Shown piece by piece: positions 1 through 64,000 of a DNA stretch of 64,000 nt. A program made the position numbers and the translations under genes. Under the pieces are notes generated by a model, which was not told where the DNA came from, made no database searches, and was given only the letters and a program-made list of their open reading frames with translations. This DNA comes from Oscillospiraceae bacterium. GTDB taxonomy: Bacteria; Bacillota; Clostridia; Oscillospirales; Oscillospiraceae. Each line of letters begins with the position of its first letter. Within the stretch, counting starts at the first letter, position 1. The DNA lies in the NCBI GenBank assembly GCA_902793285.1, contig CADBCV010000004.1, forward strand, positions 95,138 to 159,137. Direction: 5' to 3'.

Positions 1-1242
1 GTCGCCGGAATAGACGTTCCAGTCAAAGTAGCGGTAGCCCAGGTCGGTCATGGCGCGGGTGAGGCGGCTCATGATGCCGGGGTTAAAGTTTGAAACCGTG
101 TTGGAGCTGCCGCCGGGGAAGCGGAAGAGGCGGGTATAGTCCCCGGTCTGCTCCTTGATGACCTCCTCCATTTTGAAGAAGTCCTCGAAGAAGGCGTACT
201 CGCTCGCATAGATCTTGTTGTAGTCGTGGGTGGAGGTGTGCACCCCGATGGCGTGGCCCGCGCGGTATGCCCTGCCGATCTCGTCATAATAGCGCGGGTC
301 CTGCGAGGTGACGAAGAAGGTGGCCTTGGCCCCGTAGCGGTCCAGCACGTCCAGAAGCCGCGCGGTATAGGGGCTGGGTCCGTCGTCAAAGGTGAGGTAA
401 ATGGTCTTCTCCGCGGGCGTGACGGTCTCCGGCAGGGGTACCGGCACCACCGTCACGTTCCGCACGGCGGAGATGGTCTCGCCCAGCTCGCTCGTGATGG
501 AGTAGCGGATCTCATAGTCGCCGGAGACCCAGGGGGTCACGTTCCCCTCGGTGACGAGATAGTCGTTCAGATCGCGGCCCAGCGCGTCCGAGACGCTGGC
601 GCCCGCGTCGTCATACCAGAGGGCGGCCTGCATGACGAGGTTCTGCTCGCCGAGGACGGTGATCTGCGGCGGCTGATAGCTGATGTTCGGCAGGGGCCGT
701 TCAACGGTGGTGGTGTTGCCGTTACTGTCCGTGACGGTGTACTGCACCCGGTCGTCGAGCTTCACGCGCCGCACCTTGCCGGTGAGATCGCCGTCCACCG
801 CGTCCCAGGCGCTGTAGCCCTCCTCCGCGTAGCCGGTCATCCAGCTCGGCTCATAGCCCTCCACATGCTTCAGCTCAATGACGGGGGGCGTGCTGTCCAC
901 CACGGTGACGCGCCGCTCCACGCTGTAGTCCTCAAAGGCGAAGCGCGTCGTGTAACGCAGCACATATACGCCGAGACGCCGGCTGTCCACAGCGCCGAGG
1001 GTCTGTATCTCCAGGTGCTTTTCGCTCTCGCCGAAGAGATTGCCGACCGTCACGGCGTAGACGCCGGGGTCATGAAAATCGGCGCCGTATTCGAGGGTGA
1101 TATCCTCGTCCCCGTAGACGTAGAAGCGTACCGTGCGCCCGTCCGCGAGGAGGATGAGGGCCGCCGTCGCCATCAGCCAGATGAGCACCACGAGGGCGAC
1201 GACCCAGCCCCGCGCGCGCTTTCTCGATCCTGTCCCTGCCAT
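1..1242 (-). CDS. Polysaccharide deacetylase (NodB domain), C-terminus cut by window edge
   Basis: Carbohydrate esterase family 4 protein, expected to deacetylate peptidoglycan or another wall glycan outside the cell. The visible 414 residues start with a basic stretch and one transmembrane anchor (about 12-32). Ig-like/DUF5011-like beta domains follow (about 100-270, with DSTPPVIEL and AVDGDLTG). The NodB domain begins near residue 275 and shows TFDDGPSP (metal and catalytic Asp), HTSTHDY (metal His pair) and RFPGGSSN. The ATG at 1242 directly precedes the anchor. The gene follows polC on the same strand but is 238 bp away, with a dispersed repeat between, so it may be a separate unit. The family is clear; the exact substrate is inferred. 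Confidence 0.9.
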   Translation of the reverse strand, partial: MAGTGSRKRARGWVVALVVLIWLMATAALILLADGRTVRFYVYGDEDITLEYGADFHDPGVYAVTVGNLFGESEKHLEIQTLGAVDSRRLGVYVLRYTTRFAFEDYSVERRVTVVDSTPPVIELKHVEGYEPSWMTGYAEEGYSAWDAVDGDLTGKVRRVKLDDRVQYTVTDSNGNTTTVERPLPNISYQPPQITVLGEQNLVMQAALWYDDAGASVSDALGRDLNDYLVTEGNVTPWVSGDYEIRYSITSELGETISAVRNVTVVPVPLPETVTPAEKTIYLTFDDGPSPYTARLLDVLDRYGAKATFFVTSQDPRYYDEIGRAYRAGHAIGVHTSTHDYNKIYASEYAFFEDFFKMEEVIKEQTGDYTRLFRFPGGSSNTVSNFNPGIMSRLTRAMTDLGYRYFDWNVYSGD

Positions 1243-1271
1243 GTGATTCTCTCTTACCTTTTCTGTTTCTC

Positions 1272-1368
1272 ATACTATCCCTTGATAGAAATCTTTAAGT
1301 CTTCCCGGCAAAATTTGCACCATACTGCGTTGAAGCCCTTGACCATATATCTCCATTATGCTCTGCGG
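1272..1368. repeat. 97-bp dispersed repeat, copy A
   Basis: The 97 bases here match 28634-28730 at 95 of 97 positions in the same orientation (differences: T/A after CTTGATAGAA, and A/G in TTTGCACC). One end carries the palindrome CTATCCCTTGATAG. The element lies in the spacer between polC and the deacetylase. It reads through as short open frames on the minus strand, but these carry no domain and are not called as genes. Confidence 0.85.
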
Positions 1369-1480
1369 GCTTCGCCTTGTCTGGCACAAATTTTCCTCGG
1401 GAATCCAATAAAGCTTCTCACCATTTTCCTCGCCCTGGGAACGCCTTTTCGGAAAAAACTGCTCTGCGGCGGCTTTGCAA

Positions 1481-4400
1481 TCACAGCTCAAAGAGATTGA
1501 TCTGGTTGCTGTCGGGCATCTCGCCGAGGGCGCCGAGGGTGCGGAGCGTTTCGATATGCGTCTGGGAGACCTTGGGGCAGGCGGCGGAGAGCTCCTGCAC
1601 GGAGATGAACTGCCGCCCGCTCTCGCCGGCGCGCATGAGATCCCAGGCCGCCGTCTCGCCGAGACCGGAGATGGCCACAAAGGGGGGCCGGAGCCTTCCG
1701 TCCTCGGTGATGAGAAACTTCGTGGCGTGGGACTTGTAGAGGTCGATGGGCGCGAAGTTCAGCGAGCGCATGTTCATCTCGTACACGGCCTCCATCGTGA
1801 CAAGCAGGTCCTCCTCGTTCGCGGTGAGGGTGGGGCGGCGGTGCATCTCGTTGATCCTGCGCCGCACGTCGTCCGCGCCGCCGCACATAATGCCCGCGTC
1901 GAAGCCGCCCTTCTGACTGCGGCGGTAGAAGTAGGCCGAGTAGAAGGCCAGCGGCTCGTGCACCTTGAACCAGGCGATGCGGAAGGCCATCATGACATAG
2001 GCCACCGCGTGGGCCTTGGGAAAGAGGTAGGCGATCTTGCGGGCGGATTCGATGTACCACTCGGGCACGCCCTTGTCGCGCATCTGCTGTTCGGCGTCGC
2101 CCGGGAAGTCGCCGCTCTTTTTGACCTTGCCCTTTCGCACGGCCTCCATGGTCTTGAAGGCCAAAGACGGCTCGATGCCGACGGAGATGAGATAGAGCAT
2201 GATATCGTCGCGGCAGCCGATGGTCTCGTTGACGGAGGCCACGCCGTTTACGATGAGATCGTGGATGTTGCCGGCCCAGACGTCCGTCCCGTGGGAGAAG
2301 CCGGAGAGCCGGATCAGGGTGTCAAACTGCTTCGGCTGGGTGTCCACCAGCATCTGGCGGGTGAAGGGGGTGCCAAACTCCGGCACGCCGATGGTGCCGG
2401 TCTTGCCGATGATGGGGTCGTCGTCCGGAAGCCCGAGGGCTGCGGGCGAGGTGTAGATGGACATGGTGTCGGGGTCGGAGAGGGAGATCTCCTTCGCGTC
2501 CACGCCGGTCATGTCCTCCATCATGCGGATCATGGTGGGGTCATCGTGGCCCAGCTCGTCGAGCTTTAAAAGGTTCGACTCCATGCAGTGGTACTCAAAG
2601 TGGGTCGTGATGATGTCAGAGTTGGGGTCGTCCGCCGGGTGCTGCACGGGGCAGAAGTCCGTCACGTCCTTGTCCTGGGGGATGACGACGAGGCCGCCCG
2701 GGTGCTGGCCCGTGGTGCGCTTGATGCCGACGAGCCCGAGGGCGAGGCGGTTTTCCTCCGCCTTGGTGGCGGTGATGCCGCGCTCCTCCAGATACTTTTT
2801 TACATAGCCGTAGGCGGTCTTCTCGGCGAGGGTGCCGATGGTGCCCGCGCGGAACACGTGGTCGGAGCCGAAGAGCGTCTCGGTGTATTTGTGGGCCTTC
2901 GCCTGGTACTCGCCGGAGAAGTTGAGGTCGATATCGGGCGTCTTCTCGTTGCCGGGGAAGCCCAGGAAGGTCTCAAAGGGGATGTCGAAGCCGTCGCGCC
3001 GCATACGCTCCCCGCAGGCGGGGCAGTCCTTCTCCGGCATGTCCGCCCCGCAGCCGTAGCTGCCGTCCGTGACAAATTCCGAATGACAGCACTTGGGACA
3101 GACATAGTGGGGCGGGAGGGAGTTTACCTCCGTGATGCCGGACATGTAGGCCACGATGGAGGAGCCGACGCTGCCTCGGGAGCCGACGAGGTAGCCGTTC
3201 TCGAGGGAGTTCTGCACGAGCTTCTGGGCCGACATGTAAATGACGTCGTACTGGTGGTCGAGGATGGTGTTGAGCTCCGTGTCCACGCGCTTCTGCACGA
3301 TCTCGGGCGGGTTCTCGCCGTAGATACGGTGCATCTTTTCGTAGACGAGGCGCTTTAGGTCCTCGGCCGAGTTTTCGATCTTCGGGGCGAAGAGGTCCTT
3401 CGGCAGAAGCTCGATCTCCTCCACCTGGTCGGCGATGGCGCGGGTGTTGGTGATGACGACCTCCTTCGCCGTGTCCGCGCCGAGATACTGAAACTCCGCC
3501 AGCATCTCCTCGGTATTGCGGAAGAAGATGGGACAGTCGCGGTCCGCGTCGGAAAATTTTTTGGCCGCCAGGAGGATCTTGCGGTACTGCTCATCCTCGG
3601 CGTCGAGAAAGTGCACATCCGAGGCGGCGATGACGGGCTTTCCCATCTCGCGCCCCAGATTCAGGATGGTGCGGTTATAGTCCTGCAGAACCTCCACCCC
3701 GCTGACCCTGCCGTTTTCGATGAGAAAGGCGTTGTTGCAGATGGGCTGGATCTCGAGATAGTCATAGAGGGAGGCGATTTTTTTGAGCTCCTCGTGGCTT
3801 GCGCCGGTCATGACCGCGCCGTAGAGCTCGCCCATGCCGCAGGCGGAGCCCACGAGGATGCCCTCGCGGTGCTGCTGCAAAAGGCTCTTTGGGATGGTGG
3901 GGACGCGGTGGAAGTATTTCAGGTAGGACTGGGAGATCATCTCATAGAGATTTTTAAGCCCCACCTTGTTTTTCACAAGCAGGATCATGTGGTAGGTCTT
4001 TGCCACGTCCGTGCGGCGAAGGGAGTGGTAGACGCTCTCGATATCGTCCACGGTGCGGGCCCCCTGCTGGCGGAGCATGGGGAGGAATTTTCCCATCATC
4101 CGCGCCACGACCATCGCGTCGTCCGAGGCGCGGTGGTGGTTGAACTGGGGCAGCCCCAGGTGGTTTGAGACGATGTCCAGCTTGAAGCGCTTGAGCTCGG
4201 GGCAGAGGGCCTGGCTGAGGGCCAGGGTGTCAAGAAAGACCGGCGTGAAGCGCAGACCCTGCCGCTTTGCCGCCGCGGTCATAAAGCCCACGTCAAAGTG
4301 GGCGTTGTGGGCGATGATGGGCCTGTCCCCGACGAAGTCCATGAACTGCTGCATGGCCTCCTTCTCGAGCGGGGCGCCCTGCACATCGCTGTCGCGGATG

Positions 4401-5479
4401 CCGGTGAGCTGGGTGATGTCCGCCGGGATGTGGCGCTGGGGATCGACGAAGGTGTTGAAGGTCTCCTTAATGTCGCTGCCGGCAAAGAGGATCGCGCCGA
4501 TCTCGGTCATGCGGTCGGTCTGGGCGTTGAGGCCCGTTGTCTCGATGTCGAAGGCCACAAATTCCGTGTCCAGCGGGAGGCTCGACTTGCCGATGACGGC
4601 GCTGTTGCCGTCCATGTCGTTGACATAGTAAGCCTCCATGCCGTAGATGATCTTGACGCCCTCCTTCTTGCCGGCCTTCCACATGTCCGGGAAGGCCTGG
4701 GCCACGCCGTGGTCCGTGACGGCGATGGCGGGCATACCCCAATAGGCCGCGCGCTTGACCACGGCGGCGGGGTCCGTCAGAGCGTCGAGCGCCGAGAAGC
4801 GGGTGTGCAGGTGCAGCTCCACGCGCTTTTCCTCGGCGTTGTCCGGACGGATGACCCGCTTGCCCTTCATGATGTTGCGCGGGTCGAGGACCATGTCGTC
4901 GTCGTACTTGGAGTAGATGATCTCCCCCTGGACGATGAGGTGGTCGCCGGGCTTTATCTCGTCGATGATGGACTTGTCGTCGTCCGCGCGCAGGAAGCGG
5001 GAGATGCGCACGGAGTTCGTGCGGTCGGTGATGTCAAAGCACAAAACCGCCCCGCCGCTTTTCTGGAGGCTCCGGCTCGTGACGGCTACCACGTTCCCCT
5101 CCACGGCGACGCGGCCCGATTCGAGCGTGAGCGTGTTCATGGGCACGGGGCGCTGTTTGATGGGTCTGCCCATCAAAACGGAGCCCGTGGGCTTGTTGGG
5201 ATTCGTGCTCTGCGCCGCCGGAGGCGCTGAGGATTTCACGCGCGGATAGTCCGGGATGATGGCCACGGTCTGCAGGCCGTAATCCAGGCGGATGCAGTCC
5301 GAGAGCTGGCGGATATCCACGGGCGAGGGCATGGCGGCAAAGCAGGCCGCGATCGAGACCGCGCCCTGCTTTACGTCCACCTGCACGTCCGTGACGCAGG
5401 CCTTGTCCAATCCCCCGGCGGCGGCGCCGAGATGCGCGCAGCCCGGGAAGATCGTGAGAAAGGGGGTATGTTCAGCCAT
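1481..5479 (-). CDS. polC: DNA polymerase III alpha subunit, PolC type
   Basis: Replicative DNA polymerase of low-GC Gram-positive bacteria, with a built-in 3'-5' proofreading exonuclease. It has 1332 residues, a little shorter than the usual ~1430, mostly at the N-terminus. Order: N-terminal domain, OB fold (about 105-215), PHP domain opening with ELHLHTRFSALDAL, exonuclease insert with FVAFDIETTGL, the rest of PHP, then the polymerase core with GSRGSVGSSIVAYMSG, a Cys-rich YVCPKC/CPAC zinc site and the catalytic PDIDLNFSGEYQ. The ATG at 5479 overlaps the end of ispG by 8 bases (ATGGCTGA), which suggests translational coupling; longer upstream readings lack PolC similarity. Confidence 0.97.
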   Translation of the reverse strand: MAEHTPFLTIFPGCAHLGAAAGGLDKACVTDVQVDVKQGAVSIAACFAAMPSPVDIRQLSDCIRLDYGLQTVAIIPDYPRVKSSAPPAAQSTNPNKPTGSVLMGRPIKQRPVPMNTLTLESGRVAVEGNVVAVTSRSLQKSGGAVLCFDITDRTNSVRISRFLRADDDKSIIDEIKPGDHLIVQGEIIYSKYDDDMVLDPRNIMKGKRVIRPDNAEEKRVELHLHTRFSALDALTDPAAVVKRAAYWGMPAIAVTDHGVAQAFPDMWKAGKKEGVKIIYGMEAYYVNDMDGNSAVIGKSSLPLDTEFVAFDIETTGLNAQTDRMTEIGAILFAGSDIKETFNTFVDPQRHIPADITQLTGIRDSDVQGAPLEKEAMQQFMDFVGDRPIIAHNAHFDVGFMTAAAKRQGLRFTPVFLDTLALSQALCPELKRFKLDIVSNHLGLPQFNHHRASDDAMVVARMMGKFLPMLRQQGARTVDDIESVYHSLRRTDVAKTYHMILLVKNKVGLKNLYEMISQSYLKYFHRVPTIPKSLLQQHREGILVGSACGMGELYGAVMTGASHEELKKIASLYDYLEIQPICNNAFLIENGRVSGVEVLQDYNRTILNLGREMGKPVIAASDVHFLDAEDEQYRKILLAAKKFSDADRDCPIFFRNTEEMLAEFQYLGADTAKEVVITNTRAIADQVEEIELLPKDLFAPKIENSAEDLKRLVYEKMHRIYGENPPEIVQKRVDTELNTILDHQYDVIYMSAQKLVQNSLENGYLVGSRGSVGSSIVAYMSGITEVNSLPPHYVCPKCCHSEFVTDGSYGCGADMPEKDCPACGERMRRDGFDIPFETFLGFPGNEKTPDIDLNFSGEYQAKAHKYTETLFGSDHVFRAGTIGTLAEKTAYGYVKKYLEERGITATKAEENRLALGLVGIKRTTGQHPGGLVVIPQDKDVTDFCPVQHPADDPNSDIITTHFEYHCMESNLLKLDELGHDDPTMIRMMEDMTGVDAKEISLSDPDTMSIYTSPAALGLPDDDPIIGKTGTIGVPEFGTPFTRQMLVDTQPKQFDTLIRLSGFSHGTDVWAGNIHDLIVNGVASVNETIGCRDDIMLYLISVGIEPSLAFKTMEAVRKGKVKKSGDFPGDAEQQMRDKGVPEWYIESARKIAYLFPKAHAVAYVMMAFRIAWFKVHEPLAFYSAYFYRRSQKGGFDAGIMCGGADDVRRRINEMHRRPTLTANEEDLLVTMEAVYEMNMRSLNFAPIDLYKSHATKFLITEDGRLRPPFVAISGLGETAAWDLMRAGESGRQFISVQELSAACPKVSQTHIETLRTLGALGEMPDSNQINLFEL

Positions 5480-6539
5480 GGTTCTCTCCGTCGCTCTCAA
5501 TGAGGGCGATGAGTCTGTCGCAGAGCTCGGCATAGGGATAGGTGCCGAGAACCACGCCCTTTTTAAAAAGGAGGCCCCTGCCCTTGCCGCCCGCGATGCC
5601 GTAGTCGGCCTCACGCGCCTCGCCCGGGCCGTTCACGACGCAGCCCATCACGGCGACCGTGATGTCGCGCTTCATGTCGCGCACCCTCGCCTCCACCTCG
5701 GAGGCGAGGGAGATGAGGTCGATCTCGGTCCTCCCGCAGGTGGGACAGGAGACGAATTTCACCCCGCCGGGCCGGAGCCCCGCGGCCTTCAGGATCGCAA
5801 TGCCGACGGACACCTCGCGCACGGGGTCGGCCGTGAGGGAGACGCGGATCGTGTCGCCGATGCCCTCGCTCAAAAGCGTCCCGATGCCGACGGCGGACTG
5901 GATGGTGCCGTTCCACTCGGTCCCCGTCTCGGTCACGCCGAGATGCAGGGGATGGTCGAAGCTCTCGGCGGCGAGGCGGTAGCTCTCGATCGTGAGCGGG
6001 ACGGAGGAGGTCTTGAGGGAGAGGCAGATATCGTCAAAGCCGAATTTGTTCAGAAGCTCAACATGGCCCTGCGCGCTCTCCACCATGGCCTCGGGGCAGG
6101 GGTGGCCGTACTTTTCGAGCAGCCGCTTTTCAAGCGAGCCCGCGTTCACGCCGATGCGGATGGGGATGCGCTTTTCTTTGCAGACCTCCGCCACAGCCTT
6201 CACGTTCTCCTCCCCGCCGATGTTGCCGGGGTTGATGCGGATCTTGTCGATGCCGCGCGCCGCGGCCTCGAGCGCGAGGCGGTAGTCAAAGTGGATGTCC
6301 GCCACGAGCGGGAGATCTACCCGCTCCTTGATCGCGGAGACCGCCTTTGCCGCCTCCATGTCCGGGATCGCGATGCGCACGATGTCGGCCCCCGCGGCCT
6401 GCATGGCGCGGATCTGACCGACGGTGGCCTCCACGTCCCAGGTCTTGGTGGAGCACATGGTCTGCACGCTCACGGGCGCGCCCCCGCCGAGCGGCAGGGC
6501 GCCGAGAGTGATCTGTTTTGTCCGGGTTCTGTCTTTCAT
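5472..6539 (-). CDS. ispG: 4-hydroxy-3-methylbut-2-en-1-yl diphosphate synthase (IspG/GcpE)
   Basis: Iron-sulfur enzyme of the non-mevalonate (MEP) isoprenoid pathway; it reduces the cyclic diphosphate MEcPP to HMBPP in the cytoplasm. The 355-residue protein has the TIM-barrel start (VQTMCSTKTWDVEAT), the INPGNIGG segment, and the cluster ligands in SCPTCGRTEIDL and GCVVNGPGEA. Its length is normal for the short bacterial form. It follows rseP with a 158-bp gap filled by a palindromic repeat and overlaps polC. With dxr it supplies isoprenoid precursors that uppS in the same cluster consumes. Confidence 0.97.
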   Translation of the reverse strand: MKDRTRTKQITLGALPLGGGAPVSVQTMCSTKTWDVEATVGQIRAMQAAGADIVRIAIPDMEAAKAVSAIKERVDLPLVADIHFDYRLALEAAARGIDKIRINPGNIGGEENVKAVAEVCKEKRIPIRIGVNAGSLEKRLLEKYGHPCPEAMVESAQGHVELLNKFGFDDICLSLKTSSVPLTIESYRLAAESFDHPLHLGVTETGTEWNGTIQSAVGIGTLLSEGIGDTIRVSLTADPVREVSVGIAILKAAGLRPGGVKFVSCPTCGRTEIDLISLASEVEARVRDMKRDITVAVMGCVVNGPGEAREADYGIAGGKGRGLLFKKGVVLGTYPYAELCDRLIALIESDGENHG

Positions 6540-6562
6540 GGCTTTTTCGTTCCTTTACAATA

Positions 6563-6695
6563 CTTGGCTCCCCCTCTGGGGGAGCTGTCGCGGCGCGTGT
6601 ACGACCGCGCCGTGACTGAGAGGGTGTCTGTTGACGGTCAACCCTCTCCGCCCCAGTTTGAGAACTGGGGCACCTCCCCCAAAGGGGGAGGCAAG
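6563..6695. repeat. Palindromic interspersed element, copy 1
   Basis: Starts CTTGGCTCCCCCTCTGGGGG and ends GGGGGAGGCAAG, so the ends are related inverted repeats. Internal hairpins include GCCCCAGTTTGAGAACTGGGGC. It fills the gap between ispG and rseP. Related full or partial copies are at 7860, 9207, 10724, 11577 (opposite orientation) and 13638. It may be a non-autonomous mobile element and may act as a terminator or processing site inside the operon. Confidence 0.85.
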
Positions 6696-6697
6696 TT

Positions 6698-7756
6698 TTA
6701 TTTCGTAAACAGCCGCCAAATGTCGTGGAACATGATGACGGCCATCAGGCCGAGCAGGAGCACCATGCCGGCGGCGTGGATGTAGCCCTCATACCTGGGG
6801 TCGAGCTTTTTGTGCGTCACGCTCTCGATGAGCCAGGTGACGAGCAGCAGGAAGATGCGCCCGCCGTCCAGCGCGGGCAGGGGCAAAAGGTTCATGATGC
6901 AGAGATTCACCGCGATGAAGGCCGCAAGATAGAAGACGTTGTAGAGCGCGTCGCCCGTGGTCTCGGCGGTCTCGCCGGTCTCGGCCATGATGTCCACGAT
7001 GGCCACGGGGCCGCTCACATCCTCCATGCTGACCTTGCCGTGGAGCATCTCGCTGAGACCCATGAAGATCCAGCGGCCGAACTCCATGCAGGTGTCCCAG
7101 GCGTTTTGGACCACCGTGCGGGGGGTGGCGAGGTCGTAGCCGTAGTAGATGCCGTACATCTTCTGGCTGTAGCCCTCATACTCCAGGGGGACAAAATGAA
7201 AATCCCTGAGCGTCACCTTTTTCCCGTCGCGCAGGACGACGAAATCGTAGACCCCGTCCCCCTGGGCGAGAAAATCCTCCACATCGAAGGACATGTAGAT
7301 GCGCTTGCCGTCGATCTTCCAGATCCTGTCGCCCTTGTGCAGGCCCTCCTCGCTCTCATAGGGGCAGCCGGGCATGAAGTCCGCAATCTCGCTTGTGCGG
7401 AAGGCGTAGGCCCCGCTGTAGAGGATCACCACGATCACAAGGCCCAGCAGGAAATTCATGAAGGCCCCGGCCGCGAGAATGAGCGCCCGCTTCCAGGGGG
7501 CCTGGTTCGGAAAGGCGCGGGGGTCGTCGCTGGCCTCATCCTCGCCCATCATGCAATAGCCCCCAAAGGGCACCGCGCGCAGGGCGTAGAGCGTCTCCTT
7601 CCCCTGCTTTTTCCAGAGGGCGGGGCCCATGCCGAGGGCAAACTCCTGCACGCGCACGCCGAAGAGCTTGGCGACCGTGAAGTGGCCCAGCTCATGGATG
7701 CCCACCAGAAGGCCGAAGATCAAAATGGCGAGAACAACAAAGAAAGCGCTGGTCAT
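6698..7756 (-). CDS. rseP: RIP metalloprotease RseP/RasP (site-2 protease)
   Basis: Membrane-embedded zinc protease of the S2P family that cleaves transmembrane segments of regulators and spent signal peptides. The 352-residue protein has the zinc motif HELGH at residues 21-25 in the first membrane helix, the substrate-gating AVPFGGYCMMGE region, a central PDZ-like domain, and the second catalytic motif LPLPALDGGR near residue 285, with four membrane segments overall. Its place between dxr and ispG is the standard Firmicutes arrangement. Confidence 0.96.
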   Translation of the reverse strand: MTSAFFVVLAILIFGLLVGIHELGHFTVAKLFGVRVQEFALGMGPALWKKQGKETLYALRAVPFGGYCMMGEDEASDDPRAFPNQAPWKRALILAAGAFMNFLLGLVIVVILYSGAYAFRTSEIADFMPGCPYESEEGLHKGDRIWKIDGKRIYMSFDVEDFLAQGDGVYDFVVLRDGKKVTLRDFHFVPLEYEGYSQKMYGIYYGYDLATPRTVVQNAWDTCMEFGRWIFMGLSEMLHGKVSMEDVSGPVAIVDIMAETGETAETTGDALYNVFYLAAFIAVNLCIMNLLPLPALDGGRIFLLLVTWLIESVTHKKLDPRYEGYIHAAGMVLLLGLMAVIMFHDIWRLFTK

Positions 7757-7859
7757 GCGATGAATCTCCTAAATTACCTAAATTCAAAACGGCGTTGTTT
7801 GAGAGTGAAGTTTAGATTTTGAGAGTGGAGTTATTGAGCGGCTTCGCCGCGATTCAAAC

Positions 7860-7924
7860 AGGCTCCTTCCGTCACGGCCTCGCGGGAGATCGGCCGTGCC
7901 ACCTCCCTCAGAGAGGGAGGCAAT
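7860..7924. repeat. Palindromic interspersed element, copy 2 (partial)
   Basis: The segment carries GTCACGGCCTCGCGGGAGAT followed by CGGCCGTGCCACCTCCCTCAGAGAGGGAGGCA, the same core as the element at 11577-11710 but without its other arm. It occupies the dxr-rseP spacer. Confidence 0.7.
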
Positions 7925-7986
7925 TCCAATCCGTCCGCGCAGCGGACACCGCAACCCCACACGCCACTCTCCAAACTTCACACTTG

Positions 7987-9129
7987 TCAAAACGTCTCTT
8001 TCACATATGCCCGGGCTGCCCGGTCGGCCTCCAGAATGGTGTCCAGATCGGGGTGGGATACGCTCCCGAGCTTTGCGACGGCGCCGGCCGCGGCGTCATA
8101 GATACGGTTGTAGCCAAGCTCGCGGCGCAGGAACATGTGCACGGCCACCTCGTTCGCGGCGCTCATCACACAGGGGGCGGTGCCGCCCGCGCGGGCGCAG
8201 TCCATGGCGAGCTTCAGGCAGGGCGTCTTCTCATAGTCCGGCGCTTCAAACGTGAGATCGCGCAGCTTGTAAAAGTCCAGGTGCTCGAACATCGAGGGGC
8301 AGCGCGCCGGGTAGGTGAGCGCAAGCTGGATGGGAAGCCCCATGTCCGGCACGCCGAGCTGGGCGATGACCGTCCCGTCCACGAGCTCCACCATGGAGTG
8401 GATCACGCTCTGCGGGTGGACGACGACGGTGATGTCGTCCGGCGTCACATGGAAGAGGTGCATGGCCTCGATAAACTCCAGGCCCTTGTTCATCATGGTG
8501 GCGCTGTCCACGGAGATCTTCGCCCCCATGCTCCAGTTGGGGTGGTGCACGGCCTGCTCGGGGGTCACATCCTCCAGCTCCGCCCGCGCCCTCCCCCGGA
8601 AGGGGCCGCCGGAGCCCGTGAGCAGGATCCTGGAGAGCTCCCCGGGCCCGCGCCCCATGAGGCACTGGAAGATGGCCGAGTGCTCGGAGTCCACGGGCAC
8701 GATCTCCGCGCCCCGCTCCGCGGCCCTTTTCATCACGATCTCGCCCGCGCAGACCAGGGTCTCCTTGTTTGCAAGGGCGATGCGCTTTTTCTCGTCGATA
8801 GCGGCGAGCGTCGGCTTTAAGCCCACCGCGCCGGACACCGCCGTCACCACGCAGTCGGCGGAGGCGAGCGTCGCGGCCTCCAGGAGACCCTCCATGCCGC
8901 TGCCCACGCGGATGTCCGTGTCCGCGACGGCGGTTTTGAACTTCTTTGCCGCCTCCTCGTCGTACACGGCGACAAATTCCGGGTGCAGGCGGCGGGCCTG
9001 CTCCTCCAAAAGGTCGATTTTGCGCTGGGCGGTCAGGGCCGCGACACGCAGGCCCAGATGCTCGGCGGCGGCGATGGTCTGCCGGCCGATGGACCCGGTG
9101 CAGCCTAAAACAGAAATGGCGTTGACCAT
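7987..9129 (-). CDS. dxr: 1-deoxy-D-xylulose 5-phosphate reductoisomerase
   Basis: Catalyses the first committed step of the MEP pathway (DXP to MEP, NADPH and divalent metal). The 380-residue protein has the Rossmann start VLGCTGSIGRQT, the metal and substrate loop VPVDSEHSAIFQ, GSGGPFRGR, and HPNWSMGAKISVDSATMMNK. The length is normal. The start at 9129 is the only sensible ATG before the Rossmann glycines. It is separated from uppS by 257 bp that hold a repeat element where cdsA is usually found. Confidence 0.97.
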   Translation of the reverse strand: MVNAISVLGCTGSIGRQTIAAAEHLGLRVAALTAQRKIDLLEEQARRLHPEFVAVYDEEAAKKFKTAVADTDIRVGSGMEGLLEAATLASADCVVTAVSGAVGLKPTLAAIDEKKRIALANKETLVCAGEIVMKRAAERGAEIVPVDSEHSAIFQCLMGRGPGELSRILLTGSGGPFRGRARAELEDVTPEQAVHHPNWSMGAKISVDSATMMNKGLEFIEAMHLFHVTPDDITVVVHPQSVIHSMVELVDGTVIAQLGVPDMGLPIQLALTYPARCPSMFEHLDFYKLRDLTFEAPDYEKTPCLKLAMDCARAGGTAPCVMSAANEVAVHMFLRRELGYNRIYDAAAGAVAKLGSVSHPDLDTILEADRAARAYVKETF

Positions 9130-9206
9130 GGTTGTTTCCCTTCTATACGTTTCTATACTCTACGCGAAAAAACAAAGCAGTATGCAGATTTTGAGACTGG
9201 CAGTGT

Positions 9207-9369
9207 CTTGGCTTCCCCTTGAGGGGAAGCTGTCGCTGCCGATCTCCCGCGAGGCAGTGACTGATGAGGTGTCAACGTCGGCGCATGTACGATGCTGGTC
9301 AGAAACGGCAGGCTCCACCTCATCCGCCCCAGTGTGCGCACTGGGGCACCTTCCCCTCAAGGGGAAGGC
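9207..9369. repeat. Palindromic interspersed element, copy 3
   Basis: Begins CTTGGCTTCCCCTTGAGGGG and ends CTTCCCCTCAAGGGGAAGGC, with an internal GCCCCAGTGTGCGCACTGGGGC hairpin. It fills the uppS-dxr gap, the position normally occupied by cdsA. Confidence 0.85.
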
Positions 9370-9386
9370 TTTTCACTCTTCACACT

Positions 9387-10121
9387 TTACTTAACTCCCC
9401 CGTAGCGGCGGTCGCGGGAGTTGAAGACCGCGATGGCCTTGTCGAGCTCCGCGGGCGAGAAGTCGGGCCAGAGCACGTCCGTGAAGTAAAACTCCGCGTA
9501 GGCGCACTGCCAGAGGAGGAAGTTTGAGATGCGCTGTTCCCCGCCCGGGCGGATCAGAAGGTCCGGGTCCGGGATGCCGGCGGAGTAGAGGTAGGAGGCA
9601 AAGCCCTCCTCCGTGAGCGCACCGTCCGCCTTTCCCTCGGCGTAGTCCCTTGCATAGCGGCGCGCGGCGCGCAGGATCTCGTCCCGCCCGCCGTAGTTGA
9701 GACAGATGTTGGCCTGAAAGCCCGCGTATTTTTGGGAGATCTCGTCCGTCCGCTCCACCATGGCGCGAAGCTCGGGGCTCAATTCCTCAAGCCCGCCGAG
9801 GACCTTCATGCGGATGTGGTCGCGCTCCATGGTGTCGATGGCCTCCTGCAGATATTTGCCGAGGAGCTTCATGATGGCGGCGACCTCCCCCTCCGGGCGC
9901 TTCCAGTTCTCGGTGGAGAAGGCGTAGACCGTCAGATACTCCACGCCGATGTCCTTGCAGTAGGTCGCGATTTTGCGGAAGGTCTCCGCGCCGACGGCAT
10001 GGCCCGCGGTCCGGGGCAGGCCGCGCTTCTTGGCCCAGCGGCCGTTGCCGTCGAGAATAATGGCAATATGGCGGGGAACCCGGGAAGCCTCCCGATTCCC
10101 CGCCCGGTTGTTGTTTGGCAT
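9387..10121 (-). CDS. uppS: Isoprenyl transferase (undecaprenyl diphosphate synthase)
   Basis: Cis-prenyltransferase that makes the C55 lipid carrier precursor for peptidoglycan and other wall polymers. The 244-residue protein has IAIILDGNGRWAKKRG with catalytic Asp24, GHAVGAE, YAFSTENWKRP, and the C-terminal signatures LLIRPGGEQRISNFLLWQ and EFYFTDVLWPDF. Only one base separates its start from the frr stop, which indicates co-transcription. Confidence 0.97.
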   Translation of the reverse strand: MPNNNRAGNREASRVPRHIAIILDGNGRWAKKRGLPRTAGHAVGAETFRKIATYCKDIGVEYLTVYAFSTENWKRPEGEVAAIMKLLGKYLQEAIDTMERDHIRMKVLGGLEELSPELRAMVERTDEISQKYAGFQANICLNYGGRDEILRAARRYARDYAEGKADGALTEEGFASYLYSAGIPDPDLLIRPGGEQRISNFLLWQCAYAEFYFTDVLWPDFSPAELDKAIAVFNSRDRRYGGVK

Positions 10122-10122
10122 A

Positions 10123-10674
10123 TCAGATTTCCGTCAGTTCCTTTTCCTTCTTCTCGCAGATCTTGTCGATCTCCTTGATGAAGTCGTCGGTCAGCTTCTG
10201 GATGTCCTTCTCGGCGATCTTGTAGTCGTCCTCGGTGATCTCGGAGGCCTTCTGCTGCTTCTTCATCTTCTCCACGGCGTCGCGGCGGATGTTGCGGATG
10301 GCGACCTTGGAGGTCTCGCCGTACTTCTTGGTCTGCTTGACGAGATCCTTGCGGCGCTCCTCGGTCAGGGGCGGGAAGACCAGGCGGATGGCGCGGCCGT
10401 CGTTCTGCGGGTTGATGCCGAGATCGGAGGCGAGGATCGCCTTCTCGATGGCCTTGAGGAGGCTGCCGTCCCAGGGCTGGATCAGCAGGGAGCGGGGGTC
10501 GGGCGTGGAGACGGAGGCCACCTGGAGAAGGGGCGTGTCCACCCCGTAGTAGCTGACGGTGATGGGGTTGAGGACGGCGGTGTTCGCGCGCCCTGCGCGG
10601 ATGGCGGCCAGATCGGACGTGAGCGCGTCGCAGGTCTTCTGCATCTTGCGTTCGATTTCGGGATAGTCAGACAT
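10123..10674 (-). CDS. frr: Ribosome recycling factor
   Basis: Splits post-termination ribosomes together with EF-G. At 183 residues it has the normal length, with the conserved RAGRANTAVLNPITVSYYG region, QPWDGSLLKAIEKAI, PPLTEERRKDLVKQ and a helical C-terminus. It lies between pyrH and uppS, as in most Firmicutes. A partial repeat element occupies the 123-bp gap to pyrH. Confidence 0.97.
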   Translation of the reverse strand: MSDYPEIERKMQKTCDALTSDLAAIRAGRANTAVLNPITVSYYGVDTPLLQVASVSTPDPRSLLIQPWDGSLLKAIEKAILASDLGINPQNDGRAIRLVFPPLTEERRKDLVKQTKKYGETSKVAIRNIRRDAVEKMKKQQKASEITEDDYKIAEKDIQKLTDDFIKEIDKICEKKEKELTEI

Positions 10675-10723
10675 GTTCGTACCTCCATAATACTTGTATC
10701 GTAAATAATAATACTCTATTTAT

Positions 10724-10777
10724 GCCTCCCTCTCTGAGGGCGGGGGACCGCGCAGCGGTGGAAGGAGTCAGACTCCG
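10724..10777. repeat. Palindromic interspersed element, copy 4 (fragment)
   Basis: GCCTCCCTCTCTGAGGGCGGGGGACCGC followed by GCAGCGGTGGAAGGAGT corresponds, in reverse, to the right end of the element at 13638-13802. Only part of the element is present. Confidence 0.6.
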
Positions 10778-10797
10778 TATGCCTCCGGGCCTTATCC

Positions 10798-11505
10798 TCA
10801 CTCCACAATGGTGCCCACGTTCTCGCCGGCCAAAACCCGCAGGATGTTCTCGGGGTCTGCCAGGGCGAACACGGCGACCGGCAGCTCGTTTTCCATGGCG
10901 AGGGCCGTGGCCGCGGTGTCCATGACGGCGAGGCGGCGGGCGAGCACCTCGGCATAGCTGATGCGGTCAAACTTCACGGCATCGGGATTTTTGCGCGGAT
11001 CGTCGGAGTAGACGCCGTCGATGTTCTTCGCAAGGAGAATGGCGTCGGCGTGGATTTCACACGCGCGCAGGGCCGCCGCCGTGTCGGTGGAGAAGAAGGG
11101 CGCGCCGCTGCCGCCGGCGAAGAGGACGATCTCGCCCGCCTCGAGGTATTCGATGGCGCGGCGGGTATCATAGCGCTCGCCCACGCCCATGATGTCCACG
11201 GCGGTCATGACCCGGGCCTTCGCACCGAGCTGACGCAGCACGTCGCACACCGCGAGACAGTTCATGCAGGTGGCGAGCATCCCCATGCGGTCGGCGCTCA
11301 CGCGCTCGACCTTGCCGGCCCCGTCCTTGACGCCGCGCCAGAAGTTGCCGCCGCCGATGACGATGCCGATCTGCGTGCCCTGTTCGGCGGCTTTTTTCAG
11401 CACCTCGCACACGGTGGAGATGAGCTCAAAGTCAAAGCCGGTCTTCTTCTCGCCGGCCAGCGCCTCGCCGCTGATTTTGATGAGTACGCGCTTAAACTTC
11501 GTCAT
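10798..11505 (-). CDS. pyrH: UMP kinase
   Basis: Phosphorylates UMP to UDP for RNA, DNA and wall-precursor synthesis. The 235-residue amino-acid-kinase-family protein has the start RVLIKISGEALAG, the GIVIGGGNFWRG loop, DRMGMLATCMN, and the PFFSTDTAAALRA and NIDGVYSDDPRKNPDA segments typical of bacterial PyrH. It heads the pyrH-frr-uppS group; rpsB and tsf, often upstream, are not present. Confidence 0.97.
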   Translation of the reverse strand: MTKFKRVLIKISGEALAGEKKTGFDFELISTVCEVLKKAAEQGTQIGIVIGGGNFWRGVKDGAGKVERVSADRMGMLATCMNCLAVCDVLRQLGAKARVMTAVDIMGVGERYDTRRAIEYLEAGEIVLFAGGSGAPFFSTDTAAALRACEIHADAILLAKNIDGVYSDDPRKNPDAVKFDRISYAEVLARRLAVMDTAATALAMENELPVAVFALADPENILRVLAGENVGTIVE

Positions 11506-11576
11506 ATTCTAAAACCTCTCAGTTCTTTTTAGTTTGGAGTTTGGAGTTATTGATCCTCTCTGAGAGCGGGTTCATG

Positions 11577-11710
11577 CTTGCCTCTCCCTTTGGGAGAGGT
11601 GCCCCAGTTCGCAAACTGGGGCGGAGAGGGTTCGTACCGCGACGGATACCCTCTCAGTCACGGCCTCGCGGGAGATCGGCCGTGCCAGCTCCCCCAAAGG
11701 GGGAGCCAAG
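11577..11710. repeat. Palindromic interspersed element, copy 5 (reverse orientation)
   Basis: Begins CTTGCCTCTCCCTTTGGGAG and ends CAGCTCCCCCAAAGGGGGAGCCAAG; it is the reverse complement arrangement of copy 1. It lies between pyrH and the DMT transporter. Confidence 0.85.
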
Positions 11711-11739
11711 AACGATTAAACGCCACACTCCAAACTCTC

Positions 11740-12651
11740 TTAGATGTCCAATATGCCTAAAATCACGATGCCGGCCACGACCGCGGCGATACTGAGATAG
11801 TGCTTGAGGGAGAGCTTTTCCTTGAGGAAGATGCGGCTCCACACGACGCTCGCCACGCAGTAGCTCGAGATGATGGGGGCGGCGAAGGCCACATGCTCCC
11901 CGTCCGCGAGGGCGTAGATATAGAAGAACTGGCCGATGGTCTCAAAGATCGCGCCGGTGTACTTGGGCGCCTCCATTTTCGGCACGAGCTTCTGCTTTTT
12001 GATGCCGAGCACGTAAATCGCGCAGAGGATGCCGACAAGGAGAAACGTCAGCTCATAGGCGCAGTTTGCGCTGTCCTCGTCCAGAAGCTCGAGCACGCGG
12101 CTGTCGGCAAAGGTGCCCAGCGCGTCGAGCAGGCAGTAGACGACGGGAATCGCAATGGCGATCCAGCTTTTGGCGTAGTGGTGGTTGGAGGCGTCCTGCC
12201 GGGCGCGGCGGAGCTCCTCATCCTCATGAGATTCGACAAAGCCGAGGGCGATCACGCCCACGGCGACCAGGGCCACCGCCACAAGCGCCACAGGGGGCAG
12301 ATCCTCGCTGATGCCGGCGGTGAGGAAGGTCAAAATCGCAACGATGGCGCCGGAGCTGTTGCAGATGGGGCTTGAAATGGAGAGCTCGATATACCGAAGG
12401 CCGAGATAGCCGATGGCCATCGAAAGGATATACAGCAGGGAGACCGGGAGATAGGTCCAGATGACCTGCCAGCTCATCTCCACGCCGTGGAAAAAGATCT
12501 CGCAGGCTGCGTGCAGGCCCATCACAAGGCCGACCGCCATCACCATTTTGAGGTGACTGTACTTGTCCTCAGCGTCCTGACAGCCGATCTTGGAGAAAAG
12601 ATCGGAACCGCTCCAGCATAAAAGCGCGATGACTGCGAAGGTAAACCACAT
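11740..12651 (-). CDS. EamA/DMT-superfamily transporter
   Basis: Integral membrane protein of 303 residues with about ten hydrophobic segments in two halves, the pattern of drug/metabolite transporters. The first half starts FAVIALLCWSGSDLFSKIG; the second ends with the typical SSYCVASVVWSRIFLKEKLS followed by a last helix. A charged cytoplasmic linker (ESHEDEELRRARQDASNHHY) joins the halves. The substrate cannot be read from sequence. It is divergent from spoIIGA and lies upstream of pyrH behind a repeat. Confidence 0.85.
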   Translation of the reverse strand: MWFTFAVIALLCWSGSDLFSKIGCQDAEDKYSHLKMVMAVGLVMGLHAACEIFFHGVEMSWQVIWTYLPVSLLYILSMAIGYLGLRYIELSISSPICNSSGAIVAILTFLTAGISEDLPPVALVAVALVAVGVIALGFVESHEDEELRRARQDASNHHYAKSWIAIAIPVVYCLLDALGTFADSRVLELLDEDSANCAYELTFLLVGILCAIYVLGIKKQKLVPKMEAPKYTGAIFETIGQFFYIYALADGEHVAFAAPIISSYCVASVVWSRIFLKEKLSLKHYLSIAAVVAGIVILGILDI

Positions 12652-12807
12652 AGATTGCTTGTCCTCTTTCTCTGCAGTACGTGCAAAAGTATGCGCAAAG
12701 CACGCCTCTTCTTATTTTATCACACCGCCCGCCTTTTGACAATTACAAGTTTTGCGCATACACCGGGTCTGACAGTTTCCGCGCGCCGCCTGTGCTATCA
12801 TGGGCCC

Positions 12808-13614
12808 ATGAATGTGATCTATGCCGATGTGCTCTTTGCGCTCAGCGTGTTTACGGACTATCTGCTCTGCCTTGTGACGGCGCGCTTCTGCGCCCTCCGG
12901 CTCCGGCGCGGACGCTATCTGCTCGCGGCGGTCTTCGGCGGGGTCTATGCGGTGGCGGTGTTCCTGCCCGGGCTTTCCTGGCTTGCCCATCCCCTCGTGG
13001 AGCTCTGCGCCGCAGGGGTGATGGGTCTCATCTCCTTCGGGGGCGAGGAGCGGCTTTTTCGCTGCGTGGCCGCGTTTCTCGCCGTCTCCGCGAGCTTCGG
13101 GGGCGCGGCCTGGGCGGTGGCCCTCCGGCAGGGGAGCCTGCCCGCGCCGGATCTTCGGCTGCTCGCGGCGGTGTTTGTCGGCAGCTATCTGCTGCTCTCC
13201 CTCCTCTCTCTCACAAGGCAGCGCCGGGCGCGGGAACACCGGGCGGCGGTCACGCTCACGCTCGGCGGGCGGCGCACCGGCTTCACCGCCCTGGAGGACA
13301 GCGGCAACTGCCTGCGGGACAGTCTCACGGGAAGGAGCGTGCTGCTTGTCTCGCCCGGGGCCCTGCGCCCCCTCTTTCCCGGGCAGGAGGCCATTCTGGA
13401 GCTGGAGGACGCGGTGGAGCTTGTCACCCTCGCCGCGGCGCTGCCCGAGCTCCGGGGCCGCTTTCGCCTGCTTTCCTGCCGGAGCGTGGGAGGGGACGCG
13501 CTCCTCGCCGCCTTCCGCCCGGATGCGGCGGAGGTGGATGGCAAGGCGCGGGACGATCTCCTCGCCGCGGTGAGCAAAGAAGCAGCAGGCGACGGATTTC
13601 AAGGGGTGGTTTGA
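12808..13614 (+). CDS. spoIIGA: Sporulation sigma-E factor processing peptidase SpoIIGA
   Basis: Membrane aspartic protease that removes the pro-sequence of sigma-E in the mother cell after septation. The 268-residue protein has about five N-terminal membrane helices (to about 135) and a soluble protease domain with the catalytic ALEDSGNCLRDSLTGRSV segment (Asp164), matching the D-[ST]-G-N pattern of the family. The ATG at 12808 begins MNVIYADVLFA, the usual start. Upstream, CTTTTGACAATT reads on the other strand as TTGTCAAA, close to a Spo0A box; no clear sigma-A pair was found. sigE follows 240 bp downstream. Confidence 0.93.
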   Translation: MNVIYADVLFALSVFTDYLLCLVTARFCALRLRRGRYLLAAVFGGVYAVAVFLPGLSWLAHPLVELCAAGVMGLISFGGEERLFRCVAAFLAVSASFGGAAWAVALRQGSLPAPDLRLLAAVFVGSYLLLSLLSLTRQRRAREHRAAVTLTLGGRRTGFTALEDSGNCLRDSLTGRSVLLVSPGALRPLFPGQEAILELEDAVELVTLAAALPELRGRFRLLSCRSVGGDALLAAFRPDAAEVDGKARDDLLAAVSKEAAGDGFQGVV

Positions 13615-13637
13615 AACAGCGTGGCGCTTAGATCGCT

Positions 13638-13802
13638 CTTGGCTCCCCCTCCGGGGGAGCTGTCAGCGCCGTTCACGGCGATGACTGAGGGAGTACTCCT
13701 TCCGTCATTCGGCTTGCGGGGGACGCCGAATGCCACCTCCCTCAGAGAGGGAGTACTCCTTCCACCGCTGAAGCGGTCCCCCTCCCTCAGAGAGGGAGGC
13801 AA
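13638..13802. repeat. Palindromic interspersed element, copy 6 (compound)
   Basis: Begins CTTGGCTCCCCCTCCGGGGG and contains two copies of the CCTCCCTCAGAGAGGGAG arm, each followed by TACTCCTTCC or AATT. The doubled arm suggests one element inserted in another or an internal duplication. It separates spoIIGA from sigE. Confidence 0.8.
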
Positions 13803-13854
13803 TTTATAACTCCACTCTTAACGCTAACCTCTTCTGTTCGGAAAGGAGCATCGT

Positions 13855-14577
13855 ATGTTAACCAAGCCCCAGGTATTTTTCCTGCGGGAGCGGCTTTTGT
13901 CCATCCTCGGCATCGAGCCGCCCCCGGTCTTCTACATCGGCGGCAGCGAGACGCTCCCGCCGCCGCTTGAAAAGGAGGCGGAGGCCGCGGCGCTCTCCGC
14001 CCTGGAGGAGGGGGACGACGCCGCCCGCCGGACCCTCATCGAGCACAACCTGCGTCTCGTGGTCTTCATCGCCAAGCGCTTTGAAAACACCGGCGTGAAC
14101 ATCGAGGATCTCATCTCCATCGGCACCATCGGCCTCATCAAGGCCATCAGCACCTTCAACGCCTCGAAGAAAATCAAGCTCGCGACCTATGCCAGCCGCT
14201 GCATCGAAAACGAGATCCTCATGTACCTGCGCAAGCTCTCCTCCCAGAAGACGGAGGTGAGCTTTGACGAGCCGCTGAACACCGACTGGGACGGGAACGA
14301 GCTGCTGTTGTCCGATATCCTCGGCACCGAGGAGGACGAGGTCTGCCGCGCGCTCGAGGACGACGCGGAAAAGCGCGTGCTGCTGGAAGCTGTGGATCTT
14401 CTGGAGGGGCGGGAGAAAGAAATCATCCTCCTGCGTTTCGGCCTCTTCGGCGGGCAGGAGTACACCCAGAAGGAGGTGGCCGACATGCTCGGCATCTCGC
14501 AGAGCTATATCTCCCGTCTCGAAAAGCGCATCATCGAGCGGCTGCGCAAAGAGATGACCCGCCTTTTGCAGGTATAA
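13855..14577 (+). CDS. sigE: RNA polymerase sporulation sigma factor SigE
   Basis: Early mother-cell sigma factor. The 240-residue protein starts with a hydrophobic/amphipathic pro-region ([12 protein letters not shown]) followed by the processing segment near [14 protein letters not shown]. Region 2 contains [31 protein letters not shown] and [15 protein letters not shown]. Region 4 ends with [16 protein letters not shown] and an [12 protein letters not shown] helix-turn-helix. The ATG follows GGAAAGGAGCATCGT. sigG, which often follows sigE, is not here; a 5' fragment of sigG is at 33805. Confidence 0.96.
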
Positions 14578-14584
14578 AAAAGGA

Positions 14585-14628
14585 ACAGAAAATAGTGCCC
14601 TTATGACGGACGGCACTTGACTTTCTGT
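14585..14628 (+). repeat. Hairpin after sigE
   Basis: ACAGAAA and AGTGCC pair with GGCACT and TTTCTGT across a short loop just after the sigE stop. There is no clear T run, so it may be a weak terminator for sigE or part of the control region of the following small transcript. Confidence 0.4.
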
Positions 14629-14652
14629 CCCTGTCTGTGTTAAAGTGGGAGT

Positions 14653-14753
14653 GCAAGGGGCTTATACCTCCAATTCCGGCGGTCAGCTCCTGCGCGGTTT
14701 ATGTTCCTGTTCTTATAGAACCGTCACCGGGCAGGGTGGCGGTTCTGCTTTTT
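14653..14753 (+). ncRNA. Candidate small RNA between sigE and pgi
   Basis: A sigma-A-like promoter (TTGACT at 14617-14622, 18-bp spacer, TAAAGT at 14641-14646) is followed about 100 bases later by a hairpin (AGAACCGTCACC at 14717-14728 paired with GGTGGCGGTTCT at 14735-14746) and a T run at 14749-14753. No open frame with a ribosome site lies between. This would give a transcript of about 100 nt. It does not show the SRP RNA loop and is not recognised as any named RNA; 6S-like is possible but unproven. Confidence 0.45.
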
Positions 14754-14769
14754 AACCCCAAACTCACAC

Positions 14770-14798
14770 TGGACAATCGGGGTGCCGTGCGATACAAT
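14770..14798 (+). promoter_or_regulatory. Sigma-A promoter of pgi
   Basis: TGGACA (14770-14775), a 17-bp spacer and TACAAT (14793-14798) give a near-consensus promoter about 45 bases before the pgi start. Confidence 0.75.
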
Positions 14799-14850
14799 AA
14801 AGGCAAGCTCTGCAAACTATTTTTTACGTGAAGAAAGGATAGATTGCCCC

Positions 14851-16434
14851 ATGATTGCCTGGAAAAATCTGGATACTCTTGCCGCTTATGAAAAGCTCGC
14901 CGCGCTCAAGGGCCGCGTGAACCTCGTCGAGGCGATGGCCGGTGAAAACGGCGCCGCGCGTGTGAAGAATTACAGCGTGCCCATGGCGGGCGGCCTCAGC
15001 TACAACTTTGCCGCGAAGGCCGTGGACGATGAAGTGCTCGAAGCCCTCGCCGCCCTCGCGGAGGAGGCCCAGCTCACGGAGAAGTATGCCGCCCTCTATA
15101 ACGGCGAGGTCATCAACACCGGCGAAAAGCGCCGCGTGCTCCACCAGCTCACCCGCGGCCAGCTCGGGGACGCCGTCGTGGTGGACGGCGCGGACAAGCG
15201 CGCCTTCTATCTCGGGGAGCAGAAAAAGGCCGCCGCGTTTGCCGAGAAGGTCCACGCGGGCGAAATCAGAAACGCCGCCGGGGAGAAGTTCACCACCGTG
15301 GTGCAGATCGGCATCGGCGGCAGCGATCTCGGCCCCCGCGCCATGTATCTCGCCCTGGAGAACTGGGCCCGGCAGAACGACACCCGCAAGCTCGAGGCCC
15401 GCTTCATCAGCAACGTGGACCCCGACGACGCGGCAAGCGTCCTCAAGACCATCGATGTGGCCCACGCACTCTTCGTGCTGGTGTCCAAGTCCGGCACCAC
15501 GCTCGAGACCCTGACGAACGAGTCCTTTGTGAAGGACGCGCTCAGAAACGCGGGTCTCGACCCCGCAAAGCACATGGTCGCCGTCACGAGCGAGACCTCC
15601 CCGCTCGCCAAGTCCAGCGATTATCTCGCGGCCTTCTTTATGGACGACTTCATCGGCGGGCGCTACTCCTCCACCTCCTGCGTGGGCGGCGTGGTGCTGT
15701 CCCTCGCCTTCGGGCCCGCGGTGTTTGAGCGCTTCTTAAACGGCGCGCACGCGGCGGACCTCAGCGCGAAGGAGCCGGACATCCGCAAGAATCCCGCCAT
15801 GCTCGACGCCCTCATCGGCCTCTACGAGCGCAACGTCCTCGGCTTGCCCGCGACGGCCGTCCTGCCCTATTCCCAGGCGCTCAGCCGCTTCCCGGCGCAC
15901 CTGCAGCAGCTCGACATGGAGTCCAACGGCAAGCACGTCAACCGCTTCGGCGAGCCTGTCTCCTACCCCACCGGCCCCGTCATCTTCGGCGAGCCGGGCA
16001 CGAACGGGCAGCACTCCTTCTACCAGCTCCTGCACCAGGGCACGGACATCGTCCCCCTGCAGTTTGTGGGCTTCCGCAAAAACCAGGCCGGCATGGACGT
16101 GGACATCCAGGGCAGCACCAGCCAGCAGAAGCTCTGCGCCAATGTCGCCGCGCAGATCATGGCCTTCGCCTGCGGCAAGCAGGACGAGAACCCCAACAAG
16201 AGCTTTGACGGCGGCCGCCCCTCCAGCATCATCATCGGCGAGCAGCTCACGCCCGAGGCTCTCGGCGCGCTGCTGGCCCACTTTGAAAACAAGGTCATGT
16301 TCCAGGGCTTCCTCTGGAACCTGAACAGCTTTGACCAGGAGGGCGTACAGCTCGGCAAGGTGCTGGCGAAGCGCGTCCTCGCCCATGAGACGGACGGCGC
16401 CCTGCGCGCCTACAGCGAGCTTTTGGATATCTGA
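14851..16434 (+). CDS. pgi: Glucose-6-phosphate isomerase
   Basis: Interconverts glucose 6-phosphate and fructose 6-phosphate. The 527-residue protein is of the long bacterial/eukaryotic type, with the GIGGSDLGPRAMYLAL sugar-phosphate loop, VSKSGTTLETLTN, the PGTNGQHSFYQLLHQGTD signature with the catalytic Glu/His region, and QLDMESNGK. The ATG at 14851 follows GAAAGGAT; frames extended upstream enter the promoter. A strong terminator lies directly downstream, so it is probably monocistronic. Confidence 0.96.
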   Translation: MIAWKNLDTLAAYEKLAALKGRVNLVEAMAGENGAARVKNYSVPMAGGLSYNFAAKAVDDEVLEALAALAEEAQLTEKYAALYNGEVINTGEKRRVLHQLTRGQLGDAVVVDGADKRAFYLGEQKKAAAFAEKVHAGEIRNAAGEKFTTVVQIGIGGSDLGPRAMYLALENWARQNDTRKLEARFISNVDPDDAASVLKTIDVAHALFVLVSKSGTTLETLTNESFVKDALRNAGLDPAKHMVAVTSETSPLAKSSDYLAAFFMDDFIGGRYSSTSCVGGVVLSLAFGPAVFERFLNGAHAADLSAKEPDIRKNPAMLDALIGLYERNVLGLPATAVLPYSQALSRFPAHLQQLDMESNGKHVNRFGEPVSYPTGPVIFGEPGTNGQHSFYQLLHQGTDIVPLQFVGFRKNQAGMDVDIQGSTSQQKLCANVAAQIMAFACGKQDENPNKSFDGGRPSSIIIGEQLTPEALGALLAHFENKVMFQGFLWNLNSFDQEGVQLGKVLAKRVLAHETDGALRAYSELLDI

Positions 16435-16455
16435 TTGAGAGCATACAGCAAAAAC

Positions 16456-16481
16456 GAGGCGCGCCCGAACGGGCGCGCCTC
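16456..16481. terminator. Bidirectional terminator between pgi and DUF975 gene
   Basis: GAGGCGCGCCC, loop GAAC, GGGCGCGCCTC is a perfect 11-bp stem, with T-rich sequence on the right and A-rich sequence on the left, serving two convergent genes. Confidence 0.85.
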
Positions 16482-16500
16482 ATGATTTTTATGTTCGATA

Positions 16501-17376
16501 TTACTGCTGTGCCTTGAGCTCCCGGTAGAGCTCGGCATCGGTGGCGGACATGTAGGGGAAGACGTAGAAGATGCCGACAAGACCGAGCGTCACAGCCGAC
16601 AGCAGGTGCCAGCCGAGGAAGGAGAGATCTAGCACGAAGGCCTTCCACTTGTTGCCGTCCATCATCTGGCGGGAGAGGGTGATGGCATCCTTGCCGCTGA
16701 TGGTGGGATCGTCAGCCAGAATGTAGGGGACCATGCGGTAGGAGTAGGACTTGATAAGGCCGGGGATGATGCACAGCAGCGACCACAAAAACAGGTAGAT
16801 GCCGCGCAGAAGCAGGGCAACGACGTTGCGGCCGTAGGGGCTGAAGCCGGTCTTGATCTCGCTGAGCTCCGCGGGGGACTCGCTGTTGCGGAGGAAGAAA
16901 CTACGGCAGCCGATCTCGATGGGGTTAAAGACGAACACACGCAGCACAGCGCCGACGACCGTGATGACAAGGCCGATGCCGAGAATGGCGGCGCCGAGAA
17001 GGGTGAGCGCGGATTTAGCCCCCTCGGGGTCTGCCTGCATGGCGCCGATGAGATCGTTGATCTGCCGGATGCTCTCCGGGTCGGCGCCGGTGGCATCGCC
17101 GATGGCGGTGATGGCGTCCTGCACGTTGTCATAGGTGGTGCCGTTGAAGACGACCTTGCCGTTCTCCATGGTCACGTCGATCTCCTGGCCGTTGACGGTG
17201 ACCTGGGTCTCGGTCACGGTGTCACCGGACCCGATCTGGCCGCCGGCGGAGCGGGCCGAATAGGCTGCGCTGCCCGCCGCGAAGATGACCAGCAGCAGGG
17301 CCGCGATCACGGATTTCCAGTAGTTGGCCTTAAAGGCCGCTTTGCCTCTGCGTTTTAACTCTTTTCTATCCCACAT
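16501..17376 (-). CDS. DUF975 family integral membrane protein
   Basis: Unknown-function membrane protein common in Firmicutes. The 291 residues begin MWDRKELKRRGKAAFKANYW, then helix one (about 22-42), an extracytoplasmic insert of ~85 residues, and four further helices. Family marks include KSYSYRMVPYILADDPTISG, the SRQMMDGNKWKAFVLDLSF segment and the final YMSATDAELYREL. The insert between the first two helices is longer than in the simplest members. It is convergent with pgi and divergent from trxB. Confidence 0.85.
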   Translation of the reverse strand: MWDRKELKRRGKAAFKANYWKSVIAALLLVIFAAGSAAYSARSAGGQIGSGDTVTETQVTVNGQEIDVTMENGKVVFNGTTYDNVQDAITAIGDATGADPESIRQINDLIGAMQADPEGAKSALTLLGAAILGIGLVITVVGAVLRVFVFNPIEIGCRSFFLRNSESPAELSEIKTGFSPYGRNVVALLLRGIYLFLWSLLCIIPGLIKSYSYRMVPYILADDPTISGKDAITLSRQMMDGNKWKAFVLDLSFLGWHLLSAVTLGLVGIFYVFPYMSATDAELYRELKAQQ

Positions 17377-17463
17377 TGTATTTTTACCTCCTTATGTTAA
17401 CTCGCGGGGTTTAGCACAGTATAGCATATTTTGTGGAAAAAGCAAGCAATATTTCCGGAGGGA

Positions 17464-17493
17464 TGGACTTTTCCGCAGCGTATATGTTATACT
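17464..17493 (+). promoter_or_regulatory. Probable promoter of trxB-yihY
   Basis: TGGACT (17464-17469), an 18-bp spacer and TATACT (17488-17493) precede the trxB start by about 120 bases. Confidence 0.5.
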
Positions 17494-17614
17494 CATACTC
17501 CAGGTTCGGCATCCGCCGGATACCCGGCATCCGGGTGCCGCCTTCTGCTTACAAGCGGAGAATACCATACAAAACGTCACAAAACTGTCACAGCAAAAGG
17601 AAAGGATCACCACC

Positions 17615-18523
17615 ATGCTTTACGATACAATCATCATCGGCGGGGGCGCCGCGGGCCTCACCGCCGCCACCTATCTGCGCCGCGCGGGGAAAAGCGCGCT
17701 CGTGATCGAGAAAAACGCCTTCGGGGGCCAGATCACCTGGAGCCCGCGGGTGGAAAACTTCCCGGGCTTTGTCTCCGTCTCCGGGACGGAGCTCGGCGAT
17801 AAGCTCCTGGAACAGGCCATGGAGCAGGGGGCCGAGGCGGAGCTGGACGAGGTCGTCTCTGTCCGGCTGGACGAGGGGGGCGTCAAAACCTGCGTGTGCG
17901 AATCGGGCGCCGAATTTCATGGCCGCAGCCTTATCATCGCCGTGGGCGCAAAGCCCCGGATGCTGGGCCTTGCGCGCGAGGAAGCGCTCGTGGGCAGCGG
18001 CGTCTGCTTCTGCGCCGTGTGCGACGGGGACTTCTACGCCGGGCAGGACGTGGCCGTCTGCGGCGGGGGCAATGCCGCCCTGCAGGACGCCCTGCTTCTG
18101 AGCGAGAAGTGCCGCAGGGTCACGCTCATCCACCGGCGCGCGGACTTCCGGGGCGAGCGGAAGCTGGTGGAGGCCCTCGAAGCGCGCAAGAATGTCGAAT
18201 TTCTGCTGGAAACCCGGGTCACGGAGCTTTTGGGCGACACGGAGCTCACGGGCATCGTCCTCTCCCAAAACGGGCAGCGGCGCGAGCTTCCGGTCACGGG
18301 CCTCTTTATCGCCGTCGGGCATGAGCCGGACAACGGGGCCTTCGCGTCCCTCATGGATCTTGACGCGGCGGGCTATGCCGATGCCGGGGAGGACTGCCTG
18401 ACCCGGAGCGCGGGCGTCTTCGTCGCGGGCGACTGCCGGAAAAAGTCCGTGCGCCAGCTCACCACCGCGGCGGCGGACGGGTCTGTCGCGGCTCTCGCTG
18501 CCTGCCGGTATCTCGACGCATGA
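17615..18523 (+). CDS. trxB: Thioredoxin reductase-like FAD/NAD(P)H oxidoreductase
   Basis: Flavoprotein that passes electrons from NADPH to thioredoxin or a similar partner. The 302-residue protein has the FAD motif IIGGGAAGLTAATYL, the redox pair CAVC (Cys133 and Cys136) followed by DGDFY, a second Rossmann motif CGGGNAALQDA, the NADPH-binding HRRADFRGE, and the FAD-binding GVFVAGDCR near the end. Length and order are those of low-molecular-weight TrxB. The ATG at 17615 follows AAAGGATCACCACC. Its stop overlaps the next start (ATGA), so yihY is coupled. Another partner than thioredoxin is possible. Confidence 0.92.
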   Translation: MLYDTIIIGGGAAGLTAATYLRRAGKSALVIEKNAFGGQITWSPRVENFPGFVSVSGTELGDKLLEQAMEQGAEAELDEVVSVRLDEGGVKTCVCESGAEFHGRSLIIAVGAKPRMLGLAREEALVGSGVCFCAVCDGDFYAGQDVAVCGGGNAALQDALLLSEKCRRVTLIHRRADFRGERKLVEALEARKNVEFLLETRVTELLGDTELTGIVLSQNGQRRELPVTGLFIAVGHEPDNGAFASLMDLDAAGYADAGEDCLTRSAGVFVAGDCRKKSVRQLTTAAADGSVAALAACRYLDA

Positions 18524-19410
18524 GCGGAGCGGGCCTTTCCAAGCGCGCACGGCGGGTCAAAAACGGTCTGCGCGCGCTTGCCGATGTGGTGAAAGAGACC
18601 GTCGCGGTCTATGCCGAACATGAGATGCCGGTCTACGCGGGCTACACCACGCTCTATATCCTCATGGCCATGGTGCCGCTTCTGACACTCGTGATCGGCC
18701 TTGTGAACATGCTGCCGGACGTGAGTCTCCAGCATGTGGAGACCGTTTTGCGCAAGGTCCTGCCGGACATCCCCCAGGTGCAGAGCATGACCCACACCGT
18801 CATCGCAAACGTCAACCGCCAGGCGGGCAGTCTCGCGGTGTCGGTGTCGGTGCTGGTGTCGCTGTGGTCTGCGTCAAACGGCGTCAACGCCATCCAGCTC
18901 GGCCTCTGCAAGATCAGCGGGACGGGCGGCTCCCAGTTCAGGCAGCGGGCGGCGGCGCTTCTTTACACGCTGCTGTTTGTGGCGCTGATCCCGGCGCTGC
19001 TCATCTTCCGCGTGCTGCGCGCCTCCATCGTGGATCTCATCGCCCTCGTCACGGGCTATCTCAAAATGCCGGACGTTGCGCATTTATTGATGGACTTCAT
19101 GGAATACAGCGGGCTTATCACCCTCGCCGCGATGGGGCTTGTGATCGTGCTGGCCTACACCTATCTCCAGGGAGAGCGGAAAAAGCTGCGCGATCAGATC
19201 CCGGGCACGGTGTTCGCGGCGGTGCTGTGGCTGCTGTTCTCGCGCCTGTTTGAAATCTTCATCTCCCGCTTCTGGCACGCCTCGTCTCTCTACGGGTCGC
19301 TTGCGTCCATCCTCCTCGCGGCCATGTGGCTCAAGAGCATCACGGCCATCCTCTTCTACGGTGCGGCCCTCAACGAGGTGCTCGGCCGCCGCAGAGCAGG
19401 GAGGGCGTAA
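18520..19410 (+). CDS. YihY/virulence factor BrkB family membrane protein
   Basis: Inner-membrane protein of 296 residues with about six helices, belonging to the family once misnamed RNase BN. Family features visible are the YAGYTTLYILMAMVPLLTL first helix, VSLWSASNGVNAIQLGL, the IPGTVFAAVLWLLFSRLFE segment and a final SLASILLAAMWLKSITAILF helix. Function is unknown (transport or lipid-related roles are proposed). It overlaps trxB by four bases. Confidence 0.88.
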   Translation: MSGAGLSKRARRVKNGLRALADVVKETVAVYAEHEMPVYAGYTTLYILMAMVPLLTLVIGLVNMLPDVSLQHVETVLRKVLPDIPQVQSMTHTVIANVNRQAGSLAVSVSVLVSLWSASNGVNAIQLGLCKISGTGGSQFRQRAAALLYTLLFVALIPALLIFRVLRASIVDLIALVTGYLKMPDVAHLLMDFMEYSGLITLAAMGLVIVLAYTYLQGERKKLRDQIPGTVFAAVLWLLFSRLFEIFISRFWHASSLYGSLASILLAAMWLKSITAILFYGAALNEVLGRRRAGRA

Positions 19411-19517
19411 TACTGCAGAATATGAGGGCTGTGAAAAAAGCCGATTCACGCCTTCTATACTGTAAGGGCGGCTATCAGCCGCCCGCGCAGGAAATAGCTT
19501 CGTTTATAGATGTATAT

Positions 19518-19549
19518 GGGCGAATTCGTAAAAAAATACGAATTCGCCC
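19518..19549. terminator. Hairpin after yihY
   Basis: GGGCGAATTCGTA, loop AAAAAA, TACGAATTCGCCC: a perfect 13-bp stem about 110 bp after the yihY stop. The T run after it is weak (CATTTAGTT), so termination is likely but not certain. Confidence 0.55.
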
Positions 19550-19554
19550 AACGT

Positions 19555-19748
19555 CATTTAGTTCGTGTCATTCTGAGGAGCATAGCGACGAAGAATCCCG
19601 TCCCGGCTGCAAACAACCACGGGATCCTTCGCTTGCGCGAAGCCATGACATTCTTTATCTTAATGACATTACGATTTCGCCGTACATTTCTTTTTAATTA
19701 TTATCTTGTGCTGCCGGGAGGGGCAAGCCCCTCCCCTACGGTGTTTAT
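19555..19748. repeat. Intergenic repeats between yihY and the thioesterase
   Basis: The 391-bp gap between the two genes has no coding signal. It holds a segment starting CATTCTGAGGAGCATAGCGA with internal inverted arms (GGGATCCTTCGC), a stretch ATTACGATTTCGCCGTACAT that recurs inverted at 30196-30239, and CTGCCGGGAGGGGCAAGCCC followed by CTCCCCTACGGTGTTT, which recurs inverted at 30133-30165. These look like family-wide dispersed repeats. Confidence 0.65.
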
Positions 19749-19801
19749 GGCTGGATTATGCAGAAAGTGAGTTTTGTAACGCACGCTTCTCCTTTTTCCC
19801 T

Positions 19802-20521
19802 TTATTCAACCCTCGCCAGCAGCACCGTCTCCCCGCCGCGGGCCATGCGGTAGTCCGTGCCGCCGTCGCGCGCGTTCCGGTAGAAGCGGAGCGTGTCCCC
19901 CTCAAAGCACGGGGCGCGGAAGATGAGATCCACGCTGCGGATTTTCTGCGCCCGGATCTCCCCGGAGGAGAGCGCCGAAAAGAGCGCCCGGGGATAGGCG
20001 GCGTTATTCATGTGCCCGCCGACGTCGATGTCCGTCGCGCGCACCCGGTACTCGCAGAAGGGCGCGATCTCCTCAAAACGCTCGGGTACTCTCGCGTACC
20101 CGGAATCGAGCGCGGAGCCGCGCACATATTCAAGGCCCTCCGGCAGCACGTCCGTACTGCGGGCGAGGGCGCCGGTCTCCGTGTTCAGCACGGCCCACTC
20201 GGTCCGCCCGGCGACGAGCAGGGCCCCGTCCCGCCGCATCTCATAGCTGCGGTTGAAGCGCAGGGGCCCCGGCTTTTCCGGCCAGGTCAGAAGCTGCACG
20301 GCCTCGCTGATGCTGGGGCGGTCATAATAGACGATGCGCGTCTTCACCGTGAGCCAGAAGCGGCTTTTTGCCCGCATCGCGGCAAGGCCCACGCCGAGAA
20401 GCTCCGCGTGCTCGGTGGCGAGATCCATGAACACGCTGAAGGCCCCTGGATAGCTGAGCCGCCCGTCAAAGTCGCAGGCGGACGGCGGAATGAGCAGATC
20501 GCGCGTATAAACTTGTTCCAT
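19802..20521 (-). CDS. Acyl-ACP thioesterase family protein
   Basis: Hotdog-fold protein of 239 residues, related to acyl-ACP thioesterases, which release fatty acids from acyl carrier protein. Two hotdog halves are visible: the first with SACDFDGRLSYPGAFSVFMD and FWLTVKTRIVYYDRP, the second with YRVRATDIDVGGHMNNAAYP, where Asp, Asn and His are the usual catalytic region. The ATG at 20521 starts MEQVYTRDLLIPP; longer readings extend into the divergent gene's promoter. The exact acyl specificity is unknown. Confidence 0.85.
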   Translation of the reverse strand: MEQVYTRDLLIPPSACDFDGRLSYPGAFSVFMDLATEHAELLGVGLAAMRAKSRFWLTVKTRIVYYDRPSISEAVQLLTWPEKPGPLRFNRSYEMRRDGALLVAGRTEWAVLNTETGALARSTDVLPEGLEYVRGSALDSGYARVPERFEEIAPFCEYRVRATDIDVGGHMNNAAYPRALFSALSSGEIRAQKIRSVDLIFRAPCFEGDTLRFYRNARDGGTDYRMARGGETVLLARVE

Positions 20522-20656
20522 CGGCTTCACCCTCTGTTCAAATTTCCCTCTTACCTTACCACCCGGGCCGCAAATTTGCAAGCGCGTTGGGTCTGGCTTT
20601 TTCACCCCGCCTGTGGTATGCTGGGAAAAAATCGGCGCTCAGAGGGGGACAAAACC

Positions 20657-22375
20657 ATGACGATCCTGCGCTTTCTGGCCTTCGCGCTTTCAAGTCTCGG
20701 CTGGTGGACGGCGCTTCAAAGGCGGACGGGGGCGGCGTGTGCCTTCCTGCCGAGTCTCACCGTCGCCCTGCAGGGGATCTTCCTGTTCTTCTGCGGGCTA
20801 TTGAACCTCCTGCCCGAGGGGGTGTGGGGCCTGCTTCTCGGCGGGCTCGACGCGCTCGCGCTCACGCTCCGGCGGGAAAAGGGCGCCGCGGCCCTGAAGC
20901 CCTTCTGCGATACGGCGTTTCTTTTCTTCGCCGCGGCCCTCGCCCTCATGGGCTTTTCGCTGCGGGGCAGGATCTTCACGCACTATGATAACTTCACCCA
21001 CTGGGCCCTTGTCGTGCGGAACATGCTTGAGACGGACCGCTTTCCCAATTTCCGGGACAGCCTCCTCATTTTCCAGGCATACCCTCTCGGAAGCGCAGCC
21101 TTTGTCTACTTCTTTTCCAAAATCGTCGGCCCGGGGGAGGGGGTGCAGATGCTTGCCCAGTGCTATATGAACCTCGCCTGCATCCTGCCGCTTTTTTCGC
21201 TGGGGAAGAAAAACAGCCTCCCGGCGCTCCTTCTGACCGCCACGGCGGCAAACTTCTTTTTGACCTATAACATCGCGCCGAACGACCTGCTGGTGGACAC
21301 GCTCCTGCCGCTCCTGGGGATGTGCGGCGCACTCTTCGCCGTGCAAAACTGCAAAAGGGGCTGCAAAGGGCGGGAGCTGTTCTTTGCCGCCTGCTATGCC
21401 GTCTTCGTCACGCAGATCAAAAATTCCGGCGTCTTCTTTGCCGGGCTCATCGGCCTTGCCCTTTTGAAAAACGCAGGCCGGGAGAGCATCGGCCCCCGCG
21501 CGGCGGCGGCCCTGTCCCCGGCCCTGCCGATGCTTCTGTGGAACCGGCACTGCGCCTATGTGTTCCCCGCGGCGGCGGAGACCCGGCACGCCCTCACGCT
21601 CACAAACTTCCGGGCCACGCTCGGGGAAAAAACCGGCGCCGAAATGCTCGCCGTGGCAAAGGCCATGGCGAAGTTCAGCCTTACCTGGCGGGATGTGTGG
21701 CTCACGGCGCTGCTGTTCGCCCTTCTCGGCGCACTCGTGTTCCTATTCGTGAAGGGAGAGCGCAGGACCTGGGGAAAGGCCCTGCTTCTCGCGGCGCTTC
21801 TCTATGCGGCGTATCAGATCGGAATGCTCGGCATGTATCTCTTCTCCATGCCGGAGGCTGAGGCAAGGACGCTTGCGGGCGCTGACCGCTATACGCGCAG
21901 CATCCTCATCGCCGCGGTGTATCTCTTCACGGCCGCCGCGCTCAAAACGCTCGCAAGGCTCCCCAAAGGGCGGGCGCTTCTGCCGTCGGCGCTCTTGTCC
22001 CTCGCGCTCTGCGGCGTTCTGTTTCTCACAACGGGGCAGCTCCGCCTTGCCCCGCTGGACGGGCATGACTTTGACCCGGCCACGCGCCGCTGGATCGAGG
22101 AGACGGCGCAGACCTATGCCATCCCGGAGGGGAGCTCCGCCTGCGTCCTCATCCCGGAGCCGGACGCGGGCTACGCAAACTTCGTCACGCGCTATGTCCT
22201 CCGCTCGGGCGACGTGCTGAGCTTTGTGGCGGATGAGGAAGGAAAGCTCGACGGCGTAAAGAACGACTACATCCTCCTCTATGACGACATTCACCCCGCC
22301 ATCCCCGCCTGGGTCGCGGCGCACTACCCCGACCAGCTCGGCGAGCGGGTCATCGTGCAGCGCGATCTCCCGTGA
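20657..22375 (+). CDS. Multi-pass membrane protein resembling GT-C glycosyltransferases
   Basis: Protein of 572 residues with about eleven hydrophobic helices and a soluble C-terminal domain of ~110 residues. An early external loop has GRIFTHYDNFTHWALVVRNM followed by a Phe/Pro-rich segment, resembling the acidic first loop of lipid-linked-sugar (GT-C) transferases; no family could be assigned with confidence. The function is therefore inferred only. The ATG at 20657 follows AGAGGGGGACAAAACC, and a TGGCTT/TATGCT promoter-like pair precedes it. Confidence 0.7.
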   Translation: MTILRFLAFALSSLGWWTALQRRTGAACAFLPSLTVALQGIFLFFCGLLNLLPEGVWGLLLGGLDALALTLRREKGAAALKPFCDTAFLFFAAALALMGFSLRGRIFTHYDNFTHWALVVRNMLETDRFPNFRDSLLIFQAYPLGSAAFVYFFSKIVGPGEGVQMLAQCYMNLACILPLFSLGKKNSLPALLLTATAANFFLTYNIAPNDLLVDTLLPLLGMCGALFAVQNCKRGCKGRELFFAACYAVFVTQIKNSGVFFAGLIGLALLKNAGRESIGPRAAAALSPALPMLLWNRHCAYVFPAAAETRHALTLTNFRATLGEKTGAEMLAVAKAMAKFSLTWRDVWLTALLFALLGALVFLFVKGERRTWGKALLLAALLYAAYQIGMLGMYLFSMPEAEARTLAGADRYTRSILIAAVYLFTAAALKTLARLPKGRALLPSALLSLALCGVLFLTTGQLRLAPLDGHDFDPATRRWIEETAQTYAIPEGSSACVLIPEPDAGYANFVTRYVLRSGDVLSFVADEEGKLDGVKNDYILLYDDIHPAIPAWVAAHYPDQLGERVIVQRDLP

Positions 22376-22420
22376 GACTGCAGCCGGGGGATACGTTCGA
22401 TATAACAAAAAAAGATGCAA

Positions 22421-22466
22421 AAATCCAAGGCGATCACGTATCATGGTGCGGATTCGCCTTGGATTT
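22421..22466 (+). terminator. Terminator after the membrane protein
   Basis: AAATCCAAGGCGA pairs with TCGCCTTGGATTT (13 bp, 20-base loop), about 45 bases after the stop and followed by TGTTATAG. Confidence 0.6.
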
Positions 22467-22489
22467 GTTATAGAAAGAGCAGCTCGCCG

Positions 22490-22990
22490 GAACAGTTTGC
22501 TCTATAGGTTTTGTTTCAAGCGCTCAGAGGCGTTAGGCTGCTCAGGTCAAGACCCATTTCTTTCCCGTTGGGGAAAGAAACGGTTCTTGGATTCCAAAGA
22601 AAGGCAACCAGAGGAAGTGTCCTCTGGACTCCACGCAGAGGCGGGGAGTCTAAGGCGTGCCTTGGGTGCGCCGCGATCCGCTGTCGCTGCGCCGTACTTC
22701 TGACGAAAGCTGTACCACGCACGGAGCCGCGGCTCGCCGGTTTTAACCCGGGCAGCGGCGCGAGCGTAAGCGAAGCCTTCCGCGGAAACAGTGCGGAAAT
22801 GTATCGTTTCTGCGACTGGAGAGCAGACAGGTCAAATATCCGCGGGAGAAATATTCAGACCACAGAAACAGTACCCGCGTCTCAGCGCCCTTTTCTTTCT
22901 TACACCGGGCGCGGCATCTTTCTTTTCGGGCAAGACCGAAAAGAAAGATAGGGGGGCGCATCCCCTGACCTCGTATATCTTGGATCAAAA
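22490..22990. other. Gene-free structured region
   Basis: About 500 bp with no supported gene. It contains two strong hairpins: TTTCTTTCCC, loop GTTG, GGGAAAGAAA at 22557-22580, and a 13-bp stem TCTTTCTTTTCGG / CCGAAAAGAAAGA at 22917-22948. Codon patterns are absent in all frames. It resembles a dispersed non-coding element or a structured RNA; I recognise no named family. Confidence 0.5.
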
Positions 22991-22991
22991 C

Positions 22992-23645
22992 CTATGCTTT
23001 GCCGTGCAATTCCCGGCCTACCTCAAACACGTCGCGGTGGCGGATGTCGCGGGGCTCAAAGCCCAGGAGATTGTAAATGACCTGCATCACCGCGCCCGCG
23101 CCGAAGGTGCCGATCAGCGTCCCGATCCCGACCGGGCCGCCGAGGAGCCAGCCCGCGAGCAGCACCGCCGCCCAGAGCCCGATCTCCACAAAGCCGATGG
23201 GAATTTTCGGCAGGCGTTTTCCCAGCGCGATGAGCAGGGAATCCCGCGGCCCGCAGCCCTGCCCCGCGCGCATGTAGAGATACATGCCGAGGGCGCTGAA
23301 GGCATAGCCCGCGAGCATCAGCAGAATGCCGAGCCAGACGTTTTCGTTCGGCGGCAGGGGGGTTAAGTCGTTGAACATCTGCACGAAGTTTCCGGTGAGC
23401 AGGGCGTCAATGACCGTGCCGAAGCCCACGCGCTCCCGCAGCAGGAGGTCGATGCCGAGCACCGTCACGGCGACAAGCGTCATGGACAGGCCGTAATTGA
23501 GCGGGCTGTGCCGGGCGATGCCCATGCCGAGACAGTCCCAGGGCGCAAGGCCGATATTGGCAAAGATGGTGAGGTGCACCCCGAAGGCAAAGACCAGAAG
23601 CCCCCACACGATCCGCAGCCACTCCCCAAAGATCCGGCGCCTCAT
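22992..23645 (-). CDS. YczE/YitT-like membrane protein
   Basis: Five- to six-helix membrane protein of 217 residues, similar to the YczE/YyaS family: GVHLTIFANIGLAPWDCLGM in the first part, then LLRERVGFGTVIDALLTGNF and GCGPRDSLLIALGK. Function is unknown. It overlaps the preceding capD-type gene by four bases and is probably co-transcribed. Confidence 0.8.
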   Translation of the reverse strand: MRRRIFGEWLRIVWGLLVFAFGVHLTIFANIGLAPWDCLGMGIARHSPLNYGLSMTLVAVTVLGIDLLLRERVGFGTVIDALLTGNFVQMFNDLTPLPPNENVWLGILLMLAGYAFSALGMYLYMRAGQGCGPRDSLLIALGKRLPKIPIGFVEIGLWAAVLLAGWLLGGPVGIGTLIGTFGAGAVMQVIYNLLGFEPRDIRHRDVFEVGRELHGKA

Positions 23646-25654
23646 ACGGTCACGGCCTCCCGGGTCTCGACTTCCGCCCTCGCGGGCGGGGCGTCCGTGC
23701 GGTAGGTCGGCACCGCGCGCATCACGATGGCGCGGATGTCCGGATCGCCATTGCAGGCCGCGCGGGTGAGCGCCTGCATGTTCTGTAAAAACTCGTCCGT
23801 ATCAAAGGGGATGGGGCAGCCGATGTGGATGAGCTTGTTGTCCGTCTGGCGCAGCCCCTCCTCCGCCATGAGCTTTTCCTCGTAGAGCTTCTCCCCCGGC
23901 CTCAGACCAGAGTAGACGATCTTGATGTCCACATCGGGCTTAAAACCGGAGAGCTTGATGAGGTTGCGGGCCAGGGTGTCGATCTTCACGGGCTTGCCCA
24001 TGTCGAGGACGAAAATTTCGCCCCCTCTCGCGTAGGTGCCGGCCAGCATCACAAGGCTCACCGCCTCGGACACGGTCATGAAATAGCGGATGATGTCCGG
24101 GTGCGTCACCGTGACGGGGCCGCCCTCCTCGATCTGGCGCTTGAAGATCGGGATGACCGAGCCGTTGGAGCCCAGCACGTTCCCGAAGCGCACGGCCACA
24201 AACTCCGTGCGGACATTGCGGAACACTTCGCCGCTGCCGTCGGGGTCGACGGGCTCGTCGGCAAGGTGGGTGAAAAGCTGCGGGATATCAAAGGCGCGGC
24301 CCGCCTTGATCTTCGCGTCAAAGCTCTGGATGATCATTTCGCAAAGGCGCTTGGAGGCGCCCATGACGTTCGTGGGGTTCACGGCCTTGTCCGTGGAGAT
24401 GAGCACAAAGCGCTCGCAGCCGTTGAGCATGGCGGCGTAGGCGGTCTTGTATGTACCGACGGCGTTATTCTTGATGGCCTCGCAGGGGCTGTCCTCCATG
24501 AGGGGGACGTGCTTGTGCGCCGCCGCGTGGTAGACGATCTGGGGGCGGTAGCGGGAGAAGACCTCCGTGAGCCTGCGGCTGTCGCGCACGGAGCCGATGA
24601 GCACCTCGAGCTTGAGATCCGGGAACTTGCGCCGGAGCTCGAGCTGGATGGCGTAGGCGTTATTCTCGTAGATGTCGAAGATGATGAGACGCTCGGGCCC
24701 GTGGGCTGCGATCTGCCGGCAGAGCTCGGAGCCGATGCTCCCGCCGCCCCCCGTGACGAGGACGGACTTGCCGTTTATAAACTCAAATACCTCGTGCAGA
24801 TCCGCCTTGATCGGCTCGCGCCCCAGGAGGTCTTCGATCGCCACATCCTTCATGGCGCTCACCGTGACCTGGCCGGTGACGAGCTGGTACATGCTGGGCA
24901 GGGTCTTGAGCTCGCACCCGGCCTCGTTGCAGATGCCGAGAATCTCCTTCTTGTCGTCCGCCGTGGCGCTCGTGATGGCGTAGTAGATCTTGCTGACATT
25001 GTATTTTTTGACGCTTGCCAGAATATCCTCGCGCCCGCCCGCAATGGGGACATTTTCAATGTAGCGGTTCCACTTGTTGGAGTTGTCGTCGATGATGCAG
25101 ACGACCTTCTCGTGCAGGTCGGGATTCGTGCTGATGTCGCGCAGGAGCATCTGCCCGGCCTGGCCCGCGCCGATGATCATGACGCGGCTGGTATTCTCGG
25201 CGTTTTTAAACGCGGCGACTTTGTAAAATAGCAGCAGCCTGTAGGCAAAGCGCGGCAGCAGCAGAAACACAAACTGGGCCCCCGCGCCCCAGACATAGTA
25301 GGACAGGGGAAAGCGCGTGAAAATCACGGAGATGAGGACGCTGTGCAGAAGCGACGCCGTGACCGAGCCGCAGAAGGTGCGCACAAGCTCGCTGTAGCTT
25401 GCGTAGCGCCACATGCCCCGGTACATGCGAAAGGCCCAGAAGATGCCCAGCGCGACAAGGGCGTAGGGCGGCGTGAAGAGGGCCGTGGAGATGCGCAGCA
25501 CCTGGGGGATGTGGGAATAGACGCAGTCATAGCGCAGCCAGAGCGCGAGGAAGTAGGCCAGATGGATGGAGATGAAGTCGCAGATCATGAGGCAGATGGC
25601 CATGACCTTCCAATGCGCGAGCAGGTGTTTACTTGTCGTGTCTCTGTTGTCCAT
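23642..25654 (-). CDS. CapD-type membrane nucleotide-sugar dehydratase/epimerase
   Basis: Polysaccharide-biosynthesis protein of the FlaA1/WbpM/PglF group, expected to convert UDP-GlcNAc to a 4-keto-6-deoxy sugar for capsule or glycan synthesis. The 670-residue protein has four N-terminal helices (to about 140), a CoA-binding-like Rossmann domain (MIIGAGQAGQMLLRDI), then the short-chain dehydrogenase domain with VLVTGGGGSIGSELCRQI. The catalytic region is NPTNVMGASKRLCEM, where Met replaces the Tyr of ordinary epimerases, as in other dehydratases of this group. It lies downstream of mnmA by 62 bp. Confidence 0.92.
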   Translation of the reverse strand: MDNRDTTSKHLLAHWKVMAICLMICDFISIHLAYFLALWLRYDCVYSHIPQVLRISTALFTPPYALVALGIFWAFRMYRGMWRYASYSELVRTFCGSVTASLLHSVLISVIFTRFPLSYYVWGAGAQFVFLLLPRFAYRLLLFYKVAAFKNAENTSRVMIIGAGQAGQMLLRDISTNPDLHEKVVCIIDDNSNKWNRYIENVPIAGGREDILASVKKYNVSKIYYAITSATADDKKEILGICNEAGCELKTLPSMYQLVTGQVTVSAMKDVAIEDLLGREPIKADLHEVFEFINGKSVLVTGGGGSIGSELCRQIAAHGPERLIIFDIYENNAYAIQLELRRKFPDLKLEVLIGSVRDSRRLTEVFSRYRPQIVYHAAAHKHVPLMEDSPCEAIKNNAVGTYKTAYAAMLNGCERFVLISTDKAVNPTNVMGASKRLCEMIIQSFDAKIKAGRAFDIPQLFTHLADEPVDPDGSGEVFRNVRTEFVAVRFGNVLGSNGSVIPIFKRQIEEGGPVTVTHPDIIRYFMTVSEAVSLVMLAGTYARGGEIFVLDMGKPVKIDTLARNLIKLSGFKPDVDIKIVYSGLRPGEKLYEEKLMAEEGLRQTDNKLIHIGCPIPFDTDEFLQNMQALTRAACNGDPDIRAIVMRAVPTYRTDAPPARAEVETREAVTV

Positions 25655-25716
25655 AGAATCCCATCCGGAAATGTAGTTTCAAAATCAATTCAGTCTACCA
25701 TAGCAAAAGGGAACAA

Positions 25717-26733
25717 TCAATAGGCGATTTGCGGCAGGATGAAGCCGCCGCCGATGAGCCGCTCGCCCCGGTAGAGCACCGCGCTTTGCCCCGGGGCCGG
25801 GGCGCGGACGGGGCTGCCGCAGATGATCCAGGCTGCGTGCTCTCCCTCGGCCGTGACTGTGCAGCGCGGCTCCTCCCATTTGGTGTGGCGCACGCGCACG
25901 CTCGCCTCGAGAAACGTGCCCGCCGGCGGGTCGATGAGCCAGTTGAAGTCCCCCGCGATGAGCTCCGTTTTGAAAAGCTCCTCCCAGAGGGCGAGCTCGA
26001 TCGCATTCTTTTTGGCGTCGATGCGCGAGACATAGAGCTTGCGCCCCTCATGGAGGCCGGGGATGCGCTGGCCCACCGTCCAGTGGACGATGCCCTCGTG
26101 CTGTCCGATCACCGTGCCGTGGAAGACAAAGTCCCCCGGCCCGGGAAGGGCGGCGCGCCGTTCGATCCAGCCCACATAGTCCTTGTCGGGGATGAAGCAG
26201 ATCTCCATGCTGTCCTTTTTATGGGCGGCGGGCAGGCCAAGCTCCTCCGCAAGCGCGCGCACCTGCGTCTTCTCATAGCCGCCGAGCGGGAGCGTCATGC
26301 GGGAGACCTGGGCCTTTGTAAGCCGGCAGAGCATGTAGCTCTGGTCGTTGGACGGCCTGCCCTTATAGAGCGCGCCGTTTTCGGCTCTGGCATAGTGGCC
26401 GGTGGCGACAAGCTCCGCGCCGATGCGGTCGGCCTCTTGAATCAGCATGGGAAATTTCATGGCAGGGTTACAGAGGATGCAGGGATTCGGGGTCTCCCCC
26501 CGGAGATAGCAGTCCGTAAACGGACGGCAGACCCTCTCCTCCAGCGCGTCGTGCACGTCCAGGACCGTCAGCTCCACGCCCATGCGCTCAGCGGAGACGA
26601 TGGCTTCCCATTTTGCCTGCTCCGACGTATTGTCGAGATATACCCCGTGCACCTCAAAGCCCTGCTTTTTCAGCAGCACGGCGGACACGGCGGAGTCCAC
26701 CCCGCCGGAAAAACCCAGTACGACCTTGCTCAT
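25717..26733 (-). CDS. mnmA: tRNA-specific 2-thiouridylase MnmA
   Basis: Adds the s2 group to U34 of tRNA(Lys), tRNA(Glu) and tRNA(Gln). The 338-residue protein has the PP-loop SGGVDS at residues 9-14, the nucleophile Cys88 in NPCILCNP, and the sulfur-accepting Cys179 in SMEICFI. Tyr and Gln of the GHYAR and [10 protein letters not shown] segments are present. It is shorter than the usual ~360 but complete. It overlaps mnmG by four bases, so two enzymes acting on the same wobble uridine are coupled. Confidence 0.95.
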
Positions 26734-28610
26734 TTTCTGTTCTCCAAATAAACCATCAGCACCGAGATATCCGCCGGGCTCACGCCGGAGATGCGCCCGG
26801 CCTGACCGAAGTTTTCGGGCCGGATCTTCTCGAGCTTTTCCCGCGCCTCGAGGCGCAGACCTGTGATTGCGGCGTAGTCGATGTCCGCCGGCAGCTTCCT
26901 GTCCTCCAGGCGCGAAAACTCCTCGATCTGGCGGAGCTGGCGCTTGATGTAGCCGTCGTATTTGAGGCGGATCTCCACCTGCTGCCGCACGGCCCGGGAG
27001 AGGGCGGGGCGGGCAGCGTCGAAGAGCGCTGTGTCGTCATAGGAAATCTGCGGCCGGCGGATCAGCTCCGCGAGGGAAAACCCGGTTGTGACAGGCGCGG
27101 TGCCCTTTGCCTCCAGCATGGCGTTGAGCGTGTCCGTCGGGGCGATGTGGGTAGTCTCGAGGCGCGCAAGCTCCGCGTCCACTGCGGCGTATTTTTGCAG
27201 CATCGCCTGATACGCCGTCTCATCCACCAGACCCAGTTCCCGCCCCTTCGGCATGAGGCGCTGATCGGCGTTATCCTGCCGGTGCAGCAGCCTGTATTCA
27301 CTGCGGGAGGTCATCATGCGGTAGGGCTCGTTCGTGCCCTTGGTCACGAGATCGTCGATGAGCGTGCCGATGTAGCCGTCCGAGCGGCGGAGGATGAAGG
27401 GACTCTCCCCCTTGATCTTGCGCGCCGCGTTCACGCCCGCGACAAAGCCCTGCACCGCCGCCTCCTCATAGCCGGAGGAGCCGTTGAACTGCCCCGCCCC
27501 GTAGAGGCCGGGGATTTTTTTCGATTCCAGCGTTGCGCAGAGCTCGGTGGGGTCCACGCAGTCATACTCGATGGCGTAGGCGCAGCGGGTCATCTCCGCA
27601 TGTTCAAGGCCGGGGATCGTGTGCAGCATCTCGACCTGCACCTCCTCCGGCATGGAGGACGAGAAGCCCTGGATATAGAGTTCCTCCGTCTCGAGACCCA
27701 TAGGCTCCACAAAGAGCTGGTGGCGCGGCTTGTCGGCAAAGGTCATGACCTTGGTCTCAATACTCGGGCAGTAGCGCGGCCCGACCCCCTCGATAACGCC
27801 GGCATAGATGGGGCTGCGGTCGAGATGGGCGCGGATGATGTCATGCGTGCGTTCGTTTGTATAGGTGAGATAGCAGACCGCCCGGTTCTCGGGCGCGGCC
27901 TGCGTCAAGAAGGAGAAGGGCTCCGGCTCCGCATCTCCGGGCTGAAGCTCCATTTTGGAAAAGTCCACCGTGCGGGCGTTGACCCTGGGGGGCGTGCCGG
28001 TCTTGAAGCGGCGCAGCGTGAGCCCCAGCTCACGGAGCCGCCCCGTGAGCGACATTGCGGCGGCAAGGCCGTCCGGCCCCGAATCCCGCAGCACCTCGCC
28101 CACGATGGTGCGCCCGCCGAGATAGGTGCCGGAGGCGATCACCACGGCTTTGCAGCGGTACACCGCGCCCGTGTGGGTCGTGACGGAGGCGACCGCGCCC
28201 GTCTCATCGACGCCGATGTCCACCACCTCCGCCTGCTTGAGGCGCAGGTTCTCCTGCATTTCCAGGGTGTGCTTCATGATCTGCTGATAGCGCCGCCGGT
28301 CGGCCTGCGCGCGCAGGGAATGTACCGCCGGCCCCTTGCCGAGATTCAGCATCCGGTACTGGATGCAGGCTCTGTCCGCGGCGCGGGCCATCTCCCCGCC
28401 GAGGGCGTCCAGCTCCCGGACGAGGTGGCCCTTGCCGGTGCCGCCGATGGCGGGGTTGCAGGGCATGTTGCCCACGCTGTCGAGATTCACCGTGAAGCAC
28501 ACGGTATCCATCCCGAGCCGCGCCGCGGCGAGCGCGGCCTCGATCCCGGCGTGGCCCGCGCCGATCACCGCGACCTCGCAGCTTCCGGCGTCATAAGGTA
28601 TCATCTGCAT
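26730..28610 (-). CDS. mnmG: tRNA uridine-5-carboxymethylaminomethyl modification enzyme MnmG (GidA)
   Basis: With MnmE it forms cmnm5U34 in tRNA using FAD and methylene-tetrahydrofolate. The 626-residue protein has the FAD site [46 protein letters not shown], the catalytic Cys region [24 protein letters not shown] and a helical C-terminus. The ATG at 28610 follows AAAGGATTGGGAAACC; extended frames run into the 97-bp repeat. Coupling to mnmA is unusual and functionally sensible. Confidence 0.95.
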
Positions 28611-28633
28611 GGTTTCCCAATCCTTTGCGTGTG

Positions 28634-28730
28634 ATACTATCCCTTGATAGAAAACTTTAAGTCTTCCCGGCAAAATTTGCGCCATACTGCGTTGAAGCCC
28701 TTGACCATATATCTCCATTATGCTCTGCGG
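28634..28730. repeat. 97-bp dispersed repeat, copy B
   Basis: Near-identical partner of 1272-1368 (95 of 97). It lies just upstream of mnmG. The 305-bp gap between mnmG and the surface-protein gene holds this repeat and the promoter at 28846. Confidence 0.85.
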
Positions 28731-28845
28731 TCAAGGAATAGTATGAAAATCATAATATATTATTTTATCATCCGCCCGGCACGGCGTCAAACACAAGATG
28801 TGCCAGAAACGGGAAAAAACGGTTGAAGATTTTGTATAATTTTGC

Positions 28846-28874
28846 TTGACCCTGTCGGACGGGCGTACTATAAT
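28846..28874 (+). promoter_or_regulatory. Consensus sigma-A promoter of the surface protein gene
   Basis: TTGACC (28846-28851), a 17-bp spacer and TATAAT (28869-28874), about 40 bases before the start codon, one of the best promoters in the window. Confidence 0.85.
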
Positions 28875-28915
28875 TATGTAAAGGAATTTATGCCTGCCGG
28901 AGAGGAGGAGCCGGA

Positions 28916-30100
28916 ATGAGCAAGATAAAAATGACAGCCGTGTCCGCGCTTTTGTGTCTGTGCCTCTGCCTTACCCTGTGCGGCGTCCTGCCGGCGCGGG
29001 CCTCGGCGGAGGTGCTGGTGCCCAAGGTCCTCGCCACCACGAGCTATACGCCGGTCGCGCTCATGGACGTGCATGAGATCAGCGCCGCCACCAGCACCGC
29101 CGGTATCTACCTTGTAGAGTACGGCTGGTATAACGCGAAAACCGGGGACATGCTCTCCTACCGCTTCGGCACCGGGCCGGCGGAGGTGTCCATGACCTTC
29201 GCCACGCATGACGGGTATCAGTTTTCCGACAATGTGGCCGTGTACCTCAACAATTCCCCGGCCGCCTATGTCCTCAGCCCGGACCGGCATTATCTGACGC
29301 TCACGCGCAGCTATGACCCTATGATCTGGGCCCCCTCGGTGATCAAAAATCCCGGGGACGAGTATGTGCGCGAGGGCGGGCTTGCCTCCTTCGTGGCCTC
29401 CGCCTCTTATACGGAGGGCTTCCAGTGGTACGTGCGGGAGCCTGTCTCGGGGGATGAGATGGCCATCAACACCATCCCCGGCGTGCTGGAGGTGATCTCC
29501 GACGGGGATATGAGCAAGCTGAACATCTACAGTGTTCCCGCCTGGATGGATGGGCTGGAGTTCTATGTCTCCTTTGTCGGGGCTCTGGGCAGCAGCTCCG
29601 TCTCCACCCCCGCCGCCATGCATGTCGAGCGCCTGACCCCCATCGAAGAGGAGGAGTCGGAGCCGGAGGAGACCCCGGAGCCGACGCCTGAACCCACGCC
29701 GGAGCCGACACCCGAGCCGACGCCGGAACCCACGCCGGAGCCGACCCCGACCCCGGAGCCGGAGCACACCCACTTTTTCCCGGACGAGTGGCATTATGAC
29801 GAGACCCGGCACTGGCGCGAGTGCGCCTGCGGCGAGCAGATCGAGCAGGGCGCCCATACCCTCACCTGGACGGTGGAACTGGAGCCCACAAAGGCAGGGC
29901 CGGGGCTCGAGCGCGGCGTCTGCACCGCCTGCGGCTATGCCGAGGAGCGGGAGATCCCCTACACCGGGCCGAGCGAGGTGACGCGCTTCGCCCTCATCGG
30001 CGCGGGCGGGCTTCTGGCCGTGGCGCTCGTGACTGTGCTCGTCGATTCCCTTGTGGTTGCCGCCCGCCGCCGCAGGGCCGGGAGACAGGGAAAACACTAA
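28916..30100 (+). CDS. Secreted, membrane-anchored surface protein with Pro-Glu-Thr repeats
   Basis: Protein of 394 residues. A signal peptide (MSKIKMTAVSALLCLCLCL, cleavage probably after ARASA) leads into a ~200-residue extracellular beta-rich region. Next comes a stalk of about eight PTPE units (residues ~250-282), then a small Cys/His domain with HTHFFPDEWHY, WRECACGEQIEQGAHT and GVCTACGYAEE, which may bind metal. It ends in one transmembrane helix and a basic tail. The ATG at 28916 follows GAGAGGAGGAGCCGG. Unknown function; likely exposed on the cell surface. Confidence 0.8.
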   Translation: MSKIKMTAVSALLCLCLCLTLCGVLPARASAEVLVPKVLATTSYTPVALMDVHEISAATSTAGIYLVEYGWYNAKTGDMLSYRFGTGPAEVSMTFATHDGYQFSDNVAVYLNNSPAAYVLSPDRHYLTLTRSYDPMIWAPSVIKNPGDEYVREGGLASFVASASYTEGFQWYVREPVSGDEMAINTIPGVLEVISDGDMSKLNIYSVPAWMDGLEFYVSFVGALGSSSVSTPAAMHVERLTPIEEEESEPEETPEPTPEPTPEPTPEPTPEPTPEPTPTPEPEHTHFFPDEWHYDETRHWRECACGEQIEQGAHTLTWTVELEPTKAGPGLERGVCTACGYAEEREIPYTGPSEVTRFALIGAGGLLAVALVTVLVDSLVVAARRRRAGRQGKH

Positions 30101-30132
30101 GGCAATGCCTGACGGGAGCACGCCCGTCTCTC

Positions 30133-30300
30133 CCTAAACACCGTAGGGGAGGGGGTTCTGCCCCGCCCGGCAGTAGAAGGTAACGATAAAACAGCAATGT
30201 ACGGCGAAATCGTAGCATTTTACGAAATCGCCGTACATTTTTTGCGTGCTGGAATGCTTTGCCGCGCGGGAGGGGCAAGCCCCTCCCCTGCGATCAAAGC
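30133..30300. repeat. Dispersed GC-rich repeats and hairpin after the surface protein
   Basis: Contains AAACACCGTAGGGGAGGG with GCCCGGCAG (inverse of 19709-19746), an imperfect 19-bp hairpin AATGTACGGCGAAATCGTA / TACGAAATCGCCGTACATT at 30196-30239 followed by T6, which should terminate the surface-protein transcript, and a further GGGAGGGGCAAGCCCCTCCC copy at about 30269. It marks the left edge of the lower-GC accessory region. Confidence 0.65.
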
Positions 30301-30331
30301 ATCACGTTTCCCATTTTGCAGCGCGCCCTTT

Positions 30332-30418
30332 TTAGAAATATAAAACATAGTCTGCCGCCTCCTGAAGCTTCTCTTCAAAAAGTGGCAAAACCCTCGGTTC
30401 ATAATGCCTTTCGTCCAT
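30332..30418 (-). pseudogene. Truncated RelE/ParE toxin
   Basis: Twenty-eight residues from the ATG at 30418 read MDERHYEPRVLPLFEEKLQE and then AADYVLYF before a stop. This is the N-terminus of the toxin that is complete at 61899-62213 (EEKRYDLRILPLFEEKLQE). Homology ends abruptly, so the rest was lost. It keeps the 20-base overlap with its antitoxin gene seen in the intact copy. Confidence 0.8.
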
Positions 30419-30671
30419 ATACGTTTTTCCTCACACGGGCAAACATTTCATTGGCGGAATAGCGTACATCGGTAGATTCCGCTGCACGATCTGCTTCATC
30501 CAATGCAAGCTCGATTCCATCCGTCAATGCGGAGTATTGCTCCAGGCTCATGACAACCATAGAACCATATCCGTTCTTCGTAAGGAAAACAGGCTCTCCG
30601 CTTTTCAAAACAATGTCCTCAATTTCCGGATACTTATTTCGGAGATCAGATACCGGTCTGATATTCAGCAT
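30399..30671 (-). CDS. Phd/YefM-type antitoxin (copy A, toxin broken)
   Basis: Type II antitoxin of 90 residues: MLNIRPVSDLRNKYPEIEDI, the YGSMVVMSLEQYSAL DNA-binding/dimer strand, then an acidic helical tail. It differs from the copy at 62194-62466 at only a few residues. Compared with that copy, about 43 bases just before the start codon, including its GGGGGAG ribosome site, are missing, so this copy is probably poorly translated. The toxin that would be neutralised is truncated. Confidence 0.75.
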   Translation of the reverse strand: MLNIRPVSDLRNKYPEIEDIVLKSGEPVFLTKNGYGSMVVMSLEQYSALTDGIELALDEADRAAESTDVRYSANEMFARVRKNVYGRKAL

Positions 30672-30691
30672 ACATATACGCAAGCGCGTTT

Positions 30692-31003
30692 TTAATCTGC
30701 ATAGTACGCTGCCCAGCCGACAAAGCATCCGTTCTCCGGCATGACCAATACCCCGTCGCTGCGTCCTTTCTGTCGGATCAGGAGACATTGCCAGACTTCG
30801 CCCTGCGAATACCGCCCAGCATTGTCCTCAATGAACTGACGATCGGCCAGCATATCCGTGATGAAATTCTCATAGTCCATCTTCCCCAGCTTGATTGTTT
30901 TCACGATTTGGTATTCCCGCCCGTGTTCAAATAGGTGCGGCTGTATCAAATCTTCTATTACGCGCGGTCTTTCCACAAAATAAGCAAAGTCTCTCGTCTC
31001 CAT
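30692..31003 (-). CDS. Unnamed 103-residue cassette protein, copy A
   Basis: Small soluble protein starting METRDFAYFVERPRVIEDLI, with central KMDYENFITDMLADRQFIED and a C-terminal beta part QCLLIRQKGRSDG ending GWAAYYAD. Homologues in the window are at 62531-62842 (nearly identical) and 32219-32614. I cannot name its family with certainty. GGAGGG sits 9 bases before the ATG. It is always divergent from a small DNA-binding protein with a palindrome between them, the layout of an autoregulated TA-like pair. No catalytic motif is visible. Confidence 0.8.
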   Translation of the reverse strand: METRDFAYFVERPRVIEDLIQPHLFEHGREYQIVKTIKLGKMDYENFITDMLADRQFIEDNAGRYSQGEVWQCLLIRQKGRSDGVLVMPENGCFVGWAAYYAD

Positions 31004-31024
31004 AGTACGCCCTCCAAATCTTGT

Positions 31025-31098
31025 GTACTTAAATTAAGTACATTTTGCACATTCTATCATGTACTTAAAATAAACTCAAATCATCTTTTATTAAGTAC
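31025..31098. promoter_or_regulatory. GTACTTAA operators between cassette protein A and its RHH regulator
   Basis: A perfect palindrome GTACTTAAATTAAGTAC (31025-31041) is followed by GTACTTAA (31061-31068) and TTAAGTAC (31091-31098), which form a second, widely split copy. The set lies in the 110-bp gap between two divergent starts, and is the likely binding array of the ribbon-helix-helix protein. Confidence 0.7.
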
Positions 31099-31113
31099 AC
31101 CGGAGGGTGCTGA

Positions 31114-31296
31114 ATGGACACTTTCAAAAAGGATAAAGATAAGCACTTGGGCTTGCGCATTGACAGCGAATTGCATTACAAGCTGCACTATATATCTCAA
31201 TATGAGGGTCGATCTGCCAACGGAGAAGTGATCTATCTGATACGGAAAGCAATCGAAGATTTTGAAAAGCAACACGGCAAAATTGATATGCCGTGA
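31114..31296 (+). CDS. Small ribbon-helix-helix (Arc-like) DNA-binding protein, copy A
   Basis: Sixty residues. KHLGLRIDSELHYKLHYISQ gives the N-terminal beta strand and first helix and the YEGRSANGEVIYLIRKAI segment the second helix of an Arc/MetJ-type fold, followed by a charged tail. The protein is identical to the one at 62953-63135 although the DNA differs at several silent sites. GGAGGGTGCTGA precedes the ATG. It is the likely repressor of the divergent cassette protein. Confidence 0.85.
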   Translation: MDTFKKDKDKHLGLRIDSELHYKLHYISQYEGRSANGEVIYLIRKAIEDFEKQHGKIDMP

Positions 31297-31326
31297 ATAA
31301 TGCTGAGCAATTATATGCAAAAAGGT

Positions 31327-31346
31327 CCCGGTGCCAAAGCACCGGG
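31327..31346. terminator. Bidirectional terminator
   Basis: CCCGGTGC, loop CAAA, GCACCGGG between the RHH gene and convergent hicB, with A-rich and T-rich flanks. Confidence 0.75.
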
Positions 31347-31356
31347 ATTTCGTTTG

Positions 31357-31755
31357 TCAGACGAGATTTAGTTCAGCTTTTAATGCTTTTTGTAGCACTG
31401 CCGAGAAGTTGATATCTTCCTTTTCTGCCATTGTATTAAGCCAGGCGGGAATACTGAGTGTCTTCTTCACGGCTTTGCTGTCATAATATCGGCGATACTC
31501 CATGGTGTCGCACTCGATCAGGCTTGAGAAGCTGCCGGGCTCGCAGTTCAAACCTGTAATAGAGCTTGCCGCAGGAATGTCCACTTTGCGCTCTTCCATA
31601 TCATAGAGCATCAGGCATAGCGCGTCCTGGGCCATATCCATCGCCTCGACGAGCGTTTCGCCGGACGTTGCAATTTCCAGGTCAGGGAAAACAACGCTGT
31701 ATGCGCCATCTTCCGGAGTGAAAATTGCCGGATATACGTATCTCCTTTCCGTCAT
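31357..31755 (-). CDS. hicB: HicB-type antitoxin
   Basis: Protein of 132 residues with the partial RNase H-like HicB fold (YVYPAIFTPEDGAYSVVFPD, then SGETLVEAMDMAQDAL) and a C-terminal DNA-binding part (KKTLSIPAWLNTMAEKEDIN, ribbon-helix-helix-like). It lies 72 bp downstream of hicA on the same strand, the classical hicAB order. It should neutralise HicA and repress the operators at 32055 and 32084. Confidence 0.88.
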   Translation of the reverse strand: MTERRYVYPAIFTPEDGAYSVVFPDLEIATSGETLVEAMDMAQDALCLMLYDMEERKVDIPAASSITGLNCEPGSFSSLIECDTMEYRRYYDSKAVKKTLSIPAWLNTMAEKEDINFSAVLQKALKAELNLV

Positions 31756-31827
31756 GTTGTGTCTCCTCCTGTTTTTTGATTTTTCCTTGTGTCTCTATGT
31801 CAGTTCATTTCCAATGATACTATGATC

Positions 31828-32013
31828 TTATAGTAGTCCAGCACTTTTCATAATTGACCTATATGTTCCCGAAGGAACATCCTGTGTCTTATGCCGACCT
31901 ACGGTAAAGGTTTTTCCTGTCTTTGGGCTATACCATATTGTATGGCTTTTCCCCTCTCGGAATACTGTGCAGCCAGCATCCTGAAGTATTCGTTCCAGCT
32001 CACTATACTTAAT
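31828..32013 (-). CDS. hicA: HicA-type mRNA interferase toxin with a non-ATG start
   Basis: Sixty-one residues in a dsRNA-binding-like fold: KYSELERILQDAGCTVFREG, then KSHTIWYSP with the active-site His, and TVGRHKTQDVPSGTYRSIM. There is no ATG, GTG or TTG near the family's usual start. The best reading starts with ATT at 32013, seven bases after a GGGGG ribosome site, giving IKYSEL. Either a rare start codon is used, which would keep expression low, or the start has mutated. The rest of the frame is intact. Confidence 0.75.
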   Translation of the reverse strand: MKYSELERILQDAGCTVFREGKSHTIWYSPKTGKTFTVGRHKTQDVPSGTYRSIMKSAGLL

Positions 32014-32046
32014 AACGATACCCCCTTCTATCTCGTCTGCAGCATT

Positions 32047-32097
32047 AATATAATACGTAACATTACGTATGTCAATATTATTTACGTAATTTTACGT
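32047..32097 (-). promoter_or_regulatory. hicAB promoter with two ACGTAA-N2-TTACGT operators
   Basis: Read on the minus strand: TTGACA (32075-32070), a 17-bp spacer, TATATT (32052-32047). The palindrome ACGTAATGTTACGT (32055-32068) fills the spacer, and ACGTAAAATTACGT (32084-32097) lies just upstream of the -35. Two 14-bp palindromes placed this way are what an autorepressing HicB would bind. Confidence 0.75.
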
Positions 32098-32218
32098 ATC
32101 TCCCGTTTCTTGTTATTAAATGTACCAAGTTGCATCTTGTGTTTGTGGCCACAAATTTAAGGGAGTTCAAATCTCAGCAAACAATGCAGCACGGCATATG
32201 CTCACAGAGTCCCTATGC

Positions 32219-32614
32219 TTAAGTACCTACTTTTTCAAGGAATTTTGCTTTTAAATAACTGGTCTCACTTTTTCGCAATATACTACACCGTATTTGTCTG
32301 GCATGGTTTAAAAAGTATGCTGCCCAGCCAACGTAGTGGCCGCCCTCCGGCACGACCAATATCCCGTCGCTGCGTCCTTTCTGTCGGATCAGGAGGCATT
32401 GCCAGACTTTGCCCTGCGAACACAGCCCAGCATTGTCCTCGATGAACTGACGATCGGCCAACATGTCCGTGATGAAATTCTCATAGTCCATCTTTCCCAG
32501 CTCGATTGTTTTCACGATTTGGTATTCCCGCTCGTGTTTATCCAAGTGAGGCTGCATCAAATCGCCAATGGCGCATGGATGCCGAATAAAGCAGGCGCTT
32601 TCTCTCTTCTCCAT
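32219..32614 (-). CDS. 103-residue cassette protein, copy C with altered C-terminus
   Basis: Protein of 131 residues related to 30692-31003 through QIVKTIELGKMDYENFITDM and QCLLIRQKGRSDG. After GWAAY the usual AD stop is lost and 35 extra residues (LNHARQIRCSILRKSETSYL...) follow, apparently a random extension. The ATG at 32614 follows AGGAG at 8 bases. Unlike copies A and B it is divergent from an XRE helix-turn-helix gene, not an RHH gene. Confidence 0.75.
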   Translation of the reverse strand: MEKRESACFIRHPCAIGDLMQPHLDKHEREYQIVKTIELGKMDYENFITDMLADRQFIEDNAGLCSQGKVWQCLLIRQKGRSDGILVVPEGGHYVGWAAYFLNHARQIRCSILRKSETSYLKAKFLEKVGT

Positions 32615-32633
32615 AAATAGCACTCCTATTCTA

Positions 32634-32682
32634 TATAGGCATTATTGCCTATAACACTTCATCACCATTATAGGCAATAATG
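32634..32682. promoter_or_regulatory. TATAGGCA operator between cassette protein C and its XRE regulator
   Basis: TATAGGCA-TTAT-TGCCTATA (32634-32653) is a palindrome with 8-bp arms; a second TATAGGCAATAATG follows at 32669. It lies between divergent starts. The motif is unrelated to GTACTTAA of copies A and B, in line with the different regulator class. Confidence 0.7.
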
Positions 32683-32719
32683 ATGATAATGCAAGTGCTT
32701 TGAGAAGGGAGGGTGCTGT

Positions 32720-32932
32720 ATGATCTCCTACGATCCGTTGTGGAAGACAATGAAGGAACGCGGTGCGACAACCTATACGCTGCAAGTCAAAGGTCAGATC
32801 AGCAGCTCCACGATCCGCCGCCTCAAAGCCGGAGACTCTGTCTCAACAAATACCCTGGACGCGCTCTGTAAGATTTTGCAGTGTGATCTTGCGGATATCG
32901 TGCTTTATCTCCCTGATGAAATTCAGAAGTGA
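32720..32932 (+). CDS. Small XRE-family helix-turn-helix regulator
   Basis: Seventy residues of the YozG/Cro-like type: MISYDPLWKTMKERGATTYT, then the GQISSSTIRRLKAGDSVSTN turn-helix and TLDALCKILQCDLADIVLYL. The leader GGGAGGGTGCTGT before the ATG is the same as that of the RHH genes at 31114 and 62953, although the proteins are unrelated, so the regulator seems to have been exchanged behind a conserved leader. Confidence 0.85.
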   Translation: MISYDPLWKTMKERGATTYTLQVKGQISSSTIRRLKAGDSVSTNTLDALCKILQCDLADIVLYLPDEIQK

Positions 32933-32966
32933 CCCGAAGCCATGGTTCATGCGCTTCGGGTTTTTG
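32932..32966 (+). terminator. Terminator after the XRE gene
   Basis: ACCCGAAGC pairs with GCTTCGGGT, followed by TTTTTG; the stem begins at the stop codon. Confidence 0.75.
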
Positions 32967-33020
32967 TTAGCCGCCTCGAGTTATATCTATAAATATATCG
33001 TGAAATTTACAAATATCTTC

Positions 33021-33048
33021 TTGACATGGTTTTGCCATAGCATATAAT
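33021..33048 (+). promoter_or_regulatory. Promoter of the second Phd/RelE pair
   Basis: TTGACA (33021-33026), a 16-bp spacer, TATAAT (33043-33048), followed 35 bases later by the antitoxin start. Confidence 0.75.
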
Positions 33049-33082
33049 ATAAGCATGAGAACACTGTGAAGGAGGGCTTGCA

Positions 33083-33412
33083 ATGGAGCGGCTTTCTACA
33101 CTGGGAATGATGAAAAAAATTGTACCCATTACCCGTTTCAATAAGGGTGAAGCCAACAAAATATTTGATGAGGTGCAGATGGGCGGCCCCAAGATCGTGA
33201 TGAAGAACAATCGTCCGGCCTGTGTTCTGCTCTCGCCGGAGCAGTATGAGTCCATGATCGAAATGCTCTCCGATTCGCTCCTTCTGGCTGAGGCGGAACA
33301 GCGCATGGCCGCGAATGACGATACGCAGAATTTGAGCCATGAGGAAATGATGCAAAGCCTCGGCATTACGCAGGATGAACTGGACGCCATTGATGTGGAG
33401 ATTGAGGAATGA
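33083..33412 (+). CDS. Phd/YefM-type antitoxin
   Basis: Antitoxin of 109 residues with the Phd-like core KIVPITRFNKGEANKIFDEV and KIVMKNNRPACVLLSPEQYE, then an acidic helical tail ending DELDAIDVEIEE. It overlaps the toxin start by four bases (ATGA). GAAGGAGGGCTTGCA precedes the ATG. A paralogue without a toxin is at 63330. Confidence 0.88.
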   Translation: MERLSTLGMMKKIVPITRFNKGEANKIFDEVQMGGPKIVMKNNRPACVLLSPEQYESMIEMLSDSLLLAEAEQRMAANDDTQNLSHEEMMQSLGITQDELDAIDVEIEE

Positions 33413-33735
33413 GCTGGAAGATCGAATACATCAAAGAAGCCCAACGGGATTTGCAGAAGCTTGATGCCTATAATCGCCGGATCATCCTCAAAGCGATAGA
33501 AAAGACCGCACAGCGCCCATTGCCGCCGCCGGATGGGATTGGAAAACCTCTCGGCAATCATGCGGCTGCCAATCTAAGCGGCTATTACAAGATCAAGCTG
33601 CGCGATCTGGGTTATCGTGTTGTGTATGGCCTGATATGGGAAGGGAGCGTCATGAAGGTCATCGTCATTTCCATCCGTGATGATGATGCCGTTTACCGTG
33701 AGGCTGAGCGCAGGATCACAACGCTGACAAAATAA
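33409..33735 (+). CDS. RelE/ParE-superfamily toxin
   Basis: Toxin of 108 residues: WKIEYIKEAQRDLQKLDAYN start, then GKPLGNHAAANLSGYYKIKL, RDLGYRVVYGLIWEG and a last strand VIVISIRDDDAVYREAERR. The conserved Arg/Tyr pattern fits RelE-type ribosome-dependent mRNases, although target choice between RNase (RelE) and gyrase (ParE) cannot be read. Coupled to the antitoxin upstream. Confidence 0.88.
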   Translation: MSWKIEYIKEAQRDLQKLDAYNRRIILKAIEKTAQRPLPPPDGIGKPLGNHAAANLSGYYKIKLRDLGYRVVYGLIWEGSVMKVIVISIRDDDAVYREAERRITTLTK

Positions 33736-33770
33736 AGCCCTGCATGAAATTTCCCGGGGCGGGAAATACT

Positions 33771-33800
33771 AACACCACTCTTTCAAAAGGGAGTGGTGTT
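33771..33800 (+). terminator. Hairpin just before the sigG fragment
   Basis: AACACCACTC pairs with GAGTGGTGTT across a 10-base loop and is followed by TTAC and the start codon of the sigG fragment. It can end the TA transcript. It also holds the only ribosome-site-like bases (GGGAG) of the fragment inside the stem. Confidence 0.55.
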
Positions 33801-33804
33801 TTAC

Positions 33805-34134
33805 ATGCAGGGAAAGGTCGAGATCTGCGGGGTGAACACGGCGAAGCTGCCGGTGCTGAAATCGGCGGAGACGCGGGCGCTGCTGGAGAAGGCGCGCGCC
33901 GGCGACCGGGAGGCCCGCCAGGCGCTGATTGCGGGGAATCTCCGGCTGGTTCTGTCGGTGATCCAGAAGTTCACGGGCCGCGGCGAGAGCATGGACGATC
34001 TCTTCCAGGTCGGCTGCATCGGCCTCATCAAAGCCGTGGACTGCTTCGACCTGAGCCAGAATGTCCAGTTTTCCACCTACGGCGTTCCAGCGATTAACGG
34101 ATGGCGAGAAGATGAAAAGAGGTTTTCACCATGA
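33805..34134 (+). pseudogene. sigG: 5' fragment of sporulation sigma factor sigG
   Basis: The first ~95 codons match SigG: MQGKVEICGVNTAKLPVLKS, NLRLVLSVIQKFTGRGESMD, DLFQVGCIGLIKAVDCFDLS and QNVQFSTYGVP. Similarity then stops where MIIGEIRRYLRD would be expected and the frame ends AINGWREDEKRFSP. Regions 3 and 4 (promoter binding) are missing, so it cannot be a working sigma factor. Its GC content is that of the core genome, unlike its neighbours. The stop overlaps the next gene's ATG. It may be the stump of a gene interrupted near 34,085-34,095, or a stray copy. Confidence 0.85.
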
Positions 34135-34679
34135 CGCGAAAGCAGGCACTGGCCCTGGCAGAGCAAGTCTTATTGGAGCGCGGACAGATTGAGGCGGCAG
34201 CGATCCTACATAAGCTTTCCGGCGAGCTACCCTTCTACAGTTGGTCGGAGGACGCGATTAGAGATGCGGTAGAGCAGTTCATCCTCGACCATGCTCGCGT
34301 TCCCACCGCTACGGATTTCAAAAAGCGGGGTCTTCCCCCGCATACGGTCGTCAAGAAGCGATTCGGCATCACCCTGCAGGAGTGGCTGAACCGGGATTAC
34401 CCCGTCGTTAAACCCTCCGAGGATGAAAAACGGACAAAGGCCACCGAGGCCTTTGTCCGGGATTATTTTCGTATTCAGCCCAAAAGCGCCGACGAGTTCA
34501 ACGCCCGGCGCACGCCCAGGACGCATTGCTGGTACACCGTCGCCGTCTACAACCACACCCGCAGCTGGCGGAACCTGCTGGCCAAGCTGGGGCTGCCGAT
34601 CTACAACAACGTCGATGTCCCGCGCACGAAGCCCGACCTCAAGGTCAGCGTGATCTCCGATACCGATTTTCGGGACTGA
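34131..34679 (+). CDS. Hypothetical mobile-element protein
   Basis: Protein of 182 residues, unrecognised. It begins MTRKQALALAEQVLLERGQI, then carries two similar helical parts: RDAVEQFILDHARVPTATDF ... FGITLQEWLNRDYP and KATEAFVRDYFRIQPKSADE ... HTRSWRNLLAKLGLP. The duplicated helix plus W-x-x-L/W pattern suggests a DNA- or protein-binding repeat, similar to small accessory proteins of integrative elements. The ATG overlaps the sigG-fragment stop. No enzyme motif is visible. Confidence 0.65.
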   Translation: MTRKQALALAEQVLLERGQIEAAAILHKLSGELPFYSWSEDAIRDAVEQFILDHARVPTATDFKKRGLPPHTVVKKRFGITLQEWLNRDYPVVKPSEDEKRTKATEAFVRDYFRIQPKSADEFNARRTPRTHCWYTVAVYNHTRSWRNLLAKLGLPIYNNVDVPRTKPDLKVSVISDTDFRD

Positions 34680-34687
34680 GGAGGGGA

Positions 34688-34939
34688 ATGAACATGAAAC
34701 TGTTACTATCCTGCAAGTACAATATGGACACAGCATGTGTGGAGCTGCGCTACTCCGACGGCAGCACGCTCGCCCTCGATTGCATCGAGATCGAAAACCT
34801 GTATGGCAACAGCCCCGCATATCGCACCGAGCTGGACTACCTGATCTATAACGATCCCCTGGCTTATGCTGACCTGATCATGAATGGTGATGTGGAGGCG
34901 TATCTGCGGACGGCAACCCAGGAGCGGTATCTGGACTGA
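34688..34939 (+). CDS. Small conserved mobile-element protein
   Basis: Eighty-three residues, MNMKLLLSCKYNMDTACVEL start, YSDGSTLALDCIEIEN, and ELDYLIYNDPLAYADLIMNG near the end. It resembles a small family carried on plasmids and integrative elements of gut Clostridia (possibly DUF6061; not certain). GAGGGGA directly precedes the ATG. It follows the 182-residue gene by 8 bases. Function unknown. Confidence 0.65.
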   Translation: MNMKLLLSCKYNMDTACVELRYSDGSTLALDCIEIENLYGNSPAYRTELDYLIYNDPLAYADLIMNGDVEAYLRTATQERYLD

Positions 34940-34963
34940 GGCCGGCACCACAAATCTATAGTG

Positions 34964-35020
34964 TTTCATTAAAAACGACTGTTTCACCGAATCGGTGAAA
35001 CGGTCGTTTTTAGTGAAACA
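34964..35020. repeat. 57-bp long inverted repeat
   Basis: Two 27-base arms (34964-34990 and 34994-35020) pair with only two G-T positions across a 3-base centre; the inner part is GTTTCACCG/CGGTGAAAC. A very stable hairpin that may end the upstream transcript or be a small mobile or binding element. The whole gap 34940-35388 is gene-free. Confidence 0.75.
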
Positions 35021-35104
35021 GCTCTTTACCGAATTTAGATTCAGCGAAAATGGATTCAGTAAAAATCTACTGTTAACCGCCAACACTACAACGCACAAGT
35101 TCAA

Positions 35105-35172
35105 CGCGCAGTGTGCGTTGATGAAACATTGAACGTTCAGTGTGCATTGGTGAAACGTTGAAAGTGCATTGA
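35105..35172. repeat. Two 29-bp tandem repeats plus partial third
   Basis: Units 35105-35133 and 35134-35162 match at 24 of 29 positions (shared CAGTGTGC, TGAAAC, TTGAA), followed by AGTGCATTGAC. They are adjacent, without spacers, so this is not CRISPR; an iteron-like protein-binding array is possible. Confidence 0.6.
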
Positions 35173-35276
35173 CTTATTCCAACTTGCTAAAACTTGCATC
35201 TTGCTTGCTATAAAACTTGCTTTTAGCAGCAAGATAGTAATTTCTTTTAACTCCCCTTCCATTTTTGATCCGTCAT

Positions 35277-35337
35277 ACAACTGCTCATACAAATGATTCT
35301 TCTTTAATATCTGTATGCGAGTTGTATGAGCAGTTGT
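35277..35337. promoter_or_regulatory. 16-bp perfect inverted repeat upstream of abiE
   Basis: ACAACTGCTCATACAA (35277-35292) and TTGTATGAGCAGTTGT (35322-35337), separated by 29 bases. No T run follows. An operator is likelier than a terminator. Confidence 0.5.
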
Positions 35338-35388
35338 GGGAGACCGATCACTCCAAATTTCCTTTTAAACTAGTTCGGAATAATTTGC

Positions 35389-35424
35389 TTGATTTTCTCC
35401 AATAATTGCAGTAATATTGCAATT
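35389..35424 (+). promoter_or_regulatory. abiE promoter overlapped by an inverted repeat
   Basis: TTGATT (35389-35394), 17 bp, TAATAT (35412-35417). AATTGCA (35404-35410) and TGCAATT (35418-35424) flank the -10, so a protein bound there would block transcription. AbiEi antitoxins are known to autorepress through inverted repeats at their promoters. Confidence 0.65.
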
Positions 35425-35436
35425 GGTGGTGAAAAT

Positions 35437-36039
35437 ATGCTAAAAACTCATCTTGTCTTGATGGACGAACTGAAAAGCTACGCCAGCCCGGCAAAGAAGA
35501 TTGAGCGAATGGTGAAGAGCGGCGAACTGACCCGAGTTGTGCGCGGGTTGTATGAGACCGATCCACATACTCCAGGACACCTTCTTGCAGCGAGCATCTA
35601 TGGTCCGTCCTATCTGTCTTTTGAATATGCTCTTGCTCAACACGGCTTGATTCCGGAGGCAGTCCATCAATTTACTTCTGCAACTTTTGATAAAAAGCGG
35701 GCTAAGCAGTTTGAAACGCCGTTCGGAGTTTTCAGCTATCGTGATATACCATATGAAGCATTTTCCTATGGCATCCTGCCGCTGATCGAAAATGGATACA
35801 GCTATCGCTTGGCCACACCGGAAAAGGCAGTCTGTGATGAACTGTATAAGCTTTCGCCCTGTGCAAATCGCTCGGAACTGGAACAATTGCTGTTTGAAAA
35901 CCTGCGAATCGACCGACGGACGTTTCTGGAGCTCGACCTCGCAGAAATGAAGCAGCTTGCGGCGCTGTACCAGACAAAGAATCATAAGCTGCTTCGATCC
36001 TGGATCAGAAAGGAGATCCGACATGCAACAGATACTTGA
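35437..36039 (+). CDS. abiEi: AbiEi-type antitoxin (type IV TA)
   Basis: Protein of 200 residues with an N-terminal winged-helix part (LMDELKSYASPAKKIERMVK, SGELTRVVRGLYETD) and the AbiEi C-domain (ASIYGPSYLSFEYALAQHGL, TFDKKRAKQFETPFGVFSYR, LATPEKAVCDELYKLSP). It represses its own operon and counteracts the nucleotidyltransferase toxin AbiEii. The ATG at 35437 was chosen over an upstream frame because GGTGGTGAAAAT precedes it and the promoter lies just before. Overlaps abiEii by 17 bases. Confidence 0.9.
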   Translation: MLKTHLVLMDELKSYASPAKKIERMVKSGELTRVVRGLYETDPHTPGHLLAASIYGPSYLSFEYALAQHGLIPEAVHQFTSATFDKKRAKQFETPFGVFSYRDIPYEAFSYGILPLIENGYSYRLATPEKAVCDELYKLSPCANRSELEQLLFENLRIDRRTFLELDLAEMKQLAALYQTKNHKLLRSWIRKEIRHATDT

Positions 36040-36886
36040 GCAGATGCTGCGCTCTTACGAGCCGCAGACTTCGACTGACAAGAAAAACGCAATCAAGGAG
36101 ATCATTCAGGAAATCGTATTATGCGGACTGAGCCGTGCAGGATTCTTTAAGCACGCGGCATTCTATGGCGGAACGGCGCTGCGGATCTTCTACGGGCTGG
36201 ATCGCTTCTCCGAAGATTTGGATTTTTCCCTAATGGCTCCAGAGAGCTTTGATCTTGGCGATTATTTGCCTGCGCTGGAGAAGGAAATCCGCTCCTACGG
36301 TCTCAATTTCAAGGCGGAGGAACGGGAAAAGACGGTGGACTCTGCTGTCCAATCCGCCTTCCTGAAAGGAAACACGAAGGAGCATATCCTTCTGTTCTAT
36401 GCGGATGATCGGCTTGCACGATCCATCGCGCCGAACGAGCTGATCAAGGTCAAGTTTGAAATCGACACAAATCCGCCACCCTTTGCCAGCTTTGAGCATA
36501 GATACCGTTTGCTGCCCAGCCCATACGAGATATGCCTTTATGATCAGCCCTCCCTCTTTGCCGGAAAGGCACATGCCGTTCTCTGCCGGGCATGGAAAAA
36601 TCGCATCAAAGGCCGCGATCTCTATGACTATGTGTTTTATCTCTCCATGAACACGCCTGTCAATCTGCAGCATCTGGAAGCACGTCTCCGGCAGTCCGAA
36701 TTTCTTGTAACGGAGGCACCGTTGGATATTGAGCAGCTGAAAGGCCTGCTCCACGCTCGTTTTGCAACAATTGACTACGATCAGGCTAAGCAGGACGTCC
36801 TGCCGTTTATCAAGGATCCCAGCAAGCTCACCGTATGGAGCAAGGACTTTTTTGATCAAATCACAGAAAGACTGACAGCGGTATAA
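36023..36886 (+). CDS. abiEii: AbiEii-type nucleotidyltransferase toxin
   Basis: Protein of 287 residues. The nucleotidyltransferase core is clear: FFKHAAFYGGTALRIFYGLD with the GG[ST] motif, then RFSEDLDFSL with the paired acidic residues. Later segments include IKVKFEIDTNPPPF, GKAHAVLCRAWKNRIKGRDL and YDYVFYLSMN, as in COG2253 proteins. The ATG at 36023 follows AAAGGAGATCCGAC. With AbiEi it forms an abortive-infection system; AbiEii-like toxins block growth by nucleotide transfer, for MenT relatives onto tRNA. Confidence 0.92.
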   Translation: MQQILEQMLRSYEPQTSTDKKNAIKEIIQEIVLCGLSRAGFFKHAAFYGGTALRIFYGLDRFSEDLDFSLMAPESFDLGDYLPALEKEIRSYGLNFKAEEREKTVDSAVQSAFLKGNTKEHILLFYADDRLARSIAPNELIKVKFEIDTNPPPFASFEHRYRLLPSPYEICLYDQPSLFAGKAHAVLCRAWKNRIKGRDLYDYVFYLSMNTPVNLQHLEARLRQSEFLVTEAPLDIEQLKGLLHARFATIDYDQAKQDVLPFIKDPSKLTVWSKDFFDQITERLTAV

Positions 36887-37001
36887 GGCAGTCTATAAAT
36901 AATACCGGCTGATACCAAGTAAAGCCTTTCGATATGTTTCAAACTGCGGGCTTGTATTGTGAAAACATTTTATAATACAGTTATTAGTGAGGTAATACGA
37001 C

Positions 37002-37889
37002 TTGAATCTATCAATCACTCAGCAACCCATTAATGGGATCTTAGGTGGACCTAAGCATAAAGACTTTGCTGTAAGTGTAAACAATATTGCTTTCAACATT
37101 TCCATCGATCAGCAATGTCAGCGGGAGTTAAGCATTTCATCGTCTGCAGGCAAATATGAAGATATGATTTCTATCTACTATTCTCTCGTTACCCTTTTGA
37201 TGCTGTTCGATGGTCATTTTTACCCCGTTGTGAAAGCGCAAGATGGGACTGATATTACAGAAAGTTGGAATAAGCGAGCCCTTCCGAGCTATAGTTCTGC
37301 TGATTTTATGCTCGATTTAGGGAATAAGCTAATAGAATTTGATGCAGTTCTTGACGCACAGCTTTTCCAAAACTGGTGTGTGCTAAAGAAAGAACTTGAC
37401 CTTGTCCACAACATGATTCTCTATTGCCTATCAAGTGTTGAAATGCCAAAAGACATGCAAGTTGCTTTTATGACAGAGGCATTTAAAGGCGTATGCGAAC
37501 TGATTCATGTCAGAAATCCTAACTTTGCATTACCCTTAAATTCAAAAGACAAATTAGAATTAAAGCCCGCATTTCTTGCCGTTGTGGATAAATATGGATT
37601 CGATATATTCAAGGAAGAATTAAGTCAGAATAAAGACGGCTTTGCTCAAGTTCTTGTGAATTCTCGCAACAGAATAGCCCATATCAAGAGCTTGCAGAAT
37701 AAGAGAGTCCTTGATGGCAATGAGAGTGTCATGTACTTGATGAAGCTATCGCTTTTGTATCGTATCGTGCTTTTTGACTTGCTTGGAATTTCTAAAAGAG
37801 TATATGGTGTTGCACTATCTTCACGCGTTCAAACAATTAACAACCATAAAACAATGAAAGCATTTCTTAACTCCTTAGGGCAATGCTGA
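37002..37889 (+). CDS. HEPN-type protein of the defence island
   Basis: Protein of 295 residues, not assigned to a named family. The C-terminal half is helical and contains FAQVLVNSRNRIAHIKSL, an R-x4-H motif in a helix context as in HEPN RNases. The N-terminal half is beta-rich (KDFAVSVNNIAFNISIDQQC), recalling the ApeA-type domain pairing. The start codon is TTG at 37002, eight bases after GAGGT. It stands alone between abiE and a strong terminator. An RNase role in abortive infection is inferred. Confidence 0.6.
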   Translation: MNLSITQQPINGILGGPKHKDFAVSVNNIAFNISIDQQCQRELSISSSAGKYEDMISIYYSLVTLLMLFDGHFYPVVKAQDGTDITESWNKRALPSYSSADFMLDLGNKLIEFDAVLDAQLFQNWCVLKKELDLVHNMILYCLSSVEMPKDMQVAFMTEAFKGVCELIHVRNPNFALPLNSKDKLELKPAFLAVVDKYGFDIFKEELSQNKDGFAQVLVNSRNRIAHIKSLQNKRVLDGNESVMYLMKLSLLYRIVLFDLLGISKRVYGVALSSRVQTINNHKTMKAFLNSLGQC

Positions 37890-37923
37890 GGAACGGCCTG
37901 AGCAGCATATGAGTTTTCGTGGG

Positions 37924-37949
37924 AGAGTGATGCCATCCGGCATCACTCT
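37924..37949. terminator. Strong terminator after the HEPN gene
   Basis: AGAGTGATGCC, loop ATCC, GGCATCACTCT, then TTCTTTT. The remaining ~240 bp to the next stop hold only a GGGGTCTGGGGCAGAGCCCC hairpin near 38024 and no gene. Confidence 0.85.
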
Positions 37950-38187
37950 TTCTTTTGCTATTAGCGGGAATTCGCACTACCATAGACACCACTCTCATGG
38001 AAAACAAATGCGTTAAACCTCGGGGTCTGGGGCAGAGCCCCAACGGTAGTTCAGTGGATCGTCAAAAAGGAACTTCATGAGGTTTTATACTCGTTGTTGT
38101 TATATAAGGAGATTCTTGCCATTTTTACCTCTATGTATTCACAATCATCATCCATAGAATGAATAGGTCGTCAGCTACGTTCCTAAT

Positions 38188-38961
38188 TTATTCCCTTATA
38201 GTTCCTTCTTTTATATGGCAGCTAATACCGTGATCAAAGCAAAACTGTTCTACAGCAGCGGCGCATTCGTTGAAAAACTGCTTATGTCGCTTATATGCGG
38301 TTACTTCGGTGCTATAGTTCATTCTCCCAAATACTATCCTATCCACAAAGCTTACTTCTTCGAGCAGTTCATCTAATCTCTGTTCGAGGATATTTGGGGT
38401 CGGGTACGGCTCTATGCTGACCCATGTCTTACATCCGGCATCGTGCAGCTCTTTTAGTGCCGCCAGCCTCTGATCTAATGGCGCAGACCCGGGCTCGATC
38501 CGTTTTCTGAAATCTTCGCTTAATGTAATGAGCGTGATACCGTATTCGTTATCTCTAGAAAACGTTGAAAGTTCAACAGGGAGAATTCCTTTTGTGAGCA
38601 CGGTGCACTTTATCCCGGCAGAGTTCAATTTCTTAATGGCGGAAGTGCTCATTTTCGCGATTTCAGGATACTGGTACATGAACGGGTCTGTGGAAAAGCA
38701 GAGATGTACAGACGCTATTTTGTTTTTCAGCCGAGGTATTTCTGCATCAAGCAACTCAATGGTATTTGAAACTAAATATGGCTCTATCCACTCTTCATAC
38801 GATTTTATTTGCCCAAAGCGCTTCTTCATTATAAAGGCATAACATGGATATTTACAGCCATGAGCACAGCCTTGTATGTGATTCATAGTATAATCCCCAT
38901 ACTCGACACCTGTCTTATAGAGCATGGTTTTTCTTTCTATGTAGCCCTTGATGCTTTTCAT
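38188..38961 (-). CDS. Radical SAM protein (Gp37/Gp68 or SPL-like), partner of TcmP
   Basis: Protein of 257 residues with a TIM-barrel-like order and Cys32, Cys36 and Cys40 in GCAHGCKYPCYAF. The spacing is C-x3-C-x3-C, one longer than the usual CxxxCxxC. Other features: CFSTDPFMYQYPE, CTVLTKGILPVELSTF, GITLITLSEDFRKRIEPG, KTWVSIEPYPTPN. These match radical SAM proteins related to phage Gp37/Gp68 and the spore-photoproduct lyase superfamily. It overlaps tcmP by four bases. The substrate is unknown. Confidence 0.8.
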   Translation of the reverse strand: MKSIKGYIERKTMLYKTGVEYGDYTMNHIQGCAHGCKYPCYAFIMKKRFGQIKSYEEWIEPYLVSNTIELLDAEIPRLKNKIASVHLCFSTDPFMYQYPEIAKMSTSAIKKLNSAGIKCTVLTKGILPVELSTFSRDNEYGITLITLSEDFRKRIEPGSAPLDQRLAALKELHDAGCKTWVSIEPYPTPNILEQRLDELLEEVSFVDRIVFGRMNYSTEVTAYKRHKQFFNECAAAVEQFCFDHGISCHIKEGTIRE

Positions 38962-40073
38962 TTCGCGTATCCCTTCTGAGAAAAACTGATCTTATCACGA
39001 GTAGTTTTTGCGCCATAGCTACGCTTCAGCTCGTTTTTAATTTTATTTCTGAAACCGTCGGACGGAAAAATCGGATGTTCATCAAGCAAATCCCACAATC
39101 TGTCAAACGGCACATTTATCTGGCCATCAAAGGCATCCTGCAGATAATCCGCAATGTCTTTTATGTAATAACAGGACTCATCAGCCTGCGTCTTAGCAAT
39201 GCCCTCACCTGAAAAATCAAGCATGAGCTGGTTTTCCGAGCCATGAGTATTTTTCGTGGAAGACTTTCCCCCGAAGGTCTGCCATGCTGACTGTTTATAC
39301 AGTTTAAACCCGTTGATGTTGCTTGTACAATGGATCAGATTGTACACAATTGCATTTTTCTCATTGAAAAACGGAAACGCAGCGATATATAAAGAGCGGA
39401 AACGATTGCGGTGAAGGGCTGTAATGATTGCCTCTACGCGCTGTTCATATGCTTTTTTATCGCTACCATAAGGTACCAGTCTCTCCAGATCCATCAGGTA
39501 TGTTTGCTCGTACTTGTTTCTGGCTTCTTCTTTCTTGACCTTTCTGACCGCTCGGATAGGATCAGATACCATGTGATTAATGATTACTTCGCTCCAACTA
39601 TTTATGAATGGCAGGATAGCCCTCCAATCTATAGAGGCATCGAAGGGATCGTAAACGAGAAGGTAGTGTTTATTGCTTTCTATCCTGCTGCCGATCCGTT
39701 TTGCAAGAATATTTCCGTCCTCAGTCGAAATATGGATATGGTAGTTGTTTTTCTCCTGCGGCATAAGCGTAGCGAGATGCGCTGTTTTCCCGGAACTTAA
39801 GTCACTAAAGTATAAATCGATTTGCTTCTGGCGATACTGCCCTGAAATGTCACGGAGATATTTTGCGATTCGTACTGGGGTGCCGAATACCTGGTTGCCA
39901 TCATCGTCAACATATTCTCCGCTGTTGGACATACAGTCAATAAAGACAAGGCCGTTGCAATACGGGTTTTGAAGGAGCTTATGCGCCCATGCCTCAACAT
40001 ACTTTTCGATCAGCTCAAATTTCTTAATCGTGTGTGGATTAGCGTGGCCAATGATTTCATCATTATTGCTCAT
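38958..40073 (-). CDS. tcmP: Three-Cys-motif partner protein TcmP
   Basis: Protein of 371 residues. It begins in the family manner (HANPHTIKKFELIEKYVEAW, GLVFIDCMSNSGEY), with FSDLSSGKTAHLATL and LLVYDPFDASIDWRAILPFI, and ends in a helical domain DGFRNKIKNELKRSYGAKTT. TcmP proteins are defined by occurrence next to a radical SAM protein with a three-Cys motif, exactly as here. A minus-strand promoter (TTCGAT, 16 bp, TATAAT) lies around 40130-40160. The joint function is unknown, probably phage- or defence-related. Confidence 0.85.
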   Translation of the reverse strand: MSNNDEIIGHANPHTIKKFELIEKYVEAWAHKLLQNPYCNGLVFIDCMSNSGEYVDDDGNQVFGTPVRIAKYLRDISGQYRQKQIDLYFSDLSSGKTAHLATLMPQEKNNYHIHISTEDGNILAKRIGSRIESNKHYLLVYDPFDASIDWRAILPFINSWSEVIINHMVSDPIRAVRKVKKEEARNKYEQTYLMDLERLVPYGSDKKAYEQRVEAIITALHRNRFRSLYIAAFPFFNEKNAIVYNLIHCTSNINGFKLYKQSAWQTFGGKSSTKNTHGSENQLMLDFSGEGIAKTQADESCYYIKDIADYLQDAFDGQINVPFDRLWDLLDEHPIFPSDGFRNKIKNELKRSYGAKTTRDKISFSQKGYAK

Positions 40074-40176
40074 ATTTTTTCCCCCTTTGAAATAGGTGCC
40101 GTGAGAGCAACGCTATTCTATTCATTTATTATACCATTTCCCAGTGCTTATCGAACACGCAAAAACAGTGGATTTA

Positions 40177-41568
40177 TCAGTATTTTTTCAGTATAGCAGA
40201 CAGCTGATACAGATCCTCGCCATTATAGTAGGAGTATCCGTCCTCACGCTTTGCAAAGCCGTTAGCAGCAATGAAGCCCAAGCGAACGACTTTTAACGCG
40301 TCGATCTCTCGAACCTGGCCTGCTTCCCTGTGTATTTCATCAAGCGTCGTTGGATTCTGATAATACTTCGCTTCATAAATCTCATATTCATCCCCAAACG
40401 CGAGAGCAACATCAAACTCGCCGTTTCGACGACGGGCAGGATCATCGTAGTAATAAGTGCCGATGTTCGTGATTCCGGGAAGCCTGCCGCTTTTTGCAAG
40501 CTGAGAGAAGAAGCTCCGGCATAGCTCTTCAAATCGGTGTGGGACGAACTCGGACAGCAGTGTAGGAGAAACGATTTGCTCAAAGAATGTGCGCGCACCT
40601 ATCATTTGCAGTGCGCTCTTGTTGGGGTAAACATAGGCATAGTAGAAGCGTATCAGATTATCGTTGATCTCGTAATATTTCTTCTTTGCGTCGTTGGGCT
40701 TGTTGATTGGCGCTACCTGACGCACCAGTTCCATGGAAACCAGGGATTTCATCTGCTTGGCAAGATTCCCCGTGCTGTTGGATTGCAGCTTGTTCTCAAG
40801 CTCTGTATACCTTTTCTTTCCGTTGCCGAGAGCTGCCAGAATCCGCTCCGCGTTTGCGGCGTTGGTGTAATCGGACAGCAGGATATTGGATGCGTACAGA
40901 TTGACCGGATTGTTGGGTGCCAGGATCGTCCGGACAATGTTTTCTTCCAGGGTTTCCTCATCGCGCAGTTGTTGAAGAACGAAGGGCGAGCCGCCGAAAA
41001 CACTGTAGAACGCGATCTTTTCATAGGGTGTCTTGGAGGGATAGAAGGCTGCCGCTTCCCGGTAATTTAACTCCTGCAAATGGATAATCAGGCCAAAGCG
41101 CCCATAAAGGGCGTCTTTCTCTTCCAATAGGTTCTTCATGACGCTGATCTGTGAGCCGGAGAGAATCAGGCTGATATTGCCAAGCTTTGAATCTACGATG
41201 CTCTGGAAAACAGAATCGATCTTCTGGGATTCGACAAAGGTACTCAGATAGGGATACTCGTCGATGACGACAACAAACTCTCGGGGCAGTGAATTCAGGA
41301 ACGCGAAAACATCCTGGAATGTTTCAAATGAGGACGTAAATGGCAGCACATGCTCCGCAAGCAGCACCTTCACAAAAGCATCCACATTTTCCTTTACAGT
41401 ACCCTTGATGCATTCATAATAAATGGCTGTTTTATCCTGCTGCTGTAGGGCCTCCTTGATCAGCCGCGTTTTGCCGACACGCCGCTTTCCGTAAACAAGC
41501 GCAGCATGATTGCTTCTTTTCATCGCAGACACAAGTTGAGAAAGCTCTTCCGACCTGGCAACAAACAT
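40177..41568 (-). CDS. DUF234-type ATPase with C-terminal nuclease-like domain
   Basis: Protein of 463 residues of the 'archaeal ATPase' STAND-like group. N-terminal ATPase: Walker A LVYGKRRVGKTRL (about 25-36), Walker B-like EFVVVIDEYPYLS, sensor SLILSGSQISVMKNLL. A winged-helix part follows (GKKRYTELENKLQSNSTGNL). The C-terminal DUF234 region has the PD-(D/E)xK-like GEFDVALAFGDEYEIYEAKYY. Such proteins are common beside mobile elements and defence genes; the role is unclear. It has its own promoter and twin operators. Confidence 0.85.
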   Translation of the reverse strand: MFVARSEELSQLVSAMKRSNHAALVYGKRRVGKTRLIKEALQQQDKTAIYYECIKGTVKENVDAFVKVLLAEHVLPFTSSFETFQDVFAFLNSLPREFVVVIDEYPYLSTFVESQKIDSVFQSIVDSKLGNISLILSGSQISVMKNLLEEKDALYGRFGLIIHLQELNYREAAAFYPSKTPYEKIAFYSVFGGSPFVLQQLRDEETLEENIVRTILAPNNPVNLYASNILLSDYTNAANAERILAALGNGKKRYTELENKLQSNSTGNLAKQMKSLVSMELVRQVAPINKPNDAKKKYYEINDNLIRFYYAYVYPNKSALQMIGARTFFEQIVSPTLLSEFVPHRFEELCRSFFSQLAKSGRLPGITNIGTYYYDDPARRRNGEFDVALAFGDEYEIYEAKYYQNPTTLDEIHREAGQVREIDALKVVRLGFIAANGFAKREDGYSYYNGEDLYQLSAILKKY

Positions 41569-41587
41569 AAGAGGCCCTCCTTTAATG

Positions 41588-41651
41588 CTGAATTGTAATT
41601 CAGTGAATTATATTTCAGCTAAATAATACCTGCAGAAACGGGATTTGTCAA
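41588..41651 (-). promoter_or_regulatory. Promoter and twin operators of the DUF234 ATPase gene
   Basis: Minus strand: TTGACA (41651-41646), 17 bp, TATTAT (41628-41623). Downstream lie two adjacent palindromes, TGAAATATAATTCA (41617-41604) and CTGAATTACAATTCAG (41603-41588), then AAAGGAGGGCC and the ATG. Tight repression is likely. Confidence 0.75.
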
Positions 41652-41668
41652 CTTATTTTTGAAAAAAG

Positions 41669-41715
41669 CCCGGAATCACTTGCGCCGCCTGATAACGGTG
41701 CACAGTGATTCCGGG
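41669..41715. terminator. Bidirectional terminator left of the BREX operon
   Basis: CCCGGAATCACT (41669-41680) pairs perfectly with AGTGATTCCGGG (41704-41715), with T-rich flanks on both sides. It probably ends the BREX transcript ~500 bp after brxA. The 654-bp gap 41569-42222 otherwise holds the ATPase promoter and two decayed fragments. Confidence 0.8.
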
Positions 41716-41810
41716 TTCTTTTTTGTTTTTTAGCGTTATGCAAAAGTCATTGCGAGCTGCAAGCCTCACATCATGTTCGGTATCATAGTTACCAACATAG
41801 TCCCCTGTGA

Positions 41811-42005
41811 CTATGTTGTAATCCGAACGGTGCGGAAATCCGTTGCTGTGGAGCGAAATTACGGGCACGACTCTTTGATGTATGCGGGAAACTTTTCAGT
41901 TCCACTGATGATCTTGCGCAGGGCACTTCCGCGCTGTTCCATGAACTTCATACGGTGGAACAAATCCGCAATGACCGGATTATTGCACACAGAGCCGAAT
42001 GTATT
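41811..42005 (-). pseudogene. Fragment of an AlbA_2/Schlafen-type ATP-binding protein
   Basis: The frame reads FGSVCNNPVIADLFHRMKF, MEQRGSALRKIISGTEKFPA and YIKESCP, a stop (TAA at 41859-41861), then FRSTATDFRTVRITT and a second stop. The NNPVIADLFHR and MEQRGSALRKI segments are typical of the C-terminal part of AlbA_2 ATP-binding proteins, a class also present intact at 51895-53598. The N-terminal ~80% is missing, so this is a relic. Confidence 0.75.
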
Positions 42006-42114
42006 TCACGCTAATTCAAAAGATAGTCAAAAGATAGCTACTCAATGCGAAGCATTGAAAACACTGGCTTTTATATTGATCCACAGCAAAACTTGAGATC
42101 ATTCCAAAAGATAG

Positions 42115-42222
42115 TCAAAACTTATCATGCGTGGCATCATGCATGGTATCTTGGTGACCACCATCCATGATGTAAGCGGTATCGCGCTTCGCTCTTTCAA
42201 AAACAATGTACTTTCCATGTGT
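42115..42222 (-). pseudogene. Short conserved-looking fragment directly after brxA
   Basis: Directly after the brxA stop and in the same frame, about 35 codons read GKYIVFERAKRDTAYIMDGG, then HQDTMHDATHDKF and a stop. There is no start codon or ribosome site of its own. It looks like a protein remnant, but I cannot name the family. Either it is a relic fused behind brxA, or brxA once extended further. Confidence 0.4.
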
Positions 42223-42927
42223 TTAACCAACAACGACTGGATTGCCCCCAAAACTACCGAGTTCAAAAGACTGGGAACCAAACACAATATCAGAAGAAGC
42301 TTCATAATCAAAAGGAAACATCTGCGCAACTGACGCTAATTCAGCCGGCTCGTAGTATGGTTTTATTTTCAACGCGAGTATTGTTTTCATCAAAATGATT
42401 CTTGTCTGTTCGTCCGTCATAAAGTAATGGTTTACAGTGTAAACTCCAGCCTTTGAATTTACAGCTCCTAATTGGCGAATTGTTTGCATTATTTTATCAA
42501 GCGAATGGACCATGGTCGTGCGTTCGCCCCACTGCTCATATATTTTTTCTTTAAGCCAGCTAAGTGTGAAAGCATCCTGCATAGAAGACAGTTTTCCAAT
42601 CGTGCCTGTCACATCAACAAACACTGGATAATATAAGAGAAACATGCACCAATGAAACGCCATTCTATCTGTGTTTCCACCGCGAATAGCTTCAAGAGCT
42701 TTAATTCGGATATTGTTGCTTGCTTCGTCGTCAAAAGGATGTACCCAAAGATTCATCAGAATATCGCTTGACTTGCGAATATTATCCTGACTATTTAGTT
42801 CAAAGGAAATATACTCCCGCAGAGTTTTTTTTATATCTTCCGGGTTCATCCCTTCTAGTACCATATCAACGGTTTTGTCTAACCACTCCTGTTTTATTGC
42901 CCGTGACAATCCTATCATTTTAGCCAT
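42223..42927 (-). CDS. brxA: BrxA-like protein (last gene of the BREX operon)
   Basis: Protein of 234 residues, mostly helical, starting SRAIKQEWLDKTVDMVLEG, with a middle WCMFLLYYPVFVDVTGTIGK and a final VYTVNHYFMTDEQTRIILMK. Position after pglZ and size fit BrxA (DUF1819), a DNA-binding BREX component; sequence marks of that family are weak to the eye, so the call rests partly on context. It overlaps pglZ by 8 bases. Confidence 0.6.
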   Translation of the reverse strand: MAKMIGLSRAIKQEWLDKTVDMVLEGMNPEDIKKTLREYISFELNSQDNIRKSSDILMNLWVHPFDDEASNNIRIKALEAIRGGNTDRMAFHWCMFLLYYPVFVDVTGTIGKLSSMQDAFTLSWLKEKIYEQWGERTTMVHSLDKIMQTIRQLGAVNSKAGVYTVNHYFMTDEQTRIILMKTILALKIKPYYEPAELASVAQMFPFDYEASSDIVFGSQSFELGSFGGNPVVVG

Positions 42928-44368
42928 TCTTTTTCCTCACTTCCACGAATGGGACAACAACCTCTTCAAGAGAAATCCCTCCATGCGTCATAACAATTTC
43001 GTTTTTATTGTCGAATGAAGTCCTTCCCTTACAGATTCTGTATTGAAATTTTCGATCACAGTAATATCCGGGATAAACAAATGTTCTGGTAGCAAGTTCA
43101 TCGGACACATCGGCAAAATCTTTAAGCACAATCATTCGTCTGGACTTTGTTTCTGTCTCGACTCCTGTACGTTTGATCCCGCCGCCGCCAGTGCAAAGTG
43201 TATTTCCATGATCTGCTGTCAGATAGACCTTGAAACCGCGTTGGAGCAGGCTATCTATAAGCCGCAATAGTTTTCCCTCTTTGGCCCAGAGATTGACATC
43301 CTGATACATTCCAAGACGTCCTTGCTTTTGGCCGTGCACCATATCGTCTATATCATTAACTATTATTGCCGCAAATCGGGTGAAAACATCCGGCTGTTTG
43401 TTGTATCCACGGCTATACCATATTTCCTTTTTGTTAAAGCCGTGTTCCTGTGCGGCTGCATAAAAGCCGCTTTCCTCCTTTGTCAGCGTAAAAGGAGATT
43501 CAAGTTGCTGCGGGTATTTTCCAGATAACAAACTTTGTCTCGATATGCTTGTAATTGTTGGGATTAACGCAAAAGAAGCACCAAAAGAATAATCGTAATC
43601 TGTCATATAATCCGACAGAATTTCAAAGTCAAACATTGACATGCCGTCTGCCACGAGTAATGCAATTTTTTCTCCTGTAGCTATTCTACCTATTACATCG
43701 CGCAGCATTACAGGGGCTTCACTTGATACTGCATGGGAAAGCTTGCCATATCTTGAAAAAATGAAAGAGGAAAAAGCCTCGTCAATAAAGCTTTGATCGC
43801 GCTGAATACTATAGAGGCAGGCATATTTCTCAAGCTTTGCATTCTCTTTGGCGATATTTATCCATTCCGAAAACACCAGGTCACTTTTCAGCTTTTCAGC
43901 AATTTTTGCCTCGGATGCAGCAATAAACTCTCTGACGTTTTGCTCGCCAAATGTGACATTCTGAAGGAAATGTGCTGTCTCCTCTTTTAAAAGGCAGCGC
44001 TGTTCAAATTCGTCGTACGAGAAATCTATCAGCTCAATATCTCGAAAGTGTACTTTAAGAATGTCCGCATCCATTCGTGGATAAAGGTTTGTAAGAGAAA
44101 GCTCAATCTCGCAAAAGTTCCGGCGAATATCTGTTGGAACATAGAGATGAGCTGTTACGATAATAGCGCACGGCGTCTTCGTATATCGCATCTCTGTTTC
44201 ATATTTGTACCTGATACGTTCTATATCGTCATAGAAATAGACGCTGAAATCGTTGGTACGCAATAGAGATACATAATCGACGCAGGACGATATGTTCTCA
44301 AAATCAAAGATCATGAGCCGCTTTTCATATTCAGTTTGTAAAAGCCTGCGTACTCTGTCTGCGATCAT
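42920..44368 (-). CDS. pglZ: PglZ, alkaline-phosphatase-superfamily BREX protein
   Basis: Protein of 482 residues. The PglZ domain starts with IALLVADGMSMFDFEILSDY (metal-binding Asp and the nucleophile region), then ALIPTITSISRQSLLSGKYP, and YLTADHGNTLCTGGGGIK with the second metal site. It ends with a beta segment VMTHGGISLEEVVVPFVEV, typical of the superfamily. It is shorter than most PglZ proteins. PglZ is the signature gene of BREX phage resistance. It lies 3 bp after the helicase gene. Confidence 0.93.
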   Translation of the reverse strand: MIADRVRRLLQTEYEKRLMIFDFENISSCVDYVSLLRTNDFSVYFYDDIERIRYKYETEMRYTKTPCAIIVTAHLYVPTDIRRNFCEIELSLTNLYPRMDADILKVHFRDIELIDFSYDEFEQRCLLKEETAHFLQNVTFGEQNVREFIAASEAKIAEKLKSDLVFSEWINIAKENAKLEKYACLYSIQRDQSFIDEAFSSFIFSRYGKLSHAVSSEAPVMLRDVIGRIATGEKIALLVADGMSMFDFEILSDYMTDYDYSFGASFALIPTITSISRQSLLSGKYPQQLESPFTLTKEESGFYAAAQEHGFNKKEIWYSRGYNKQPDVFTRFAAIIVNDIDDMVHGQKQGRLGMYQDVNLWAKEGKLLRLIDSLLQRGFKVYLTADHGNTLCTGGGGIKRTGVETETKSRRMIVLKDFADVSDELATRTFVYPGYYCDRKFQYRICKGRTSFDNKNEIVMTHGGISLEEVVVPFVEVRKKNG

Positions 44369-44371
44369 ATT

Positions 44372-47041
44372 TCACTCCATGCGTATCAGCAATTCCAAAT
44401 GGAAGTCAGGACAAAGCTGCTTATCCAGAAGATATTGTGCTTCCACGTCTTCTTTTTCTTGAATCAAGGATTTAAGCTTATGATTCCGAATGTTCGCTAT
44501 ACCGATACGATCTGCTGCCTCGAATCGGAGGGATAGTGCATAGCTATATTTTGTATGGTTTTCCTCTATTCGGCGATTATAGTCAGTGCACATCTCATGA
44601 AATGTATCGTAAGCATATTCTTGTGATGCCTCTTTTAGTTTCGCAAGCTGTAATGATTCGATAGGAGCGTATGGCGTGGCGGTTATGACGTTTGTTTCGT
44701 CCAGAAGTGCATTCCAAATACGTTTTCCCGCTAACGGTCGGAGGATACCTGCGTCATTGATAAAAACAGGTAGTGTTTTTCCACCGCTGCCATTCGCTGA
44801 AACTGACAAATGCCAGAGCATGAACCAGCCTTTTTCTCCAGTAAAATGTTGAATACTAACACATAGTAGCTCCGTCTGAACATCCTGATGGATTTCCTGC
44901 CGAAGATGCCTGATGATTCGTTCATCATTGATACTATATGTATCCAACGGAAGGACGGGATTACCACGAGAACTCTCATACCAAGCCATCATTGCTCGAA
45001 GCGCTGAGTCTATATCAAACGAGGTATCCGCTCCGACCAGGCTGGTCAGATCCTTTTCTTCACGTATCAAGTCTTTAACACGAAGGGTATTCCGTACCTG
45101 CGTTCTAAGGTCTTCCTCTACAGGTTGAATATTATAGTTAATATTTTGGGGGCTGCGAATTGATTTCAAATAGGCGTCGGTAAAGTTGACCCCTGCCGTC
45201 TCACTGTCCAGAACGTCAGCATATTTATCAATGCCGATCTCTTTTAGAATAACAGATAACTTTTCCTCAAGAACATCCTTCACACGGCTTTCCACTGTGT
45301 CAGCAAGGATGAAGTTATAGACCTCTACATCCCGTTGCTGCCCAATACGATCTACGCGTCCGATGCGCTGCTCAATTTTCATGGGATTCCAAGGCAAATC
45401 GTAATTAATGATACAATTGGAAAACTGGAGGTTCAAGCCCTCGCCGCCGGCATCCGTCGAAATCAAAATGTTTGTCTTATCACGAAATTCAGCCAAAACA
45501 GCATTTCTTTCTTCAATAGCGAGGCTGCCATTGAGAAGCGAGGTGGAATACCCACGTCCGATAAGCAATTTACTCAAATACTGCTGTGTTGCTACGAACT
45601 CGGTAAAAATAATCAGTTTTCGGTTGCGATCCTCTCCGAACAGTTTCTCTACAATCTCCAACAGAGGCTCAATCTTTACATCCAAGTACTGATATTCCGC
45701 CTGTTGGGCTACATTGACAATCTGGTTCAGCTCTTTGATCTCTTCTTTGATATCCAACGAGAACGCGGTAATTGCGTCGTCGAGACTCTCTTCCATATCA
45801 AGCTCTGCAAATTCAGCTTCGGTCATAGACTTAAACCGAAAGGCCTGTGCTTCGAGAATCTGGATTCGCTTCTGTAGGCTCTGCCGAACTGCGGTAGTAC
45901 TGCTGGTGACCAATCGCTGCATCATAATAAGCAGAAAGACAATCCACATGTTTTTGCCGCGATTGCGCATGGCCTTGTTGTAATTTTTAGCAACATATTC
46001 AGATACCATCTCATAGAGCTTGCGCTGCATGGAATGTCGCTGATCCCAGTGCAGTTCTACGATATGGGTATTCCGTTTCTTGAAAAGCGGCTCGCCATTG
46101 TTATCAATGGCCTCCCGCTTTTCTGTCCGGATGACATAGGGGGCAACCTGCTCCTTAACGACAGCCTTCATATTGGGGAAAGCTTTCTCATCCACCAGCC
46201 GGATCAGCCGCAAAAATGGCTCTGTTTTACCGTTATGCGGGGTAGCAGTCAGCAGCAACAGATATGGGCTCGCCGCAGCAAGCAGATTTCCCAGCTTGTA
46301 ACGGGCTACCTCTCCAGTGGACCCTGCAACACGGTGGGCTTCATCAATAATGATTAGGTCCCAGCCGCTGTTGATGATGGAATAAATACGCTCTTCATTG
46401 TATTTCTCGATCTGATCCTCTGACCATCCAGTGCGCTTTTCCAAAGGTTTAATGGAATCCATTGGGGAGATAACCTGATCGAACTGGCCATAGACATCAT
46501 CGTGATCGGTGATTTTTCGGATGGTATTATATTCTTCCGGCAAGATAATGTGAAACTTCTCCCCAAACTTCTCCTGCATCTCCAAGTTCCACTGCGTGAC
46601 CAGGCCGGTCGGGCATACCACCAAAATTCGGCTTATCAGGCCACGGGCCTTTAACTCCTTAATAATAAGCCCTGCTTCAATAGTTTTACCAAGGCCGACC
46701 TCGTCAGCAAGAATGTAGCGGATATTGTTGTTACTGACGGCACGATTTAACACATGAAGCTGATGCGGCAGCGGAATAATCCCGCTGGAGAGTTTGGAAA
46801 GAGTTCCCTCGGAGACTTCGCTTTTGATTTTTGCAAGCATGGCAATATAGCGCACGGTGTATTCATTGGCATGGTTTTCCCGCGTTTCTGCTTCCACAGC
46901 GTCAGCAGAGAGCTTGTACACTGCGCCGGTAACCGGGTCGAAGACCTTATAGGTCACGAAACCCCAGACCGTGGTGATATCCACGATCTGGACCCGTTCT
47001 TTTCTGTTTATATCAAAAACAAAATCTCCAATATTGAACAT
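44372..47041 (-). CDS. brxHII: SNF2/HepA-type helicase of the BREX-3 kind (BrxHII)
   Basis: Protein of 889 residues with an N-terminal small beta domain and a complete superfamily 2 core: YILADEVGLGKTIEAGLIIK (motif I), IIIDEAHRVAG (II), LLLTATPHNGKTEPFLRLI (III), ISTDAGGEGLNLQFSNCII (V) and QRIGRVDRIGQQRDVEVYNF (VI). It resembles RapA/HepA and the helicase of BREX type 3. The ATG at 47041 is preferred over an upstream TTG because GGAG lies 6 bases before it. It sits 14 bp after the kinase gene. Confidence 0.9.
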   Translation of the reverse strand: MFNIGDFVFDINRKERVQIVDITTVWGFVTYKVFDPVTGAVYKLSADAVEAETRENHANEYTVRYIAMLAKIKSEVSEGTLSKLSSGIIPLPHQLHVLNRAVSNNNIRYILADEVGLGKTIEAGLIIKELKARGLISRILVVCPTGLVTQWNLEMQEKFGEKFHIILPEEYNTIRKITDHDDVYGQFDQVISPMDSIKPLEKRTGWSEDQIEKYNEERIYSIINSGWDLIIIDEAHRVAGSTGEVARYKLGNLLAAASPYLLLLTATPHNGKTEPFLRLIRLVDEKAFPNMKAVVKEQVAPYVIRTEKREAIDNNGEPLFKKRNTHIVELHWDQRHSMQRKLYEMVSEYVAKNYNKAMRNRGKNMWIVFLLIMMQRLVTSSTTAVRQSLQKRIQILEAQAFRFKSMTEAEFAELDMEESLDDAITAFSLDIKEEIKELNQIVNVAQQAEYQYLDVKIEPLLEIVEKLFGEDRNRKLIIFTEFVATQQYLSKLLIGRGYSTSLLNGSLAIEERNAVLAEFRDKTNILISTDAGGEGLNLQFSNCIINYDLPWNPMKIEQRIGRVDRIGQQRDVEVYNFILADTVESRVKDVLEEKLSVILKEIGIDKYADVLDSETAGVNFTDAYLKSIRSPQNINYNIQPVEEDLRTQVRNTLRVKDLIREEKDLTSLVGADTSFDIDSALRAMMAWYESSRGNPVLPLDTYSINDERIIRHLRQEIHQDVQTELLCVSIQHFTGEKGWFMLWHLSVSANGSGGKTLPVFINDAGILRPLAGKRIWNALLDETNVITATPYAPIESLQLAKLKEASQEYAYDTFHEMCTDYNRRIEENHTKYSYALSLRFEAADRIGIANIRNHKLKSLIQEKEDVEAQYLLDKQLCPDFHLELLIRME

Positions 47042-47055
47042 AATAAACTCCAATG

Positions 47056-48315
47056 TTAATTAAATGCTTTCAAAGCTTCCCGTATTTCGTTTTCCTTTTT
47101 CATTCGTTTTATTTCTTCTCTGATTCTGCTGTCTTCAGCTTCTTTTTCTTGCTGATTTCTGCGTAGAATCTGCTTATTATATTCTGTTGTTGCCGCAGGA
47201 AGCCACGTTTTTACATGCCCAAGAATTTGTTTCATTGTGTTAGTGTCGGCATTACGAACAATCATTGCCAATATATTGTTGCCCATTTTTTCAAGATGTC
47301 GAGGATCATAGCCCGGAATATATGAGCGCATATATGTACCGAAACGCAAACAATCAAGCCAAGCAGGATCGTCAGGAAAAACATCTAAGTGCATGATGAG
47401 CCTTCCACTATCGTAGCCAACGTTTATAATTTTCGGTGCTTCAATAATGCCAGATTTCAAATCGATATTTGATTGTTCCGCTGCGAGTTCTCGTAGTTTC
47501 TGCGCATTTTCTGCTTCCTTCTGTAAAGCAAGTATCTCAAATGCGATCTTTTCTACCGGGAACACCCTGTCCTGCGGGTTTTGGCAAATCATCCTGGAGA
47601 CAATCTCATCCAAATATGCATATTTACCATTAACATTTGCGATTGTTTGATAGTTAACTCCAGAAATGATAGTCCTTGTGAACATTTCATTCAGAATAAG
47701 GCCCAAAGAGAATATATCAGCTCGGCCATCAACAGTTTGTCCACGGTTTCTCTGCTCTGGCGCCGCATACTGGAAATTGGCAAGGCGGTCATGCTTTGCT
47801 GTCTCTACAAATGTCGCTAATTCCTCTTCGCAGAAATGAGCAATTCCAAAATCGGCAATGACAGCATGCCCTTGTTCATCAATGAGGATGTTCTCCGGCT
47901 TTATATCCCGGTGCCAAACACCTTTCTGATGAGCAAATTTCAATCCCTCTGCAATCTCCGAAAATAACACCAATGCGCGATCCCCGGAAATGCCAGTATT
48001 GATCAAATCCCTTAGTGTATTCGGATAGTACGGCATTATGTAAAAAACGAGATCATCTGAATCCGAAGTGTATGTTCCGCTGTCCAGAACAGATACGATG
48101 CAAGGATGATGGTTATTACTACAAAATGCAATTTCATTGTGAAATCTCTTCAGCTTTTCCTTTGATGTTTTTGTACGATCAATTGCTTTCAGCGCATATA
48201 CCGTACTCGAGTCATCGTTCACTTTAAAGATTGCGCCATTTCCGCCTTGGTTTACCTGGTTTTGGACAACGTACTCATTTGAAATGGTTTTAACAATTGT
48301 ACCTTTCTTCAGCAT
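47056..48315 (-). CDS. Ser/Thr protein kinase embedded in the BREX operon
   Basis: Protein of 419 residues with an intact Hanks-type kinase domain (1-270): glycine loop NQGGNGAIFKV, Lys43 in ALKAID, HRDIKPENIL with Asp137, DFGIAHF with Asp155, and APEQRNRGQTVDGRADIFSLG. The C-terminal ~150 residues are not a standard sensor; they end in a charged coiled coil (NQQEKEAEDSRIREEIKRM). PglW kinases mark BREX type 2, but this one is shorter and sits in a type 3 layout. GGAGG lies 8 bases before the ATG. It may sense phage or control the two small Ser-rich proteins upstream. Confidence 0.9.
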   Translation of the reverse strand: MLKKGTIVKTISNEYVVQNQVNQGGNGAIFKVNDDSSTVYALKAIDRTKTSKEKLKRFHNEIAFCSNNHHPCIVSVLDSGTYTSDSDDLVFYIMPYYPNTLRDLINTGISGDRALVLFSEIAEGLKFAHQKGVWHRDIKPENILIDEQGHAVIADFGIAHFCEEELATFVETAKHDRLANFQYAAPEQRNRGQTVDGRADIFSLGLILNEMFTRTIISGVNYQTIANVNGKYAYLDEIVSRMICQNPQDRVFPVEKIAFEILALQKEAENAQKLRELAAEQSNIDLKSGIIEAPKIINVGYDSGRLIMHLDVFPDDPAWLDCLRFGTYMRSYIPGYDPRHLEKMGNNILAMIVRNADTNTMKQILGHVKTWLPAATTEYNKQILRRNQQEKEAEDSRIREEIKRMKKENEIREALKAFN

Positions 48316-48345
48316 GGTAAAGGCCTCCGGAAAAACAACAATTAT

Positions 48346-48531
48346 TCACTTGCCACTGCTCTTATTGGATGCTTTTGTTCCATTATTGGAAAATAGTTGA
48401 ATGTTTAATGGCATGATAGGAACTGATACAGCCGACATTGGATTCTCAAATTGTGAGGCACTTGTTTCCTGCGTATCTTGCATATTAGAAGATAAAACCT
48501 TGTCGACTTTGGATGATTCATTTGTTTCCAT
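48346..48531 (-). CDS. Small Ser-rich protein between kinase and membrane protein (2 of 2)
   Basis: Sixty-one residues beginning METNESSKVDKVLSSNMQDT and continuing ETSASQFENPMSAVSVPIMP; it ends TKASNKSSGK. It is low-complexity, rich in Ser, Thr, Asn and Met. AGGAG lies 8 bases before the ATG at 48531, and the gene overlaps the end of the previous small frame, which supports real translation. It ends 30 bp before the kinase. Its many Ser/Thr residues make it a possible kinase substrate, but this is inference. Confidence 0.6.
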   Translation of the reverse strand: METNESSKVDKVLSSNMQDTQETSASQFENPMSAVSVPIMPLNIQLFSNNGTKASNKSSGK

Positions 48532-48664
48532 TTGGCGGTCTCCTAAAGTCAAGTTCTACACCATCCCTATGTGTGGTTGTTGGCATTGGTGGCGGCGCTG
48601 GTTGTTTCATGGGATTCGGTGATGTTGTTGAAGAAGAGCTTTCATTATTAGATTTTGCGCTCAT
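48518..48664 (-). CDS. Small Ser/Pro-rich protein (1 of 2)
   Basis: Forty-eight residues: MSAKSNNESSSSTTSPNPMK, QPAPPPMPTTTHRDGVEL, then DFRRPPNGNK. A disordered Ser/Thr/Pro tract with a more conserved-looking end. The ATG at 48664 is 21 bp after the membrane-protein stop, and the stop (48518) overlaps the start of the next small gene. The ribosome site is weak (TTGGGA), so coupling to the membrane protein is likely. Confidence 0.5.
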   Translation of the reverse strand: MSAKSNNESSSSTTSPNPMKQPAPPPMPTTTHRDGVELDFRRPPNGNK

Positions 48665-48685
48665 AAGTATATCCCAACCTTTTAT

Positions 48686-49255
48686 TTAATACAAAATAAA
48701 GAGACCAATAACATACCATAGTATTATCAGCCCAATTGTGAAAAAGAAGCATCCCATAGACCATCTGATCAGTAGTACCCGGGTATTATTTGCTTCGCTC
48801 AGGCTTACTTGAACATCCCCTACAACCTGTACCCACTGCTTTAATTGTGCGGCTTTTGATAATGTGTCTGAATATGTATCTGATACAAATTTCTCTATTT
48901 CTGGGATATTCATAAAAGTTTTTTTCAAAACGCGCCGTTGTGCAAGGGAAGCAAAAAGCAAACTTGCAAGCAGTGAAATAGTAATAGTAGATCCAGCCCA
49001 GAAGAAAAAGTCTAAGCTAACTTTTCCTCGATGTTCGATAAGGATCGGAAATACCATAAAGACCGCTGCTGTCATAAAAGAAAAAGCTGTCTGCATGTGA
49101 CTTGATTGCTGAATGAGAGAGTCCTCTCTACGAAGCTCAGACTCATATTTCAGTAACGAAATATCCTTGACATGAGAATAGAGGGCTTCTGCCTGCATTT
49201 CAAGTTCTTTAGGAGAAATGTCGGATGATTTTTCTTCAATCTCTTTCTTGTCCAT
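48686..49255 (-). CDS. Three-helix membrane protein in the BREX operon
   Basis: Protein of 189 residues. A charged N-terminal helical region (to ~55) is followed by a hydrophobic pair (FSFMTAAVFMVFPILIEH at about 58-75 and FFFWAGSTITISLLASLLFA at about 84-104), a cytoplasmic helical stretch (KAAQLKQWVQVVGDVQVSLS) and a last helix pair (CFFFTIGLIILWYVIGLFIL). The layout recalls SLATT-type and similar pore or effector proteins of defence systems, but no family is assigned. Only 3 bp separate it from pglX. Confidence 0.7.
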   Translation of the reverse strand: MDKKEIEEKSSDISPKELEMQAEALYSHVKDISLLKYESELRREDSLIQQSSHMQTAFSFMTAAVFMVFPILIEHRGKVSLDFFFWAGSTITISLLASLLFASLAQRRVLKKTFMNIPEIEKFVSDTYSDTLSKAAQLKQWVQVVGDVQVSLSEANNTRVLLIRWSMGCFFFTIGLIILWYVIGLFILY

Positions 49256-49258
49256 AAC

Positions 49259-51835
49259 TTATACTCTACCCAGGCTGATGTCGTAGTACATGAGCAGCTT
49301 GTCGTCTTCCTGAATGACCTGCTCGGGGAGGCGTTCGGCAGTTGTGACGATCAGTTTATAGTTTTTATCCTTCCAGAGTTTGGCGAAGCCCGCGCGGATG
49401 GCCTCGGAGCGGAAAAGCTTCAATTTGCCGCGCGTGGCAAGGTAACCGTCGAATTCCTTCAGCAGACTCTTTTCGCGGAGCTTGGCCATGTCCGCTTCCT
49501 TGGTGATGTCGGGGATATACCATTTGCCATCGAAGTTCTGTAAGAAGTTCTCTTCCAACAGGACCGAAAGTTCAGGCAATGCTTCAAACTTGTCGATGGA
49601 ACGAACCTCCTGCATAAATTTTGGCTGCAGCTCGGCATAGGTCTGGGGTGTGTCCAGTTGTGCATACAGCCAGGAGATGGCCGTTTTCTCATTGCTGACA
49701 ATAAAACTCATCTGCACATCTTCGAGATCGTTTTCAACGCGGGCCATGTCATACTCATTGACTTGCTCAGGGAGGAAGTACATCCCGTCGCGCTTGAGGA
49801 AATGTTCGTCCAAACCACGATAAAAGTCTGTCGCATCCAGAGGGACCGGAATTCCCTGCATAATGTGGTAGGCCACCATGCGGTCAAAGAGGAGGTAGGC
49901 CTGACGCTCAGCAAGGATGTCAATTTTGCCGTCTTTGTTGGCATCTACAACAACAGGGAGATTGGAGAGATGCTGCCGCACAAAGGCCCATGCGGTTTCC
50001 AGGGAGCCGGATTTGTCGAGAAACTCTCGTCTAAAGCTATCTTTGGGTTTATATGCAGAAATGACAAGATCTTGCTTGACAGCGCTTGTTGTAGTGACTT
50101 GCTTGAAACTGCCCTGTTTTTTATCTAGTGTGCGAACATCTGCAATAATAAACCCTGCCCGCTGTATTGCTTCTTGGATAGAATTCCAAACCGAATTTTG
50201 TGAATTGTGAAACTCAACTGTCATCCAATGATTTGGTTTTAAGACATTGTAATAGACTTGAAAGCAGCGAGTCATTAACGCCTGGTAATCAATCAGCTGT
50301 TTCCCTTGAGTATCACAGATAATAGCCTCTTCATTAGTTGCAGTAACTACTTTCAACCAGTCTTCCCACAAGAAATTTAATTGAGAATAGTTTAAATTAC
50401 CGCCGAACGGAGGATCAGTAAAAACATAGTCAATTGAGTTTGATGGGATGCCGTTTTGTGTTGTGAGGCTGTTGGTTGAAATACAGACTTTTCCTTGCTC
50501 AAACTTCTCAATAGTCATTGCTTCTGCAATGCTCTGAGCATTTCTCCTGATAGAAAGGACGGGGTTGGGCGGGGTCATTAAGGAAGAAACGTATAGAGTA
50601 CCTGAGAGAGGACCGCCGCCTTTTTTATCCGGGCGAAACCGCCTCATTTTTGACAGGTATTGGTTTGCGGCTGAATGAGCAAACATTATGTGATGGCCAA
50701 TGCATTTGTCATCTGCTTTAACCGCTTTGTCCCATATATATGCCATTTCTTTGATAGAACTGTCATGATAAAAGTGATGCGTATGCGTCATCCCAATTTG
50801 ATCATTGCGTCGACTTTCGCGGCCGATAGGCATTCTACTCGTAGGAAACCACTCTTCACATTTCGCTCTTTTCGCTCTCTCAATGGTTTCAAAATCCTTT
50901 TTATCAGGCGTCTTCTCATATCTGTGGGTTCCTATAGAATAACTGATTTTAACCGGCACCTGTTTTATTGGGCGAATCACCTCATCAATGTATGGGTCAT
51001 ATTCATCTTGAAATGCGTGTATACACTCACTTTTCTTAATCTTACTTCCACAGCAGGGACAAGTTAGAATCTCTCTGACTTTACATGCCTTCTCATCAAC
51101 TGCAACATCCCAGAACGAAAACTCAGATGAGCATTGAGGGCAAATAAACACATCGGACCAAAGAATATGATTGATTGTTCCGGTCAGTGGCTGCCCATCA
51201 ATTCCGAAGACGGGATTCCCATTTGCATCTACATGCTGAGTTTGATACATCCAGCCATATTTTTTTTCGCAGCCATCTAGTATTTCTCTTACTTGTTCAT
51301 CAAATGAGATATAATCTGCTGGATTGTTATAATTGTAGGCAATAAATGTTGCCATAGGAGAAAGGTCGCTCAGGATTGCTCGACGAGCGCCCCATTCAAT
51401 CTGATCTTCTTTCATTTCTGCGCTGATTTTCATCTTGAATGCGGGATCTGGGCAGCCACACATCTGTGCTGCTACGCCCGTCATTCCCGTACCACAAAAC
51501 CCATCTAAAACGATATCTCCGGGTTTCGTATAATGCAGGATATACCTCATGATAGCTTTATACGGGACTTTTGTGTGATAGCTGTGTGCATTATAAATAG
51601 GGTCGTTTTTCCCTTCACTCACATCGGCGGCAAAGGGCTCCCGGTGATAATCATCCGTAGCCTCGTCATAAGGAGTGCCGTTTTCCCGGATGAAATCCTC
51701 GATGAAGGGATTGGGGCAGGCGGTATAATAGGGGGCATCAGACAGCGCAATGATATCCTCATCCTTGCCGATGGGGAAGCCTTCGATATGGCGGACCTTG
51801 TCCAGATCCTCTTTGGTCAGTTTTCTGCGTTCCAT
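49259..51835 (-). CDS. pglX: BREX DNA methyltransferase (PglX type, BREX-3 form)
   Basis: Protein of 858 residues, predicted adenine-specific methylase that marks host DNA. SAM-binding motif I: GDIVLDGFCGTGMTGVAAQM; catalytic motif IV: YVFTDPPFGGNLNYSQL; in beta-class fashion motif IV is placed far from motif I. In between lie two Cys pairs (FICPQC, LTCPCC) that may form a zinc ribbon. The C-terminal ~250 residues (from FLKRDGMYFLPEQV) are a family-specific domain. The ATG at 51835 follows GGAGAAGAAAG. It lies 59 bp after the AlbA_2 gene. Confidence 0.9.
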   Translation of the reverse strand: MERRKLTKEDLDKVRHIEGFPIGKDEDIIALSDAPYYTACPNPFIEDFIRENGTPYDEATDDYHREPFAADVSEGKNDPIYNAHSYHTKVPYKAIMRYILHYTKPGDIVLDGFCGTGMTGVAAQMCGCPDPAFKMKISAEMKEDQIEWGARRAILSDLSPMATFIAYNYNNPADYISFDEQVREILDGCEKKYGWMYQTQHVDANGNPVFGIDGQPLTGTINHILWSDVFICPQCSSEFSFWDVAVDEKACKVREILTCPCCGSKIKKSECIHAFQDEYDPYIDEVIRPIKQVPVKISYSIGTHRYEKTPDKKDFETIERAKRAKCEEWFPTSRMPIGRESRRNDQIGMTHTHHFYHDSSIKEMAYIWDKAVKADDKCIGHHIMFAHSAANQYLSKMRRFRPDKKGGGPLSGTLYVSSLMTPPNPVLSIRRNAQSIAEAMTIEKFEQGKVCISTNSLTTQNGIPSNSIDYVFTDPPFGGNLNYSQLNFLWEDWLKVVTATNEEAIICDTQGKQLIDYQALMTRCFQVYYNVLKPNHWMTVEFHNSQNSVWNSIQEAIQRAGFIIADVRTLDKKQGSFKQVTTTSAVKQDLVISAYKPKDSFRREFLDKSGSLETAWAFVRQHLSNLPVVVDANKDGKIDILAERQAYLLFDRMVAYHIMQGIPVPLDATDFYRGLDEHFLKRDGMYFLPEQVNEYDMARVENDLEDVQMSFIVSNEKTAISWLYAQLDTPQTYAELQPKFMQEVRSIDKFEALPELSVLLEENFLQNFDGKWYIPDITKEADMAKLREKSLLKEFDGYLATRGKLKLFRSEAIRAGFAKLWKDKNYKLIVTTAERLPEQVIQEDDKLLMYYDISLGRV

Positions 51836-51847
51836 CTTTCTTCTCCT

Positions 51848-51894
51848 TTGATTGGATACGGATTGGTTAAAGATTGGTTAGAAGATTGGTTAAA
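51848..51894. repeat. Short GATTGGTTA tandem repeat before pglX
   Basis: GGATTGGTTA, AGATTGGTTA and AGATTGGTTA occur in a row between the AlbA_2 stop and the pglX ribosome site. The repeat could slip in copy number and so change spacing, but it is outside coding sequence. Confidence 0.55.
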
Positions 51895-53598
51895 TTATTT
51901 CGTCAATATCCAGTTAGCCAATCTTTTGTTTGGAGAATCCGTTGTGATCAACCCGTCATTTTTAAGGGCTTGAAGCAGATTCTTCACCTTGGACTCCTTC
52001 TTTTTTGCGTCCATTGTTGCCGGGAGTTTATCATCTAAGAGAACAAGGAATTCCCTTCTGGTTCCCTTGTGATAGGTCTCCAGATAGCTGATAATCCACT
52101 TCTTGTATGCTTCGTCGTCAAAACCTTTGTTCTTAACGTACTGGGCTTTCTCATCAATGCTTTCCGCTACCTTGGCAGAAATGTAGAGATTTGGGACCTT
52201 TCCTTCGACTACGCCCAGCTTTCGCAGGTATTTAACCGCATCCTTATTGATCGGCTCATGCTTCTGGACACGGTCAATCAGATAAACTGTGGTCAGATCA
52301 TAGCTGGGATTATCATACAAAACCCGTGTATAATTGAGATCCAGTATTTTCCCGTAAATGGTGACCTGAACCTGCCTTTTTGTAGAAAAGTCGTAGTCAG
52401 GAAGTGGGAAATATCGCTCCTGCTGGATTTTGAAAGCCCGTCTGATTCCCATGGTCTGCGTGTCAATCATGTTTAGCTTTACCATCGTCTCCGCCAAAAG
52501 CTGGTTGCGATAAAATGGTGGATTATAGCTGGGTTGGAGGATCGGTTCAATGCTGCCTGGCAGAAATGAGCCGGGATTCGTCAAGATCAGTTTATCTTCA
52601 AACTCGTTCAGATAAATGCGCCCGCCAATTGTGTAGTCTGAGTGAGCAATGCAGTTATTCATCAGCTCTCGAAGGAGCCATGTGTCATATTGTTTGATTT
52701 CATTGGGGAAAAGCGTCATCTGATTCGGCATATACCGATAGTTCAGATTGCGGATTTTTGCAAAGATCCTGTCGCTAACGGTGATATAGGGAATCTTAAA
52801 TATCTCGTAATCCTTGATTGCTTCAGAAGAATCATAGAGTCTCCATGACGCCTCCGGCGCAGCCGCAAACAGATAATCGAAATCCTCATTTCCGAGAAGG
52901 AGCATGGCTGCGTTGGTAAGCTTGCCGTTAATCATCAGCTTGAGCTTGGTCAGGAATTCAGCATCCGACATGCGGTCTACTTCTTCTGAAATATAGGGCC
53001 GATTCATTTTAAGTTTGTAGTTTTGCCGTGCCAACTGTATAGCCGCCTTATCAAGATGCGCCAAGGTCGCCCCTTCAACAAACTGTTTGGACCAATCCTT
53101 CTTTTCCTGCCCACGGATTCGATCATACTCTTCTGCTGAGAGTGCACCAAGAGATTCTCCGTTTCTGCCGTAAAAGTGATTCTTCCACCCTGTTGGAATA
53201 GCGGTTACGGCAGCGGGAATCTGAAACATGATGACCCGTTTCTTTTCACCCTCCACCACCGGATAAATCTCATATATCTCAATAAAAGAAATACTCCCTG
53301 TAGTTCCGGCAGCAATCTCCTGCTTCAAAGTTTCCAAGCCCTTGGTGTCACGATAGTCGGTGCCAAGGATCTGTTTATCCTTGTTTCGTACACCGAATAT
53401 TAGCCATCCGAACTGAATGCCCTTTAGATTCGCCTCATTGCTGATCGCAGAAAAATATTTTCCTATTTTTTCACGATCATAGTCGTTGTTGGCTTCTTTG
53501 AATTCCACGACCTCGTTTTCCCAATTGCCAATCAAATTATCCAACGTGGCCAGCAGGTCGTTCTGCTGGCTGTTCGGATCAGAATCGAAAAAGAACAT
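51895..53598 (-). CDS. AlbA_2/Schlafen-type ATP-binding protein in the BREX operon
   Basis: Protein of 567 residues. The N-terminal AlbA_2 (Schlafen core) domain has NEVVEFKEANNDYDREKIGK and GIQFGWLIFGVRNKDKQILG. The middle carries a GHKL-like ATPase part with LLRELMNNCIAHSDYTIGG and FEDKLILTNPGSFLPGSIE, then RNQLLAETMVKLNMIDTQTM. The C-terminus has winged-helix character and a final KNLLQALKNDGLIT. Such proteins occur as accessory genes in defence islands, including BREX-3. It follows brxC by 11 bp, so it is co-transcribed. Confidence 0.88.
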   Translation of the reverse strand: MFFFDSDPNSQQNDLLATLDNLIGNWENEVVEFKEANNDYDREKIGKYFSAISNEANLKGIQFGWLIFGVRNKDKQILGTDYRDTKGLETLKQEIAAGTTGSISFIEIYEIYPVVEGEKKRVIMFQIPAAVTAIPTGWKNHFYGRNGESLGALSAEEYDRIRGQEKKDWSKQFVEGATLAHLDKAAIQLARQNYKLKMNRPYISEEVDRMSDAEFLTKLKLMINGKLTNAAMLLLGNEDFDYLFAAAPEASWRLYDSSEAIKDYEIFKIPYITVSDRIFAKIRNLNYRYMPNQMTLFPNEIKQYDTWLLRELMNNCIAHSDYTIGGRIYLNEFEDKLILTNPGSFLPGSIEPILQPSYNPPFYRNQLLAETMVKLNMIDTQTMGIRRAFKIQQERYFPLPDYDFSTKRQVQVTIYGKILDLNYTRVLYDNPSYDLTTVYLIDRVQKHEPINKDAVKYLRKLGVVEGKVPNLYISAKVAESIDEKAQYVKNKGFDDEAYKKWIISYLETYHKGTRREFLVLLDDKLPATMDAKKKESKVKNLLQALKNDGLITTDSPNKRLANWILTK

Positions 53599-53609
53599 TC
53601 AGTACCTCC

Positions 53610-56600
53610 TCAGCGTTTGAGTACTATGCGTAATTTGTCCGCGTCTTTCCCCTGCGTATAATTTTGGAGAAGCTCGCTGATTTTATCCTTGAAAGTATCT
53701 ATATCACAGGGGCCAAGCGCGTCCAGCTTGTCCATGAATTCCTCAGCAGAAATGGCCACTGGCTCAAACCCTTCTAACAGCGCAGATACAGCATCAATAA
53801 AATACGTGTCAACTACATCCGGCAGCTTTCGAGTCTGGAGAAACTCTTTGATAACGGCGCGCTGCTGGGTTTTTAAATAAGACATCTGCTCTGCCAACCA
53901 TGGGTCGGATAGGGCGTTGTACAGTTTTTCCTCCCAGTCGCTTAGCAATGCATCCATTTTTTCTTCAATAGTGGTAAGAGCGCCTTGCACGACAGGATCA
54001 CCGCTGCCAAGCGTAAAGCCGCACTTGATGCACACATGGCTGGACTTTAACATGTCCGACGTAAGAGAATAACAGGGTTTAAGCCCGGATAACTCCGTAT
54101 CAATGGCATCCACCTTGGATGCAGAGAAAATGCTGAGATTCTTCAGTTTCTTTAGATTAGCAAGCTTTGTTGATGTAATCAAATCTCCCTTGCGCTGCGC
54201 GTCTAGAATACCAAGACGGCGCTTGCCGTGCTCTTCCATATAGATCTCGATATATTTTTCCTTAACCTTATCCAGAACGGATTTTACATCGGCTGCAGCT
54301 CCCTCACCATCTAGATCCTCCGGGATGGCGTCGCGGATCTCACGAAAGCTGTCTTTCGCATTTGCGAGAAGGTCCGCCAGAGAATCCAGCTCCATCTGGT
54401 CCAGATTCATCATGTAGCTTACATCCGCGGCAAGCTCATTGCGGAATGTATCATAAGCAAGCACAAGCTCAACATTCCGTATATCTTTCTCCAATTGATC
54501 GATTTCTTCTCTAGAATAGGTAAAGTTATTCAGTTTGGCTACGGTGTTAAAACGAGAGGGGAAATTGGAGAATACATCCAGAATATGCTTTCCAGAATCT
54601 TTGAAACCGGAAACGATATGGTCAGGAGCCAATGGTTCTCCCCAGAGTGTGAAGTCTCCACTCAGTTTGCTGGCCGCTTTGACCGCCGTGTTTACGGCAG
54701 CCTTGGTCTTTTCCTGCATAGAAATCAGTCCAGCTTCCCGGTTAGCCGGGTTGATGATCTGCCCAGTAGGGAGTCCAAGGACTTCAAACAGACGCACCAG
54801 TTCTGGCAGCTGAATATCCTTTGGCTTGGAAATATATTTGAAGGTCTGAAGGTCGCTTACATTGGGAACGATTTTTGCAATGTTCTCCAGATCAGATGCT
54901 GTAATGGTTTTGCCGCCGTCTATGGCAATAACTGCATTGCCCGTATGAACCATAGCCAGAAAAACCACTGGCATCAATGCATTGGAGAGCTTAAACCTCT
55001 TATCTACATAACCGTCATAAGTTTCTTCAAAAATGTCGCTGAAGTTGACAACATGACCGGCGGGCTGTTTGTTAAGCATGTCAATATAGTATTTGGCATA
55101 CTTAGAGCCTGCAACGGTAATCTTGTCATTGTCAATCAAGCCAAAGCTGTCCAGCAGCAAGTCGGCCATTTTCTCCTGCTTTCCGCCAAAGCGGTCGATG
55201 CCAGCCCGGATGATAGCCGCCTGATTATTCGCTGTGATCAGTGTTTTGAATTTGGGATACTCTGGATATTTTGCTGAAAAATAGTCATCCAGACATGTAG
55301 CCGCAGCCAAATCCATAATTTCCTTGAACGGCGTGGTGATCTTGCATTGGCCTTTCAATATTTCCACAAGAGTATGCTTCTCACCCCGATAGATCACATC
55401 GAAGCAAGTGCTTTTATTATTGCTCAGATACTTGGACAGCTTTGTGCGGTAACCTTCGGCCTTGGAAGCATAAGTCGGTTTATTTTTCTCCTCCGCCAGC
55501 TCCTGCATCATAAGTGCCGCTGCATAGAGCTTCAGGGTACTCTTAAATTCTTCATTATGGCGAAAGGCAAAGAAAACTTCATCCGATTTTTTCCCGTCCT
55601 GATAGCTGATGTCTCCATACGGAGGCAGGACATAGATATAGTAATCCTCTGGCGGCTGAGCTGTAGGACGGTTTTCAGGCGTTCCCAAGAACAAATACCC
55701 ATTTCGGAAAATGCTGTGAGAGGCCCAGTTGAGCATATGCTCGTAGATATTGAAGTTGGTTACTTTCTCCTGTGCATTCCATTCAAGGCACTTGTATACG
55801 ACCGTGAAGAAATAGCGGTTGAGCTGGTCGTCCTCAATCATGGCGGCCCGCTGCGTGATCTTCTCGTCGTAGTCGATATCCTTCTTCAGATCCAGGTAGT
55901 ATTGGCCGTTATCGTCGTTGTGCTCTACAAACTGGCCGGAAACCGTGGTCATGATGTCTTTCATAACCACGTACACTATGCCCTGCAAAGTCTCGGAGCT
56001 CTGATCCGGCATACCGTTAAGATAAAGGCAAAGATCATCTCGAAGGTCTTCTGTTGTCAAACCAGCCCGGATACTGATATCGCCGGTGGTCAGGCGGTGG
56101 ACGCTCAGTGCATATATGATTTTGATTGCCAACGGTTTATATAGCTTTTTAGGGAAGGAGTGTTGCAAGATGTCCTCCAGCTTGCCACTCTTGTCAATCA
56201 CTTCCTTGATATCCGCCTTAGAGCGAAGCGCGCTGTTGCTCTTGATAAAAGGCCAGTATGTGTCAAAGGAGATAATACAGGGAGCTTCTTCATCGACATC
56301 ATCGTTAAGTCTACTCTGAACGAGCTGGCTGATGCTCTTGAGAACCTCTCGATTCTCCACAGAAATCATTTTATTAAAAACTTCAATATAAGCCGGATGG
56401 ATCGGGAACAAATCTACATACTGTTCCAGGTTTTCAGCCATGTTGGAATAAAGACTGCAAAACTTCTGCAAATGCTGGCGTATCCATGCTTTTTGTTCGT
56501 CGTTCTTTTTCAGGATTCGTTCAGATACGACATAAGCGGTGTCCTGCTTCTGGATAATCATCTGCTCAAATCGCTTATGGACTTTATTCAAAGTATCGGA

Positions 56601-57292
56601 AACGAAAGAGAAATTGGGATTATCGAAGAGCTGCTCCTGGACACCGCATACTATACGGAAGCGGGAATTGGTACAAACTTCACCCAATTCGCGCAGAAAA
56701 CCGAAGTCAAGTTTTACTTCCTGCTCTTTTCTGCCGCCGAGATAATCCAACATCTCATCGATTACTACGAGGTAGCCTTTGTCTTCGCCGTATTTTCCGG
56801 CAAAGAGTACCATCATATCGTTGAGAATACCTTTGTTATTGACGATTTCATTTTGCGCCGGATAGGAAAAGTCAATTCCGCGTGCTTTGAAATCTTCTTT
56901 AATTTTACTGAGGATAATATCGCGCAGCGACATAGTAGATGCGCCGATTTCAATACGCAAGACTTCAAATTTGCCTGCGATTATTTCCGCGTCCTTGGCA
57001 AATTTTTGTTTTGCACCATGCTGAGATAACCTGCATCATGTGCAACTGCGGAAATGAGAGACATCAGGTGAGATTTACCTGTGCCATAGTTACCGACTAG
57101 CAGGATACCTTTGTTATCATTAAATTCTTCAAACTGGAGCTGGCCAATCATGTTATCAGCAATACGCTTCTCCATGTCATCAGACATGACATAGCTGCGT
57201 ACCAGTTTTTCTTCTTCAGATGTTTTATTGGCATCCGTCAATTGGATGACGGTGGTAATCGGATTAAAACTGATAAGCTGAGAGTATTTCAT
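53610..57292 (-). pseudogene. brxC: brxC/pglY ATPase split by a -1 frame change
   Basis: BrxC is the large P-loop ATPase of BREX. The first frame starts at 57292 (GGAGGAAGCAAG before ATG) and reads KYSQLISFNPITTVIQLTD with Walker A GNYGTGKS at residues 67-74; it stops at 56981 after KNLPRTRK. The correct continuation is in the -1 frame: AKDAEIIAGKFEVLRIEIGA and on for ~1115 more residues to 53610, including VVIDEMLDYLGGRKEQEV (Walker B). The joint is at 56999-57007. Full length would be about 1226 residues, normal for BrxC. Without a frameshift, neither part is a working ATPase. Confidence 0.88.
56999..57007 (-). promoter_or_regulatory. Slippery sequence at the brxC frame break
   Basis: On the coding (minus) strand the joint is AAC AAA AAT TTG CCA. 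It contains A AAT TTG, which fits the X XXY YYZ pattern for -1 slippage; one step back gives AAA TTT GCC and the correct BrxC frame. The A5-T3 tract is equally a place where single-base indels arise. No clear downstream pseudoknot was identified by eye. Confidence 0.6.
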
Positions 57293-57303
57293 CTTGCTTC
57301 CTC

Positions 57304-57750
57304 CTACCTGACAATTACAACTTGATTGTTCGCACAATCATATTCGTGATAATCTGGATTACCGAATTCTCCATATATAAGCTTTGAGAGGCTAACGCTG
57401 CCCGGCCATTTGACAATCAACGGATACTGTCGTGCCCGATCACAAAAGATTTTGAGGACGTCGATCTTATATCTGGGATCGAAAAGCATTTCAAAATCTG
57501 TCACTAAGATTAGTTCGGGCTTGGCCAACAGTTTATGCATTTCTTTTTCAACATATAAGGCGCGCTCTTCCGGCTTGTATTGCAATAATGCTTTTGAAAG
57601 CGATAAATTAACACGAAGTTCGTGATAACCAGCATCAGAAATTCTTTTCCATGTTCGAGAAGAGTTTGTACAAACGATTACAGGCATTCCTTTGGCAGAT
57701 CTGTAATAATCCGTTGTGACTGTTGGGGCTCTTAGTTCAATCGTCTTCAC
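57304..57750 (-). CDS. brxF: BrxF-like protein
   Basis: Protein of 148 residues just upstream of brxC (12-bp gap). It looks like a small NTPase-like fold: VIVCTNSSRTWKRISDAGYH where a P-loop would be (degenerate), then LILVTDFEMLFDPRYKIDVL resembling a Walker B strand, and YPLIVKWPGSVSLSKLIYGE. BrxF is the first gene of BREX type 3. The likely start is GTG at 57750, overlapping the regulator by 14 bases; an ATG 21 codons later is an alternative. Confidence 0.72.
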   Translation of the reverse strand: MKTIELRAPTVTTDYYRSAKGMPVIVCTNSSRTWKRISDAGYHELRVNLSLSKALLQYKPEERALYVEKEMHKLLAKPELILVTDFEMLFDPRYKIDVLKIFCDRARQYPLIVKWPGSVSLSKLIYGEFGNPDYHEYDCANNQVVIVR

Positions 57751-57961
57751 CCCCTACAGAATCCGGAACAATCTCCATGATGTCATCCATCTTGCAGCCG
57801 AGCCGATTACAAATCTTCACTAGGACATCGACACGAACAGATTCATTTTTGCCGAGTTTTGCCATTGCATTGGAGGAAATCCCGGCTTCTTCACGGAGCT
57901 TGGTTTTGTTGATGTTTTTATCAATCATCAGTTTCCACAGTTTGTTATAAGAAATTGACAT
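57737..57961 (-). CDS. XRE-family regulator heading the BREX operon
   Basis: Small helix-turn-helix protein of 74 residues: MSISYNKLWKLMIDKNINKT, then KLREEAGISSNAMAKLGKN with the recognition helix and LVKICNRLGCKMDDIMEIVP. Same class as the XRE protein at 32720. GAGGAGGAAAATTC precedes the ATG. It is the first gene after the promoter at 58014 and probably represses the whole operon. Confidence 0.85.
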   Translation of the reverse strand: MSISYNKLWKLMIDKNINKTKLREEAGISSNAMAKLGKNESVRVDVLVKICNRLGCKMDDIMEIVPDSVGGEDD

Positions 57962-58013
57962 GAATTTTCCTCCTCGTTGCAGAGCAAAAGCAGCCTAAAA
58001 TTTGACAATTATT

Positions 58014-58088
58014 ATTATACCCCAAAGCGCATCATTTTTCAACGAGTATCTCAAGAACTCAAAGAAATATCTCAAATGTCAACGAGTA
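58014..58088 (-). promoter_or_regulatory. BREX operon promoter with direct-repeat operators
   Basis: Minus strand: TTGAAA (58042-58037), 17 bp, TATAAT (58019-58014). Two direct repeats overlap and precede the -35: TACTCGTTGA at 58048-58039 and 58088-58079 (40 bp apart), and TTGAGATA at 58054-58047 and 58075-58068. They are the natural binding sites for the XRE protein. Confidence 0.75.
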
Positions 58089-58109
58089 CAAACTTTTACG
58101 TTCTTTTAA

Positions 58110-58155
58110 AAACGATTAGACTCTTCCCCAATTCTGAAGGAGAGTCTAATCGTTT
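58110..58155. terminator. Terminator upstream of the BREX promoter
   Basis: AAACGATTAGACTCT (58110-58124) pairs perfectly with AGAGTCTAATCGTTT (58141-58155), with T6 following on the plus side and TTTTAAA on the other. Confidence 0.8.
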
Positions 58156-58158
58156 TTT

Positions 58159-58217
58159 GTTTTCATGCAAGTGTGTGTCTTTGACATGCGTCCCCACGTC
58201 CACACTTGCATGAAAAC
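58159..58217. repeat. 17-bp perfect inverted repeat
   Basis: GTTTTCATGCAAGTGTG (58159-58175) and CACACTTGCATGAAAAC (58201-58217) with a 25-base interval. It directly borders a GC-rich gene-free block and could be a boundary, transfer-origin or binding element. Confidence 0.65.
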
Positions 58218-58713
58218 AGATGGCGGCAGCGGCCATGTTCCCCCGCGATGAACATGGTGCTGTCGGCATCCGGGAGGGTTCCAAGGGAGGGCGGAGTCCT
58301 CCTTTGGCGAACGATCTTGCTTGCAAGGTCTAGTGAGTTATACCTTCCGGCGCACGGCGGACGCGAAAGGTGGATGCGGCTTACAGGCAGCCAGCTTTCA
58401 CGTCAGCCAGGGCGGAGGATTCTGCGAGCCGCAGCGAGCAGAATGCTTCGCCCGATAAAGTCAGGGGGATGATCTGACCGTAGTCAGATCGTTCCCCGGA
58501 CGGTGCGCCGGGAGGGATATAAAGCCCCCGTCCCGCCGCAGCGACATCGCAGCCCCGGTTTTGCATACGGTTTCCAGCGTTGCTGTCAAAGATGCCCTTT
58601 GTTGGTGGCAGTTTCCCGGCAGTTGATACCAAAACCGTGTTCAAGTGATATCACGCTTCTTGACCACGGCGGCCATGACACCAAACCGAACCTTCGTTGA
58701 TACCACGTTGGTA
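58218..58713. other. GC-rich gene-free block
   Basis: About 500 bp, clearly richer in GC than its surroundings. Frames are open for up to 87 codons on the minus strand but start with TTG without a ribosome site and show no domain. GATCTGACCGTAGTCAGATC (58472-58491) is an inverted repeat. It may be a transfer origin or a structured RNA of the element, but I recognise neither. Confidence 0.4.
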
Positions 58714-59430
58714 TCATTCTTCCTCGTGTTCGACATCAATCCAGTAATCAAGCGTGTCCCAGTGCAGGCTGGCTCTGAAATGTTGCAGCGCTTCCTGCTC
58801 AAGCTCATCCGCGCGGGTACGTGTCAAAAGGAAGTGTTCAGCAGCTTTCCTTTGGGGTACTTCATCATCAAACGGATATCCAAAGCGATAGCAGAGGTAC
58901 TTCTTTTCACGCGGTTCAAGAGAATTGACCGAGCGGCAGATTTCTTCTGATGTTTCTCGCGCAAGCGCCATTGGCTCCGGGCGTTTCTTGTATTCATCGG
59001 GCCGAAGACGCAGGTTTATGTGCGGAGGCTCTTCCTCTTCCTGCTTATCCTCCTCCACGCGGAAACCTTCATTTTCCTCTTTGATGTCTGAAAAGTATTC
59101 TCTCTCAAGATCTGCCAACTTGTTCTCAATGCATTTTCCGGCAAGCGTAAGTAGCTTTGTTCCGTAAGAAGGCTTAAACGCAATGATCGCTCTCCACATG
59201 CCTTCCCTCGCGGCCTGCATGAGATCGTCCAAATCTACAGAATACTCCTGTGTATTCTTAAATGCTTTGTTCCAGACTTTGCGAGCCCTCTCCGCGAGAA
59301 AAACTTCATTGCGCCAGATCAGCACATCCATCGCATGTCCGCTGCCGGCCTGTGCCAGCGCGCATAGCTCCTCGTTGCTGATCGTCTTCCACTCCGGCGG
59401 GACATACGGTTTTATTTCCAGATCGCTCAT
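58714..59430 (-). CDS. Sigma-70-like factor of the mobile element
   Basis: Protein of 238 residues. Region-2-like part: ELCALAQAGSGHAMDVLIWR, DLDDLMQAAREGMWRAIIAF and KPSYGTKLLTLAGKCIENKL. An acidic linker (KEENEGFRVEEDKQEEEE) leads to a region-4-like part with SLEPREKKYLCYRFGYPFDD and RKAAEHFLLTRTRADELEQE. Such diverged sigma-like proteins are typical of integrative elements in gut Clostridia. It overlaps the preceding XRE gene by four bases, so the two are expressed together. Confidence 0.82.
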   Translation of the reverse strand: MSDLEIKPYVPPEWKTISNEELCALAQAGSGHAMDVLIWRNEVFLAERARKVWNKAFKNTQEYSVDLDDLMQAAREGMWRAIIAFKPSYGTKLLTLAGKCIENKLADLEREYFSDIKEENEGFRVEEDKQEEEEPPHINLRLRPDEYKKRPEPMALARETSEEICRSVNSLEPREKKYLCYRFGYPFDDEVPQRKAAEHFLLTRTRADELEQEALQHFRASLHWDTLDYWIDVEHEEE

Positions 59431-60260
59431 TCTTTTTTCTGCGCGGCTATACGCGCGATGCTGATGAAAGCAGACAGCAGCTCATCTGAAATCCGGTCAC
59501 TGATCTCCGGGAGATAAGCAAGGCTCTGCCGGAATCTCTCGGCAAACTCCTCTTCGGAAACATGCATGAGCTGCGAAGCCTCGCCGCCCTTGGTGAAATG
59601 CTCGACCGTGTTTTGAAAAGCTTCCCGTGTCAGCTTTTTCATTTCCTCCACCCGCGACGGGAATTCCTTTTTCAGCCGAACAATGATGCTCCGAAACTCC
59701 GCTTGCATTTGCGTGAGCTCTGTTTCATACAGCGGTGTGGACATGGCGGAAACGATCTTGCTCGTCTTTCTCGCCGCACCCCGCAGCTTGGCATCTTCCT
59801 TCCCGATACGTCCCACCACCTCGCTGACCGATGCATACAGCTGATTGCGTGCAGCATATCCGGCCGCCATGGTTTCGTCAAAAAAGTCCGCGACATGGTT
59901 GCTTAGAACTGCGAACTGTGGATCTTCCAGCAGCAGGTTGACCACCTGAACATTGACAGCGCCGGTGTAAAGATTCCGGGCTGCCTGAATGGAAAGCCCC
60001 AGCTCTTCAATATCGTAATTCTTCCGGTCGGGAATATCCGTCAGACCGAGAAGAAAATCTGTGGACACGGAGAAAAATTGTGCCAAGGCCTGTACCGCCT
60101 CGTCCGACACCTTCTTGTTTTTGTTGTTCTCGATGCGTCCAAGCAGGCTTTCATCGACGCCGCTTCGTTCAGCAAGCTCCTTTCGCGTCAGCCCCCATTC
60201 CTCGCGCAGATCGCGCACCCGGTCGCAGAGTTTCCCAGGCAGATATGTTTTCTGCTTCAT
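59427..60260 (-). CDS. XRE-family repressor with long C-terminal domain
   Basis: Protein of 277 residues. N-terminal helix-turn-helix (KLCDRVRDLREEWGLTRKEL, AERSGVDESLLGRIENNKN, then ALAQFFSVSTDFLLGLTD), followed by ~190 residues of helical sequence with AAGYAARNQLYASVSEVVGR and heptad-like RLKKEFPSRVEEMKKLTREA. It is divergent from a 36-residue gene, with paired operators between them at 60321-60388, and is the likely ligand of those sites. Confidence 0.85.
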   Translation of the reverse strand: MKQKTYLPGKLCDRVRDLREEWGLTRKELAERSGVDESLLGRIENNKNKKVSDEAVQALAQFFSVSTDFLLGLTDIPDRKNYDIEELGLSIQAARNLYTGAVNVQVVNLLLEDPQFAVLSNHVADFFDETMAAGYAARNQLYASVSEVVGRIGKEDAKLRGAARKTSKIVSAMSTPLYETELTQMQAEFRSIIVRLKKEFPSRVEEMKKLTREAFQNTVEHFTKGGEASQLMHVSEEEFAERFRQSLAYLPEISDRISDELLSAFISIARIAAQKKE

Positions 60261-60310
60261 TCGATTTGCCTCCTCTCGACAGCCGGAAGTATCCTGCTGT
60301 CATCTTCTAT

Positions 60311-60400
60311 TATACAAGAAAACTTGTCCCAAAAGTTTCTCTTGATTTGGCGCCGTTCGGCAACCGGGGGAAACTTTTGGGACAAGTTATATGTTAGACT
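60311..60400. promoter_or_regulatory. Divergent promoters with identical operators in mirror arrangement
   Basis: The 18-mer AACTTGTCCCAAAAGTTT (60321-60338) recurs exactly inverted at 60371-60388. Each copy is itself nearly palindromic (ACTTGTCCCAAAAGT). On both strands the operator is followed, at identical spacing of 6 bases, by a -10 hexamer: TATAAT for the XRE gene (60314-60309 on the minus strand) and TAGACT for the 36-residue gene (60395-60400). Each operator covers the -35 and spacer, so both promoters should respond alike. Confidence 0.8.
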
Positions 60401-60432
60401 GTGTACAGAGAGAAAAAAGGAGGCGCACAAAA

Positions 60433-60543
60433 ATGAAAGGATATTATGCAGGAAACGGGTATTACGGTTATGTGGATGGGCGCTATGTGCTGTTCAGCAG
60501 CGAGAGCGATTATTACGAGATGATGGAAGACGAAGCCGCATAA
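60433..60543 (+). CDS. 36-residue Tyr/Gly-rich microprotein
   Basis: MKGYYAGNGYYGYVDGRYVL followed by FSSESDYYEMMEDEAA. AAAGGAGGCGCACAAAA gives a strong ribosome site, and a repressed promoter lies upstream, so translation is well supported despite the size. Eight Tyr in 36 residues and an acidic end are striking. The function is unknown. It lies 3 bp from the stop of the convergent WYL gene, so the two genes meet tail to tail. Confidence 0.75.
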   Translation: MKGYYAGNGYYGYVDGRYVLFSSESDYYEMMEDEAA

Positions 60544-60546
60544 GGT

Positions 60547-61536
60547 TTACGGATACAATTCGACAAGACGCTTTGCCTCGGCGCGCATATCTTCCACCAG
60601 CGATTTGGGCCCGGTGATGCGCACACCGTCGCCCAGCGCGATGATCCAGGCGATAAAGTGACGGCTTGCGCTGACCTCGACCGACGCGGTGAAGGTATCG
60701 TCGTCGATCGGCTGGATCGTGATGTCCTTGCCGAAACGGTCGATCAGCGGTCCGACCATGTTGCTGCGTCCCTCAAGGGTCACGCGCGTGAGCTTGCCGC
60801 CGTACATGCCGAAGAGACCGCGCGTGTATTTCGCGGCGTCGAACTCCTTGAATTGCTGCTTGCCCTCGCGGGGCTTGTCGGTGATGGACAGACGCAGGAT
60901 CTTGTCCACGCGGTAGTGCTTGATCTTTCGGTCGTTTGCATCGTAGGCGACGAGATAGTAGTTTTCATCGTCCCACAGCAGGCACCAGGGGCTGATGCAA
61001 TACCACTCCCCGCCGTGGCGCAGCTCCTGCTCCCTGCGGACGTTCCACTGGAAGTACTGGAAGCGGATCTGCCGGTCGGCGTTGATGGCCTCGTGCAGCA
61101 TGTCCACGTTGTAGAAGATGCTCTCGTTCATGGCCTTGATGCGCCCAGTGATCAGCACCTGCCGCTGGAGGCGCTGGGCCTCGTGGATGCTGGCGAGGGA
61201 TTCGAGTTTTTTGATGAGCTGGCGGGACTTCTTCTCCGTGATGAAACGGGAGCCCTGTACGGCGTCCACCAGCAATTTCAGCTCCGGCAGCTCAAAACGG
61301 CGCGTGGCGAGATGATAAAGCACATTCCGCCCCGACTGTTCACTGAGGATTTCGAGGCCGAATTTCTCCAGTTCGCCGAAGTCCTTGTACAGCGTCTTGC
61401 GCTCGGCGTTCACGCCATAGGCTTCGAGCCGGTCGACGATCTCCTGCAGGGACAGGGCATGGGAATCGTCCGTCTCCTCGGAGAAGATTTTGACAAGATA
61501 GAGCATTTTGAGCTTCTGGTTATCTCCCGCAGCCAT
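60547..61536 (-). CDS. WYL-domain transcriptional regulator
   Basis: Protein of 329 residues with an N-terminal winged helix (KLKMLYLVKIFSEETDDSHA, SLQEIVDRLEAYGVNAERKT), the WYL domain (QIRFQYFQWNVRREQELRHG, GEWYCISPWCLLWDDENYYL, VAYDANDRKIKHYRVDKILR) and a C-terminal WCX part (VEVSASRHFIAWIIALGDGV, RITGPKSLVEDMRAEAKRLV). WYL proteins often control phage-defence loci (for example BrxR). The ATG at 61536 follows GAGGGATGCCCC. It is divergent from a 58-residue gene and ends beside the XRE-controlled microprotein. Confidence 0.92.
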   Translation of the reverse strand: MAAGDNQKLKMLYLVKIFSEETDDSHALSLQEIVDRLEAYGVNAERKTLYKDFGELEKFGLEILSEQSGRNVLYHLATRRFELPELKLLVDAVQGSRFITEKKSRQLIKKLESLASIHEAQRLQRQVLITGRIKAMNESIFYNVDMLHEAINADRQIRFQYFQWNVRREQELRHGGEWYCISPWCLLWDDENYYLVAYDANDRKIKHYRVDKILRLSITDKPREGKQQFKEFDAAKYTRGLFGMYGGKLTRVTLEGRSNMVGPLIDRFGKDITIQPIDDDTFTASVEVSASRHFIAWIIALGDGVRITGPKSLVEDMRAEAKRLVELYP

Positions 61537-61665
61537 GGGGCATCCCTCGCTTTCTGGGGTCAGTATAGCAAAAGAAGCGGCAGGCCGCAAGAATTGCGGG
61601 AAAGTTTTGGTACAGCGTTTGTTGAGACTATTACATTAAACTATTATTTGAAAGGGGTATGAGAT

Positions 61666-61842
61666 GTGGGAATTCAGACGCAGGCGGAGAGCATGGGCTT
61701 TCGCATCGTGGGGATGCTGGTTCGACACAGGGAGCTGGAGCCGACGCATGTGTATCAGTGCTTCCTCGACGAGGCGGAAAACGAGTACATCCTACGGCGG
61801 GGTATTCTGACGATCATCGCCGCCGACGGAAGGGTGTACTGA
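61666..61842 (+). CDS. 58-residue protein with GTG start
   Basis: The frame from GTG at 61666 reads GIQTQAESMGFRIVGMLVRH, RELEPTHVYQCFLDEAENEY and ILRRGILTIIAADGRVY. AAAGGGG is 8 bases before the GTG and a stop lies just upstream, fixing the start. The alternation of strands fits a small beta-rich protein. A competing overlapping frame gives low-complexity sequence and is rejected. Function unknown; it may be controlled by the divergent WYL regulator. Confidence 0.65.
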   Translation: MGIQTQAESMGFRIVGMLVRHRELEPTHVYQCFLDEAENEYILRRGILTIIAADGRVY

Positions 61843-61852
61843 CATGAAAAGC

Positions 61853-61891
61853 GGCCCGAATCCGAGAGCTTGATTTCCTCGGATTCGGGCC
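61853..61891. terminator. Bidirectional terminator
   Basis: GGCCCGAATCCGAG (61853-61866) pairs perfectly with CTCGGATTCGGGCC (61878-61891), between the 58-residue gene and the convergent toxin gene. Confidence 0.85.
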
Positions 61892-61898
61892 GGTACTA

Positions 61899-62213
61899 TT
61901 ATATGATTTTGGTCAGATCATGTCTGCCATAAACAAGCGTTCGCACTTCCATCACATGTCCGATTACCACATAAAACACGAGATAGTTCTTGACCGGGAT
62001 AGCATAATATACATACTTGCGATCTTTCTTTGACCGGTACGGCTCAAAAGCCTCGGGCGCTTTCAGGCGTTCAAGAATGGCCGCCTCCACAGCATCAACG
62101 AAATCCTCGGCTGCAATTGGATTGCGCAGGCGAAATGCGATATAGTCAGCCGTTTCCTGGAGCTTCTCTTCAAAGAGTGGCAGGATTCTCAGGTCATAGC
62201 GCTTTTCTTCCAT
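61899..62213 (-). CDS. RelE/ParE-superfamily toxin (intact copy B)
   Basis: Toxin of 104 residues: MEEKRYDLRILPLFEEKLQE, then TADYIAFRLRNPIAAEDFVD, PYRSKKDRKYVYYAIPVKNY and VFYVVIGHVMEVRTLVYGRH. It overlaps its antitoxin gene by 20 bases. The truncated partner of this gene is at 30332-30418. Confidence 0.88.
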   Translation of the reverse strand: MEEKRYDLRILPLFEEKLQETADYIAFRLRNPIAAEDFVDAVEAAILERLKAPEAFEPYRSKKDRKYVYYAIPVKNYLVFYVVIGHVMEVRTLVYGRHDLTKII

Positions 62214-62466
62214 AGATATTCTTCCTTACGCGGCCAAATACTTCGTCGGCAGAATAGCGGACATCGGAAGAAACCGCCGCGCGATCCGCTTCATCCAAGG
62301 CAAGCTCAATCCCGTCTGTCAGGGCGGAATATTGCTCCAGGCTCATGACAACCATAGAACCATATCCGTTCTTCGTAAGGAAAACAGGCTCTCCGCTTTT
62401 CAATACAATGTCCTCAATTTCCGGATACTTATTTCGTAGATCAGATACCGGTCTGATATTCAGCAT
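62194..62466 (-). CDS. Phd/YefM-type antitoxin (copy B)
   Basis: Antitoxin of 90 residues, nearly the same protein as 30399-30671. AAAGGGGGAGCGTT is a strong ribosome site and a spacer of 64 bp separates it from the cassette protein; both are missing in copy A. With the intact toxin this copy forms a working type II module. Confidence 0.88.
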   Translation of the reverse strand: MLNIRPVSDLRNKYPEIEDIVLKSGEPVFLTKNGYGSMVVMSLEQYSALTDGIELALDEADRAAVSSDVRYSADEVFGRVRKNIYGRKAL

Positions 62467-62530
62467 AACGCTCCCCCTTTCGTTCTATCAGAATCTTATC
62501 ACAATTTTATCATATGTGCAAGTGCGTTTT

Positions 62531-62842
62531 TTAATCTGCATAGTATGCCGCCCAGCCGACATAGCAGCCGTCCTCCGGCATGACCAATATCCCGTCACTG
62601 CATCTGTGCTGTCGTATCAGAAGACATTGCCATACTTCGTCCCGTGAACAAAGGTCTGCATTGTCTTCAATAAACTGACGATCGGCCAGCATGTCCGTGA
62701 TGAAGTTTTCATAGTCCATCTTTCCCAGCTCGATTGTTTTTACGATCCGGTATTCCCGTTCCTGTTCAAATAAGTGTGGCTGTATCAAATCTTCTATTAC
62801 GCGCGGCCTTACTACAAAATAAGCAAAATCTCTCGTCTCCAT
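62531..62842 (-). CDS. Unnamed 103-residue cassette protein, copy B
   Basis: Starts METRDFAYFVVRPRVIEDLI and keeps KMDYENFITDMLADRQFIED and GWAAYYAD, differing from copy A at about 15 residues (for example EQEREYRIVKTIELG, LCSRDEVWQCLLIRQHRCSD). GGAGG precedes the ATG. It is divergent from an RHH protein identical to that of copy A. Conservation of these residues in three copies implies a selected function; none can be named. Confidence 0.8.
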   Translation of the reverse strand: METRDFAYFVVRPRVIEDLIQPHLFEQEREYRIVKTIELGKMDYENFITDMLADRQFIEDNADLCSRDEVWQCLLIRQHRCSDGILVMPEDGCYVGWAAYYAD

Positions 62843-62863
62843 ATCATGTCCTCCAAATCTTAT

Positions 62864-62938
62864 GTACTTAAATTAAGTACATATTGCACATTCTAACATG
62901 TACTTAAAATAAACTCAAATCATCTTTTATTAAGTACA
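62864..62938. promoter_or_regulatory. GTACTTAA operators of cassette B
   Basis: GTACTTAAATTAAGTAC (62864-62880), then GTACTTAA near 62900 and TTAAGTAC near 62930, the same array as in copy A. Confidence 0.7.
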
Positions 62939-62952
62939 TCGGAGGGTGCTGT

Positions 62953-63135
62953 ATGGACACTTTCAAAAAGGATAAAGATAAGCACTTGGGCTTACGCATT
63001 GACAGCGAATTGCATTACAAACTGCATTATATATCTCAATATGAGGGTCGATCTGCCAACGGAGAAGTAATCTATCTGATACGGAAAGCAATCGAAGACT
63101 TTGAAAAACAACATGGCAAAATTGATATGCCGTGA
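62953..63135 (+). CDS. Small ribbon-helix-helix DNA-binding protein, copy B
   Basis: Sixty residues, identical in protein sequence to 31114-31296, while the DNA has about ten third-position changes. That pattern means purifying selection rather than a very recent duplication. GGAGGGTGCTGT precedes the ATG. A terminator (CCCGGTGC/GCGCCGGG, 63166-63185) follows. Confidence 0.85.
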   Translation: MDTFKKDKDKHLGLRIDSELHYKLHYISQYEGRSANGEVIYLIRKAIEDFEKQHGKIDMP

Positions 63136-63165
63136 ATAATTCTGAGCTATTATAATTAAAAAGGT

Positions 63166-63185
63166 CCCGGTGCTGAAGCGCCGGG
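63166..63185. terminator. Terminator after RHH copy B
   Basis: CCCGGTGC, loop TGAA, GCGCCGGG, followed by ATTTCG; equivalent to 31327-31346. Confidence 0.7.
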
Positions 63186-63268
63186 ATTTCGTTTCCAGAA
63201 GAGTTTCAGTTCAGCATGATTGCATTATTCTTACAATGAGACATACCTGTAAAAATGTAGATACAATC

Positions 63269-63296
63269 TTGACAGTTTCTCACAACAGCATACAAT
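63269..63296 (+). promoter_or_regulatory. Promoter of the orphan antitoxin
   Basis: TTGACA (63269-63274), 16 bp, TACAAT (63291-63296), with the same geometry as the promoter at 33021. Confidence 0.7.
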
Positions 63297-63329
63297 AGTG
63301 GCAATAATACATGAACAGGAGGGGATGTT

Positions 63330-63650
63330 ATGGATCAGTTTTCCGTACTGCGGACGAAGAAAACCGTACATATCAGTTGCTTTGACAGAGGTGGAGCCGG
63401 CAGAGTTTTTGATGCGCTAGACCATGATGGCCCCACGATCGTAATGGAAAACGATCACCCGGTTTGTGTTTTACTCTCTCCAAAACAGTATGAGGTCATG
63501 ATAGAAATGCTCTCAGATACACTACTTTTGGAGGAAGCAGAATCTCGTATGGCTATGAATGATGATACAAGGAATAATAGCCAAGAAGAAATGATGCGTA
63601 CTTTGGGAATCAGTCAAGAGGAGCTTGACGCCATCGATGTGGAGATCTGA
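63330..63650 (+). CDS. Orphan Phd/YefM-type antitoxin
   Basis: Protein of 106 residues, paralogous to 33083-33412 (ENDHPVCVLLSPKQYEVMIE, MLSDTLLLEEAESRMAMNDD, EELDAIDVEI). No RelE-like frame follows; the next 230 bp hold only palindromic repeats. GAACAGGAGGGGATGTT precedes the ATG. It could neutralise the toxin at 33409, or regulate only itself. Confidence 0.85.
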   Translation: MDQFSVLRTKKTVHISCFDRGGAGRVFDALDHDGPTIVMENDHPVCVLLSPKQYEVMIEMLSDTLLLEEAESRMAMNDDTRNNSQEEMMRTLGISQEELDAIDVEI

Positions 63651-63660
63651 GAATAAGCAT

Positions 63661-63740
63661 CAAATGCAAATTTGCATTTGGAACACCGATTTTTCACTTT
63701 CAAATGCAAAAGTGGTCAAAAATGGCCATTTTTGCATTTG
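63661..63740. repeat. CAAATGCAAA iterons upstream of the ParM-like gene
   Basis: A perfect 20-bp palindrome CAAATGCAAATTTGCATTTG (63661-63680) is followed by CAAATGCAAA (63701-63710) and TTTGCATTTG (63731-63740). A TATAAT follows at about 63750. Arrays like this next to a parM gene usually serve as centromere and operator. Confidence 0.7.
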
Positions 63741-63883
63741 CTTCCGTATAATAAATATAGAAGGGTAAAACCTCAACAAATAAAATAGCGTGGTGTAAGA
63801 CAAGCCGCCGGTTGCACGAGTTGATCGTGTACCCGGTGGTTTTGCTTTACGGCTGCGCAAATCGAAGAAAGGAGAAAACAAAA

Positions 63884-64000
63884 ATGAATCTTACCAACAC
63901 CAAGCCCGTAATCATCGCCCTCGACCATGGTTACGGCAACATCAAAACCGCGCACGCCATCTTCAAGACCGGCGTGACGGTCTGCGAAAAGGAACCGACC
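63884..64000 (+). CDS. ParM/StbA-type actin-like ATPase, start only
   Basis: The first 39 codons give MNLTNTKPVIIALDHGYGNI and KTAHAIFKTGVTVCEKEPT. ALDHGYGNIK is the phosphate-1 motif of actin-like ATPases of the ParM/Alp7A kind, which move plasmids and integrative elements to daughter cells. AAAGGAGAAAACAAAA precedes the ATG. The gene runs off the right edge. Confidence 0.78.
   Translation, partial: MNLTNTKPVIIALDHGYGNIKTAHAIFKTGVTVCEKEPT

Follow-up and report, generated by a model that had tools for sequence, protein, structure and literature searches.

A type 3 BREX operon with probable exchangeable defence cargo in both junctions beside pglX

A 64,000-nucleotide stretch of DNA from an Oscillospiraceae bacterium (hereafter the window) carries, on its minus strand from position 57961 to 42223, an operon that is type 3 BREX by the match of its six core genes to BREX profiles, and we consider it probable that both of the junctions beside its pglX gene hold exchangeable defence cargo. 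What is new is the second block, a membrane protein, two microproteins and a Ser/Thr kinase between pglX and brxHII (cargo 2), together with its setting. This block is best read as a new membrane-protein/microprotein module, extended here by the kinase, with a function that is predicted. A further-reaching proposal, which we advance tentatively and as a possibility rather than an expectation, is that the membrane protein, along with two microproteins that bear an NPM motif, forms an undescribed anti-phage module wired to the kinase, and that the pglX-brxHII junction is a cassette site where entire defence systems (Kiwa, OLD-like proteins, PDC candidates, kinase-membrane modules) replace one another, the recognition part of PglX being exchanged as well, while the rest of the backbone stays near-identical.

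An earlier note on this DNA had described a type 3 BREX operon with two extra blocks; its genes, order, strand and coordinates were all correct, and both the core profiles and 47 neighbour operons agree with the description. All six core proteins matched BREX models: BrxF (57304..57750, minus strand, as are all operon features below; PADLOC 3e-20; NCBIfam BREX-3 BrxF 76 bits, cut-off 50), BrxC, PglXI (the methyltransferase, 49259..51835; PADLOC PglXI 1179.5 bits), the helicase BrxHII (44372..47053; SNF2-related domain 73 bits; PADLOC BrxHI/BrxHII 1004 bits), PglZ (42920..44368; NCBIfam BREX-3 PglZ 272.8 bits, cut-off 250) and BrxA (42223..42927; PADLOC BrxA 168 bits). The 1004-bit helicase model is named BrxHI/BrxHII and described as BrxHI, and a second model, described as BrxHII, gave 240.7 bits. 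PglXI has the four-cysteine motif, with CxxC at residues 232 and 259, and PglZ is a short form of 482 aa that is common to the nearest clade. DISARM, the placement that the earlier note had singled out as speaking against BREX, was rejected, the helicase reaching 361 bits against a DrmD cut-off of 610 (NF038317) and 229.7 against 950 (NF038318); among the PADLOC and NCBIfam matches listed for the other operon proteins there was no DISARM protein.

The first gene of the operon encodes a small helix-turn-helix regulator of the Cro/C1 type (57737..57961; HTH_26, 69.4 bits, cut-off 22), a homologue of which precedes brxF in L018, L022, L060, L061 and L070 (neighbour loci are given by L numbers). 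Ahead of the operon lies a promoter-like site, TTGAAA-17-TATAAT (58014..58042, minus strand; 11 of 12 consensus positions), as had been proposed, but its status as the sole promoter is not supported by a scan of 42000-58700, which found 36 promoter-like sites against 31.3 expected by chance. The 10-mer TACTCGTTGA is a candidate operator, present in two copies at 58039-58048, over the -35 element, and at 58079-58088; these are its only two matches in the window, a count that 0 of 100 shuffles reached, and it is absent from five relatives that possess the regulator.

Inserts were surveyed across the 47 neighbour operons, which are related and not independent loci, by scoring gaps of at least 200 nt between core genes, a threshold of our own choice. 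Such gaps were found in 5 of 45 brxC-pglX junctions, 12 of 35 pglX-brxHII junctions and 0 of 125 other junctions; pooled, 17 of the 80 pglX-flanking junctions and 0 of the 125 elsewhere have such a gap, which makes the pglX-adjacent rule a sharp one in the present sample at 200 nt. Gaps of 100-200 nt, wide enough to fit a microprotein, were present elsewhere (brxF-brxC in L063, L082 and L084; pglX-pglZ in L089). The neighbour loci were drawn from 41 of the 51 match rows outside the source genome (40 regions; 10 left out) and from 4 of 11 plasmid records, the contig-end fragment G338 was left out, and a search of genome contigs with a single PglX protein as query gave three loci. Left out of the junction count were L091, L094 and L096 (PglX truncated or in two pieces), L050 and L097 (3-kb contigs), and L026 and L028 (short contigs). 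The earlier note's term "expanded variant" holds in one sense, that of cargo in two recurrent slots beside pglX.

The pglX-brxHII slot of relatives contains Kiwa in L023 (KwaB 265.7 bits, KwaA 87.5), an OLD/GajA-like protein in L080, the PDC candidates PDC-S06 in L059, PDC-M34A in L083 and PDC-S19 in L085, an AlbA_2 protein, and others, and the brxC-pglX slot of L019 and L020 contains a HEPN-type gene accompanied by a small partner. A 100-aa gene in these last two loci was labelled a nucleotidyltransferase by reading its sequence and matches the PDC-S09 profile in L019 only. The labels Cmr (L075, L086) and REase (L075) also come from reading sequences and not from profiles. Three loci from three families, L022, L060 and L061, offer a natural comparison, in which most of the backbone DNA is 93-97% identical and most other BREX genes are nearly constant, while the middle part of PglX differs and the cargo is unrelated. 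Homologous recombination in the conserved flanks could swap the cargo, and cargo transcribed together with BREX might serve as a second layer of defence.

In the window, the brxC-pglX slot is filled by a single gene (cargo 1, 51895..53598) for a protein with the Pfam domains SLFN_AlbA_2 (50.1 bits, cut-off 25.3) and HATPase_c_4 (50.6 bits, cut-off 26), and no winged helix was listed for it in Pfam. Schlafen-HATPase-wHTH proteins have been linked to BREX and BREX-related systems in at least 1017 taxa (PMC12839542). Cargo 1 has the same AlbA_2 and HATPase domains and the same place within the operon, and compared by these two domains it showed no difference from those partners; by its domain content it is an already published kind of BREX partner. 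A relative in L024 occupies the other slot, between pglX and brxHII, with 55% identity over its first piece, and further relatives are found in L099 and L100 (21%); among solved structures there was no match at 0.01. The predicted role of this Schlafen-type protein is that of an abortive RNase.

Cargo 2 is packed into the operon a few bases from pglX and brxHII, and begins with a membrane protein (48686..49255) that has three membrane segments by hydropathy. It is followed by microprotein 1 (48518..48664; 48 aa, NPMK motif) and microprotein 2 (48346..48531; 61 aa, NPM motif), for which a start at ATG 48531 appears more likely than one at TTG 48552. Both microproteins are Ser/Thr-rich, and among the window's 341 open reading frames of 35-75 aa the letters NPM occur in exactly these two. 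Against its counterpart in another genome, microprotein 1 scored 66 (shuffled mean 23.8; blastp 1.6e-4) and microprotein 2 scored 64 (shuffled mean 27.4), with 0 of 2000 shuffles as high in either case, and on this conservation we take both to be real. The recurrence that the earlier note had proposed to look for was found in part: L061, the BREX operon of another family, carries in its pglX-brxHII slot the membrane protein (58-60% identity to the window's) together with both microproteins, but not the kinase, and the exact four-gene block was confined to the window among the loci searched. G+C content is.38-.44 in the genes of the block against.455-.457 in brxC, pglX and brxHII, a contrast that is weak evidence because brxF, pglZ and brxA likewise lie at.40-.42.

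The membrane protein family is rare, being present in 3 of 391 genomes when the class was searched and in 2 of 388 at the level of the phylum, with the source genome counted in both. Two relatives lie outside BREX, in G296 and, as a broken copy, in G281; the L007 protein, from outside BREX, has two segments, not three, at the same hydropathy threshold. A Ser/Thr-rich (27%) 63-aa reading frame after the L007 gene was rejected as an extra microprotein because its alignment to any of the four microproteins was no better than to shuffles. The window's membrane protein had no Pfam match above cut-off and none in PADLOC, NCBIfam or PHROGs at the limits used. Membership of 8xMP (PF24838) was rejected, with 17.9 bits for the L061 protein and 10.2 for that of L007 against a gathering cut-off of 30 and the window's copy not listed, and a paper search on 8xMP gave nothing on point. 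Searches with the membrane-protein alignment returned pattern matches and no relative in viral contigs and, up to E 5, no solved structure; the window and L007 proteins had no match in plasmids, nor the L061 protein in phages. The AlphaFold model was all helical (pLDDT 62.2) and too poor for use.

A small membrane protein adjoining very small soluble proteins, in an island that has other toxin-antitoxin genes, could also be a toxin-antitoxin-like set that serves the stability of the island and not phage defence. We consider this unlikely, given that other loci often have defence genes next to pglX and that no toxin-antitoxin profile rose above cut-off in Pfam, PADLOC or PHROGs. Were phage to trigger the set, this reading would overlap with that of a defence module.

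The last gene of cargo 2 encodes a Ser/Thr kinase of 419 aa (47056..48315; Pkinase 126 bits in Pfam) with a C-terminal part of its own, the final 150 aa matching the source genome alone among 398 searched. The catalytic motifs ALK, HRD, DFG and APE are all present, and the domains listed in Pfam are solely kinase-like. Type 2 BREX has a kinase as a core part (PMC12839542), and the earlier note had seen in this one a reminder of PglW and so a hybrid; with the tight packing of the block, this would make all four cargo 2 products working components that an expanded BREX requires in order to methylate or exclude. The hybrid was rejected because neither profile nor size makes the kinase a PglW: it reaches 41.6 bits with NF033442 against a cut-off of 990, over residues 52-213 only, within the generic kinase domain, and scores higher, yet still below their own cut-offs, with PASTA-kinase (137; 450) and MAD6 (114.2; 460). 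PglW has 1400-1600 aa, with a NERD nuclease, tandem kinases and DNA-binding domains (PMC12839542), and while both are Ser/Thr kinases in a BREX locus, no NERD, tandem kinase or DNA-binding domain was found in the present protein (Pfam, NCBIfam). Against a working part speak also the 23 of 35 testable pglX-brxHII junctions that are shorter than 200 nt, the 11 of 12 filled ones that hold something other than the membrane-protein/microprotein block, and L061, where the two kinase matches reported in the genome are 31% identical and lie outside the slot. We regard such an expanded machine as quite improbable.

The MADS kinase MAD6 was rejected as an identity by the score given above. Best matches among solved structures were PknB-type kinases, over the kinase domain, and the AlphaFold model (pLDDT 36.5) was too poor for use. 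Viral contigs gave pattern matches and no relative; plasmids gave none for the C-terminus and, for the whole kinase, 564 records, all below 60% identity and none with 80% query cover in one place.

BrxC was rightly placed among the core proteins (DUF6079 and PADLOC BrxC), but the single open frame assumed for its gene was not borne out. A frameshift near 57000 splits it into a first part of 118 aa that bears the Walker A motif (56981..57337; BrxC profile positions 1-99) and a remaining part in another frame (53610..56960; DUF6079 positions 112-1238, 1254 bits; PADLOC BrxC 1201), and four relatives have brxC as one continuous frame of 1229-1238 aa. The frameshift may be either a mutation or an error of the draft assembly, and BREX may be dead in this genome because of it, unless the break is such an error. 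The broken brxC and the state of the genome, a draft of 57 contigs that is 79.5% complete, would fit a cargo 2 block that has no present function, having entered a dead BREX by chance or decayed within it. This seems to us the least probable of the readings considered: the remaining operon genes are open, the kinase has kept its catalytic motifs, all cargo 2 products but the kinase are conserved as protein in another family, and a single frameshift in a draft assembly is possibly an error.

Under the preferred reading, that of a module carried as defence cargo, the membrane protein would be the likely effector, acting by membrane disruption or arrest, the two microproteins might partner it in the cytosol or hold it in check, and the kinase, an added switch, might act on these small proteins or on BREX. 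Of these steps that of the kinase is the least secure, because the L061 block has no kinase. If the reading is true, type 3 BREX operons become a catalogue, anything next to pglX being a possible defence module, and one concrete new candidate is the membrane protein with its two microproteins, which at 48 and 61 aa are easily overlooked.

The operon shares with type 3 BREX the six core genes, their order and strand, and a PglXI with two CxxC pairs, and differs in its two cargo blocks beside pglX, in a brxC that is frameshifted in the present assembly and in its short PglZ. With Kiwa, the occupant of the same slot in L023, cargo 2 has in common a membrane protein with a partner; identity of the window's membrane protein with KwaA was rejected, as it had no PADLOC match, and no KwaB was among the PADLOC matches listed for the operon proteins. 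Payne et al. have reportedly used "guilt-by-embedding" to find defences inside other defence systems, the PDC and HEC candidates. Cargo 2 resembles these as a candidate defence module inside a known system, and differs in having a membrane protein and microproteins for which PADLOC v2 gave no match at the limits used. In StySA, the type 1 BREX of Salmonella LT2, ATPase and DUF4435 genes lie between pglX and pglZ, the E. coli HS copy is without them, and their removal left methylation unaffected (PMC9009780). StySA likewise has an optional gene pair directly 3' of pglX in an otherwise conserved BREX, and differs in its BREX type and its cargo; because the pair has an equivalent place, the pglX-adjacent rule may hold across BREX types (PMC9009780).

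The BREX operon runs along the minus strand (57961 to 42223) in the order small HTH regulator, brxF, brxC, AlbA_2 (Schlafen-type) gene, pglXI, membrane-protein gene, two very small genes (microproteins 1 and 2), Ser/Thr kinase gene, brxHII, pglZ, and brxA, and every item of the gene list in an earlier note was correct. Profile matches assigned all six core genes to type 3 BREX; the proposed hybrid with type 2 was unsupported, and the alternative of an expanded type 3 system gained support from relatives that likewise carry extra genes, here termed cargo, beside pglX. PglZ is short (482 aa; 42920-44368), with its first ~150 residues outside the match to the BREX-3 PglZ profile, and it is under 520 aa in a further 14 of the 44 loci having a PglZ length, 13 of which fall inside the window’s 14-row tree clade. 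Overlooked previously was a frameshift in brxC near 57000 (56960-57337) that separates a first part of 118 aa, bearing the Walker A motif, from a remainder of 1116 aa. The parts align with consecutive stretches of one protein (57-61% and 47-63% identity, respectively), and brxC is a single continuous frame of 1229-1238 aa in four relatives (loci L018, L022, L060, and L061). The break may be a mutation or else an error of the draft assembly, which comprises 2.36 Mb in 57 contigs, is 79.5% complete, and supplies the window as the terminal stretch of a 159-kb contig.

Searches for PglXI gave matches in 9 of 391 class genomes (E up to 1e-50) and in 44 of 398 phylum genomes (E up to 1e-100), the source genome included in both, and 47 neighbour operons were readable (7 from the class, 1 from a named-genome scan, 35 from the phylum, and 4 from plasmids). 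With a gap of at least 200 nt between core genes as the threshold, such gaps were present at brxC|pglX in 5/45 operons and at pglX|brxHII in 12/35, and at none of the brxF|brxC (0/41), brxHII|pglZ (0/31), pglZ|brxA (0/42), or pglX|pglZ junctions without an intervening brxHII (0/11). This amounts to 17/80 beside pglX versus 0/125 at the other four junction kinds (Fisher p = 3.6e-8), in a count that treats related loci separately (L019 and L020 share genus and cargo; L099 and L100 are alike). Gaps of 100-200 nt were seen elsewhere, at brxF|brxC in L063, L082, and L084 and at pglX|pglZ in L089.

The contents of the two slots are diverse. Between brxC and pglX, L019 and L020 carry a HEPN-type gene (NTase_sub_bind/HepT-like; profiles run on L019 only) with a 100-aa partner, Roseomonas and Roseicitreum plasmids carry genes annotated as RNA-binding proteins (aligning at 21% with the window’s AlbA_2 protein), and L075 carries several genes that, read without profiles, resemble type III CRISPR parts. 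Between pglX and brxHII, profiles identified a Kiwa pair (KwaA, KwaB) in L023 (7410-8830), and other loci hold members of candidate defence families in PADLOC, namely PDC-S06 (L059), PDC-M34A with a small second gene (L083), and PDC-S19 with a 1421-aa protein (L085), as well as a weak Ppl-like match (L060), an OLD/GajA-like protein (L080), a membrane protein with microproteins (L061), an AlbA_2 gene split into two ORFs (L024), and genes without profile labels (L075, L086); profile searches gave no match for a 186-aa protein with a hydrophobic start (L022) or a 234-aa protein (L093). Both slots are occupied in the window’s operon, and over the first piece, its AlbA_2 protein shares 55% identity with that of L024, which sits in the other slot; related cargo can therefore occupy either slot.

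In a PglX tree of 48 rows, the window falls inside a 100/100 clade of 10 rows, six of which have cargo after pglX, of five kinds altogether. Three loci from different families (L022, L060, and L061; f50, f132, and f173) are 93-94% identical in DNA from upstream of the regulator into the start of pglX and 95-97% identical from 6-15 nt within brxHII through to where brxA ends, while PglX identity drops to 36-82% across residues 121-600 (60-residue blocks), returning to 93-98% at residues 601-840, and their cargo is mutually unrelated. Because the flanks are nearly identical while these segments differ, the PglX middle part and the cargo are two variable islands within one nearly constant operon. 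Over its final third, pglX is 83-93% identical in DNA (150-column blocks), below the likeness of brxHII. The near-identical backbone (93-97% over most of the DNA) was probably transferred recently from one distant host to another. G586, the genome of L061, and G474 each have an additional type 3 BREX (L069, L071).

The earlier note had asked whether the membrane protein-microprotein-kinase block recurs, and it does so in part: the membrane protein and both microproteins reappear in the same slot of L061, from another family of the same phylum, in the order pglX, membrane protein (190 aa), microproteins of 50 and 57 aa, brxHII, and the kinase does not in the genomes searched. The membrane proteins are 58-60% identical, and microproteins 1 and 2 align with their counterparts at scores of 66 (shuffled mean 23.8) and 64 (shuffled mean 27.4), each reached by 0/2000 shuffles. 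The L061 microproteins are also mutually alike (score 68, 0/2000 shuffles; common stretch NPMK.VQTT.IPTK), and the window’s pair more weakly so (score 37, 70/2000 shuffles). Among ORFs of 35-75 aa, the letters NPM occur in 2/341 from the window and 2/105 from L061, exactly the four microproteins, and in none from L022, L023, L059, or L060. Judged by these comparisons, both small genes are real. Ser+Thr content is 25-26% in the window’s microproteins, 20 and 16% in those of L061, and 10-16% in the five larger operon proteins measured.

The membrane protein was found in 3/391 class genomes (its own, G296 outside BREX, and G281 in pieces outside BREX), in 2/388 phylum genomes by profile search (its own and G586), in 1/3 genomes of the genus of G586 (G586 itself), and in 1/17 near relatives (its own). 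The C-terminal 150 aa of the kinase were found in 1/398 phylum genomes, its own; kinase matches in G586 and G296 lie on other contigs at 28-32% identity. Outside BREX, a membrane-protein relative at L007 (17227-17957) is directly followed by a 63-aa Ser/Thr-rich ORF that could not be aligned with the microproteins, and a broken relative at L008 (15769-17343) is the second gene behind a protein labelled TIR-like by eye.

G+C drops from 61-65% to 41-54% from about 30 kb onward, so the operon probably lies within an acquired island. This also holds an Apea-like HEPN protein (37002-37889, plus strand), and PhdYefM- and HicB-like antitoxins (30.4-31.8 kb) and a ParE-like toxin (61.9-62.2 kb) were detected. 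Just downstream of brxA, on the BREX strand, 38188-41568 encodes a radical SAM protein, a protein of 371 aa for which Pfam and PHROGs gave no match, and an ATPase of archaeal type (ATPase_2, DUF234); upstream, on the same strand, are sigma-70-like, HTH, and WYL/WCX proteins (58714-61590). Also upstream of the operon, perfect inverted repeats with 17- and 18-nt arms occupy 58108-58157 and 58158-58218, the former resembling a terminator in its hairpin and run of T. The 10-mer TACTCGTTGA, absent from five relatives, occurs twice, 40 nt apart (58039-58088), with one copy over the -35 box, and may be the operator of the small regulator.

The position, conservation, and exchange of the cargo are observed. 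A sequence scan places a promoter-like site ahead of the operon (58042-58014, minus strand), from which cargo would be co-transcribed with BREX, perhaps serving as a second defence layer, a published view for nuclease cargo (passages of PMC12839542). We regard the cargo reading as a whole as somewhat favoured. The membrane-microprotein module probably functions in defence: the membrane protein could be an effector at the membrane, restrained by or assembled with the microproteins, and these Ser/Thr-rich proteins would be plausible substrates of the kinase, whose catalytic motifs are intact. The full kinase-microprotein-membrane cascade is doubtful.

The membrane protein and microproteins had no Pfam family above cut-off and no PADLOC or PHROGs match at the limits used, and the membrane protein, run alone, had no NCBIfam match. 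A preprint by Payne et al. is reportedly the source for defences embedded in defence systems. Portions of three articles, all citing Payne et al., present such embedding as a principle (PMC12255303, PMC12988326, PMC10855318), with the examples of a type I restriction system containing DarTG2 and of Hma containing Septu (PMC12255303). Part of PMC12839542 describes a Schlafen-HATPase-wHTH partner in at least 1017 taxa and uses “kinase” with PglW, DndF, and a Schlafen fusion; “Kiwa”, “KwaA”, and “KwaB” are absent from its main text. No description of a pglX-adjacent slot was found, by title and abstract opening, in literature on Kiwa and BREX or on BREX/pglX cargo, recombination, or insertion sites. 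Given these literature and family-library results, embedded defence is a known concept, the slot rule did not turn up in that literature, and the membrane-microprotein module, contained in none of the family libraries searched, counts as a new candidate. Literature under the name 8xMP, a membrane-protein family, gave nothing on point. The type 1 BREX of Salmonella LT2, as described in sections of PMC9009780, has an ATPase and DUF4435 pair between pglX and pglZ that is missing from E. coli HS and dispensable for methylation.
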